From a virus: a stretch of DNA of 40,649 bases. The translations under genes and the position numbers were made by a program. The DNA lies in IMG/VR virus record IMGVR_UViG_3300031975_001995, positions 1 to 40,649 of that record, one strand, 5' to 3'. The notes under the pieces were generated by a model, which made no database searches, was not told the origin of the DNA, and was given only the letters and a program-made list of their open reading frames with translations. The stretch's first letter is position 1, and each line of letters opens with the position of its first letter. Positions 1 to 40,649 of this stretch are shown here, piece by piece.

Positions 1-3
1 ATA

Positions 4-165
4 TTAATTATTGTTATCATCATTATGAATTTTATTAACGTAGTTAATAACTTTATCAATTATGATATAACTTCCAAATATAAATGCTACTAACGCTAAT
101 ACCACTACATCAGAACTATCTCTCATGAAGTTAATATATTCTTTGTATTGGTTTAATAGATTCAT
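4..165 (-). CDS. Small single-pass membrane protein, 53 aa
   Basis: Reading back from the ATG at 165 gives a 53-residue protein with a short polar N-terminus, one hydrophobic segment (about residues 19-37, rich in V, L, I and F) and an Asn/Asp-rich tail. It sits 7 nt after the stop of the 64-aa gene at 172 and continues the chain of tiny ORFs. The function is unknown. It could be an inner-membrane peptide that alters the host envelope, but nothing identifies it. Confidence 0.6.
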   Translation of the reverse strand: MNLLNQYKEYINFMRDSSDVVVLALVAFIFGSYIIIDKVINYVNKIHNDDNNN

Positions 166-171
166 ATTCTT

Positions 172-366
172 TTATTCTACACTTTGATTATTTTTATACA
201 CTTCCTCTTTCACATAGTTAAATGCCTTCTTATAAGCTTTTTCTCTAGATAACGACATATCATCATATTGATACTTAGTAGCCATATGTTCTAGTAATAC
301 TCTATTCTCTTCACCTAACTCTTCTATCATTTGTTCTATTAGGTCTAATTCAAACTTATACATCAT
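172..366 (-). CDS. Hypothetical protein, 64 aa
   Basis: This is a charged, probably helical protein with no membrane segment. Its start overlaps the stop of the next gene upstream, which implies translational coupling. Its C-terminal half carries an SR-x-x-AY-x-x-A-x-N pattern that is also found near the C-terminus of the neighbouring 95-aa product, so the two may be distant paralogues. The function is not recognised. Confidence 0.65.
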   Translation of the reverse strand: MMYKFELDLIEQMIEELGEENRVLLEHMATKYQYDDMSLSREKAYKKAFNYVKEEVYKNNQSVE

Positions 367-643
367 TATTATCTATTATCTCATTATAAGCCATTGTATA
401 AGCCTCTATTCTACTTATTACTCTATTCTTATTCTCTAGTATAATATCCATAGCTCTATCTCTTACTTCATTAAACTTATTATTATTATAGGCTTTATAA
501 AGTATTTCTTCTATTGTATCCATCTCTACTATACCTCTTGATATAACTGGATTACTCCTCTCACCTCTTACTCTTGTTCTTTGTCCGTTATAGTTTTTGT
601 TTACCATATGTCTATCATAGCTATTCTGTCCCATCTTCATCAT
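356..643 (-). CDS. Hypothetical protein, 95 aa
   Basis: The N-terminus (first 35 residues) is basic and polar, followed by a helical acidic/basic segment. The C-terminal SR-x-x-AY-x-x-A-x-N motif resembles the downstream 64-aa protein. The ORF start lies inside the preceding 37-aa gene, and Met4 (near 634) is an alternative start. No family is recognised. Confidence 0.6.
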   Translation of the reverse strand: MMKMGQNSYDRHMVNKNYNGQRTRVRGERSNPVISRGIVEMDTIEEILYKAYNNNKFNEVRDRAMDIILENKNRVISRIEAYTMAYNEIIDNNDV

Positions 644-734
644 CTTCTAAATTATCAAACATTGTTTCTCCTACATAATAAAATATACCAAATATGAATG
701 TTAAACATCCAATAATAATTAATGCATCTACCAT
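621..734 (-). CDS. Tiny membrane peptide, 37 aa
   Basis: The ATG at 734 opens a 37-residue ORF with one hydrophobic stretch (residues 4-20) followed by a strongly acidic tail (EDDEDG). It fills the gap between the 104-aa membrane protein and the 95-aa gene and overlaps the latter. The topology resembles the other one-helix peptides of this region. Function unknown. Confidence 0.5.
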   Translation of the reverse strand: MVDALIIIGCLTFIFGIFYYVGETMFDNLEDDEDGTE

Positions 735-740
735 ATCAAT

Positions 741-1055
741 TTATTTATTTGTTCTTTTCCATTCTTTATCCCATGCCTCTTTATCTCTAGCATTAGGATC
801 AATTATCCATTTACCTACCTCTTCTTCAAATCCATCATACCCATCTAACCCTTCATCTATAATTTTATTCACATCAGTTATCCACATCTCAAGTACCCAA
901 AATAAGGACTCAATAAAATAACTAATACCAATCAGAAGCGTACCATAATGAGTATACGTTCCACTAAATCCTTCCCTAATATCTGTTACTACAGAAGGGA
1001 TACTTGCAATAATAATTGCTATCGAAAATATAACTTTAAACCAAGGCTTTCTCAT
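741..1055 (-). CDS. Membrane protein with two predicted helices, 104 aa
   Basis: There is an N-terminal hydrophobic helix (about residues 7-25) after a basic start, a second apolar segment (about 38-60), then a long charged, Trp-containing cytoplasmic-type tail. The start overlaps the stop of the exported 232-aa gene (ATGA). Length and topology would fit a holin-like or envelope protein, but no lysis gene is seen beside it, so the function is left open. Confidence 0.6.
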   Translation of the reverse strand: MRKPWFKVIFSIAIIIASIPSVVTDIREGFSGTYTHYGTLLIGISYFIESLFWVLEMWITDVNKIIDEGLDGYDGFEEEVGKWIIDPNARDKEAWDKEWKRTNK

Positions 1056-1750
1056 TCTTTTACTATTATTAATTCAGGTTCTCTAATACCTACTACTCGT
1101 ATACAAATACTTCTAGGCTCGTCTATCTGCTCTCCAGATAAATTATAATATCTAACTGGATAGTTTATATCTAATATATTATTAACTTGTATACCATCCT
1201 GCTCTAGATCTAATACCAATAATGTATCTCTATGAAAATGTAATACAAATCTATCATCTACTTTCTCATTCCATCCTAAGCTATCCACTATAAAGGAATA
1301 TGTGCTTCCGGAATCAATAGGAGTAAATGTATTTAATAATTTATCATGCAAGGTGGCTGATGTAATATTACCTCCAGTATAAAAAGTAAACATAGCGCTA
1401 TCTCTATAACTTACTGCCCCTAGTTTTATAGAATCCATTCCTAAGTTAGGGAAGCATTGAACTGCTAAACCGTTAAAGTTAGATAAAGAAATAAAATCAT
1501 CTCCAGGCAGCATAGTAAATAATGTAGGAGTAGGCTCTTGTGATGGAAGATTATAACCATCATACAAAGCATCAAACCCTAAAGTTGCATCCGCATCTTC
1601 ATATACAATATTAAAATCACCACATGCAGTACAAGAAGAGTCTTCAGTTTGGAGTGTCATAGTTAACCAACCTCCATTAGTATTAAGAGCACTATAATAT
1701 GGAGTTATAGGAGTAAAGAACTGTAAAGAGAGTAAAAATATTTTAATCAT
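1052..1750 (-). CDS. Exported protein with possible type IX sorting-like C-terminus, 232 aa
   Basis: The N-terminus (MIK, then a run of I, F and L to about residue 20) looks like a signal peptide. The body is beta-rich with several Cys (SSCTACGD near residues 38-45) and many Asp, Thr and Ser, as in secreted beta-sandwich proteins. The last 35 residues (YYNLSGEQIDEP, then ICIRV and a final LIIVKE) resemble the type A C-terminal domain of Bacteroidota type IX secretion substrates, which ends in a YxxxG segment, a GIYI-like strand and a basic beta strand. The usual Gly before the strand is replaced by Ser. The family is not otherwise recognised. It could be a surface or virion decoration protein. 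Confidence 0.6.
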   Translation of the reverse strand: MIKIFLLSLQFFTPITPYYSALNTNGGWLTMTLQTEDSSCTACGDFNIVYEDADATLGFDALYDGYNLPSQEPTPTLFTMLPGDDFISLSNFNGLAVQCFPNLGMDSIKLGAVSYRDSAMFTFYTGGNITSATLHDKLLNTFTPIDSGSTYSFIVDSLGWNEKVDDRFVLHFHRDTLLVLDLEQDGIQVNNILDINYPVRYYNLSGEQIDEPRSICIRVVGIREPELIIVKE

Positions 1751-1822
1751 TTAATCATTTAAGGTTGTTGCTAAAGCTATTAAAGTACATACTAATAAAA
1801 ATAAAAGGCTTACTGTTTCCAT
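1751..1822 (-). CDS. Tiny hydrophobic peptide, 23 aa
   Basis: The ATG at 1822 shares a base with the stop of the 68-aa gene, and its own stop directly abuts the start of the exported 232-aa protein. The product is almost wholly hydrophobic (LLFLLVCTLIALA). It is either a real membrane peptide or a coupling leader for the next gene. Confidence 0.4.
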   Translation of the reverse strand: METVSLLFLLVCTLIALATTLND

Positions 1823-2028
1823 CAAACATATTTTTGTACTCTGTATAATGGATTATAAGTTTTAATTTTACCATTATCAAAATACAGAGTTATACTATGC
1901 TTAGGATATTCTTTTCTAGCTTTATCAATAATATCATATAAATTATCATCAGTATATCCTCTACCCCATGATATATCTTCAAGATCTATTTTCCATGGAT
2001 TGTATGCCATAATTTGTAATCGCTTCAT
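1822..2028 (-). CDS. Hypothetical soluble protein, 68 aa
   Basis: This is a compact soluble protein with alternating aromatic and charged residues. The strand-like segment around residues 45-60 (SITLYFDNGKIKTY) suggests a small alpha/beta fold. The start overlaps the stop of the upstream membrane gene (ATGA). No family is recognised. Confidence 0.6.
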   Translation of the reverse strand: MKRLQIMAYNPWKIDLEDISWGRGYTDDNLYDIIDKARKEYPKHSITLYFDNGKIKTYNPLYRVQKYV

Positions 2029-2198
2029 ACCATCTCCTCTATAATACCTAACAATTCAGCTCCAGCTAATAAAACAGCTGCTGTTAGTAAGTTAAAAGGT
2101 ATGAATCCATATCCTACTAATCGAACTGACGATTTAAGAAAACTTATATACGCATGCCATTTAGGATCCGGCACCCAACCATTTTTAATTTCAGTCAT
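2025..2198 (-). CDS. Small membrane-associated protein, 57 aa
   Basis: The start is placed at the MTEIKNG methionine, 1 nt after the stop of the preceding 42-aa gene. A longer reading to 2240 would run back through that gene. The protein has a polar N-terminal third, then a hydrophobic region (about residues 27-50). Function unknown. Confidence 0.55.
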   Translation of the reverse strand: MTEIKNGWVPDPKWHAYISFLKSSVRLVGYGFIPFNLLTAAVLLAGAELLGIIEEMV

Positions 2199-2199
2199 A

Positions 2200-2328
2200 T
2201 TATTCAATTTCGTAACTATCGTCACCATCAAAAAATTCACCCTCCGGGGTAAGATTTATATCCCATACTGAAGGTCTTTTACGTCTAAATTTATCTAATA
2301 ATTTTTTAACCAATAAAAATATTTTCAT
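2200..2328 (-). CDS. Hypothetical protein, 42 aa
   Basis: A short ORF starting at the ATG at 2328, whose first bases overlap the TGA of the 27-aa peptide. The N-terminal half is amphipathic and basic (KKLLDKFRRKR) and the C-terminal half is acidic. There is no known domain. Tight overlap on both sides supports real translation. Confidence 0.5.
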   Translation of the reverse strand: MKIFLLVKKLLDKFRRKRPSVWDINLTPEGEFFDGDDSYEIE

Positions 2329-2408
2329 TTCTTTCTTAAAAGTAAATATGTAATCAGTCCAGTCGTTATAACTATTCCTCCTACGATTAATAATGCTTGT
2401 TGTATCAT
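2325..2408 (-). CDS. Tiny membrane peptide, 27 aa
   Basis: One Gly- and Ile-rich transmembrane helix followed by LLLRKK, giving a classic positive-inside C-terminal anchor. It starts 12 nt after the TAG of the exported 84-aa gene and overlaps the next start by ATGA. Function unknown. Confidence 0.45.
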   Translation of the reverse strand: MIQQALLIVGGIVITTGLITYLLLRKK

Positions 2409-2420
2409 CACTATAAATAT

Positions 2421-2675
2421 CTACTCTTCTGTGTAATTAATCCAAGCGGGCATGTTCATATCTGGAACGTATCCAACTCTAATTATTATATCATCTTTCT
2501 TAAGATAGTAAATAATATTCATAGTTTCACCTACCATTTTCATTTCAGTAGAAACTCTATAACCATCCTTCTTTGCTACCTTCTCAATATCATCTTTTGA
2601 AGTATGAAAATAAGCCGATTGAGCATTAGCTTGTAATGCAAAGTTAAGTATAAAAGTTATTATTAAATATTTCAT
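2421..2675 (-). CDS. Exported protein with cleavable signal peptide, 84 aa
   Basis: Residues 1-18 form a textbook signal peptide (MK, hydrophobic core, then ANA) followed by Gln at the mature N-terminus. The A-x-A|Q pattern is especially frequent in Bacteroidota. The mature 65 residues are small, charged and probably alpha/beta. The start overlaps the stop of a lipoprotein gene, so the two are likely made together for the periplasm. The mature domain is not recognised. Confidence 0.7.
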   Translation of the reverse strand: MKYLIITFILNFALQANAQSAYFHTSKDDIEKVAKKDGYRVSTEMKMVGETMNIIYYLKKDDIIIRVGYVPDMNMPAWINYTEE

Positions 2676-2926
2676 TCTGCTATATAAAAAGTATCAATTC
2701 TACAAACTGCATCACAAGTTAAACACAACCAATAATCATAATTTTCTAAGTAAAAATTCTCATGATAATGATCGATACAAAGCTCTTCCACCTCTATGCT
2801 TATCTCTTTTTTGGTAGTACATGAACCAAGAACATTTACGCATATAAATAATAACAGAGTGAAAAGGATAGCAATTAAAGCCCTAAAGAATCTATTCAAG
2901 TTTCGCATTGCTCTTCCCCAACTCAT
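2672..2926 (-). CDS. Putative lipoprotein, 84 aa
   Basis: A basic N-terminus (two Arg clusters) is followed by a long hydrophobic helix ending in VLGSC, a lipobox with Cys at residue 36. The mature part has further Cys residues (LC, LCLTC, VC), suggesting disulfides or metal binding outside the cytoplasm. It is coupled by ATGA to the exported 84-aa gene. A role in envelope modification, for example against superinfection, is plausible but unproven. Confidence 0.6.
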   Translation of the reverse strand: MSWGRAMRNLNRFFRALIAILFTLLLFICVNVLGSCTTKKEISIEVEELCIDHYHENFYLENYDYWLCLTCDAVCRIDTFYIAE

Positions 2927-3261
2927 TAGTTAAAATTTATGTTACCAAAATCGTTAAGATTCATGAAGTAGTTATAACCTTCTTCAGTCACAGTCATGTT
3001 TCTTTCTTCATCTAATTCCACCAATCCTTTCTCTTTCAAACTCAATGCAGTTGCATAAACAACAACCTCCTGAAGTATCTCTCCGAACTGCTTTTCATTA
3101 GGAGTTGGATCATCATAAAGAAGATCATTCATACTACAAACCTCTGTTGCAATCTCATAGAAAGCTTTCGTACCAAACGCCTCATCGATTTCTTCTTGCT
3201 TAAAGAAGTTCATTTCAATAAGATTATCGTACCACTGATTTATATGTTCTTCTACACTCAT
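2926..3261 (-). CDS. Hypothetical protein, 111 aa
   Basis: A mostly helical, acidic soluble protein. The C-terminal 35 residues (KGLVELDEERNMTVTEEGYNYF) look like the wing and last helix of a winged-helix DNA-binding fold (LV.....TvT..G), so a small regulator is possible. The stop overlaps the next start (TAATG). No specific family is recognised. Confidence 0.6.
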   Translation of the reverse strand: MSVEEHINQWYDNLIEMNFFKQEEIDEAFGTKAFYEIATEVCSMNDLLYDDPTPNEKQFGEILQEVVVYATALSLKEKGLVELDEERNMTVTEEGYNYFMNLNDFGNINFN

Positions 3262-3270
3262 AATTTAAAT

Positions 3271-3492
3271 TTAATCTTTCCAAGGTCTCCAACCTTCTTC
3301 CTTTTTTACTATCTTAATTATTTTAGTATCGCAAGCATACTCATGTCCATGCCATCTATCCTTCACAGACTTTTTAGCTTCTCTTTTACTTCCGGCAAAG
3401 ACATAAAACTTAGACGGAAATAAACTAGGCTTATGTCCATATTGGATCTCCCAGAATGTATTATCCTTCGACACTGAATTCTGTTTCTTCAT
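3271..3492 (-). CDS. Hypothetical protein, 73 aa
   Basis: A small basic protein with a strand-rich first half (FWEIQYG, KFYVFAGSKREAKKSV) that reads like a short beta-alpha unit. It starts inside the end of the preceding 66-aa gene (32-nt overlap). No homologous family is recognised. Confidence 0.6.
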   Translation of the reverse strand: MKKQNSVSKDNTFWEIQYGHKPSLFPSKFYVFAGSKREAKKSVKDRWHGHEYACDTKIIKIVKKEEGWRPWKD

Positions 3493-3661
3493 TTACAATC
3501 TTATCTCTTTGTAATTCCATTACCCCATCAATATCATCATAATGGAGCTCATAAAACTTATCTTGATCGTTCTCAAATAACTCAGCTTGCTCGTCAGTAA
3601 TCTCAGCTTCATACCAACAGATGGTTGTATACGATTCCATTTTTATTAATTTTTTTGCCAT
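3461..3661 (-). CDS. Hypothetical acidic protein, 66 aa
   Basis: The protein has a strand-like N-terminus (ESYTTICWYEAEITDEQ) followed by acidic helices. The ATG is preceded by the AGAATT context also seen before hsp20. It overlaps the 73-aa gene and follows the 105-aa gene by 4 nt. No known family. Confidence 0.6.
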   Translation of the reverse strand: MAKKLIKMESYTTICWYEAEITDEQAELFENDQDKFYELHYDDIDGVMELQRDKIVNEETEFSVEG

Positions 3662-3665
3662 AATT

Positions 3666-3983
3666 CTAATTTAAAACATTCCATATTCCTCCTGCTTCCA
3701 TCCCATCATTAAACTTGTAATTAATCTCAACTACTTTCTCTATTACTGATTTAGGACAACCAGGTAACCCTCCTCCACAATTAACCTCCAAAGGACTAGC
3801 ATTCCATAAATTCTCTCGTCTATAATATAACCATGGAATTCTTCTACCATACTGATTATAAATACTAACGTAATTTAAACCGCTGCTATCTTCTTGCACT
3901 TCTGCTTCTCGAAAATACCCTATAATCAATTCCTTCAAATAGCTATTAGCTCTTCCGCTTGCTTCTTTTCTAGTCATATCCAT
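3666..3983 (-). CDS. Hypothetical protein, 105 aa
   Basis: A soluble protein with a helical N-terminal third, a strand-rich centre (YVSIYNQYGRRIPWLYYRRE) and a Gly- and Cys-containing loop (CGGGLPGCP). It lies 4 nt after the stop of the RadA-like ATPase gene and is probably co-transcribed with it. It is not recognised. It might be an accessory factor to the ATPase, by position only. Confidence 0.6.
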   Translation of the reverse strand: MDMTRKEASGRANSYLKELIIGYFREAEVQEDSSGLNYVSIYNQYGRRIPWLYYRRENLWNASPLEVNCGGGLPGCPKSVIEKVVEINYKFNDGMEAGGIWNVLN

Positions 3984-3987
3984 AATC

Positions 3988-4725
3988 TTATGCTTCAGTA
4001 GTTACAGAATCAGGATGTATCCAAGTAACAGATCCACCAGCACCTAAATCAAAGTATAGTCGACGAGTTTTACTTCCTCGGCGATTCTTACTAAAGAACA
4101 TCAATCGCTGATCTTCAGATTCGAATATCATATGACACATTCCAGTTAGCATATGCTTAAAGCGATTACTACCAGCAAAGTTTCCAGTCTTAGTAACCTG
4201 CTGTATTATCATAAACGTCGTATGAGTATTAGTATCGTTGTTAGCTAAGTTATGCTTCTCATAAAGATTTAAGATCATAGTCTCAGCTTGCTTATTAGTA
4301 CAACGATGGTAATCACTAACAACAGTTACGATCTCAGCCATACTATCGATAAGTACAGTATCGAATCCTTTCTTAAAAGTACTCTCTAATACTTGCAGAG
4401 GATCGCTATCTAAATGATCACCCATAAATAAGATCGGAAGATTACCGAACTTCGGGAAACGCTTAACGTAACCATACATATCGATAGCATTCATCTCTCC
4501 AGAAACAAATAATACATTACTACCATTCTTCTGAAGGTCAGCTAAGATATCTAACAATACAGTAGACTTACCAACACCAGGATCTCCAACAAAAGCGAAG
4601 TTACATCCTTTCATTAATCCTCCAGTACCACTTAATAAATTATCAACGACTTTACCAGTCTCCATAGGGATAAATAAACTCTCATCGAAGTTTATATCCT
4701 TCATTTTTACAATCTTGCTATTCAT
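3988..4725 (-). CDS. RadA/RecA-superfamily ATPase, 245 aa
   Basis: A RecA-fold core NTPase. It shows Walker A GDPGVGKST at 47-55, a SGE motif around 75-77 (the catalytic Glu region of RadA/DnaB-type proteins), Walker B TVLIDS at 123-128, a QQVTKTG segment at 175-181 and KNRRG at 213-217. KNRRG matches the RadA KNRFG signature with Phe changed to Arg. Bacterial RadA has an N-terminal zinc finger and a C-terminal Lon-like domain; both are missing, leaving only the motor. A role in recombination-dependent replication or branch migration is inferred from the family. It might replace UvsX or a helicase loader. The gene is preceded by a copy of the conserved intergenic element. Confidence 0.75.
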   Translation of the reverse strand: MNSKIVKMKDINFDESLFIPMETGKVVDNLLSGTGGLMKGCNFAFVGDPGVGKSTVLLDILADLQKNGSNVLFVSGEMNAIDMYGYVKRFPKFGNLPILFMGDHLDSDPLQVLESTFKKGFDTVLIDSMAEIVTVVSDYHRCTNKQAETMILNLYEKHNLANNDTNTHTTFMIIQQVTKTGNFAGSNRFKHMLTGMCHMIFESEDQRLMFFSKNRRGSKTRRLYFDLGAGGSVTWIHPDSVTTEA

Positions 4726-4786
4726 AACCTTTATTTTAACTTTTTAACTATACTTAAAGATAAGAAATTATCTTCAGACTTCCTAC
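4726..4786 (-). promoter_or_regulatory. Conserved upstream element, copy 1
   Basis: This lies directly before the RadA-like gene. The minus strand has GTAGGAAGTCTGA, then a perfect 7-bp dyad around 4757-4774 (AAGATAA, TTTC, TTATCTT), a core CTTATCTTTAAGTATA (4749-4764) and an A/T leader ending AAAGGTTATG. Near-identical layouts precede at least four other genes in this window. A phage promoter plus leader is the best reading. Confidence 0.6.
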
Positions 4787-4792
4787 TACTAA

Positions 4793-4960
4793 TTAAAGTA
4801 TTTCAGGATTAGCATCCTGAGTAATAAGAAGAGCAAACCATACAAGGAATACTACCATAGCAATTCCTACTAACTTTGCATTATCAGATATCTCATCATA
4901 AGATTCTTGACCAGTAATAAATCGAAATGCACTAATGATTGTATTAATAATTGAACTCAT
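4793..4960 (-). CDS. Small single-pass membrane protein, 55 aa
   Basis: The ATG at 4960 gives a 55-residue protein with a polar helical N-terminal half (about 30 residues) and one C-terminal transmembrane helix (LVGIAMVVFLVWFALLI), ending with an acidic tail. It has its own copy of the conserved upstream element, so it is a separately expressed gene. Function unknown. Confidence 0.65.
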   Translation of the reverse strand: MSSIINTIISAFRFITGQESYDEISDNAKLVGIAMVVFLVWFALLITQDANPEIL

Positions 4961-5021
4961 AACCTATTATTTATCTTTTTAACTATACTTAAATATAAGA
5001 ATTATATTTCAATTCTCCTAC
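4961..5021 (-). promoter_or_regulatory. Conserved upstream element, copy 2
   Basis: It precedes the 55-aa membrane gene. It holds GTAGGAGAATTGA, a perfect 8-bp dyad at 4991-5009 (AAATATAA, TTC, TTATATTT on the minus strand), the core at 4984-4999 and a leader ending AATAGGTTATG. Relative to copy 1, one stem position has changed on both arms (G:C to T:A), which keeps the dyad intact. Confidence 0.6.
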
Positions 5022-5042
5022 TAAACATAAAATTATTTTATG

Positions 5043-5348
5043 CTATAGTTTTAAAATAAGATGATTGATATCATCTCGACTAAGCCAGCCACGTACTCCA
5101 TTGTCATGATCATCATCAAAGAACTTATCAGTTATATAAGCACCATCTTGATCCACGACAGCAATCTCGAATGCGCTGTAATCATCAGCAGTTTGAAAAA
5201 AGGGATCAACATCACTATTAGAAGTACTGTAGAATCCTTTTCCGGCAATAACACTCAGAGTTAAACCATTTATGTTTATTGTACCAAGGATTCCAGTTCC
5301 TACTGGATGAGGACCAAATTTAATATCGTTAAAAGTTTTCTTTTGCAT
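5043..5348 (-). CDS. Hypothetical protein, 101 aa
   Basis: The start is set at MQKKTF, just after the upstream stop, because AATAAAGGTATG there matches the local start context; the longer reading to 5387 overlaps the previous gene. The product is Gly/Asp-rich and beta-strand-like (GTGILGTININGLTLSV), with an acidic DDDHDNG loop that could bind a metal. Not recognised. It is paired with the 129-aa gene upstream. Confidence 0.6.
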   Translation of the reverse strand: MQKKTFNDIKFGPHPVGTGILGTININGLTLSVIAGKGFYSTSNSDVDPFFQTADDYSAFEIAVVDQDGAYITDKFFDDDHDNGVRGWLSRDDINHLILKL

Positions 5349-5355
5349 ACCTTTA

Positions 5356-5745
5356 TTATTTAACTGTTTCAAGTTCGTTTTTACCATAAGCTAAGTCAGC
5401 CCATGTCTTAGCTCCATTTAACTTATACTGATCTTGATTGTATAGTTCAGTATTCTGATATAATTCATTAATAGTTCCAACAGTAAGAACATTTAATAAT
5501 TGTTTATCAATGAAGATCTTCTTACCTTTACGTTGAAAGATAGGCATCCAAGCTCCTTTACCTTCAGGATTAAACTCAACTGTCTGAACAACTCCTTTTT
5601 TACCCATAGATAGAGTCAACTCTAAATGCGTATTGAAAGTAGCATTCATAGTTGGTGAAGCGTGACTAATACTGAATCCATTTCTTCCTTTAAGAACAAA
5701 TCTAAATTCACCTTCTCTACCTTTCATAAAATCTACAACTGTCAT
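5356..5745 (-). CDS. Hypothetical protein, 129 aa
   Basis: A soluble, beta-rich basic protein. Its middle segment (ATFNTHLELTLSMGKKGVVQTVEF) reads as successive strands. It stands behind a copy of the conserved upstream element and is followed closely by the 101-aa gene, so both probably form one small transcription unit. No family recognised. A nucleic-acid-binding or structural role would both fit. Confidence 0.6.
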   Translation of the reverse strand: MTVVDFMKGREGEFRFVLKGRNGFSISHASPTMNATFNTHLELTLSMGKKGVVQTVEFNPEGKGAWMPIFQRKGKKIFIDKQLLNVLTVGTINELYQNTELYNQDQYKLNGAKTWADLAYGKNELETVK

Positions 5746-5807
5746 AACCTATTATTTTATCTTTTTAACTATACTTAAATATACGAAATATCTTTCAGAC
5801 TTTCTAC
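5746..5807 (-). promoter_or_regulatory. Conserved upstream element, copy 3
   Basis: It precedes the 129-aa gene. The GTAG block at 5804-5807 contains the TAG stop codon of the upstream zinc-finger gene, followed by AAAGTCTGA, an imperfect dyad, the core CGTATATTTAAGTATA (5770-5785) and a leader ending AATAGGTTATG. Confidence 0.6.
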
Positions 5808-6292
5808 TTTTCGTCGATATATTTTTTTAGTTCAACGAACATTCTTCTATCGATTAATCTTTCAGTAAAGTCTTCATTAATTATCCTTAGGCTTCTCTTT
5901 TTAGCCTTTTCAATATCATGAGAGAAAATAATATCGAAGTACTTATCTATCTTTCCTTTAACAAGCTTATAAGCATTAGGATCTACTCTAGTATTAGCAG
6001 CCGGAATATAATCTCTCTTAATTAATTTTACATCAGTAAACTCCTTACTACCCTTACCTCCTTTATAGAGCATACTACCAAACCCTCTTCTACCTCTTCC
6101 AGTAATACGATCTAACTCCTTCTTAGTCTCTTTATTCTTAATAATCTCAACCTCCGAATAAGTATTCTTTCCAGAGATAATAGTCTGCACAGCTACCTTT
6201 TCTTCAGTAGAGCAGTTAACACATACTTTAGTTCCAGGAACAGCTTTCAATCTAGCTTCCGGAATAATAACACCACAGCATATACAATTCAT
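5804..6292 (-). CDS. DksA/TraR-type zinc-finger protein, 162 aa
   Basis: Residues 1-28 have the C4 finger of the DksA/TraR family: C-x-x-C, then PEARLKAVPGT, then C-x-x-C. The remaining 130 residues are basic and Gly-rich in the middle (GRGRRGFGSMLYKGGKG), then helical, with no DksA coiled coil. A second, shorter copy of the same finger lies at 11238-11417. TraR/DksA proteins act in the RNA-polymerase secondary channel; here the coiled-coil tip is absent, so a different zinc-dependent binding role is as likely. It is preceded by its own conserved element. Confidence 0.65.
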   Translation of the reverse strand: MNCICCGVIIPEARLKAVPGTKVCVNCSTEEKVAVQTIISGKNTYSEVEIIKNKETKKELDRITGRGRRGFGSMLYKGGKGSKEFTDVKLIKRDYIPAANTRVDPNAYKLVKGKIDKYFDIIFSHDIEKAKKRSLRIINEDFTERLIDRRMFVELKKYIDEK

Positions 6293-6340
6293 AACCTTTT
6301 ACTTTACCTTAATATACGAAAAATATTTCTATTCTCCTAC
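6293..6340 (-). promoter_or_regulatory. Conserved upstream element, copy 4
   Basis: A shortened copy before the zinc-finger gene. GTAG at 6337-6340 includes the TAG stop of the 61-aa gene. It is followed by GAGAATAGA, a 5-bp dyad (AATAT/ATATT), the core variant CGTATATTAAGGTA (6305-6318) and a leader ending AAAAGGTTATG. Confidence 0.55.
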
Positions 6341-6522
6341 TTAGGTACAGCCAAGATGGAATACTTCCAGCCGGAATCAGTATTGGAGTTTAGTACGCTA
6401 ATAAATTCCATAGCCTTATCTTCTTCTTCTATAACTAAAATTTCTCCATAACCATCGTTCATAAGAACATTTAATCTTTGACCTGAACTAGTCTGCATTT
6501 CTTTTATAATTCTATAACTCAT
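6337..6522 (-). CDS. Hypothetical protein, 61 aa
   Basis: A small alpha/beta protein: a strand (YRIIKEMQ), a second strand (RLNVLMND), a third (EILVIEEE), a helix (DKAMEFISVLN) and a last strand (WKYSILAV). The start overlaps the end of the GMP reductase-like gene by a few bases. No family recognised. Confidence 0.6.
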   Translation of the reverse strand: MSYRIIKEMQTSSGQRLNVLMNDGYGEILVIEEEDKAMEFISVLNSNTDSGWKYSILAVPK

Positions 6523-7520
6523 AATAAATGTGGCTTTCCCTCAGTTAATCCTGCGTTAGTAACTCTAACATATTCTGGATAGAATTGATCTAAGCTATTA
6601 GCTCCAGCATAAGAACAAGCTGATCTAATTCCATCTATCAATCCAGATAAAATAAATTTAACTCCACCTTTAAAAGGTATGGTAGTTGACTCTCCTTCTA
6701 CATTTCTCTCTGCTTGACCATGAGCAGTTTTAGTTTCTAGAGAAGCGGAGCCGCGATATCGTTTATACAACGATCCATTCTTCTCAATAATCTTACCAGG
6801 AGCTTCTTGCGTACCAGCTAATAAAGATCCTAACATCACACAATCTGCTCCTACTGCTAGAGCCTTTGCTATATCACCAGAAGTTCTAATCCCACCATCA
6901 GCCATAATAGGTACTTCAGCAATACGAGAGATCTCTTCTAAACACGTCACATTAGGTACTCCAAAGCCAGTCTGTACTCGAGTAGTACAAAGAGACCCTC
7001 CACCAATACCAACTCTTAATCCATCTACTCCTGCTGCTTGAAGATCAGCTGCTGCTTGAGCTGTAGCAATATTTCCGGCAATGATATCAACATGTTCGGG
7101 TAAATTTTTCTTACACCATTTAACCATATCGATAACATTCTTATGGTGACCATGAGCAACATCAATAACTAAAATATCAGCTGCAGCTTCAACTAAAGCA
7201 ACTGCACGCTCTTTATCTCTTTCACTTACTCCAATAGCTCCCATTCCTAAGCTTACTGGATACATTTGATTAAACATACCCATAATTGAAGCTTGTTCTT
7301 CAATAGAATTAAATCTATGCAAGCATCCAACTCCTCCTATCTTAGCCATTGCCATCATCATATCATATCCACAAACAGTATCCATACAAGATGCTACTAA
7401 AGGGATAGGCATAGAATAATTTCTACTAACTTGACAAGTTAAATCAACATCAGTTCTAGATCGTATTACTGAGTAGTTAGGAACTAATTGAATATCATCG
7501 TATGTTAATGCTACTTTCAT
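6519..7520 (-). CDS. GMP reductase / IMP dehydrogenase family enzyme, 333 aa
   Basis: A TIM-barrel purine enzyme. N-terminal TYDDIQLVP matches the family start, and the catalytic loop GIGGGSLCTTR places the nucleophilic Cys at 178. MADGGIR at 207-212 is the phosphate-binding segment, and DGIRSACSYAGA near 290-300 matches the C-terminal family motif. There is no CBS pair, and the flap lacks the Arg-Tyr (RYFQ-type) dyad of IMP dehydrogenases while keeping EGES-x-x-IPFKG. This favours GMP reductase (GMP to IMP with NADPH), although the tail VTNAGLTEGKPH is IMPDH-like. It would act in nucleotide salvage and rebalancing during phage DNA synthesis. Confidence 0.85.
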   Translation of the reverse strand: MKVALTYDDIQLVPNYSVIRSRTDVDLTCQVSRNYSMPIPLVASCMDTVCGYDMMMAMAKIGGVGCLHRFNSIEEQASIMGMFNQMYPVSLGMGAIGVSERDKERAVALVEAAADILVIDVAHGHHKNVIDMVKWCKKNLPEHVDIIAGNIATAQAAADLQAAGVDGLRVGIGGGSLCTTRVQTGFGVPNVTCLEEISRIAEVPIMADGGIRTSGDIAKALAVGADCVMLGSLLAGTQEAPGKIIEKNGSLYKRYRGSASLETKTAHGQAERNVEGESTTIPFKGGVKFILSGLIDGIRSACSYAGANSLDQFYPEYVRVTNAGLTEGKPHLL

Positions 7521-7522
7521 AT

Positions 7523-7969
7523 CTACTTTATCATAAAATTTAATTCCGGCAAGTCGCCACCATTGAGCTCTTTATATTTTTTAATACAAGCTTCTTCTAA
7601 TTCACGTTGTAAAGATCCTTCTAATTCAAACTCTCCTATCTTATAATCAACTTTAGGAGTTTCAACTAAATAAAAAGTTATTTGATTGTACTTATCTTTG
7701 ATAGCCTCTCTAATTCGATTATTAGTTCGATTAGTAATACTTACATACTGTACTCCTAATCTGTGTGCTAAAGATCTACTCTCTCCAAACTTTAAAATCT
7801 CTCCATCTGGACTTACAAACATATAAACTCCAGGTTTCTTCCAATCCTTTTTATTAAGAGTAAAGGTGGTAGCAACTCCTTGCTTATATTTTTCTGATGT
7901 ATTGATATAACCAGCTTTCTTGAAGCCAACCATGTCACAAAAATATCTTACTAATGATGTATCTACCAT
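7523..7969 (-). CDS. GIY-YIG-like endonuclease domain protein, 148 aa
   Basis: The pattern fits a divergent GIY-YIG nuclease: GVY at 47-49, KFG (for YIG) at 60-62, Arg at 70 after SLAHRL, a conserved Glu in QRELEEA (about 123-126) and Asn in the final PELN (144). Such domains occur in homing endonucleases and in phage DNA-degrading or repair enzymes. The GIY Ile and YIG Tyr are substituted, so activity is uncertain. It starts inside the end of the 96-aa gene and precedes the GMP reductase-like gene. Confidence 0.6.
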   Translation of the reverse strand: MVDTSLVRYFCDMVGFKKAGYINTSEKYKQGVATTFTLNKKDWKKPGVYMFVSPDGEILKFGESRSLAHRLGVQYVSITNRTNNRIREAIKDKYNQITFYLVETPKVDYKIGEFELEGSLQRELEEACIKKYKELNGGDLPELNFMIK

Positions 7970-8253
7970 TTCTTAATAATGTTTTCTAGCTCCATAGAAC
8001 CTTGTAAATAAAATACAAAAGTATCAGAATCAAATTCAAATCGTACACCAGAGATATTCTCATCAGGAACATACTTTAAAAATGGAGAAAGATCTTGAGG
8101 TAAGGATACTTCAATCCATAAAGCCATCTGCTCTTTAGTGCATTGAATATCTAATGATTCATATGATGGAATAAAATGAATTCCATTCTTTCTTGGTACT
8201 GGAGTAAATTCCATATTACCTTCTGGGGTTGAGATGTTAATATAATTTTTCAT
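7963..8253 (-). CDS. Hypothetical protein, 96 aa
   Basis: A small soluble protein, strand-rich at both ends (YINISTPEGNMEFTPV; GVRFEFDSDTFVFYLQG), suggesting a beta-sheet fold with a central helix. Its stop overlaps the GIY-YIG-like start. The start context is AGAGTTATG, like others nearby. Not recognised. Confidence 0.6.
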   Translation of the reverse strand: MKNYINISTPEGNMEFTPVPRKNGIHFIPSYESLDIQCTKEQMALWIEVSLPQDLSPFLKYVPDENISGVRFEFDSDTFVFYLQGSMELENIIKKW

Positions 8254-8257
8254 AACT

Positions 8258-8488
8258 CTAATTTAAATAAACATAATAAAAGGATATAACAGCACTAGCA
8301 ATAATTATAGGCCAGCTTAGTATATCATATAATATAAATTCTAACGTTGGTCCGGCTGCTGGAAATATCATTCCAATAAAAAGAGTAAAAACAGAAATCG
8401 GAAAACCAATTATACAAAATATGATAAAAAAGAAAAATATAAACGCTAGTATATTACCGAGAAACTTATCTTCATCAAACTGATTCAT
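8258..8488 (-). CDS. Membrane protein with two helices, 76 aa
   Basis: An acidic N-terminus, then a long Phe/Ile-rich segment (about 12-43) and a second apolar segment (about 50-73), giving a two-pass hairpin. It is coupled by ATGA overlap to the upstream 77-aa gene. Size and topology resemble holins and many phage membrane proteins of unknown function. No lysis enzyme is adjacent. Confidence 0.6.
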   Translation of the reverse strand: MNQFDEDKFLGNILAFIFFFFIIFCIIGFPISVFTLFIGMIFPAAGPTLEFILYDILSWPIIIASAVISFYYVYLN

Positions 8489-8718
8489 ATTGCAAAAAAT
8501 TTAATATTTTCCTTACGAGTACGACCATGCTCAGTCTTTACATAATTTTCACAATGATCATCATAGACTGATTGTAAACGACTTAGAGTCCAAAACTTAA
8601 TCTCAGTCCTATTACGATCTGCAAAATTCTCTCCATAGCCCCAGTTCTCTACAAAGGCTTTAATGGCTTCCTCTCGATTATCAAATCGTTGAGGCATAAC
8701 TGTAGTGTATTTTTTCAT
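8485..8718 (-). CDS. Hypothetical protein, 77 aa
   Basis: A soluble basic protein with the middle pattern FDNREEAIKAFVENWGYGENFADRNR and a His/Cys pair (DDHCENYV). It is the first gene after a copy of the conserved upstream element and is coupled to the two-helix membrane gene. No family recognised. Confidence 0.6.
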   Translation of the reverse strand: MKKYTTVMPQRFDNREEAIKAFVENWGYGENFADRNRTEIKFWTLSRLQSVYDDHCENYVKTEHGRTRKENIKFFAI

Positions 8719-8772
8719 AACTTATTTATTTAACTTATATTAAAGATACGAAAAATATCTCAGACTTTCTAC
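8719..8772 (-). promoter_or_regulatory. Conserved upstream element, copy 5
   Basis: It precedes the 77-aa gene. GTAGAAAGTCTGA is identical to copy 3. It is followed by a 5-bp dyad (AGATA/TATCT), the core variant CGTATCTTTAATATA (8736-8750) and a leader ending TAAATAAGTTATG. Confidence 0.55.
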
Positions 8773-9098
8773 TATCTTTGTAACTTTTCTAGCTCGGCTT
8801 TTAACTTTTTTAGCTCTTTAATCTGATCGCTAGTATGAAGATTTCTCATAGTCATTCCTACTTTACACATCATAGAGATTACAATAGATAAACCAACACC
8901 AATTGCAAACTCTTTTAAGTTATCAGCATATCTATGCGCTATAAATGTATAAATTCCGGAAGCAACTAAATTAAAGAACATCGCTCCACCTATAAAGATA
9001 AACACAGCCTTAGGATCATATCTAAACGACATGAATGTTAAAGTAATATTAACAGGTAAAAGAATAAAACATAAACCAAGTCCTATAAATAAGTCCAT
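8772..9098 (-). CDS. Multi-pass membrane protein with C-terminal coiled coil, 108 aa
   Basis: The start is taken at MDLFIGL, which overlaps the TAA of the upstream gene (TAATG); the longer reading to 9149 runs inside that gene. Three hydrophobic helices cover about residues 1-85, followed by a heptad-like tail (IKELKKLKAELEKLQ) that should form a short coiled coil on the cytoplasmic side. Function unknown. Confidence 0.6.
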   Translation of the reverse strand: MDLFIGLGLCFILLPVNITLTFMSFRYDPKAVFIFIGGAMFFNLVASGIYTFIAHRYADNLKEFAIGVGLSIVISMMCKVGMTMRNLHTSDQIKELKKLKAELEKLQR

Positions 9099-9445
9099 TA
9101 CTTCCACAAAATTTGAATTAAAAGAATAATTAAAGCTAATGATAAGCAAACTGCATGTTTAGCAGTTAAAGATTGTCCTCCTATCTTCCAGGTTAAAAAA
9201 GAAAATACAAATATTCCAATAGCAAAGCCTATCAAGCGTATCGGCCACAATTGAAAATTAAATGCTATCCCTACGTATTTTGTAGAATAGATATAAAGTA
9301 TTGAGATAGGAATTCCCAATAAGGACATATAAAATATGTTCTTACTAACCCATTCATTATAAAATTGATAATTGGTTTGATACCAAGTTCCTACTTGAGC
9401 AAAAATAAAAATTAATACTCCTAATAATAAATAACCTATTTTCAT
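9098..9445 (-). CDS. Four-helix integral membrane protein, 115 aa
   Basis: Hydrophobic segments near residues 2-18, 37-54, 66-84 and 95-113 suggest four membrane passes with short loops. The layout resembles small transporter-like or DMT-type half proteins, but no signature is certain. It is coupled to the coiled-coil membrane gene downstream and to the 101-aa gene upstream, so the three are likely made together. Confidence 0.6.
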   Translation of the reverse strand: MKIGYLLLGVLIFIFAQVGTWYQTNYQFYNEWVSKNIFYMSLLGIPISILYIYSTKYVGIAFNFQLWPIRLIGFAIGIFVFSFLTWKIGGQSLTAKHAVCLSLALIILLIQILWK

Positions 9446-9747
9446 TTATCTTGATCTTCAACTAAAAGATTTTGCTTAATTTCTTCAAGCTTATTATTAA
9501 AATAATTTTCCCAAAAAATTGCTTTTTTATATTTAGTGCACATACTTTTACCTTCTAAACTAACTTTTGAAGCTTTTATTTTTAAATGTCTACAATATAG
9601 TTTAAATTTTAATTTATCCTCCAGACCTTGAACTGTAAAACTAAAATGAATTCTATCATTATTATTTCTATCAATTTTAAAATTTGGAAGATTAGATGAT
9701 AACCAATCTAATAATATTGTATTAATAATTTTTAATTTATTATTCAT
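9442..9747 (-). CDS. Hypothetical basic protein, 101 aa
   Basis: A soluble Lys/Asn-rich protein: an N-terminal helix (KLKIINTILLDWLSS), then strands (RIHFSFTVQG; KFKLYCRHLKIKASKV) and a C-terminal helix. Its stop overlaps the next start. Not recognised. Confidence 0.6.
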   Translation of the reverse strand: MNNKLKIINTILLDWLSSNLPNFKIDRNNNDRIHFSFTVQGLEDKLKFKLYCRHLKIKASKVSLEGKSMCTKYKKAIFWENYFNNKLEEIKQNLLVEDQDK

Positions 9748-10048
9748 TATTAGATTTTAATATCTCAAGAGCTTCTTTCACTTTTATACATAGTTCATAT
9801 TCTTCCTGTTTTTCTAGATCTGGAAGATTACTTTCAAATACAGCTTCTAAATCCTCTTTACCCATACTAAACTCAAAAATAACTTCATCTTTAAGAACAG
9901 TAGCATATAAAAAATAAATTCTTTCTTCATCAGATTTCATATGCTCTAAAGCAGTTTCAACCATAGCTATTACTACTTGTGGATCTTTACTTTCAATAGC
10001 ATGAGCAAGATCTTCGTAATTTTTATATTTAAGCTTAAGCGGTTTCAT
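9740..10048 (-). CDS. Hypothetical acidic helical protein, 102 aa
   Basis: The start is chosen at MKPLKLKY, just after the stop of the acetyltransferase-like gene; the longer reading to 10078 overlaps that gene. The rest is acidic and helical (HAIESKDPQVVIAMVETALEH trimmed to its core VVIAMVETALEH, and LEKQEEYELCIKVKEALEIL). Function unknown. Confidence 0.6.
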   Translation of the reverse strand: MKPLKLKYKNYEDLAHAIESKDPQVVIAMVETALEHMKSDEERIYFLYATVLKDEVIFEFSMGKEDLEAVFESNLPDLEKQEEYELCIKVKEALEILKSNNE

Positions 10049-10050
10049 TA

Positions 10051-10377
10051 TTATATTTCTTTTTCTACATATACACAAGTATTACCTTTTGTGAATTCTT
10101 TTTCAATTAATAAAGGTAAACTTTTTGGTAAACACCAAGCATAAGCTTTATAACCTTTATAATTTTTTTGCGTATACTCCCATCTGGTTTCCCATAACTC
10201 TCTATAGATTCCTTGTCTTCTATATCTTTTATCAACCCAGGCATCTAATAACTTTATCTTTTTATCATTTTGTATTGAAAGAAAAACGTGACCAATAGTA
10301 TTACCATCCGCATCTACTGCCAGCCAGCCAACCAGAGGTTGACCATTGGTTTCTACTTTTACTATTTGGTACTTCAC
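10051..10377 (-). CDS. GNAT-family N-acetyltransferase, 108 aa
   Basis: It starts at a GTG preceded by TAGGAAAGA. The protein has strand WLAVDADGNTIGHVFLSI, then LLDAWVDKRYRRQGIYREL, the acetyl-CoA pyrophosphate-binding motif A (R-x-x-G). At 108 residues it is shorter than most GNATs (about 140-180) but contains the core strands. The acceptor is unknown; possibilities include a host protein, aminoglycoside-like compounds or an amino sugar. It lies outside the glycan cluster, so a link to it is not shown. Confidence 0.75.
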   Translation of the reverse strand: MKYQIVKVETNGQPLVGWLAVDADGNTIGHVFLSIQNDKKIKLLDAWVDKRYRRQGIYRELWETRWEYTQKNYKGYKAYAWCLPKSLPLLIEKEFTKGNTCVYVEKEI

Positions 10378-10444
10378 TCTTTCCTACAATCATAATATTA
10401 TATATATCAGAACTAAATTTAATAAAAATTTATTTAATAAACAA

Positions 10445-10609
10445 CTATTTAGTATCAAAAATTTTAAAGAAATTATTAGAGACTTTTTTTTCTCTAAGTT
10501 TTTGATTACGCTCATCATCTTTCAACATCTTAGTAGCATTCTTTTCTAACTGTTTTGATTTATTTAAATCATATTTAGAAAATAGCTCTTTGTGTTTAGG
10601 TGTCTTCAT
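10445..10609 (-). CDS. Small charged protein, 54 aa
   Basis: The ATG at 10609 lies within the last codons of the HNH-like gene. The ORF runs 54 residues, almost wholly Lys/Glu/Asp/Asn and helical, ending NFFKIFDTK. The overlap and continuous coding character support it. No family recognised. The 67 bp between its stop and the acetyltransferase start are AT-rich without an obvious site. Confidence 0.5.
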   Translation of the reverse strand: MKTPKHKELFSKYDLNKSKQLEKNATKMLKDDERNQKLREKKVSNNFFKIFDTK

Positions 10610-11234
10610 TTCGGCTTATTAATTTATTTATCTCCTTCTCTTCCTCTCCTTCTAATCCTAACTCTTTTAGTCTCTTATAGTGGTAATCATTCAATTGCCA
10701 TTTAGGTTCCTTAACCTTAGTTGGTACATAATCCTCTACAGCTTTTAACTGTTGTTGAGATAAAGGATCACCAACAAATAAGAAATAGCAATTATAACAC
10801 ATTAAAGAAACATTCTCTAAAGAATAATTTCTTTTATTACCATCTTTAAAATTTAGAACCAGAGGGGTCTTATAATCAATTACCCTCCTCTCTTGAAAAC
10901 CACATTGACTACATTTCTCTTCCAACAACCCTTCTGAGATCATTTTCTGTTTTATCCTCTCGGGTGTAAACGACGAGGGATCAATATGACCATTTACTAT
11001 ATCAAAGATACCCACCTCCGTCCCAGAGTTTCTCAGTAACTTAGGTATACCTTGTCCGGCTTGATTTTTATGTTCTTCCCATAAATCAATACCCTTATCA
11101 TTTCTATACAACTTCGCAAACTTCTTATAATGATTAAACGAAACATGTAAGTATCGAGCTGCTGCTCGATTAGAAGAAGTTTTATCCATTGCATTAAGTA
11201 TATCTTGTTTACTTAATGGTTTTGGTTTTGGCAT
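10596..11234 (-). CDS. Degenerate HNH-like protein with helix-turn-helix, 212 aa
   Basis: The N-terminus has a helix-turn-helix-like segment (SSNRAAARYLHVS, residues 20-32). The centre has an HNH scaffold: zinc cysteines C108/C111 and C146/C149 bracket LNFKDGNKRNYSLENVSLMC. In active HNH nucleases the segment reads as HH or xH before ID-G-N; here the catalytic His is replaced by Asn-Phe, while the N of the LEN motif is kept. It is therefore probably a DNA-binding or recognition protein rather than a cutter, unless another residue substitutes. Confidence 0.6.
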   Translation of the reverse strand: MPKPKPLSKQDILNAMDKTSSNRAAARYLHVSFNHYKKFAKLYRNDKGIDLWEEHKNQAGQGIPKLLRNSGTEVGIFDIVNGHIDPSSFTPERIKQKMISEGLLEEKCSQCGFQERRVIDYKTPLVLNFKDGNKRNYSLENVSLMCYNCYFLFVGDPLSQQQLKAVEDYVPTKVKEPKWQLNDYHYKRLKELGLEGEEEKEINKLISRNEDT

Positions 11235-11237
11235 TCT

Positions 11238-11417
11238 CTACTTATTTTTATCTCCTTTAAAGACGACCATCTCTTGACTGACGTCCTCTTTAAAAACATT
11301 GGTGTTAATTAAAGCCCTATACGGAGTTACATCCGAACAATTTATACAAACCGTTGTTCCAGGCAAAGCCTTTAACCTTAAAGGATTAATCACCACCCCA
11401 CATACTGTACAATTCAT
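11238..11417 (-). CDS. Short DksA/TraR-like zinc-finger protein, 59 aa
   Basis: A second copy of the finger found in the 162-aa protein at 5804: MNC-x-x-CGV, then RLKALPGT, then VCINCS. Three segments match closely, and the rest (about 30 residues) is unrelated and acidic. The start overlaps the stop of the 143-aa gene. It is essentially a bare finger without the coiled coil of DksA. Confidence 0.6.
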   Translation of the reverse strand: MNCTVCGVVINPLRLKALPGTTVCINCSDVTPYRALINTNVFKEDVSQEMVVFKGDKNK

Positions 11418-11845
11418 TTTTTCTTACCTTTTATTATCTTAAAAAGATCTTGGATAGTATCTATGTCTTTAAATTCATTATTTAGTTCTTCATCTTCTTC
11501 ATCTAAAAACTCTACCTCAATATCTTTAAGATCATGACTCTTATAATATACCCACCACATTATTATCTCAGAATTCTCTCTACCATATAATTGGTCTAAT
11601 AAAAACTCAATCAAGACAAAGAACTCTTCATCGTGATCAAATAAAATAATACCTGTTTGTTGGGCTACTCTATCAGCTTTGCTGACTAATTGTTTTAACT
11701 TTTCTATTATCTCAACAAATGCTTTCTCTTCTTCTTTTAATAAAGTAGTTTCAGATAATTGCACACTAACTTTATTATCTAACAACTTAGTTAATTCTTT
11801 GAGCTGTTTTTTAAAATCCATCGTAATAAAGTTTTTCATCTTCAT
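11414..11845 (-). CDS. Hypothetical acidic protein, 143 aa
   Basis: It has an N-terminal basic helix, a long central helical region and an acidic C-terminus (EFLDEEDEELNNEF). The motif FDHDEEFFVLIEFLLDQLYG followed by WWVYYKS is distinctive but not tied to a family I can name. Met9 (near 11821) is an alternative start. It follows the last gene of the glycan island by 17 nt. Confidence 0.6.
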   Translation of the reverse strand: MKMKNFITMDFKKQLKELTKLLDNKVSVQLSETTLLKEEEKAFVEIIEKLKQLVSKADRVAQQTGIILFDHDEEFFVLIEFLLDQLYGRENSEIIMWWVYYKSHDLKDIEVEFLDEEDEELNNEFKDIDTIQDLFKIIKGKKK

Positions 11846-11862
11846 AAATAAATATCTTGCTT

Positions 11863-12630
11863 TTAAATAGTTTTAAGATTATTATTAGGATTATGCTGAA
11901 TAAAACTTCCCCACTTATATTTAGCGTAATGATGACCTCTTTGTTCTGATTGTTGTCTTGATAACTCTTTTTCCTTATCGTTAACCGTCAAAGAAACAAA
12001 ATGATAAAAAGATAGATTATAATCTCGAATTAATTTATAACCTGCAAGGTTGCATTTCAAAAAGAAGTCCCAATCCGCCACCATACCCAATTCATACTTA
12101 TCATCCCAACCACCAATAGTCAAAAAATCTAATCTATTCATATAAATTGGTAATGTTGATCCCGAATCGTCAACCAACGATTTGGCAACCTCTTGTTCGT
12201 ATTCCCAGTATCTTTCCAGATCAAATGTCTTCGGATCTCGACCTAAGTCCTGGATTACAAACTGCTTGAACATCGATGGTTGAGGTTCGATCTGATTTGG
12301 AGCACAAACTCTACCCTTCATCTCTCCTAACTCCTCTAATCTTGTATCCCATTTATCTGGAAACACATTATCATCATTTACTATTAGAATGTTATCATTT
12401 GACGCATTATAAACCCCTAGATTGGTCGCCGTACTAAGGCCTTGGTTCTGTTCTAGGTCAAGTATTGAGATATGATCTTCATATTTATCCAATATATATT
12501 TATTAAGATTGTAGTATCCATCGGTAATCGCGATCAACTCATTTTCTTTTTCTTGACCTTCTATTGCTGATCTTAAACATAAATCTAACGCCTCGGGACT
12601 TTTGTAAGTTGGAATAATAACGCTTATCAT
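11863..12630 (-). CDS. Family 2 glycosyltransferase, 255 aa
   Basis: The start is at MISVIIPT, whose ATG overlaps the upstream TGA. It has the GT-A start (SVIIPTYKS), a nucleotide-sugar region (NQGLSTATNLGV) and the metal-binding NDDN motif in ILIVNDDNVFPD. A later GGWDD...ADWDFFLKC segment matches the GT2 acceptor/catalytic region. It transfers a sugar from an NDP donor to a growing surface glycan. It is the last gene of the long glycan transcription unit. Donor and linkage cannot be told. Confidence 0.8.
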   Translation of the reverse strand: MISVIIPTYKSPEALDLCLRSAIEGQEKENELIAITDGYYNLNKYILDKYEDHISILDLEQNQGLSTATNLGVYNASNDNILIVNDDNVFPDKWDTRLEELGEMKGRVCAPNQIEPQPSMFKQFVIQDLGRDPKTFDLERYWEYEQEVAKSLVDDSGSTLPIYMNRLDFLTIGGWDDKYELGMVADWDFFLKCNLAGYKLIRDYNLSFYHFVSLTVNDKEKELSRQQSEQRGHHYAKYKWGSFIQHNPNNNLKTI

Positions 12631-13319
12631 ACCTCTTCCCAATTAACTATTGGTGAAAGCATTCCTCCTTCAACGTGAGTAGAGTACCCCGGCATACAAG
12701 ATATTAAATTAGATCCTTGATTCCATAAATCCGTAAACTTATCGTGATCCTTAGTCCATTTATCAACTAAGTCACAATATTTTACATGTGTATCAAAATG
12801 CTTTTTTAAAGTACCAAATTTACACGCATAAGTATTAGTAGTTGATGGAACGGTTCTCCAATGTACCGACGGAGTAGCTATAATTTTTGATTGTAAAGAT
12901 TCATACATCGGTAGGAAATATTTATCCGGATGATCATATAAAGTATAATAATCAGCTCCTATATATTCAAACCCTTCAACTAAAATATCAATCCAACCTT
13001 CTCTATGTAAATAATCATCTTCTAAAAAATAAATAATATCATCATCTTTATAATCTTGTTCTATAACATAATTCAAAAGATTTAAAAATGATTGAGCATC
13101 ATTACCTCCTTTCTTACTTATTTTATTTACTTGTTTATTTTTTAAAAAATGCTCTTCTATCGAACCATTACCACTATCATGAAAAGCAGTATATTCTACT
13201 CTAGCGTCTAATGTATTAATTAAACTATCAAATATTTTTTCTCTATCAAACCAATCAGGTCTTGGTTTATTATGTGAATTAGAAGAAAAGTTACAATGTC
13301 TTTGAAATATTCTTATCAT
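12627..13319 (-). CDS. GT-A-like glycosyltransferase, 230 aa
   Basis: IIYFLEDDYLHREGW is a DxD-type metal site in a GT-A fold (EDD followed by an aromatic). The central part (GGNDAQSFLNLLNYVIEQ) fits the helix before that site. The N-terminus is not the usual SVIIP form, so it belongs to a divergent family. ATGA coupling to the following GT2 gene suggests they work on consecutive steps. Confidence 0.65.
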   Translation of the reverse strand: MIRIFQRHCNFSSNSHNKPRPDWFDREKIFDSLINTLDARVEYTAFHDSGNGSIEEHFLKNKQVNKISKKGGNDAQSFLNLLNYVIEQDYKDDDIIYFLEDDYLHREGWIDILVEGFEYIGADYYTLYDHPDKYFLPMYESLQSKIIATPSVHWRTVPSTTNTYACKFGTLKKHFDTHVKYCDLVDKWTKDHDKFTDLWNQGSNLISCMPGYSTHVEGGMLSPIVNWEEV

Positions 13320-13320
13320 T

Positions 13321-13908
13321 TTATTTTTTTAATATTGCTATAATTTCATTACCATGTTCATTACTTTTAGCTCTAATATCAAAAACATAAAAATCTGTAT
13401 ATTGTTTTGCTAAATGACTTAATTGAGGTAAATAGTCTTGTGTAATATCTTCACATATAAGTACGCCTCCTGGGTTAAGTAAGTCATAGTAATTATTAAA
13501 GAATTTAATTTGACTATCAAACATATGATCTCCATCATCTAAAATAATATCAAATTTATATCCTTTTGTTAATAGATTATTAGATACTTTTTCATCATAA
13601 CCATTTACTCCTTGCATTAATTCTACTTTATTAGAGAAATTTCTAGTAAGATTATTTTCTTTAAGATATCTAACAAACGATTCATTATCATCAATATCCA
13701 TTCCTACTATTTTACTAAATTGTGGAGATGAATCCCATACTTCTAATGAATCTCCAAATCTTATTCCTATTTCTAAAATACTTAACGGTTCATTCTTTTT
13801 AAGATAATGTGTATTAATAATATAATCATAAACTACTGCATACTTATGAGTATGATTTTTATCAGAAGTAGAATTATTAAATGCTTCTATATAATTAAAA
13901 TAATTCAT
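13321..13908 (-). CDS. Class I SAM-dependent methyltransferase, 195 aa
   Basis: The SAM-binding glycine loop is LEIGIRFG (45-52), with an acidic ribose-binding residue in GMDID (69-73) and a post-motif ILDDGDH (122-128), as in the Methyltransf_24 and macrocin/sugar O-methyltransferase groups. A role in methylating a sugar hydroxyl of the glycan, for example as a chain-terminating cap, is inferred from its place inside the cluster. Confidence 0.75.
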   Translation of the reverse strand: MNYFNYIEAFNNSTSDKNHTHKYAVVYDYIINTHYLKKNEPLSILEIGIRFGDSLEVWDSSPQFSKIVGMDIDDNESFVRYLKENNLTRNFSNKVELMQGVNGYDEKVSNNLLTKGYKFDIILDDGDHMFDSQIKFFNNYYDLLNPGGVLICEDITQDYLPQLSHLAKQYTDFYVFDIRAKSNEHGNEIIAILKK

Positions 13909-13909
13909 A

Positions 13910-14521
13910 TTATTTTTTTATTCTTTCTATAATAGTTAATCCACTACAATTAGTAAATCTTTCTTTTAATCTCCAAATGTTTTTATTTTCTTCTAAAAAC
14001 TCTTCTATAGCTGGCCATATTCCGGTACCTTCTTTACCATCTTCACCATTCCATTCAAAGTTAGTAGTATCGTGAAAAACTATATATTTTTTTACTTTAT
14101 TACTATGAAGTTTTAGTTCTTGTTTTAATTGATCGTATACATGCTCAGTATCAATAAATAATAGATCAGTTTCCTCTATATCTACTTTTAAAACATCCGC
14201 GCAATGAAATTGAAAATCTATATCGTAATAATTTGCTATTTTTTTCACTTCATCTACGCTTGCACCCCATTCTTCAGGATTAATAATATCATAGGAAATT
14301 AATTTTTCTGGACAGCATCCTAACCAAACCCAAGTAGAAACTATCCATCTTACTCCCATTTCAGTAATATGATCACATTCTTGACCATATTTTAAAATAG
14401 TAGGAACGTGTTCATTAATATCAGATGGAATAGAATATACATTATTAATTATATCACGAAGAATATTTGGATAAGGTTCAGCCTTAATTCTTCTATCTCC
14501 ATAACCTGCTCTTTTATTCAT
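13910..14521 (-). CDS. SAM methyltransferase, CmcI/sugar O-methyltransferase type, 203 aa
   Basis: It has motif I ITEMGVRW (52-59), a DII acidic residue near 78, then LLFIDTEHVYDQLKQEL (120-136) and VFHDTT (148-153). The FIDxxH and HDT pair is typical of the cephalosporin-hydroxylase-like/Methyltransf_24 enzymes found in LPS and rhamnan clusters. It lies beside the first methyltransferase with a 1-nt gap, so two methylations of the glycan are plausible. Confidence 0.7.
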   Translation of the reverse strand: MNKRAGYGDRRIKAEPYPNILRDIINNVYSIPSDINEHVPTILKYGQECDHITEMGVRWIVSTWVWLGCCPEKLISYDIINPEEWGASVDEVKKIANYYDIDFQFHCADVLKVDIEETDLLFIDTEHVYDQLKQELKLHSNKVKKYIVFHDTTNFEWNGEDGKEGTGIWPAIEEFLEENKNIWRLKERFTNCSGLTIIERIKK

Positions 14522-15255
14522 TATTCAAATTTATTTCTATAAAAATTCTTAGATGGTATCATCTTAGTATTAATTTCATTTCTTATTTTATTCCAATATG
14601 TTGGTCTAGTAACTTCCCAATCATACATTTTAGTTATATTTTTATCATGAGAATAATTTATATATAAAACCTCTTTGGATTCTCCTACTCTCCATTCCGG
14701 TTTCGTAGTTCCACATAAAGCTTGTGCTCTCCACATATAATCAGTATCGCCAGAAAATCGTGTATTATCAAAGTATCCTATTTCATCAAATAATTTTCTA
14801 CTAATAAACGCTGTTCCTTCACCAGTAAAGATAGATGGTTTATTATCTTTAAGTACTGGTAAATTATCACTTGCATTATAATTAATTGAAGTTGATTTAA
14901 TATAAACTAATTCAGGATTAGACTCAAACATATCTATAAAATGTTTAAATCTTCTTAAATCTGATATATCATCAGCATCATGAATAGTAAAATATTTCCA
15001 ATCGTCATTTTTAAAATGATCTAATCCTCTATTTCTAGTATAATAGCATCCTTTATTCTCTTCGTTTCTAAGAAGAGTTATTTTATCATTATCTTGATAC
15101 TCTTTCATTATTTCAAATGAATTATCAGTAGAGTAATCATCTATTAGAACTAAATGATAATCTTGATATTTTTGTTGTAAAATACTTTCAATAGTATTTC
15201 TTATAAACTGTTCTTTATTCCAAACAGGACATATAACTAATAATTTATTATTCAT
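14521..15255 (-). CDS. Family 2 glycosyltransferase, 244 aa
   Basis: A classic GT2 layout: LLVICPVWNKEQFI at the start, LVLIDDYSTDNS (donor-binding), NKGCYYTRNRGL, then the DxD HDADD and GEGTAFISRKLFDEIGYF. No membrane anchor is seen, so it should act at the cytoplasmic face. Donor and acceptor are unknown. Confidence 0.85.
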   Translation of the reverse strand: MNNKLLVICPVWNKEQFIRNTIESILQQKYQDYHLVLIDDYSTDNSFEIMKEYQDNDKITLLRNEENKGCYYTRNRGLDHFKNDDWKYFTIHDADDISDLRRFKHFIDMFESNPELVYIKSTSINYNASDNLPVLKDNKPSIFTGEGTAFISRKLFDEIGYFDNTRFSGDTDYMWRAQALCGTTKPEWRVGESKEVLYINYSHDKNITKMYDWEVTRPTYWNKIRNEINTKMIPSKNFYRNKFE

Positions 15256-15945
15256 TTACGATTTTATATAACTTAAAACTTTATTTTGTGGTATATACAT
15301 TAAAACATCTATAATACTAACATAATCATCATAATAATTACCGCTTCTTTTATATTTTAAATATGGACCATAATTTTTCCATTCTAACTCACAACCTATC
15401 TTATCAAATTCATTTTCACTCCCAGTTATATAATTCTTTGCATTTAAGCCAGATAGATATTTAGTAGCCTTTAACTGCTCTAGTAGATATGTTAATCGTT
15501 CTAATCTTGTATCTTTTAAAATATAATTTTTAGAGTTTATAAATTTAGTTGAAATACCAATATATTTACAAATACATTCTACTAAACTTTGATTTAATTC
15601 AGATAAAGTATCTGGTGGATTTTCTACTAAAAAAGGATGTAATAAATTTAGTATCGAATTTTTATATGGAGCTTTACTATAATTTTGCTGTATTGATTTA
15701 AAATGATTATTTAATACTTTTTTATTATTTATAGGGACTTCCGATATTTTCCTACTATTATATTTTCTATCTACTGGAATAGTTATCCAAAATAAACCAT
15801 TGTTTCCAAATATTCTATTTCTATTTCTCCAATTATTTTTTGTATATTCGACTTCATCATACCAGCAAAAAATATCTACATCATTGATATAATCAAAATA
15901 ACCTTTCCAAGGTAAATAATTAGATTGCCAGACTCCTACTTTCAT
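15256..15945 (-). CDS. WbqC-like family protein, 229 aa
   Basis: The N-terminus has the WbqC signature: VGVWQSNYLPWKGYFDYI, then a DVDIF and Y-T-K-x-x-W-R-N-R-N-R-I segment, and ITIPV. The C-terminus SIIDVLMYIP also matches. WbqC-like proteins are found in O-antigen clusters; their biochemical role is not firmly settled (amino-sugar acylation or glycine transfer have been suggested). Length is normal. It overlaps the aminotransferase gene by a base, consistent with joint work on an amino sugar. Confidence 0.8.
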   Translation of the reverse strand: MKVGVWQSNYLPWKGYFDYINDVDIFCWYDEVEYTKNNWRNRNRIFGNNGLFWITIPVDRKYNSRKISEVPINNKKVLNNHFKSIQQNYSKAPYKNSILNLLHPFLVENPPDTLSELNQSLVECICKYIGISTKFINSKNYILKDTRLERLTYLLEQLKATKYLSGLNAKNYITGSENEFDKIGCELEWKNYGPYLKYKRSGNYYDDYVSIIDVLMYIPQNKVLSYIKS

Positions 15946-17111
15946 TATATAAATTTACTAAGAGCTAGTTTTACGTTTTTAATTACATATAAACAATCAT
16001 CATCAGTCATATTGCAATGAATTGGTAAAGTAATTAATTTTTTGCTTAATTTATGAGCTACTGGACAAGTGCCATAGCTATCATTATATAATTCATATAA
16101 TGTATTATCTTTATAATGAACTCCTGGATAGATATTTTTACTATTTAAAAATTCCATTATTTCATTTCTATAAGGTACTATTATTTGATATAAATGTCTA
16201 GAAGATTTACATTCCGGGTTATGTTTAATTAGTTTAATTGCTTTTATATTTTTAAGCCCACTATCGTATATCTTCGCTATCTCTCTTCTTCTTTTATTAT
16301 CATCATCTAAGTATTTTAATCCTACTAATGCCATACCTGCCATAATTGAATTACCATGATACTTATAGCCGAGAGTAGGTACATCATAATCCCACTTATA
16401 TTTACCCTTAGAATTAGTTCTACTAAATGTATCTTTATCAATACCCAGCCAACTCATTTTGCGTGCTAATTGATCATAATCTTTATTTTTAAAACAAATC
16501 ATACCTGAATCAGCTGTAGGTAAATTTTTAACTGCTTGGAAGCTAAATATACTAACATCAGCATCTAATCCTACATGATTTTCCTCAAAACATACTCCAT
16601 TATGATTATCTATCATTTTAGTTCCAGCACAATGAGCTGCATCAAATATAAATTTTAAATTATATTTTTCACAAAGATCTTTTATTTGCTTATATTTTCC
16701 TATATTACCCCCCATCCCTACAAACATAATAGCTCTTGTTTTTTTAGTTATTTTTGATTCTACATCTATAGGATCTATACATAAACTATCATCAATATCA
16801 GCAAATACAGGTTTTAAATTTTCATACTTAATTGCATGATTAGTAGAAACAAAAGTAAGAGGAGTAGTTATAATTTCATCTTTATCTTTCCACTGATTGA
16901 CATATTTAAGAATTTTTACAGCTAAATGTAATCCTACTGTATTAGAATTTAAAAAATGAGCATTTTTAAATCCAGTATATTCTTTCCATTTATTTTCTAT
17001 CTCAACTGTCTTAAAACCTATACCTGTCCATCCTTTATCTAAACATTGTTCTATTTCAGCTAGCACTTCTTCTTTCCTAAATTTAGGAACAAAAACTTGT
17101 ATATTTTTCAT
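15945..17111 (-). CDS. DegT/DnrJ/EryC1-family sugar aminotransferase, 388 aa
   Basis: A fold-type I PLP enzyme. FDAAH (156-160) supplies the cofactor Asp, and SFQAVKNLPTADSGM (190-204) has the Schiff-base Lys at 195. It would convert a 4-keto (or 3-keto) NDP-sugar to the amino sugar using Glu. The GMD product GDP-4-keto-6-deoxymannose, made by this island, is one candidate substrate (a perosamine-type route), but the substrate is not proven. Unlike the second DegT protein at 23777, it keeps its lysine. Confidence 0.85.
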   Translation of the reverse strand: MKNIQVFVPKFRKEEVLAEIEQCLDKGWTGIGFKTVEIENKWKEYTGFKNAHFLNSNTVGLHLAVKILKYVNQWKDKDEIITTPLTFVSTNHAIKYENLKPVFADIDDSLCIDPIDVESKITKKTRAIMFVGMGGNIGKYKQIKDLCEKYNLKFIFDAAHCAGTKMIDNHNGVCFEENHVGLDADVSIFSFQAVKNLPTADSGMICFKNKDYDQLARKMSWLGIDKDTFSRTNSKGKYKWDYDVPTLGYKYHGNSIMAGMALVGLKYLDDDNKRRREIAKIYDSGLKNIKAIKLIKHNPECKSSRHLYQIIVPYRNEIMEFLNSKNIYPGVHYKDNTLYELYNDSYGTCPVAHKLSKKLITLPIHCNMTDDDCLYVIKNVKLALSKFI

Positions 17112-17851
17112 ATTTTATTATAACCAAAATTTGTTTTTAAATAATTATCGTCAGGATTATCAATTAAAGTACCTGGCATTTTTTCTAAACTATTCCATAC
17201 ATTATCACCATGTATTAATTGTATCCATAATGGTTCATCGGTTTGTATAGGAACTCCGCCAGCTTTAGATATTAATTCATGATGTGAATATTCTCTTAAT
17301 TCTCCTTTAAAATTAGATAGGTTTGATTTAACCATTACAAATGGTCCGGTTGGAAAAACTGAATATATAAATTTATTAACATTAATATCCCAGTAAAGAC
17401 CAGTTGCTATTGATGCTATAGAATTATTTTCAGCTATTTGTTTTATAACCTGATTATATCTTGCTTCTATTAAATCATCGGTACCTATTTTAGAGCATAT
17501 TACTTCTTCACTATTATTTTTTCTATATTTTAAGTATGTTTCTTTAATATTTTTATAAAAGGTAGGAATATCACCACCTAATCCTGTAAAGTGGGTTTGA
17601 TCCCATATTAAATGTAAATAATTATTTTCTTTTTCTAATTCTAATAGTTTAGTTTTAAATATTTCAGGTGTATTACTATTACAAAACATTACCAAATGAA
17701 AATCAAGATCAGTTTGATTATTCAAAGATGGTATAGTATAATTAGTAAAAAGATTTAATCTATAATTAAGCCAATCAATATCATGATAGGCATTAGGATA
17801 TTCTTTAATACCCTGTAAGTTGAAATGTGTTGTTAATATATGATTATCCAT
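17108..17851 (-). CDS. Putative rhamnosyltransferase-family protein, 247 aa
   Basis: The start is at MDNHILTT, after the stop of the GT2 gene upstream. The order HFNL, then WLNYRLNLFTNYTIPSL, NNQTDLDFHLVMF and later GTDDLI resembles the 'putative rhamnosyl transferase' family (PF11316-like). GTDD is the likely metal motif. The donor sugar is uncertain. Confidence 0.6.
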   Translation of the reverse strand: MDNHILTTHFNLQGIKEYPNAYHDIDWLNYRLNLFTNYTIPSLNNQTDLDFHLVMFCNSNTPEIFKTKLLELEKENNYLHLIWDQTHFTGLGGDIPTFYKNIKETYLKYRKNNSEEVICSKIGTDDLIEARYNQVIKQIAENNSIASIATGLYWDINVNKFIYSVFPTGPFVMVKSNLSNFKGELREYSHHELISKAGGVPIQTDEPLWIQLIHGDNVWNSLEKMPGTLIDNPDDNYLKTNFGYNKI

Positions 17852-17859
17852 TCTACTAT

Positions 17860-18501
17860 TTAACCTATTCCTTTCCAAGTTGCTCCATTGGAAGTATAAT
17901 AATGATTGCAAGTTATTTCAGGAGTATATAAATACTTATCTCCTCTATCTACTGTATCGATAGCCCAATAGCGGTCTTCTTTACCAGGCCAATTTTCCGG
18001 CATAGGATTATTCAAATAATATTCTTTATTATAAAAACAAAAAGCATTATGTAAAAACTGTCTATTTTCTATTTTCGAAAACATATTATCACACGACTTA
18101 TCTTTAAAATGACTCCAAATATATCTAGGAGTTATTTTTTTACCTCTATAAATAGGTACCTGTTTACCAAAAACTGCTTTATATTCTTTTAAATAATTAT
18201 TAATTAAACTTAAATTACATTGTGTAATTTGAGAATGGGCTGATAAAACTAATATAGTATCTCTTGTTGATTTTGTAACTCCTAAATTTAATGATTTACC
18301 AGGAGTGTATTCATTTATATTCTCAATTTTAATAGACGTTCTATCAGAAAATAAATTTACTATTTCTAATGAATCGTCAGTAGAATTATTATCTACTATA
18401 ATTATTTCAGGCTTATTAAAAAACTCAATACAACTTTGTAAAGCAAATCCTATAAATTCACTTTCATTACGATTTCTAATTATGATCGATATATTATCCA
18501 T
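17860..18501 (-). CDS. Family 2 glycosyltransferase, 213 aa
   Basis: The start is at MDNISIIIRN, overlapping the NeuB stop. It shows IIIVDNNSTDDS (donor-binding), TPGKSLNLG and LSAHSQI where GT2 enzymes have the DxD. That last position reads AHS instead of DxD, as in some LPS GT2 members. ENWPGKEDRYWA near the end matches the GxxED catalytic segment. Confidence 0.75.
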   Translation of the reverse strand: MDNISIIIRNRNESEFIGFALQSCIEFFNKPEIIIVDNNSTDDSLEIVNLFSDRTSIKIENINEYTPGKSLNLGVTKSTRDTILVLSAHSQITQCNLSLINNYLKEYKAVFGKQVPIYRGKKITPRYIWSHFKDKSCDNMFSKIENRQFLHNAFCFYNKEYYLNNPMPENWPGKEDRYWAIDTVDRGDKYLYTPEITCNHYYTSNGATWKGIG

Positions 18502-19294
18502 TAAATCTTCCTGTATAATTATTTCTTGAATCAAGTTCACATTCTTGAAAGTCTAATCCCTTGTCTATTAGCATTTCCTCTCTTAGTTTAATATATGATG
18601 TAAGATTAGCTAGTTCTTCAGGTAATATTGCAAATTTATTATCTCTTCCAGGTAGATTATTATCTACAGTAAAATGTTTTTCTATAACTTCAGCTCCAAA
18701 TTCGATTGCTACTTTAGCTGATTCTACTCCTTGAATATGATCAGAATATCCTATACTTAATCCTAATTGTTTAAATTCTATCATTCTAGGGATATTAGCA
18801 ATAGAAGGTAAACAAGGATAAGATGATACACAATGCAGTAAATATAATTTAGCTTTTTCAAAAAATAATGTACTGTATTTTATTTCACTATACTTTGAAG
18901 TGCCAGTAGACATAAATACTACATCAAAATTTTCATCACAGTATTTTATTAATTCTATATTACGTGATTCGAAGCTTGGTATCTTTACTTCTTTACAACC
19001 AAGCTTAACTAATAGTTGTGCATCTGCTAAACTAAATACAGAGGATAAAAATTTAATACCTATAGTATTGCAATAATTAATTAAATCTATATGATCTTGT
19101 TCAGATAGTTGAGCTTTTTCATAAATTTGACGTCTACCATCCTCATCCCAGCTTCCTGATTTAAGCCTATCAACAGACCATGTTTGATATTTAGCATAAG
19201 TAGCACCGCTCTCTTGAGCTGCTTTAGCCATTTGTTTAGCTAAATTTAAATCTCCACAATGATTCCATCCTATTTCAGCTATTATTTTAATCAT
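18494..19294 (-). CDS. NeuB-family nonulosonate synthase without SAF domain, 266 aa
   Basis: The TIM barrel of sialic-acid-type synthases is clear: IAEIGWNHCGDL at 5-16 (IGxNHxG), YAKYQTW (33-39), SSVFSLADAQ, a conserved KIPSFE (104-109), IGYSDHIQG and the Mn-ligand region EKHFT. Full-length NeuB-type enzymes have about 340-350 residues with a C-terminal antifreeze-like SAF domain that closes over the partner's active site; here the chain ends at 266 with RNNYTGRF and no SAF. It would condense PEP with a hexose-type acceptor to a 9-carbon (or related) ulosonic acid. The next genes include a CMP-ulosonate transferase, supporting this. Confidence 0.8.
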   Translation of the reverse strand: MIKIIAEIGWNHCGDLNLAKQMAKAAQESGATYAKYQTWSVDRLKSGSWDEDGRRQIYEKAQLSEQDHIDLINYCNTIGIKFLSSVFSLADAQLLVKLGCKEVKIPSFESRNIELIKYCDENFDVVFMSTGTSKYSEIKYSTLFFEKAKLYLLHCVSSYPCLPSIANIPRMIEFKQLGLSIGYSDHIQGVESAKVAIEFGAEVIEKHFTVDNNLPGRDNKFAILPEELANLTSYIKLREEMLIDKGLDFQECELDSRNNYTGRFNG

Positions 19295-20159
19295 AAACTA
19301 TATTGTTTAATTTTTCTTTATTTAAATATTTTTCTAAATTAGATTTAAATACTTGTATTTGTGTATTTAAACTATCTTTCATTGCATTGGCAATATGAGG
19401 AGTTAAAAATACATTATTTAATTTTTTAAACCTATGATTTTTATCTATTGGCTCATTTTTTAAAACATCTAAAAAAGCTCCTCTAATATTTTTATTTTTT
19501 AAAGTATCATATAGAGCATCTTCATCTACTGTCTCACCTCTACCTACATTAATAAAATACGAATATTTTTCCATATTACCAAATATTTTATTATTAAAAC
19601 AATCTTTAGTAGATTCATTTAATGGTAGAGTATTAATAATAAAATTTTTATCTTTTACTAAATTATCTAATTTATTAAAGTTTTTTCTATCAATTACTGA
19701 TACATTAAATCCTAGTACAGTTAGTTTTAATAATATTTCTTTTCCTATATTTCCAAAACCAACTACTAAAACATTTACTTTATCAAAAGGTAAAATATAA
19801 TCCAAGTTATTATCGAAACTTTGTCTATCAATAGTCATTCTATCTAAACCTCTTAATAACATTAATAAACCTGATATAGCAAATTCAGCTACTCCATTAG
19901 AGCTATCAGGAGTATTCGTAACTGTTACTCTTTCCGGAAAATTAAATTTACCATAACCTGTTTTAGATAAATGAATCCATTTTAAATTAGGCATAGATTT
20001 AAATTTTTGTGAATTAAATCTATCTCCCCAATATACCTCGCATTCTAATTTAGGTTCTGTAGTTATAGTAACGTTATATTTATCTTCAATTTTTTTAATA
20101 TCTAATATAGATAAACTAAAATTTTTAGTTCTATTATTTAAGTCAGTATAAATAATCAT
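19287..20159 (-). CDS. D-isomer-specific 2-hydroxyacid dehydrogenase, 290 aa
   Basis: The Rossmann loop is GFGNIGK (134-140). Catalytic residues are Arg207 in NVGRGE, Glu236 in NEPI and His255 in TPHIAN, the normal triad order. It would reduce a 2-keto acid (or oxidise a 2-hydroxy acid) with NAD(P). Placed between NeuB and the enolase-superfamily enzyme, it likely handles a sugar-acid intermediate. It is shorter than the usual 310-330 residues because the N-terminal domain is trimmed. Confidence 0.8.
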   Translation of the reverse strand: MIIYTDLNNRTKNFSLSILDIKKIEDKYNVTITTEPKLECEVYWGDRFNSQKFKSMPNLKWIHLSKTGYGKFNFPERVTVTNTPDSSNGVAEFAISGLLMLLRGLDRMTIDRQSFDNNLDYILPFDKVNVLVVGFGNIGKEILLKLTVLGFNVSVIDRKNFNKLDNLVKDKNFIINTLPLNESTKDCFNNKIFGNMEKYSYFINVGRGETVDEDALYDTLKNKNIRGAFLDVLKNEPIDKNHRFKKLNNVFLTPHIANAMKDSLNTQIQVFKSNLEKYLNKEKLNNIVYD

Positions 20160-21232
20160 ATCTTAAAATTTTCTTCAATTCTTAATTTATACTTTTGTTT
20201 AATATCTTCAGTAACTTCAACCCCAATACCATAATCCGTCTTTTTTAATTCATCATTTATTTGTAATTCCATCATTGGTATTTCTAAGTAGCTAACTTGT
20301 TTAGATTTTGCTACATGATAGTTTGAATTAATAGCTATTTTACTTCCCCATACATGCAGTGCTGTATTTTGTGGTTTAAATAAATCTATTACTTTTATAA
20401 CATCTTTTATACCTCCACTATTAGTTACATCTGGTTGTATTATATCAACAGCTTTTGTATGGTAGTAATCTTCAAAATTCCATAATTGATTTAATGCTTC
20501 TCCTCCTGCTATACTTATTTTAGTATCTTTATTTAACTCTTGATACAGTCTTATTTTTTCTGGTCTAAAAGGCTCTTCTAACCATTTAACATTAAATTGT
20601 AATAAATCTTTAGACCACTTTAAAGCTTGATCGTAATTCCAGCTAATAGGATTAGTGCCCATAATAGCATCAACCATTAAATTATTATCTCCTAAATACT
20701 TGCGAGCAGTTTCTAAACGTTTTAAATCTTCCGATATAGATTGAACTCCTATTCTCATTTTGTATGAAGTAAATCCTATATCTAATATTTGTTTTACATC
20801 TTCTTCTATTTCCTTTGGAGTAAATTTAGCTGAGCCATTGCTGGCATATAGTCTAGGTTCGATATCTTCTCCTCCTAAATATTCCCATAAAGGCTTTTTT
20901 GCTGCTTTACTAAGTGCATCATAAATAGCAATTTCAACTCCACTATAAATACTTTTTACTAGTCCTCCCTTTCCAATATAAGGTATGTTATCAATTATAT
21001 TTGTACTCTGAACTGGTTGACCTATTAAATATCTTTCTATAAGCTTTACTGAATGTTCTATTAGCTCTGCACAATAAACTCCAGCATATGTCTCTCCATA
21101 TCCTATTATTCCGGAATCAGTATGAACTTCGATCACGCCTATATTTTTAGCATTACTATTATAGCCATAATAAACAAAATCACTTTTTAATGGTGATGTA
21201 AGACCATATCCTATTACTTTAGTTATCTTCAT
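20156..21232 (-). CDS. Enolase-superfamily (mandelate racemase-like) dehydratase, 358 aa
   Basis: A capping domain plus a barrel. It shows KMR at 158-160 (K-x-R base motif), metal ligands Asp188 (MVDAI), Glu219 (WLEEPF) and Glu245 (GGEAL), Asp268 and His293 (ALHVWGS). The K-x-R/D-H arrangement is typical of mandelate racemase-group acid-sugar dehydratases, which make 2-keto-3-deoxy sugar acids. That product class is the same as ulosonic acids, so a link to the adjacent NeuB and CMP-transferase genes is attractive, but the substrate is not known. It has the full family length. Confidence 0.8.
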   Translation of the reverse strand: MKITKVIGYGLTSPLKSDFVYYGYNSNAKNIGVIEVHTDSGIIGYGETYAGVYCAELIEHSVKLIERYLIGQPVQSTNIIDNIPYIGKGGLVKSIYSGVEIAIYDALSKAAKKPLWEYLGGEDIEPRLYASNGSAKFTPKEIEEDVKQILDIGFTSYKMRIGVQSISEDLKRLETARKYLGDNNLMVDAIMGTNPISWNYDQALKWSKDLLQFNVKWLEEPFRPEKIRLYQELNKDTKISIAGGEALNQLWNFEDYYHTKAVDIIQPDVTNSGGIKDVIKVIDLFKPQNTALHVWGSKIAINSNYHVAKSKQVSYLEIPMMELQINDELKKTDYGIGVEVTEDIKQKYKLRIEENFKI

Positions 21233-21914
21233 TTAATAATTGTTTTGCTACTAATAAGTCGATTGGTTCATCTATATTTATTGTTCTACTTTCATCCATT
21301 ATATAAGGTATAATATTATCATTATCTAATCTCATTTTTTTATTAGTAATTTGTTCGTATGTCATACCATAAATTGATCCATTCCTTATATAAGCTATAG
21401 GTGCTAAATCTTGTCTTCTATAACCAGGTTTGTCAGGATTTTCATCTTTATCAAAACCTATTAATTTACCTTCCTTAATATATTTTAATCTTTTAGGATG
21501 ATAATCATATACTCTGCAAACGGATACTACTGAAGATGGATTATTTTGATCTAATAGTTCGATTACTTTATCTATATCAAAAACTTTTTTTAATGGATTA
21601 GTGCACATTATTTCTACAACATAATCATATCTTTTTAATTTTGATAATACATCTAATAATCCTTCAGCAGTTGTTTGTGTATCAGAAACTTTTTCTCTGT
21701 CTATTACATTTATATTATTATCTAAACAAATATTTTTTATATCTAGATCATCAGTACCTACTACATAGTCATCTATATATTTACTTTTTACAACTTCATC
21801 ATTAGTATATAATAATAAGGGTTTATCATTAATTAAAGTAATGTTCTTTTTTAGTATCCCTTTAGAACCACCTCGAGCTAATGTTATGCCTAATACACTT
21901 TTATTATTTATCAT
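21219..21914 (-). CDS. CMP-nonulosonate (acylneuraminate) cytidylyltransferase, 231 aa
   Basis: The start is at MINNKSVLG; a slightly longer reading would use TTG. ITLARGGSKGILKKNI is the CTP-binding loop of CMP-NeuAc/CMP-Kdo synthetases (ARgGSKG...KN). A later TNPL-x-K segment and the C-terminal INIDEPIDLLVA match the family. It activates the ulosonic acid as a CMP sugar for transfer. It lies three genes downstream of the expected host glycolysis inputs and next to the synthase set. Confidence 0.85.
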   Translation of the reverse strand: MINNKSVLGITLARGGSKGILKKNITLINDKPLLLYTNDEVVKSKYIDDYVVGTDDLDIKNICLDNNINVIDREKVSDTQTTAEGLLDVLSKLKRYDYVVEIMCTNPLKKVFDIDKVIELLDQNNPSSVVSVCRVYDYHPKRLKYIKEGKLIGFDKDENPDKPGYRRQDLAPIAYIRNGSIYGMTYEQITNKKMRLDNDNIIPYIMDESRTINIDEPIDLLVAKQLLNEDN

Positions 21915-22809
21915 ATTCAAAAGTTTTCAAAGGTCCATTATTAACATTATTATTATAAAAATCATTTATTAAAGTACCTTGATAGTAACCTTTTACCTCC
22001 TCATATGTTTGATTATTATCATATTCAAATCCCCATCTCTTACTCCATACTTCATGATGACCCCACTTACCATAAAAATGTTCTCTAATCTCAGTTTCTT
22101 GTTTTGTTTTAGCTAAAGGTGATTTAACTGGCATGTTAAAATCTTTTTTAACTATCTGTTCATGAGATAAATTTAAAAAAGGAATACAAACATTATGAAT
22201 ATTTTTATATAAAAATTGATATGCTATATCATCCCATGCATGAAAGAATTGATAGTCACCTGTTGGTTTTATATGTTTTTCATATTGATTTATATTAACT
22301 GCTGCGCTCATCCATGATACTGATTCTACTGAATGTATTTTTTCATAGCCGTTTGAAAGAGATTGATTAATATTATATCTCACCCACATATCTTGATTAG
22401 GTTGCTGTAATGGTGATCGTGATAACATTTGATAAACACCATCATGATATACATTAAAACCTACAACTCCAAATTCATTAAAATTATTTTTTTCTAATAA
22501 ATTATTAAACCTTTCAAAAAAGTTTTCTTCTATAGGAAAGCAATCATGTTGAAACCATAGGATCCATTCCAAGTTATTATTTTTAAAAATAGAACAAGCT
22601 GAGGTAATATTATTTTGCATACCTCTTTCTTCTCTATCCATGTATGTGACATTATGTTTTTCACATATGATTCTACCTTTATCTTTATTTTCTATAGTAG
22701 AATCTTCATCTATATTTAAAATAAAAATATTATTTGTATTTACTTTAGTTAACCAGTAATCTAAAAGATCATAATTATTTCTACTTGTAAATAAAATACC
22801 TAATTTCAT
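21904..22809 (-). CDS. GT-A-like glycosyltransferase, 301 aa
   Basis: It begins LGILFTSRNNYDLL and shows LWFQHDCFP (HDC in place of DxD) and SVSWMSAAVNI followed by HAWDDIAY, the acceptor/catalytic acid segment. It resembles GT2 enzymes of LPS clusters. ATGA-type overlap with gmd ties it to the GDP-sugar genes. It could be the colitosyl- or other deoxyhexose transferase, by position only. Confidence 0.7.
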   Translation of the reverse strand: MKLGILFTSRNNYDLLDYWLTKVNTNNIFILNIDEDSTIENKDKGRIICEKHNVTYMDREERGMQNNITSACSIFKNNNLEWILWFQHDCFPIEENFFERFNNLLEKNNFNEFGVVGFNVYHDGVYQMLSRSPLQQPNQDMWVRYNINQSLSNGYEKIHSVESVSWMSAAVNINQYEKHIKPTGDYQFFHAWDDIAYQFLYKNIHNVCIPFLNLSHEQIVKKDFNMPVKSPLAKTKQETEIREHFYGKWGHHEVWSKRWGFEYDNNQTYEEVKGYYQGTLINDFYNNNVNNGPLKTFEYDK

Positions 22810-23780
22810 AAGCTATATTTTTTTAACCAATAATCTATCATTTCATCTAACATAGTTTGAAAACTATATTCATGCTTCCATCCTAAAACTTTTTTAGCTT
22901 TTGAGCAATCTCCTTTTAAAAATTCTAATTCCTCTGATCTATAATATTTAGGATCTACTGTTACATATTGTTCCCAATCTAATTCTAATTTATTAAATAC
23001 ATAATGTACTAAATCTTTTACTGAGTGAGATATTCCGGTTGAACAAACATAGTCATCTGGTTTATCATGCTGTAGCATTAACCACATTGCATTAACGTAA
23101 TCTTTTGCATGTCCCCAGTCTCTATGAGCATCTAAATTTCCTAATGCTAATTTATCAGTTAATCCTAATTTAATTTTTACAGCTTCCTTAACTACTTTAT
23201 TAGTAACAAAGTTAGTACCTCTACGCGGTGATTCATGATTAAATAATATACCATTACATATAAATAAATCGTATGCATTGCGATAATTTTTACATATGTT
23301 ATATGCAAATACTTTTGCACATCCATATGGGGATACTGGACTCATAGGGGTGCTCTCTCTTTGATATCCATCATCATCTACATTATTACCAAACATCTCT
23401 GAAGATGAAGCTTGATATAATTTTGCTCTCGGACATGTTAACCTCATAGCTTCTAAAAGTTTTAATGTACCATTAGCTACAGATTCAGTAGTATAAAGAG
23501 GTTGATCAAAAGATATTCTAACATGAGACTGTGCTGCTAAATTATATATTTCATCAGGCATAGAAAGCTGTAATACTCTAACTAGAGATGACATATCAGT
23601 CATATCTGCATATTCTAGTTTTAATTTTTTAAATATACTATCTGGTATTCGAGCAGTCTGGTTTTCTGCTATCGAATTTCGTTTAAGAATACCCCATACT
23701 TCGTATCCTTTCTCTAATAGTAATTCGGCAAGATATGATCCATCTTGTCCATTTATACCTGTGATTAATGCTCTTTTCAT
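22806..23780 (-). CDS. gmd: GDP-mannose 4,6-dehydratase, 324 aa
   Basis: An extended SDR enzyme. It has the NADP loop TGINGQDGSYLAE (7-19), catalytic SSSEMFG (125-131) and the Tyr152/Lys156 pair in PYGCAKVFAY, then FNHESPRRG. These match GMD rather than dTDP-glucose 4,6-dehydratase. It converts GDP-D-mannose to GDP-4-keto-6-deoxymannose, the entry point to fucose, perosamine, rhamnose and colitose. The next two genes are the ColD- and ColC-like enzymes. Length (324) is slightly short of bacterial GMD (about 340-370). Confidence 0.93.
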   Translation of the reverse strand: MKRALITGINGQDGSYLAELLLEKGYEVWGILKRNSIAENQTARIPDSIFKKLKLEYADMTDMSSLVRVLQLSMPDEIYNLAAQSHVRISFDQPLYTTESVANGTLKLLEAMRLTCPRAKLYQASSSEMFGNNVDDDGYQRESTPMSPVSPYGCAKVFAYNICKNYRNAYDLFICNGILFNHESPRRGTNFVTNKVVKEAVKIKLGLTDKLALGNLDAHRDWGHAKDYVNAMWLMLQHDKPDDYVCSTGISHSVKDLVHYVFNKLELDWEQYVTVDPKYYRSEELEFLKGDCSKAKKVLGWKHEYSFQTMLDEMIDYWLKKYSL

Positions 23781-24919
23781 ATTGAATTAATAATATCAAT
23801 TATTTTATCTATTTCTTGAAATGTAAGATCTTGATGATTAGGAATATAAAAACCTTTTGATTCTATTATATTACAGTTATTTAGTTCCCTATAATAATCT
23901 TTACTCATTGGTTTATTACTCATATTTCCTGCTATTAAAGGTCTTACCTCTATATTATTTTCTATTAATTTTTCTACTATTTTATTTCTATTTTCGCTTA
24001 CTACTGGTATAGCAAAACTTGATATGAAATTTTCTTTATCTATAGTTAGATTAAGATTATTATTTAATTTTTCAATATAGTATTTAAAGTTTTTATTTCT
24101 TATCTTACTATATTTTTCTAGCTTATCAATAGCTCTTAAACCTAAAAAAGCTTGCAAATCTGTAGATCTTAAATTAAATCCAGGTACATAGAAATTATAT
24201 AGAGAATCGAAATCTGTTGTATGATACTTAGTTCTTAATTCTTTTTGTTTCCATTCGGGAAGATCCCTATCCCATCCGTGACTTCTCATCATTAACAACA
24301 TATGATACAATTCTTCATCATTTGTATTAATAAATCCTCCTTCGATAGTTGATAGGTGATGTCCAAAATACATTGAGAAAAAAGATGCTATGCCAAACGT
24401 TCCTAAGTATTGTTCTTTATATTTTGAACCCATACTCTCACAAACATCTTCTAGAAGTATCACATCATATTGCTGACATAATTCAATTACTTTATCCATT
24501 TCTGGAACTAGTCCTAATGGTGATACTAATATTAATGCAGATGGATTTTCCGTTTGAAATAAATGTTCTAAATCTTCTAAACAACATGATAAATCATTTA
24601 AGTTACAATCACAAAATATTGGCTCTAATCCAAGCAACATTGGTGAACTTACATCAGTTGCCCAACTTAATCCTGGTACTACTATTTTATTATTTTTTAA
24701 TCTACCTAGTTGATTTAGTGCTGCTAATGTTAATAGTATAGCTGAAGATCCTGAGTTTACAAATACAGAATATTTTGTACCTAAATAATTAGACCATTTT
24801 TTCTCTAATTCTTTAGTTAAGTCTCCCTTTGTTAATCTTGGAATAGGATCCTGATCTAACCATTTAATTAAAGATTTAATATCATTTTTATCAATAGTAT
24901 CACTAACTAATTTTATCAT
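23777..24919 (-). CDS. colD: ColD-like GDP-4-keto-6-deoxymannose 3-dehydratase, 380 aa
   Basis: A DegT-fold PLP enzyme in which the Schiff-base lysine is replaced by histidine: FFSMYFGHHLSTIEGG places the His pair at 187-188, where family members have SFxxxKxxxxxEGG. His here is diagnostic of 3-dehydratases (ColD, and RfbH/E1 in another branch), which do not transaminate the ring but remove the C3 hydroxyl. MRSHGWDRDLP and LLEDVCESMG also fit. ColD uses PLP and Glu without a partner iron-sulfur protein. It should give GDP-4-keto-3,6-dideoxymannose from the GMD product. Its direct neighbours (GMD and a GDP-fucose-synthase-like enzyme) make ColD more likely than RfbH. Confidence 0.8.
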   Translation of the reverse strand: MIKLVSDTIDKNDIKSLIKWLDQDPIPRLTKGDLTKELEKKWSNYLGTKYSVFVNSGSSAILLTLAALNQLGRLKNNKIVVPGLSWATDVSSPMLLGLEPIFCDCNLNDLSCCLEDLEHLFQTENPSALILVSPLGLVPEMDKVIELCQQYDVILLEDVCESMGSKYKEQYLGTFGIASFFSMYFGHHLSTIEGGFINTNDEELYHMLLMMRSHGWDRDLPEWKQKELRTKYHTTDFDSLYNFYVPGFNLRSTDLQAFLGLRAIDKLEKYSKIRNKNFKYYIEKLNNNLNLTIDKENFISSFAIPVVSENRNKIVEKLIENNIEVRPLIAGNMSNKPMSKDYYRELNNCNIIESKGFYIPNHQDLTFQEIDKIIDIINSI

Positions 24920-25793
24920 AAACCTTCTTAATACCTTCTTTAAAACTTGTAAATTTAAAATTAGGAAATATATTCATTAATTTTTGATTACAAACATCTT
25001 TTCTTAGTTGACCATTAAGATGTGGATAAATATAATGAATTTTATATTCCTTTCCAACTTCCTGTAAAGCAATATTAGCCATCTTATCTATTGATAAATT
25101 TTCAGTATTACTTACATTAAAAGACTCTGTAATATCATTATCAATTATAAGTTTTATTATTTTAGCTAAATCTTCAGCATATATAAATTGTCGTAGTGGT
25201 GAACCATCTCCAAATAATTCTATAATATTATTTTTACTATTTTTAATTTTTTTAAGTAATGCAGTTACAAAATGCATTTTACTATCATTATCAAAATTAT
25301 CATACTCACTATATAAATTTGTAGGAATTATATAATTATACTCAGTACCAAACTGTTTATTATATGCATCTATTTGAACTGCTAAGCATCTTTTAGCGTA
25401 ACCGTATGAAAAGTTACTAGGGGTAGGAGGACCTAAGTGTAGTATTTCTTCTTTCATTGGATAATTATTTACTTTATCCGGATAAATACAAGTACTTAGT
25501 ACTCCTAAAAATCTTTTTACTTTATATTTTTTACTTACTTTAACTATGTTAGTATTCATAAGTATGTTATCATCAAAGTAATCTCCTGGATTATTTATAT
25601 TATCTTTTATTCCTCCTACTTTGGCTGCTAAATGCACTACCCTATTAAATTTATTATTTTTAAATAATAAATCAACTTCATTTATATTTCTTAAATCTAT
25701 CTCACTACCAAGATAATATGCGTTAGGAAGAATATTCTGTAAATGTTTTCCAACCATTCCTGTCCCTCCTGTTATTAAAATATTATTATCCAT
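24903..25793 (-). CDS. colC: GDP-fucose-synthase/ColC-like epimerase-reductase, 296 aa
   Basis: An extended SDR: TGGTGMVGKHL near 8-18, HLAAKVGGI (54-62), STCIYP at 100-105 (SSCIYP in GDP-fucose synthase) and the Tyr130/Lys134 pair in SYGYAKR. GDP-fucose synthase and GDP-colitose synthase (ColC) share this architecture and carry out C5 epimerisation and C4 reduction on a GDP-4-keto sugar. Following the ColD-like gene, colitose formation is favoured. If the 3-dehydratase were absent, GDP-L-fucose would be the product, so the ambiguity rests on the neighbour. Confidence 0.75.
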   Translation of the reverse strand: MDNNILITGGTGMVGKHLQNILPNAYYLGSEIDLRNINEVDLLFKNNKFNRVVHLAAKVGGIKDNINNPGDYFDDNILMNTNIVKVSKKYKVKRFLGVLSTCIYPDKVNNYPMKEEILHLGPPTPSNFSYGYAKRCLAVQIDAYNKQFGTEYNYIIPTNLYSEYDNFDNDSKMHFVTALLKKIKNSKNNIIELFGDGSPLRQFIYAEDLAKIIKLIIDNDITESFNVSNTENLSIDKMANIALQEVGKEYKIHYIYPHLNGQLRKDVCNQKLMNIFPNFKFTSFKEGIKKVYDKIS

Positions 25794-26823
25794 TTATTAT
25801 TTGGTCTATGTAATTTGTATAATACTCTGTACTATTAAAATCTGTTCCTCCTAAAACTGTGTTCTTAATGAATTCGTTATCTGGTTTCAGATTAAGAGTT
25901 TTTAATATTATATCGTAACTAAGATCTATTAAAGCATTACAATCTTTATATATACATCCATCTTGATCTCCATATCCATAATTATTAAACATTACAGTAG
26001 GTATTCCTAATTGCAAAGGTTTAAGCATCATAGTTGAAGGATGACCTAATACTATTTCACTTTCTGCTATTAATAAATTATCATCTTCTACATCAATAAC
26101 TATTTTATAATCAATATTTGAATTAATTATACTCTTAATATAATTTATGTCTTCAGTATAATTATTTTCTTCTCTACTTTTAATTTTAATTATTATCGGC
26201 TTATTATATTTTTCTTGAAGTTTATCTAATTGTAGATTATCAAAAAAATCTTTATCCATGGGTAAAAAATGAAATCCCCATGGATCAGTATAGGTTGGTT
26301 TGTTACCTAAAAAATTTGTTATTAGTAATATATGTTTTTTTTCTCTATTTTTATATTCTTTTAATTTATCGTTAGATGGTATACCACCTGGTATTAAATG
26401 AGGTTGTACTAATTCTTTTTCTCCAAATACAAAACAACCATCAAAGCATTTTTGATAATTATTAATTGGATAGTTAAATCTATTATTACCATGACTATTG
26501 CCAATCATTAAGCATTTTCTTCTTTGATAAAGATCTCCTAGTCCAGATTGTATTCTACAATCATCAGCAATAATTAAATTATATTTTTCGAAAGGTATTT
26601 CATTAATATTACTAAAATTATTATTAAAATAACTTAAATATTTTTTATCAAACACTTCTCTTCCATCTATATTACCACCCCATTTACCATTAATCGGATG
26701 CATATGATATGTTTTAAATACATCTAAATTATATTTAGTACATAAATATGGTATGATAGGATAGATCCTTTCCCCCGATCTATATTGAGTCGTAACAAAT
26801 AATATATTTTTTTTATTACTCAC
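25786..26823 (-). CDS. GT-B-fold glycosyl- or glycerophosphotransferase-like protein, 345 aa
   Basis: The first domain (ILFVTTQYRSGERIYPIIP) and the second (ILLITNFLG; VIDVEDDNLLIAESEIVLGHPSTMMLKPLQLGIPTVMF, cited in parts) show a GT-B fold. The GHPSTMMLKPLQLGIPT loop, with its hydroxyl cluster before a helix, is like CDP-glycerol glycerophosphotransferases or capsule GT-B enzymes. The acceptor is unknown. It is coupled to the colC-like gene. Confidence 0.6.
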   Translation of the reverse strand: MSNKKNILFVTTQYRSGERIYPIIPYLCTKYNLDVFKTYHMHPINGKWGGNIDGREVFDKKYLSYFNNNFSNINEIPFEKYNLIIADDCRIQSGLGDLYQRRKCLMIGNSHGNNRFNYPINNYQKCFDGCFVFGEKELVQPHLIPGGIPSNDKLKEYKNREKKHILLITNFLGNKPTYTDPWGFHFLPMDKDFFDNLQLDKLQEKYNKPIIIKIKSREENNYTEDINYIKSIINSNIDYKIVIDVEDDNLLIAESEIVLGHPSTMMLKPLQLGIPTVMFNNYGYGDQDGCIYKDCNALIDLSYDIILKTLNLKPDNEFIKNTVLGGTDFNSTEYYTNYIDQIING

Positions 26824-27679
26824 TGATTATACTATTTACATAATCGTCTAAATTTCTAAATGGATTATATCCCAATATAGTGGTTGCCTTAGAATAATCA
26901 GCTAAAGTAGTTTCAGCTTCTCCTGGTCGATTAGGAATATATGTTTTTGTAGTTTTATACATATCAGCTACTTCGTTTATAGAATAATTTTTTCCTCTAC
27001 CAAGTTCAAAAAATTCAGCTCTTAACTCTGGATGTTTCATGCAGCTTATTAATGCATCACATATATCAAGAACGTGAGTAAAGTCTCTACGCTTTTCACC
27101 TGTACCTGTTACTGTTAGAGGTTTACCCTCTCTAAATTGTTCGTTAAATATTTGTATAACTGTTGAGTATGCAGAGTTACCTGGAATCATATGATCACCA
27201 TAAACATTATAAAATCTTGTAATAATAGTTGGCACATCATATACCTTAGAATATAATTTACATAATTCCTCTCCTACCCATTTTGAAAATGTATATGGGT
27301 TCTTATGTACTCCTCCATGTGTAGAGCTACTTCCTGCGTAAATTACTGGAGTTTTATTTTGTCTTGCATATTCTAAAACTCTTTGAGTACCAAGCATATT
27401 TGAATCAAATGTTGATATAGGAAATTTAAAAGATGGTTGGATACGAGCTAAAGCTGCTAAATGATATATTATATCAGGTTCAATATAATTTATTATCTCT
27501 GTTGATTCCTCCGTATGAATATCAGCATCTTGATATTTAACTCCATCTATTTCGTTTTCTTTATATCCAGTAGAATAATTATCTATAGAATATAATTCAG
27601 TATTTGGTTGTTGTTTTTTTAAGGATGTTAGTAAATTAGTTCCAACAAATCCTGCTCCTCCTGTTACTAATATTTTCAT
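26816..27679 (-). CDS. NAD-dependent sugar epimerase (GalE-like), 287 aa
   Basis: An SDR with TGGAGFVGTNL (7-17), IYHLAALARIQPS, YAGSSST and a catalytic YTFSK motif, then RFYNVYG and DFTHVLDI. This is the UDP-glucose 4-epimerase/dehydratase group. It probably supplies an epimerised hexose (galactose, or an N-acetyl or uronic form) for the glycan. It is smaller than GalE (about 330-340), which is common in the short bacterial members. The exact substrate cannot be read from sequence. Confidence 0.8.
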   Translation of the reverse strand: MKILVTGGAGFVGTNLLTSLKKQQPNTELYSIDNYSTGYKENEIDGVKYQDADIHTEESTEIINYIEPDIIYHLAALARIQPSFKFPISTFDSNMLGTQRVLEYARQNKTPVIYAGSSSTHGGVHKNPYTFSKWVGEELCKLYSKVYDVPTIITRFYNVYGDHMIPGNSAYSTVIQIFNEQFREGKPLTVTGTGEKRRDFTHVLDICDALISCMKHPELRAEFFELGRGKNYSINEVADMYKTTKTYIPNRPGEAETTLADYSKATTILGYNPFRNLDDYVNSIISE

Positions 27680-28293
27680 AATTTATTATAAAATTCGTTT
27701 TGTCTCTCTTGCTTACTAATTGTTTTAGGATGTAATAAACAAAACATATTATCTGTAGGTAATAATGTTTCAATCTTATACCCTTTTACTACTTCATGTA
27801 CTTTATTCTCCCATTTAATATACGAAATATTTTTCAATATACGTGACTGATAGTCAGGAAAGTTTACTCTTTTTTCATTATCTACTCTCCAGCCCCATTT
27901 TTTTATATGCTCTTCAGTTAAACCTTCTACAGTATTAATTCTTGGTACCCAGTATAAATCTACTTCAGAATTAGATTCTAAAATATCTGGAAGATGTTCT
28001 ATAAATATAGGATGTAAATATTCATCTGCATCTATTTGAAAGATATAATCTCCTGTACAATTATCTTTTAAATTATTTTTAAATGAAGCAAAGTCTTTAT
28101 TCAAAGAAAATTCTATAACTTCTATTATATCATCATAGTTACTTAAGACTTGATATACTTCAGAGGTTGTATTATCTTTATCACACTGAACTATTATCTC
28201 ATCTTGTTTTCGTACTGTATTTAATAATAATAATAAAAGTCTATCTAATTCATGATGCTCATTACAAACCGTAATGGCATAACTAATCTTCAT
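27676..28293 (-). CDS. Family 2 glycosyltransferase, 205 aa
   Basis: The start is at MKISYAITV, overlapping the upstream gene end. It has an IIVQCDKDNTTSEV donor segment, then GDYIFQIDADEYLHP, the DxD (DAD) motif, and RVNFPDYQSRILK as the catalytic/acceptor part, as in the WaaE/KdtX-like GT2 group. There is no membrane anchor. Donor not known. Confidence 0.8.
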   Translation of the reverse strand: MKISYAITVCNEHHELDRLLLLLLNTVRKQDEIIVQCDKDNTTSEVYQVLSNYDDIIEVIEFSLNKDFASFKNNLKDNCTGDYIFQIDADEYLHPIFIEHLPDILESNSEVDLYWVPRINTVEGLTEEHIKKWGWRVDNEKRVNFPDYQSRILKNISYIKWENKVHEVVKGYKIETLLPTDNMFCLLHPKTISKQERQNEFYNKL

Positions 28294-28753
28294 TATCTTC
28301 TTTTTCAAAAACTCCTATATAATCTAATGCTTCAATAAAATCATTTTTATTAAATGATTGTAATGTTTTAGTATCAGATGCATATTTGTAATATCCACCT
28401 TTTGGATTTTTAAACATTTCTTTTTCGTGTTCTTCAATTATCCGATGTTTCATTGCTGCCCATTTCCAATCTTCTGTTGTAGTACCTTTTACAAAAACTG
28501 ATCCTTTACCTTGTACATCTAAATAGGATGGCATCCATTTTAATCCTTCTGCATCTTCAAATATTAAATCTTTATATAATTCAGGTAAAGTTTTTAATTG
28601 TTCTTCGTAAAACTCTTCTCCTATTTTCATAAGAGAATTACTTTGAAATCCACAACCATAACACATATAGTTGGTTACTTCCATACTAACACGATTTTTA
28701 TAACATGCATCACTTTTACGCTCACATGGACAAATAGTTAAATTATCAGTCAT
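28283..28753 (-). CDS. Zinc-ribbon-like protein within the glycan island, 156 aa
   Basis: The N-terminus has CPC (8-10), a further Cys, and YMCYGCG (29-35), giving a C-x-C...C-x-x-C arrangement that could hold one zinc. The remaining 120 residues are helical and acidic/aromatic (LKTLPELYKDLIFEDAEG; TEDWKWAAMKHRII). No sugar-handling motif is seen, so it is the one clear outsider in the island: perhaps a regulator, chaperone or protein-acceptor recognition factor. Confidence 0.6.
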   Translation of the reverse strand: MTDNLTICPCERKSDACYKNRVSMEVTNYMCYGCGFQSNSLMKIGEEFYEEQLKTLPELYKDLIFEDAEGLKWMPSYLDVQGKGSVFVKGTTTEDWKWAAMKHRIIEEHEKEMFKNPKGGYYKYASDTKTLQSFNKNDFIEALDYIGVFEKEDNED

Positions 28754-30119
28754 TACTTACATTTTGTAATTTAGGAAATGTTTCTTTTTTATTATCTATT
28801 TTAGGTTTTTCTAATTTAGGTAATTGTAATTTAGGTAAGGTAGAATTTATTTTTTTATCTAATTTAGGTAATTTTAATTTAGGTAAATTTAATTGTACTT
28901 GCTTAGGAAATTCCGGAATGTACTTATCTAAAATTTCATCTAATTTAATTTGCATATTATTTAAAGAAAAGTTTTTAATATTTTTAGTACCTTGCTTTTT
29001 ACCTCTAATTAAATACTCTTCATAATTATTAAATACTACCATCATAGCTCCTGCAAATGATTGTAAATCAACATTAAACCATTTACTATCTTTAATAATC
29101 CATTCATTAGCTGCTCCTCCATCCACATCTTTTAATTCTCCTGCTAATAATATTGATAAATCTTTATCTAAAAAATCTACATGTCCAGACCATCCTGAAG
29201 CTATAACTGGTTTTTTAGTTGCAGTAAATTCTAATAATGGTCTTCCAAATCCTTCACCTTTAGTTAAAGATACCATTGCTTTAATCTTTTTATGATTATA
29301 TAAGCAACTCATCTCTTCATTTGTTAAATCTCCATGAACTAGATAAATATTAGGCAATCTATTAGCTTTAACGCCTTTTTTAATTTGATCTATTTTCTTC
29401 AATAAATTATTTCTATCTAGTATAGATGAATTACCATGACATGTTTTTAATATTAATGCAGGTGCATTTTTTTTATTTTTAAATAATTCTAAAAAACCTT
29501 TTACTAATAATCCTACATTTTTTCTATCTTCTCCAATATTACCTTGCATCCAATGACCTACGAATAAAAAACAAAAATCTTCTTTAACTTTATTAAGATT
29601 AAATTTTGATTTTTTAATTTTATATACTTCAGTATCAATACCTTCAAAAAGAACTTCCATAGGTACTTCCGGCTTAACTTGTCCTACTACACTATTAGAA
29701 CGTTTATCTACTTTTTCATAAATACTATTATTGAACGAATTAATAGTATGATTTGAAGATCCTATAATTAAATCCATTCTATTAAGGCCTTCTACCCATT
29801 CAGAACGAGCTGCTGTAGTTTCAATACCAGCTGTTAATCCTATATTAAATTTTCCTACTTTTTGAAACTCAGATGGTATAGTATGCTGAATCCAAATATC
29901 AGGTTGGCGATCAGGTTTTTCAATATAAAATTCTTTTAAATAGGTCCATTCTTCATTATCATCTAGAAAAAATTCTGGAGTAGATCCCCAACGTTGAGGA
30001 ATAATTTTTACATCATATTTATCTAAATTTATTAGAGCTTTAACAAAATCTCTTCCTCTTGCTCCATAACCAGAATAGGTATCTACTGGTGAAGATATAA
30101 CTAAATATGGTTTACTCAT
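28746..30119 (-). CDS. GT-B (GT4-type) glycosyltransferase with PKL-repeat tail, 457 aa
   Basis: Two Rossmann-like domains: FCFLFVGHWMQG opens the second one, and SLTKGEGFGRPLLEF carries the E-x7-E donor-binding signature. After about residue 404 the chain turns into Lys/Pro/Leu-rich repeats (LPKLKLPKL at 412-420, LPKLQLPKL at 428-436, then PKI and FPKL). These are encoded by repeated AATTTAGGTAA-like DNA on the plus strand. The tail may bind membrane or another glycan enzyme. It forms a pair with the following GT-B protein. Confidence 0.8.
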   Translation of the reverse strand: MSKPYLVISSPVDTYSGYGARGRDFVKALINLDKYDVKIIPQRWGSTPEFFLDDNEEWTYLKEFYIEKPDRQPDIWIQHTIPSEFQKVGKFNIGLTAGIETTAARSEWVEGLNRMDLIIGSSNHTINSFNNSIYEKVDKRSNSVVGQVKPEVPMEVLFEGIDTEVYKIKKSKFNLNKVKEDFCFLFVGHWMQGNIGEDRKNVGLLVKGFLELFKNKKNAPALILKTCHGNSSILDRNNLLKKIDQIKKGVKANRLPNIYLVHGDLTNEEMSCLYNHKKIKAMVSLTKGEGFGRPLLEFTATKKPVIASGWSGHVDFLDKDLSILLAGELKDVDGGAANEWIIKDSKWFNVDLQSFAGAMMVVFNNYEEYLIRGKKQGTKNIKNFSLNNMQIKLDEILDKYIPEFPKQVQLNLPKLKLPKLDKKINSTLPKLQLPKLEKPKIDNKKETFPKLQNVSND

Positions 30120-30120
30120 T

Positions 30121-31560
30121 TTAATATATTAATTTATGTTTTAAACGTTGAGGTTCAAATTCGGTAGAATTATAAACTTCATAATTACTTCTAGGTTGAA
30201 ATTCGTCAAAAGTTTTATCTATTGCTTGTATAATTCTTTTAGACATAATACTTGCAGTAAAACCTATTTTTTTAGATTTTGCCCATTCTCTTCCTTTCAA
30301 TCCCTTTTCTTTCAATTTATTACGATCATTATATGCTGTTTCTATTGCTGTAACTGCATCTCTTATATCGATTCTATCATCAAAAATATAAGGTGTTTTA
30401 GGAGACCCTTGTAATGATACTGATGTAGGATATACAGGATAACACCACTCTCCGTGCTGTCTTAATGTACCATAATGATTAGAAGGTAAATCTACTGTGG
30501 GCGTAAACCATTTACCATTTTTATCTAAAAAGCCCATTTGATCTTGCATACCACCAGTTACTGTAGCAATAAAAGGAGTACCACACATTATCGCTTCCGT
30601 TAAAGCTAATCCCCATCCTTCGTTTGAAGACAACTGAATTTGTACATCAGCTATATTATATAGCCAATGCATTTGTAAAGTACCTAATCTTTGATTTGTA
30701 AACTTAATAGCATTATCATATTTACCGCCAAATAAATATTCAGATAAAGCAATTAAGTCTGTACCATGTTCAGAAACTAATTCAGTATGAACTATAAAAG
30801 TACATTTATCAGCATCTTTTTTATCTAACTTATCTAAGAATATTCTAAATGCTGTCATTGCATCTGGTAGCTGCTTTCTTCTCATATTACGAGAATTAAA
30901 AAGCATAGTAAAATCATAATCTTTATCTAATAAAGTATTTTTAAATTTTAAATAATCTTTATAATCCCCATCAGAATCATTTTTAGGATAAAAAACTTCA
31001 TCATTTATACCATGTGGAATATATTCTATAATTTTATCTTTTGCCTTACTACCTAATACAGTTTCATTTATTAATTTTGTTTGCTTAGATATTGCTAGTA
31101 ATGCATCACATGATTCATAAAAAGCTTCATTATATTGAGGTGCAGGTAAATCATCCCATATGTTGAGATAAATAATAGGCATATCTTTCCTTAATTCTCT
31201 TTCCATATGAAATAACCATTCAAAATATCTAGGATCAGTAATAATCATTAATCCGTCAGGTTGTTCGATATCAATTATCTGTCTAACTAATTGAGGATCA
31301 CCATAACCATCTACTGGATATATCATACAGTAGATATCTTTAATTCCTAATTCTTTTTCAAATGCATTACTAATATCTAATCTTTTACCTTTGTCAGGAT
31401 GTTTTATTGATCCAGCAATACAAGCCCAGTTATAGTGTTCACTGGTTTGCATAACTATATCTTTTGCTACATTAGCTACTCCTGAGTTAGATCTAATATC
31501 GTCGCAGATCAGTAAGATTTTTTTTCTTTCTGATCTTGGTTTATAACTTACTGTTTTCAT
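30121..31560 (-). CDS. GT-B (GT4-type) glycosyltransferase, 479 aa
   Basis: Full GT-B: ILLICDDIRSNSGVANVAKD at the start, ISKQTK and PHGIND before the second domain, MLFNSRNMRRKQLPDA opening it and SSNEGWGLALTEA as the E-x7-E donor site, then GTPFIATVTGG. It is the first glycan gene after the ribbon-helix-helix regulator and only 5 nt from it. Donor unknown. Confidence 0.85.
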   Translation of the reverse strand: MKTVSYKPRSERKKILLICDDIRSNSGVANVAKDIVMQTSEHYNWACIAGSIKHPDKGKRLDISNAFEKELGIKDIYCMIYPVDGYGDPQLVRQIIDIEQPDGLMIITDPRYFEWLFHMERELRKDMPIIYLNIWDDLPAPQYNEAFYESCDALLAISKQTKLINETVLGSKAKDKIIEYIPHGINDEVFYPKNDSDGDYKDYLKFKNTLLDKDYDFTMLFNSRNMRRKQLPDAMTAFRIFLDKLDKKDADKCTFIVHTELVSEHGTDLIALSEYLFGGKYDNAIKFTNQRLGTLQMHWLYNIADVQIQLSSNEGWGLALTEAIMCGTPFIATVTGGMQDQMGFLDKNGKWFTPTVDLPSNHYGTLRQHGEWCYPVYPTSVSLQGSPKTPYIFDDRIDIRDAVTAIETAYNDRNKLKEKGLKGREWAKSKKIGFTASIMSKRIIQAIDKTFDEFQPRSNYEVYNSTEFEPQRLKHKLIY

Positions 31561-31565
31561 TAAAA

Positions 31566-31745
31566 TTAAATATTATGATTGTGTACTTGCTTTCTAAACT
31601 CGTCATCATTTAAATAAAGATGAATAGCTCTTTCAGCTAATTTTTGAAAAGTAAATTTTCTTCTTACACATTCTACTTTAAAATCCTCAAATAATTGAGG
31701 ATCAATCCTTACTGTTGTTAAAACTCTATCTCTGTTTGTACTCAT
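31566..31745 (-). CDS. Ribbon-helix-helix-type DNA-binding protein, 59 aa
   Basis: An N-terminal strand (RVLTTVRIDPQ, residues 7-17) followed by two helices (FEDFKVECVRRK; FQKLAERAIHLYLN), the layout of CopG/Arc-type repressors, in which paired strands bind the major groove. It lies at the head of the glycan island, 11 bp after a perfect inverted repeat (31756-31773) and a few nt before the first glycosyltransferase. Autoregulated control of the island is a natural inference, not shown. Confidence 0.7.
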   Translation of the reverse strand: MSTNRDRVLTTVRIDPQLFEDFKVECVRRKFTFQKLAERAIHLYLNDDEFRKQVHNHNI

Positions 31746-31786
31746 GACTTTAAATATATTTACATATAAATATCACCTAATTTCTC
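31746..31786 (-). promoter_or_regulatory. Upstream region with perfect inverted repeat
   Basis: This 41-bp gap between the nuclease and the regulator genes has a perfect 18-bp dyad at 31756-31773 (ATATTTA, CATA, TAAATAT on the plus strand). It is the expected operator shape for a dimeric ribbon-helix-helix protein. It partly overlaps an AAATATATTTAAAG stretch like the core of the other phage elements. Confidence 0.5.
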
Positions 31787-32737
31787 TTATGAGATTCCCC
31801 ACTCGCATAAATCTTTATTTCCGGAAAACGGACAAAATTTACAACCAAACGCTGTAGGGTTTGCTCGATGAGTTTTATTTTTATGACCTTCTTTATCAAA
31901 ACATTCTTCTAAGAATTCTTTTAATAATTTATTCGTTCTATTAATCGATACTTTTCCATCAGCTGGTTCGAATCTTTGAATAGACTTTTCAAGAAACTCT
32001 CCTTCTTCGTATATTTTTCTTTTTAAGATAAGATATTCTATTTTTATACTTTCTAATGGTATATCATATGTTGTAGAAAGGAATTGTTTATATAATAATA
32101 ACTGAGATTTAGCTACATTATCTTTCTTTTTATCTTTATTCCAGCCTCTAGTAGAAGTTTTTAAATCTATAATCTTAAATGTATCATCCCATTCATCAAA
32201 GATAAGAACATCAATATACCCTTTAAAAATTAAATTAGGATTATTAATATACTTTCTCATCGAAATGTTAATAGGTATTTCACATCCTACTAAATGAACT
32301 CCTTTCTTACCAAAATAATCTTTACGTTTCTTAACTAAAAAATTTAATATTTTTACTCCATCATTATAAAACTCCGTTAAGTCTCCTGGTGATGAAAAAT
32401 GCTTATTACTGTTCTTTTTTAGAGCAGTCATATACTCAGTTTTCATCTTCTCTTTAAGCATATCTTCTAAAGGTAATTCATTGGCAGATTTAATGCTAAC
32501 ACTATACATTTGATCTAACCATTCTTGTATTACTTCATGCATAGCTGTACCGAAGACAAAGTGTATGCTTGGTTCATATTTCTTATGACCATCTTTATAC
32601 ATCAGAGACCATTTACGTGGACATTGATGAAACATAGATAATTGAGAGTATGAAATATTTTTTTGATAGGAATAATCTATCTTAATATCCTTAGTCTCTC
32701 TAATTTCCTTTACTATCTTTGGTACTTTCTTTGCCAT
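31787..32737 (-). CDS. PD-(D/E)XK nuclease, Cas4/RecB-like, with Fe-S cysteines, 316 aa
   Basis: MFHQCPRKW (36-42) with Cys39, His67 in GTAMHEV, Asp176 in GYIDV, the D191-L-K193 catalytic pair in IIDLKTS and a Q-x-x-x-Y after it (212-216). C299, C302 and C311 at the C-terminus complete a four-cysteine set with C39, as in Cas4/AddB 4Fe-4S nucleases. It is a single-strand exonuclease candidate for phage recombination or replication-end processing. No CRISPR genes are near. Confidence 0.85.
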   Translation of the reverse strand: MAKKVPKIVKEIRETKDIKIDYSYQKNISYSQLSMFHQCPRKWSLMYKDGHKKYEPSIHFVFGTAMHEVIQEWLDQMYSVSIKSANELPLEDMLKEKMKTEYMTALKKNSNKHFSSPGDLTEFYNDGVKILNFLVKKRKDYFGKKGVHLVGCEIPINISMRKYINNPNLIFKGYIDVLIFDEWDDTFKIIDLKTSTRGWNKDKKKDNVAKSQLLLYKQFLSTTYDIPLESIKIEYLILKRKIYEEGEFLEKSIQRFEPADGKVSINRTNKLLKEFLEECFDKEGHKNKTHRANPTAFGCKFCPFSGNKDLCEWGIS

Positions 32738-32991
32738 TATTTTGTAAAAATCTCTCTAACTAACTGACCTAATTTAGCATTAGTTGGATTTGTTTTAATC
32801 AATTCCTGAATTGTACTATGATTATTAATTTCTTTTTTTAGGTATTGAGTTAGATCAAGAGCTTCTTCATATGCATGTTGTAACATATCTTGATAATTAT
32901 TATCGTCTAGATAATGACCATATTTGTTTAATCCTCTTTCGTTACGTTCTTGAAGATCCTGGTAAATTTCTTCTGTTATTTTACTTGCCAT
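32737..32991 (-). CDS. MazG-like nucleotide pyrophosphohydrolase-type protein, 84 aa
   Basis: The short helical protein has a core pattern RNERGLNKYGHYLD and HAYEEALDLTQYLKKEI, typical of the all-alpha NTP pyrophosphohydrolase/dATP-dGTP diphosphohydrolase type (KYG, then EE-x-x-D). At 84 residues it holds only half of the usual metal site, so it should work as a dimer. Cleaning the nucleotide pool is the likely role. Confidence 0.6.
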   Translation of the reverse strand: MASKITEEIYQDLQERNERGLNKYGHYLDDNNYQDMLQHAYEEALDLTQYLKKEINNHSTIQELIKTNPTNAKLGQLVREIFTK

Positions 32992-33154
32992 GAATTAATT
33001 TATTTACTGTATAATCTTCTTTGATTAAATTTAAATTCTTTTTTAATTTACGATTTAATCGCCACGTTTTCCAACTATTATCTTGTTTATTTTCAGCTAA
33101 TGTATGAAGTTCATCAGTAATCTTAGATATTTGTTTATAAGGATTATTTTTCAT
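32981..33154 (-). CDS. Hypothetical basic protein, 57 aa
   Basis: The ATG at 33154 overlaps the end of the gp62-like gene, and the stop lies inside the MazG-like start. The sequence is Lys/Asn/Trp-rich and helical (WKTWRLNRKLKKNLNLI). Nucleic-acid binding is possible. No family. Confidence 0.5.
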   Translation of the reverse strand: MKNNPYKQISKITDELHTLAENKQDNSWKTWRLNRKLKKNLNLIKEDYTVNKLIHGK

Positions 33155-33578
33155 TCAAAACTTTTTTAATTTCTTTTTCTTCTTTACCAACACTTTCTAA
33201 TATTTCTTTTAATATATCTTTATCTAAAAACTTTAATACTTCTTTAACTTCTCTTTCACTAAATTTATAATAGTTAGTTAAGGCCTCTACTAATTCTTTA
33301 TTAGGTTGTTTAACTTTAGATTTAATATATTTAAAAAATGTTTTTTTCTTAGGAAGAATATTTTTATAACAAAGGTAGACAGCTTTCTTATCAAGTGGAT
33401 TAAGAAGTTGAAGCTCATTTACTAAACTTGCATAAGGTCCATACATACTTACAAATCTATGTATCATATATGAATTAAACTTATCCCAGTCTTGATCTGA
33501 AAACTGATCTACCTCTGTTTTAAGATAGCTAATATGATTTAGCCAGTCAAAAATATTATTTATATTATTGCTTTTCAA
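33144..33578 (-). CDS. Clamp-loader small subunit, gp62-like, 144 aa
   Basis: The signature FNSYMIHRFVSMYGPYASLVNE and then KAVYLCYKNILPKKKTFFKYIK (both cited in parts) match the T4-type gp62 subunit, with a C-terminal helical segment FSEREVKEVLKFL. It forms the 4:1 gp44/gp62 clamp loader with the product at 33831. The genes are separated only by the 89-aa ORF and are overlapping, so the complex is made from one message. Confidence 0.8.
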   Translation of the reverse strand: MKSNNINNIFDWLNHISYLKTEVDQFSDQDWDKFNSYMIHRFVSMYGPYASLVNELQLLNPLDKKAVYLCYKNILPKKKTFFKYIKSKVKQPNKELVEALTNYYKFSEREVKEVLKFLDKDILKEILESVGKEEKEIKKVLNEK

Positions 33579-33834
33579 TTACGAAATCTTTATATTCTTC
33601 TTTTAGAGGCTCGGGAATACTATCAGCTAAGATCATTCCTGAGCTTGGTTCATAAAAAACTGGAATTGGTAGAATAGCATCATCGCTTGTATTAGCTACA
33701 AACTTTGAAACTTTTCTAAGAATAAATCCTTGAGCAAAAATATTTGCTGCGTTAGATTCAGATTCAGTTTTTACTGCTGTTGTTGCACTTAGATCAATAT
33801 CTAGTTGCGGTTGAGGGGTTTGTACATCATTCAT
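33565..33834 (-). CDS. Hypothetical protein between clamp-loader genes, 89 aa
   Basis: The N-terminal third is disordered-like (Ser, Thr and Gln rich, [16 protein letters not shown]), followed by a strand/helix part ([19 protein letters not shown]) and an acidic end. The start overlaps the gp44 stop (ATGA), and the stop overlaps the gp62 start. No family; it could modulate the clamp loader. Confidence 0.55.
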
Positions 33835-34754
33835 AATACTTGTTTTTGATTTAATATATTAATAATTTCTGATAATAACGCCATAACGTTAATTTCTTTA
33901 TCTATTCTAAAATTTGCTTTATAACTATATTCATTGATAAGAATAACTATTTCATGCTCTTTTCCTGGAGCATATTCAGAACTTTGATCATATAACTTTT
34001 TAAATAACTCTTCGAAATCTTTTACTCCTGAATCAGCTATTATCTGTCGCAGCTCTCTCCAGTTACATTTACTTTTAAGATTATCGATTATTTGTTTATG
34101 GTATGCTGATGATACTACTGTTGACTTAGTTAAGTCAAGTTTACCTTTCTTAGAGAACATCTGAATAGTATTCAGCATTTTTCTTAAGTCTGGATAGTAA
34201 GTATTAACTACATCCTTTAATGATTCTTTTTCGTATTCAATCTTCTCTTCATCTAAGATAGAAACTAAATGTAATGCTATATCTTTCTTAGAAGGAGGAA
34301 TAATATTTACAACCTGACATCTTGATTGAATAGGATCAATAATCTTCTCTACATAGTTACAAGTTAAAATAAATCTTGTATTACGAGAGTATTGCTCCAT
34401 TACATTTCTTAATGCAGCTTGAGACTGAATAGTAAGGTAATCCGCCTCATCTAATATAACTACTTTAAGAGGTTTGAAAGACATAGTAGAAGCAAATCCT
34501 ACTACTTTCTCTCTAATAGTATCTATACCTCTTTCATCAGAAGCATTAATGTAAATATAATCACATTCAATTTTATTTACTATTAATTTAGCAGCTGATG
34601 TCTTTCCTGTTCCGGCAGGTCCGTATAGTAACAAGTTCTGAATATCGTTCTCTGCAATATACAGAGAGACGATATCCTTGAACTCTTGATTACCAACATA
34701 ACTATCTACAGACTGTGGTCTATATTTTTCTACAAATAAACTATGATCTTGCAT
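33831..34754 (-). CDS. Clamp-loader large subunit, gp44-like AAA+ ATPase, 307 aa
   Basis: [15 protein letters not shown] at 7-21, Walker [12 protein letters not shown] (43-53), Walker B VVILDEAD (98-105), sensor-1 FILTCNY (128-134) and the SRC motif (144-146) of clamp loaders. Matches T4 gp44 and RFC/DnaX in order. It loads the gp45-like clamp at 37517. Confidence 0.92.
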
Positions 34755-35002
34755 TAATAATCATTTTCATAAATTGAGTACCTCTTTGGTGGAGGTGCAG
34801 GAGCTTCTTCAAAACCTACTTTAAATATTTTACCTTCTCTAGGAGAAAAATAGAAGTCACCAGTATAGTTCGTTTTAAGATAATATGCTTCTAAAGCATC
34901 CATTAGAGTATCCTTTACATCATCAGAGCTATCTCCAACTAGATTCCATCTATCACCTGGAGGAACTCTATTAGCTATTACTGTTTTAACTATTTGATCC
35001 AT
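34754..35002 (-). CDS. Hypothetical protein, 82 aa
   Basis: A soluble acidic protein: helix ([16 protein letters not shown]), helix ([16 protein letters not shown]), strands and a Pro-rich end ([18 protein letters not shown]). It overlaps the gp44 start and lies 8 nt after GroEL. No known family. Confidence 0.6.
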
Positions 35003-35010
35003 ACCTTAAT

Positions 35011-36642
35011 TTAAAACATTTGAGGCATAACTCCAACTTCTTGACCATCTTTTTCTTCTCCTTCTACAGAAATAGTTCCTTCAGTTAAGAGAATAGTTCC
35101 AGCAATAGAAGCTGCATTTAGTAAGGCGTTCTTAGTTACTTTAAAAGGATCAATAATTCCATACTCTTTCATATCTCCTACTTTTTCAGTTTTAAGATTA
35201 TATCCATCCCAAAAGTCTGAAAGTGATAAAGAATAAGCAATTTTATCAATATCCTTAGGCGTTTTACCAGCATTAGATAAAATAGTATCAAAAGGTTTCA
35301 TAATTGCTTCTTTTACAAAAATTTCTCCTAAATTAAAATCTCTAGATACATCTTCAGTAAATTCAAAGTTTTCTGAAATATAATATAATGCTCTTCCTCC
35401 TCCAGGTAGAATACCATCTTCGATTGCACATTTAGTAGCAAATAAAGCATCTTCAACTCGATCTTTTCTTTCTTTCATTTCAGCTTCTGTCATTCCACCA
35501 ACATGAATAATCGATACTCCACCAGTCATTTTAGCTAAGCGATCCTGTAATGCTTGAGTTTCAAACGGCGTAGAAGATTGATCGATTTGAGATTGAAGAG
35601 ATTCCACATGCGTTTTAATAGTATCTTCATTACCATGACCATCTATAATAGTAGTTTTATCTTTAGTAATTTTAGCTGATCTGCATGAACCCATCCAGGA
35701 CCAGTCAAATTTATCTAATTTCATTCCCTTGGCAATAGAAAATACTTCCCCTCCAGTCAGCTTAGCAATATCATCTAATACTAATTTTTTACGATCTCCA
35801 AACTCTGGTGATTTAACTGCACATACTTTTAGAGAGCCTCTCATTTTATTAACAATTAAAGTTGCTAAAGCTTCTCCTTCAATATCATCACAAATAATTA
35901 ATAGTGACTTATTATTAGATGAAGCATGATTTAAAATAGGAAGTAATTCTTTTACATTCCGAAAAGTATGATCAGCAATAAGAACTGCTACATCGTTCAT
36001 ATTACATGTCATAGTATCATTATGAGTGACAAAGTAATGTGATTTATATCCTCTATCAAATTGCATACCTTCTACTACTTCAAGATATGTTTCCCCTGTT
36101 TTACTTTCTTCAATATGAACTACTCCATTAGATCCTGCTGAATCTAATCCTTCATATACTAAATTACCAATTTCTTCATCATTATTACCTGAGATAGTTG
36201 CTACGTTAATTAATTCTTGAGGATCAGAAATATCTTCTGCTAAATTTGATAAAGAAGAAATAATGCTTTTCACAGCACTATCAATACCTTTTTTAATTTC
36301 AGTAGCATTTCCTCCTTCATCTAATCTCTCTAAACCTAATTTAACTATTTCTCTAGCTAGTAAAGTAGAAGTAGTTGTACCATCTCCTACCTTATCAGCT
36401 GTATTGATTGCTGCTTGTTTAATTAATTTAATACCTAAATTCTCAATAGGATGTTCAAGTTGTTGTATTTGTTTTGCAACTGTTACACCATCTTTTGTAG
36501 AATATACTTTACCTTCTTCTTCATAAATAATATTTCTACCATTCGGTCCTAATGTTGATACTACCGCATCAGCTAATTTATTAATACCATTTACTAGCTC
36601 TTTTCTAGCTTCAGTTCCTAATGTTACTTTTTGTTTACTCAT
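35011..36642 (-). CDS. groL: GroEL-type chaperonin, 543 aa
   Basis: A complete group I chaperonin: TLGPNGRNIIYEEE at 30-43, ITKDG equivalent (TKDG 49-52), the ATP loop VGDGTTT (85-91), GRVED-like RVEDALFATKCAIEDG with the hydrolysis Asp, and GILPGGGRALYY. The apical region is present, so it should form the 14-mer and work with the phage GroES just upstream. The C-terminal GGM repeat tail of bacterial GroEL is missing (it ends VGVMPQMF). It likely folds phage structural or replication proteins during infection. Confidence 0.95.
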   Translation of the reverse strand: MSKQKVTLGTEARKELVNGINKLADAVVSTLGPNGRNIIYEEEGKVYSTKDGVTVAKQIQQLEHPIENLGIKLIKQAAINTADKVGDGTTTSTLLAREIVKLGLERLDEGGNATEIKKGIDSAVKSIISSLSNLAEDISDPQELINVATISGNNDEEIGNLVYEGLDSAGSNGVVHIEESKTGETYLEVVEGMQFDRGYKSHYFVTHNDTMTCNMNDVAVLIADHTFRNVKELLPILNHASSNNKSLLIICDDIEGEALATLIVNKMRGSLKVCAVKSPEFGDRKKLVLDDIAKLTGGEVFSIAKGMKLDKFDWSWMGSCRSAKITKDKTTIIDGHGNEDTIKTHVESLQSQIDQSSTPFETQALQDRLAKMTGGVSIIHVGGMTEAEMKERKDRVEDALFATKCAIEDGILPGGGRALYYISENFEFTEDVSRDFNLGEIFVKEAIMKPFDTILSNAGKTPKDIDKIAYSLSLSDFWDGYNLKTEKVGDMKEYGIIDPFKVTKNALLNAASIAGTILLTEGTISVEGEEKDGQEVGVMPQMF

Positions 36643-36931
36643 TATCTTTAATTTTTGCTAAAACTTCTTTTTCATTAATAATAAAATATTCTTCATCCAT
36701 ATAAATAAATTTTGAATATCCAGTTGATGGTAAGACGATTTTATCGCCTGGTTTAAGGGTTGTTTCTATAAAAGAACCAGTAACAGTATGATATCCAGGA
36801 CCTACTTCAATTACTTCTCCTACTTCATTTAAATCTTTTCCCATATCGGGAACTATAATATTGCCGTATGTAGTTTCATCTTTTTCTAATTTTTTAAAGA
36901 TAACGGCATCAAACATTGGTTTAAAACTCAT
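36635..36931 (-). CDS. groS: GroES-type co-chaperonin, 98 aa
   Basis: The start is set at the ATG at 36931 (MSFKPMFDAV); a TTG further upstream would extend it through the leader. The order PMFDAVIFKKLEKDETTYGNI, VGEVIEVGPGY, LKPGDKIVLP and then KFIYMDEEYFIINEKEVLA (cited in parts) fits the 10-kDa chaperonin, with a mobile loop around TTYGNI. It overlaps groL by a few bases. Confidence 0.88.
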   Translation of the reverse strand: MSFKPMFDAVIFKKLEKDETTYGNIIVPDMGKDLNEVGEVIEVGPGYHTVTGSFIETTLKPGDKIVLPSTGYSKFIYMDEEYFIINEKEVLAKIKDNE

Positions 36932-36980
36932 AATAAAATTTTTAATTTTTAAAAATAACCAGGAACGGGTCAAATATAAC

Positions 36981-37400
36981 TTATTTAATTTGTAGCGTTT
37001 TTGGTTTAGATTCTTCTCTCATCGGAATACTAACCTCAAGTAAACCATTTTCCATTTTAGCTTTAGCTTTTGATAAATCAAATCTAGGATTAATTTTCCA
37101 TCCAAAGTTAAATGATTTTCGAGTAATACTTCTATTAAGATAATAAACGGAATCGTCTACTTCTTCTTTAGGTTTTTCATAAATTACTCTTAAAACGTCT
37201 TCATTAGTCTCTAAGATAAGATTATCTTTAGTTAAACCTACACAGGCTATATTAAAGTTTAATGAATCGTCCTTTTGAAAAATATCAACTGGATAGTTGA
37301 ATTTTGTCATGCTGATTGGTTGGAAACGCTCAGCTGCGTTAAAAAAATCTTTGAAAAATACATCAAAGATATGTTCTTGTTCTCTTAAAAGATTTCCCAT
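36981..37400 (-). CDS. Hsp20/alpha-crystallin small heat-shock protein, 139 aa
   Basis: A standard small heat-shock protein: an N-terminal FFKDFF segment, strands of the alpha-crystallin domain (YPVDIFQKDDSLNFNIAC, cited in parts), VGLTKDNLILETNEDVLRV and the C-terminal KMENGLLEVSIP, with the final P-K-x-L-x-I-x tail motif. It holds unfolded protein until GroEL can act. T4-like phages of marine bacteria often carry an Hsp20 near the replication genes. Confidence 0.88.
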   Translation of the reverse strand: MGNLLREQEHIFDVFFKDFFNAAERFQPISMTKFNYPVDIFQKDDSLNFNIACVGLTKDNLILETNEDVLRVIYEKPKEEVDDSVYYLNRSITRKSFNFGWKINPRFDLSKAKAKMENGLLEVSIPMREESKPKTLQIK

Positions 37401-37420
37401 AATTCTAAAATTTATAGTTA

Positions 37421-37455
37421 AAAAATAAAAATACCCGAACGTCTTTCGATCGTTC
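37421..37455 (-). terminator. Hairpin and T-rich tract in the hsp20 leader
   Basis: On the minus strand, GAACG and CGTTC (37437-37455) form a 5-bp stem with a 9-nt loop, followed by GGGTATTTTTATTTTTT. It lies between the promoter-like core and hsp20 and could be a terminator for the clamp gene or an attenuator. The stem is short. Confidence 0.35.
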
Positions 37456-37478
37456 TCTTAGTTGACCCGTTCCGTGGT

Positions 37479-37495
37479 CTATATTAAATATATGC
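37479..37495 (-). promoter_or_regulatory. Promoter-like core before hsp20
   Basis: The minus strand reads GCATATATTTAATATAG, close to the CGTATATTTAAGTATAG core shared by the intergenic elements at 4726-8772. It would drive hsp20, groES and groL separately from the replication genes upstream. Confidence 0.4.
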
Positions 37496-37516
37496 TTTTT
37501 CAAAAAATGAAATTAT

Positions 37517-38245
37517 TTATCCTTTTCTTAAAATATAATATAATGATTTTAATTCTCTATCACTAAATTCTAACTTCATTAATCCACCCTCATTAATAGA
37601 CATTAATGCTTTTTCTCCTGATTTATTAGCTCGTAATATAGTTTGAATTAGTTTAGAATTAAAAGGAATACTTTGTAATTCCCCAGTATAATCACATGGT
37701 ATATTATATTCTACCTTATTTGTATGAGCAGTAATATCACCAAAAGAAAAACTAATTACTTTTTGATCCGTAATATCTACTTTAGTATTAACTATTACAT
37801 TATCATTATCTTGTAATGCATCGTTTGCTTTACTAAAATTATTAATATCCTCATCTCCTATTTCTATAACTGCTTGATAATTTTCCGGTTCTTTTACTTC
37901 TCCTACTTTATCAAATAAAACAGGATCACCTAAAGTATATGCTAAATTAAAAAATTGATCAGATATTAATAATTTAGCAGGAATATTATTTCTTTTTTCT
38001 ACTTCTACTAATAAATCACCTGATGTAATTTTAATAAGTTTATTTAGTTGTGATGTATTATGAATGCCTAATTGACTATCTTCTAAATCAAAATTATTAG
38101 ATTCTACCTTACCAATACAATCTCTAGTAGGAGTCATAAAATCTACTACTAGATTCTTATTATTTACTACCCACTTAACAGTTTCGACTTGCTTATCTAA
38201 GCTATATCGATCTACAATATCAACTAATGTACTTTTATTTATCAT
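37517..38245 (-). CDS. Sliding clamp, gp45-like, 242 aa
   Basis: A T4-type processivity clamp: an N-terminal helix-strand unit, LVVDFMTPTRDCIGKV, then DLLVEVEKRNN and the C-terminal GGLMKLEFSDRELKSLYYIL, as in gp45. Length (242) is near that of gp45 (228). It is 3 nt from the polymerase-fragment stop, and its loader subunits lie at 33144-34754. Confidence 0.85.
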   Translation of the reverse strand: MINKSTLVDIVDRYSLDKQVETVKWVVNNKNLVVDFMTPTRDCIGKVESNNFDLEDSQLGIHNTSQLNKLIKITSGDLLVEVEKRNNIPAKLLISDQFFNLAYTLGDPVLFDKVGEVKEPENYQAVIEIGDEDINNFSKANDALQDNDNVIVNTKVDITDQKVISFSFGDITAHTNKVEYNIPCDYTGELQSIPFNSKLIQTILRANKSGEKALMSINEGGLMKLEFSDRELKSLYYILRKG

Positions 38246-38248
38246 ATT

Positions 38249-39178
38249 TTAAAATGTAAAGAATTTAGATGAATGAGGATTTAGATTTAATACCCATCCA
38301 ATATCTCCATAAAAACCTTGTAATTTTTTTAATAGCACAGATTCAAATATTTTTTCTCTATCAGCGTACTCATTCATAAATGTACGAACTTTATCTGGAA
38401 TATCAAAATCTAAAAAGGCTATTGCATCAATTTTATACGGATTATCTTTAAGATAAATCCATTTAATCTTATCTCCTTGAGCTATAAAAGAATGCTTCTT
38501 ATCTAATCCCCAATAGCGTAATAGATCATTGTAGCGTAAAGCTGCCTTAACAGAAGCTAATGCACCCTTAGTTGTAGGAGTAAATAGTTCTCCAGGTTTA
38601 GGTTTACGTTCTACATAATCATCCATAGTATTAACTGCAGTAGGATTACCTAGTAATACAATATCAGTTTCTTTAGACAAAGTTCTTTTCTTGAAATCTA
38701 ATATCTTTTGATCAATCTCTTCTTTAGCAATACCTTTTAGAGCTTGCTTCATTATTCCATAGAAGAACTCCGAGAAGTATTTCGGGAAATTAGTTTTCAT
38801 ATACTCTAATCCCTTGAAAGAAAGATACTCATTTTTAATATGTTCTTCCCTTGTTATCCATTGTGCATACCTACGAACAGATCTAAAGTAAGCTGAACGT
38901 ATAACACATTCTGTTTTCATCTCTAATCTATGATCTTTGCAATTAAAGATATCTGTTGCTACGCTTTGGTAATGATCATTTAATACATCTTGAAACTTAA
39001 TAGCAGTCTTCTCTAATAGATCATCTTTCTCATCATCAGTCTTTTCATCAAAGTCTGGATAAAGATATCTTAGTATTGGAAGAGCTTTAACATATACTGA
39101 ATCAGTATCAGTATAGATACTAAAGTTTTCTTCACCTGCAGGGCAAATATATTCAGGAATTGTCTGAAGTTGTTTCAT
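38249..39178 (-). CDS. Family-B DNA polymerase, C-terminal part, 309 aa
   Basis: The chain opens just ahead of motif C (FSIYTDTDS, 19-27), the second catalytic-aspartate motif of family-B polymerases, and continues through KTECVIRSAYFRSVRRYAQW (the KxY region) and the thumb, ending NLNPHSSKFFTF with a clamp-binding-like aromatic tail. The exonuclease domain, motif A and fingers are absent. The remainder must be encoded elsewhere: split gp43 genes are known in some T4-related phages. An ATG and a short upstream gene suggest a designed split, not a frameshift. Confidence 0.88.
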   Translation of the reverse strand: MKQLQTIPEYICPAGEENFSIYTDTDSVYVKALPILRYLYPDFDEKTDDEKDDLLEKTAIKFQDVLNDHYQSVATDIFNCKDHRLEMKTECVIRSAYFRSVRRYAQWITREEHIKNEYLSFKGLEYMKTNFPKYFSEFFYGIMKQALKGIAKEEIDQKILDFKKRTLSKETDIVLLGNPTAVNTMDDYVERKPKPGELFTPTTKGALASVKAALRYNDLLRYWGLDKKHSFIAQGDKIKWIYLKDNPYKIDAIAFLDFDIPDKVRTFMNEYADREKIFESVLLKKLQGFYGDIGWVLNLNPHSSKFFTF

Positions 39179-39305
39179 TAATTAAGCCTAATTTCTTTTT
39201 TACTTCTTCTTTTGTTTTACCTTTAATCTTAAAGATAGGATTATTTTCAAAATATCCAAACCAAAGATTGTATTTTTCATCAAAAAATATATGAACTTTA
39301 TTCAT
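39153..39305 (-). CDS. Small protein ahead of the polymerase part, 50 aa
   Basis: From the ATG at 39305 a 50-residue protein (VHIFFDEKYNLWFGYFENNP, then TKEEVKKKLGL) ends inside the polymerase start, in another frame. The strand-strand-helix shape is like a short HicB-type unit. It overlaps the polymerase by 26 nt, so it is coupled to it. No firm family. Confidence 0.55.
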   Translation of the reverse strand: MNKVHIFFDEKYNLWFGYFENNPIFKIKGKTKEEVKKKLGLINETTSDNS

Positions 39306-39318
39306 AGGAAATAGTTAA

Positions 39319-39334
39319 GGCCTCCGAAGAGGCC
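39319..39334 (-). other. Strong UUCG-tetraloop hairpin
   Basis: On the minus strand GGCCTC-TTCG-GAGGCC is a perfect 6-bp GC stem with a UUCG loop, the most stable tetraloop class. It lies between the DUF932 stop and the 50-aa start. It has no following T-run, so it may be a processing or stabilising hairpin rather than a simple terminator. Confidence 0.65.
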
Positions 39335-39341
39335 GTTATTA

Positions 39342-40127
39342 TTATTGAGCGTACTCGATAGCTAGTTCAAAAAGCTCTTTATTTACCTTAGTATCTTTTT
39401 TGAAGTCCGTAATTGGACGAGCTTTACGAGTAGAATCTTCGATTACATAATTAAATCGTCCGTGGATAATTTTCTCTTGGATAAGATTAAATACAGACCA
39501 TACTGAGCGATCTGCATCTTCACGACGAGTAGGTTCGATTAACTCTTGATAATTAATCTGAATAGTTTTTAACTGCTTTTCAGTAAAGCGAGACTTAACT
39601 GCTTCTTTTGCAAAGTTAATCATCTCTTGTTGAGACATTTTAGTTTCAGCCATTTTATTCATAGACTCTACAGTAAGAGGTAAAGCTTCTACAAGCTTGT
39701 TAATTACTTTAGTTACCTCTTCATAGGTATAATTAATATGACGAATTTTCATATCTGCAAAGCTTTCCTCAGCAATCACAAGACCATTAGAGCAAACCAA
39801 TCGAAATAATCCAGCCATAAATCTAAATGCTCCTAAACCATTATGAGCATTAGACATTACTATTTGAGGATAAACAATATCTCCGTTACGATCGATACTA
39901 ATATCTGGATTACGGAAGGTTACAGTGTGATGACCTGTAGTAGAACCTTTTCGTGATTTACGAGATTGAGCTTTTACTACTCCCCATCCCATAGTAGCTA
40001 GATCATCTATTACTTGAGAGGTTGGAATATGAACATACTTTTTAGAAACTCTACTATCAGGCTTACCATAAACCTCAGGGCAATTAGCAGCAATTTCAGT
40101 ACTTGTTAGAAAATTAAAATTCGACAT
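39342..40127 (-). CDS. DUF932-family protein, 261 aa
   Basis: The start is placed at MSNFNFLTS (40127), after an intergenic element; the longer reading to 40286 covers non-coding leader and the basic-protein gene. The body (DSRVSKKYVHIPTSQVIDDL; HHTVTFRNPDI; NAHNGLGAFRFMAGLFRLVCSNGL, cited in parts) matches the DUF932/phage-plasmid-like protein family, whose function is unknown. Its position ahead of the polymerase part suggests a replication-time role. Confidence 0.8.
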   Translation of the reverse strand: MSNFNFLTSTEIAANCPEVYGKPDSRVSKKYVHIPTSQVIDDLATMGWGVVKAQSRKSRKGSTTGHHTVTFRNPDISIDRNGDIVYPQIVMSNAHNGLGAFRFMAGLFRLVCSNGLVIAEESFADMKIRHINYTYEEVTKVINKLVEALPLTVESMNKMAETKMSQQEMINFAKEAVKSRFTEKQLKTIQINYQELIEPTRREDADRSVWSVFNLIQEKIIHGRFNYVIEDSTRKARPITDFKKDTKVNKELFELAIEYAQ

Positions 40128-40190
40128 ACAAAACTTTTTATTGATTAATAATATACTTAAATATAAGAATAAAGTTCCAAAGTTCCAACT
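40128..40190 (-). promoter_or_regulatory. Partial conserved element before DUF932
   Basis: The core CTTATATTTAAGTATA (40152-40167) is identical to that of copy 2, but the dyad arm and the GTAG block are not kept; a direct pair of GGAACTTT-like words replaces it. The leader is longer (about 24 nt to the ATG). Confidence 0.5.
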
Positions 40191-40212
40191 ATCTTTGGTA
40201 CTTTTTTGTATA

Positions 40213-40350
40213 TTATTTACCTTGTCCTCTATATCTTTTAGAATAATGTTTACCGTGTTTATGTGTAGAGTTTTTACTCTTAGCATGAACTCCTTTTCTT
40301 CTTACCTTTTGCTTTTCAAAAGCTCCGGAACCATATTTTACTTTTGGCAT
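40213..40350 (-). CDS. Small very basic protein, 45 aa
   Basis: ATG at 40350. The product is Lys/Arg/His/Gly-rich (KVRRKGVHAKSKNSTHKHG, ending KRYRGQGK) with no hydrophobic core. The HAKxK...KRYRGQG pattern is one I associate with short basic proteins in Bacteroidota phages, though this is from memory. A nucleic-acid or ribosome-binding role is likely. Confidence 0.6.
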   Translation of the reverse strand: MPKVKYGSGAFEKQKVRRKGVHAKSKNSTHKHGKHYSKRYRGQGK

Positions 40351-40355
40351 TTTTA

Positions 40356-40430
40356 TTATTTTTTACAATATCCTAAACAAATTTTACCTAAACTTAATTT
40401 TAAAATTAATAAACAAATTTTTCTTTTCAT
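40356..40430 (-). CDS. Possible 24-aa peptide
   Basis: An ATG at 40430, just after the lipoprotein stop, opens 24 codons (MKRKICLLILKLSLGKIC...), basic and hydrophobic. It is 5 nt ahead of the basic-protein gene. It may be chance in AT-rich sequence. Confidence 0.3.
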   Translation of the reverse strand: MKRKICLLILKLSLGKICLGYCKK

Positions 40431-40441
40431 TTTTTTTTATT

Positions 40442-40546
40442 TTATTTTTTTGAACAACATTGTTTGATTTCTTGCTTACATTCAACTTTAGATGTTGAGC
40501 AACTAACTATAAATAGTAATGCAATTAAATAACATATTTTTTTCAT
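40442..40546 (-). CDS. Tiny putative lipoprotein, 34 aa
   Basis: MKK, then a hydrophobic run LIALLFIVSC giving a lipobox ending in Cys16, then a short Cys/Lys-rich mature peptide. This is the size and form of very small phage entry-exclusion or envelope lipoproteins. Spacing from the partial gene upstream is 9 nt. Confidence 0.55.
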   Translation of the reverse strand: MKKICYLIALLFIVSCSTSKVECKQEIKQCCSKK

Positions 40547-40555
40547 AAGATTATT

Positions 40556-40648
40556 TTAAAGTGATAGTATCATATCCATTAATTCAGGTTGTGGGAAAAG
40601 ATCCGTCTTATCTTTTCTAGTGTTAGTATGTGTAAGTAATCCTTTTAC
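40556..40648 (-). CDS. Partial gene at the window edge (C-terminal 30 aa)
   Basis: An open frame enters from the right edge and ends at the TAA at 40556-40558, with the last residues DLFPQPELMDMILSL. The N-terminus is outside the window, so nothing more can be said. Confidence 0.5.
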   Translation of the reverse strand, partial: VKGLLTHTNTRKDKTDLFPQPELMDMILSL

Positions 40649-40649
40649 T

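Follow-up and report, generated by a model that had tools for sequence, protein, structure and literature searches.

Replicative DNA polymerases of the T4 type (gp43) encoded by two separate genes are known from a few Aeromonas phages, where the split looks like an accident of inserted sequence. In Aeromonas phage 25, the two products gp43A and gp43B co-purify and are active (Petrov et al. 2010, as described in PMC2988022). A split family B polymerase (PolB) is also found in Methanobacteriales (Kelman et al. 1999, as cited in PMC4104785), and in Nanoarchaeum equitans the PolB break falls within motif C itself, at the pol-c site, where intein halves bring the two chains back together (PMC549080). 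For the split of archaeal PolB3, erratic intein excision has been proposed (PMC4104785). No paper on the split shared by the phage clade described here was found in a search of open-access literature; subscription journals were mostly outside the scope of this search, and the split may be described there.

The C-terminal polymerase chain

The window, i.e. the whole stretch of DNA analysed here, is a single contig of 40,649 bases from one virus record. On its minus strand, a 309-aa ORF with an ATG start (38249–39178) was matched by the C-terminal part of two PHROG polymerase profiles (phrog_1918, E-value 2e-39; phrog_262, E-value 6e-39), with a Pfam DNA_pol_B score below the cut-off of that family. 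In a profile alignment with RB69 gp43, residue 10 of the ORF corresponded to RB69 residue 607, and an AlphaFold2 model of the isolated C-terminal part (C-part) matched RB69 and T4 gp43 in Foldseek. The ORF has the palm end and thumb of gp43 in sequence and fold, including motif C, and does not combine the exonuclease domain, motif A and motif C on one polypeptide. We consider it very probable (roughly 0.86) that it encodes the smaller, C-terminal chain of a T4-type family B replicase that is produced as two polypeptides.

A previous sequence-only reading of the locus had proposed a polymerase split just before motif C, and this was borne out: YTDTDS, with its two catalytic aspartates (39098–39115, minus strand), makes up residues 22–27 of the ORF. 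The distance from the start had been given as 18 residues; the closeness to motif C stands, whereas the actual number is 21. This 21-residue head (39116–39178, minus strand) is specific to the clade of split polymerases described below, in which the start is also conserved.

Conservation of the split among relatives

A scan of viral contigs with the C-part identified 80 loci, mostly 50–61% identical, and in the 76 loci examined a stop codon was found at most 9 codons upstream, with the ORF beginning at the homologous methionine. When phrog_262 was applied to 20 contigs, 19 had a separate N-terminal part (N-part, to about profile position 569) and C-part (from about 558), while the exceptional contig starts merely 373 nt ahead of its C-part. 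The two parts jointly span the whole profile (about 14–569 and 558–853), and the N-parts, about 560–600 aa in size, comprise the exonuclease domain, motif A and the fingers. The N-part had 537 relatives in one virus collection; the best 80 of these were combined with the C-part scan and duplicates were removed, leaving 101 distinct junctions. In all of them the C-part begins at one shared residue, and a matching N-part lies just upstream in 93, the halves overlapping by 1 or 4 nt in 55 and being spaced by 2–1996 nt in the other 38 (the junction value of L029/L160 is -4). No intact polymerase was found among the members of the split clade represented by the 101 junctions. Many of the loci with an N-part alone are intact relatives in which motif C departs from the pattern Y.DTDS.

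In a maximum-likelihood tree of C-parts, the window sequence was placed on a long branch of its own within one split clade with 100/100 support. Recurrence of the same start in about 100 distinct related junctions makes the split more than a chance event; it is real and fixed in a whole phage lineage, the carriers being numerous uncultured phages, most of them marine. One contig (L054, 4857–4965) contains a 6-nt insertion that gives an in-frame TAA within motif C (AYSDT*ADSIY), at the site where inteins insert in other PolB genes; the insertion may be real or an assembly artefact.

Junction residues and selection

Intact T4-type relatives have 28–29 residues between the GQ of the helix following motif B and motif C. 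In the split clade this stretch typically comprises 26 residues on the N-part and 21 on the C-part, in total 47, a gain of approximately 18 residues that are not present in the intact relatives. Within the C-part head, M1, P8, I11, C12 and N18 are invariant in the alignment. Compared to a close relative (L062), the C-part of the window differs at 37 of 540 nt and 6 of 180 aa, corresponding to a dN/dS of 0.054, which falls in the range of the neighbouring genes; the C-part is under purifying selection.

In the AlphaFold2 model of the isolated C-part, the thumb region (residues 133–300; 38279–38782, minus strand) was confidently predicted, while palm residues 1–31 and 85–128 had pLDDT values below 50, which could itself be explained by the shallow input alignment of 25 sequences. 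The unfolded palm of this model would lend weak support to a palm that needs the other chain.

The N-terminal part and other polymerases

A search for the N-terminal half in the rest of the genome, as the sequence-only reading had advised, returned nothing on this 40.6-kb fragment: the PF00136 search of the window was empty, and tblastn with five N-parts gave no E-value below 2, compared to 3e-121 for the C-part control. The 1.3 kb remaining upstream in the window hold a DUF932 gene and small ORFs. The N-part was likewise absent from every contig known to be the same phage as the window, and viral contigs searched with the neighbouring DUF932 gene did not yield it. As the largest gap in the relatives is 1996 nt, the N-part of this phage could still sit just past the end of the contig. 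Since the gap is here filled with cargo genes (the 50-aa ORF discussed below, the DUF932 gene and others), the N-part gene would lie beyond the contig end or elsewhere, and we infer its presence in this phage from the relatives.

No intact second polymerase was detected in the window or the largest relatives. No polymerase of family A was found in the window. In the large relatives (three of ~164 kb and one of 130 kb, contigs that are possibly incomplete), the two PolB halves are the only polymerase genes, families A and C being absent.

The short ORF and genes inserted between the halves

The 50-aa ORF (39153–39305, minus strand) overlaps the start of the C-part by exactly 26 nt in a different frame, as had been claimed, an arrangement that would allow translational coupling of the two. 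The UUCG hairpin noted ahead of it is present as well (39319–39334, minus strand), separating the 50-aa ORF from the DUF932 gene. It has a perfect 6-bp stem (GGCCUC-UUCG-GAGGCC), and the window contains no other GC-rich hairpin of this type. None was found in 0.8 Mb of related loci either, so the hairpin is not conserved; it is a possible mRNA end or processing structure.

No relatives of the 50-aa ORF were found when looked for, and the ORF shows no similarity to homing endonucleases or inteins; a degenerate inserted element, as suggested by the sequence-only reading, is thus not indicated. The gaps of relatives encode a SET-domain protein, a dTDP-sugar epimerase, a GIY-YIG protein and Smr-like proteins, and further genes resembling, as judged by eye, cupins, an NAD-type epimerase and cysteine synthase. 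A family of ~86 aa (KQxIRK...FFRKMLKQGG...NSKGE) recurs between the polymerase halves of many relatives (L027 5753–6004, L076 5709–5969, L023 5738–6001 and others), with no significant Pfam match. As the gaps are filled by unrelated genes and the 50-aa ORF has no relatives, the simplest reading is that it is most likely another such cargo gene.

Neighbouring genes and host

The DUF932 gene upstream of the junction (39342–40127, minus strand; PF06067, E-value 3e-34 when tested on 39342–40115) has an inferred start at MSNFN. Directly downstream of the C-part is a putative sliding clamp gene (37517–38245, minus strand), which matches phrog_947 weakly (E-value 0.05) and takes the position of a 244–250-aa gene in relatives and in Microcystis phage Mel-JY01. 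The clamp loader gene gp44 (33831–34754; phrog_168, E-value 4e-86) and a gp62-like clamp loader gene (33144–33578; phrog_225, E-value 3e-15), both on the minus strand, place the polymerase in a replisome neighbourhood in which the clamp assignment is weak by profile. Hsp20, GroES and GroEL genes are found in a row at 35011–37400, flanked by those for the clamp and the clamp loader.

Among phages, the GroEL was best matched by that of Flavobacterium phage immuto (53.5% identity), which carries a polymerase of family A and none of family B. Shine-Dalgarno-like sites precede 1 of 51 window genes, fewer than expected from shuffling, compared to 25 of 51 in phage 44RR, and are found for 6 of 93 in the relatives. 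The rarity of these sites, together with the GroEL match, suggests a Bacteroidota host; the Bacteroidota promoter pattern TAnnTTTG was not enriched. Elsewhere in the window, translations inspected by eye indicate ~20 kb of sugar and surface-polysaccharide genes (11863–31560), including glycosyltransferases, epimerases, aminotransferases and a NeuB-like gene, and a gene of the IMP dehydrogenase/GMP reductase family is located at 6519–7520 (PF00478, E-value 2e-100).

A proposed two-chain polymerase and alternative explanations

In the proposed enzyme, the large chain (~560–600 aa) would provide the exonuclease domain and motif A, together with the fingers and the helix of motif B, and would end in the loop that leads into the strand of motif C, while the small chain (~310 aa) would begin in the same loop and bring motif C, the remaining palm and the thumb. 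The two most likely fold non-covalently into one active site, to which the motif A and motif C aspartates would be contributed by different chains; the sequence-only reading had anticipated such a separation, and it is supported by the N-parts seen in relatives, the window having none. The junction is probably held in part by the ~18 residues gained at the new termini, and polymerase activity of the assembled pair would be expected by analogy.

Inteins occur at motif C of other PolB genes, both in the uncultured phage LR756508 and in archaeal and Mimivirus genes (PMC549080), and one could accordingly imagine a split intein that splices the halves as proteins, or an intron that does so in the RNA, into a single ordinary chain. 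However, with 47 residues at the junction against 29 in intact enzymes, the ~18 extra ones are far too few for intein halves, and no intein match was found in the C-part. The Rfam search of the window gave no match, so that neither a group I nor a group II intron is recognisable at the break, where the coding sequences of relatives overlap by 1–4 nt; every C-part moreover has its own start codon, which in many cases overlaps the stop of the N-part. Joining was rejected on the number of extra residues, the empty Rfam search and the separate start codons, and is extremely unlikely. That the C-part might instead be a decaying relic in a phage replicating with another polymerase is in line with the N-part not being found on the window contig and with a related Immutovirus in which the polymerase belongs to family A and family B is absent, but over 180 codons only 6 of 37 substitutions change the amino acid (the dN/dS of 0.054 given above), the invariant residues and motif C of the C-part are intact, and the window encodes no family A polymerase. 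The selection estimate and the intact motif C led to rejection of the pseudogene reading, which we regard as very unlikely.

The window being one contig, the apparent split could also reflect an assembly or sequencing error, such as the frameshift that the sequence-only reading had allowed for, but about 100 distinct junctions, drawn from many metagenomes, begin the C-part at an identical position, and in 38 the halves are separated by sequence; this comparison refutes the error, whose probability is practically negligible. The 50-aa protein had further been offered as a linker, i.e. a third subunit joining the halves, and its 26-nt overlap means that it would be co-translated with the C-part. 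Such a role is nonetheless highly improbable, given that 55 of 93 relatives lack room for a gene between the halves, that the others carry mostly unrelated genes of many kinds and that the protein itself has no relatives.

The reading of the ORF as one subunit of a two-chain polymerase can be extended to a more far-reaching, and at present tentative, proposal, which we hold to be possible rather than probable: that a phage lineage which is abundant, mostly marine and probably hosted by Bacteroidota replicates with an obligatory two-subunit PolB with catalytic aspartates paired across proteins and a lineage-specific interface of ~18 residues, the split being a stable, useful trait and not a tolerated accident. 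If true, the split could have a use of its own, for example as a gene-insertion site, in the independent dosing of the two chains, or as an escape from inteins or homing endonucleases aimed at motif C. The split lies next to the catalytic loop in every examined member of a lineage with hundreds of N-part relatives in a single collection, which provides a natural two-chain replicase in which to study how a PolB active site comes together from separate chains, and gives protein engineering a split point ready for use. The split is also a warning that C-part genes on such contigs are easily misread as truncated polymerases.

Comparison with known split polymerases

The Methanobacteriales enzyme resembles the clade in being a two-chain family B polymerase with no intein halves and a break close to motif C. 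Its large chain, however, ends ~10–15 residues past motif C, so that both aspartate motifs are on one chain, while the clade breaks ahead of motif C; its genes are on different contigs in the assemblies examined. The N. equitans polymerase is likewise broken close to motif C, but unlike the clade it has intein halves. More similar is LR756508, a 484-kb uncultured phage in which 24 residues precede motif C on the C-part and a separate N-part gene is found upstream (L002 5020–6885 and 8276–9670; also L106), although this polymerase differs by having inteins in both halves, at NSxYG and YTD|TDS. By eye, another intein is seen at the Walker A motif of its clamp loader.

LR756508 was found to group with the intact polymerase of Mel-JY01 (support 93/89), outside the clade of the window. 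Mel-JY01 has the closest polymerase of any named phage (36% identity to the C-part, 34% to an N-part) and shares the replisome gene neighbourhood of the window, but its polymerase of 848 aa is intact; it and two near relatives, also intact, are the closest outside sequences. From this placement, it seems that splits arose repeatedly in the neighbourhood of motif C, or that the halves were rejoined in the Mel-JY01 lineage. By analogy with the proposal for archaeal PolB3, the split of the clade may possibly have arisen by imprecise loss of an element near motif C.

As in Aeromonas phages 44RR and 25, a T4-type polymerase is encoded by two genes, with motif A on the first chain and motif C on the second; this complementary coding is seen in the relatives, the N-part not being in the window. 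The sequence-only reading had set the break apart from that of known split gp43, and it does lie nearer to the active site, but the separation of the aspartates is not new, being found in 44RR as well. In 44RR the break precedes motif B, 50 residues before NSLYG; counted along 43B, motif B falls at residue 50 and motif C at 105, whereas in the clade it follows motif B and lies 21 residues ahead of motif C. What is new is the position of the break and its fixation in a lineage.
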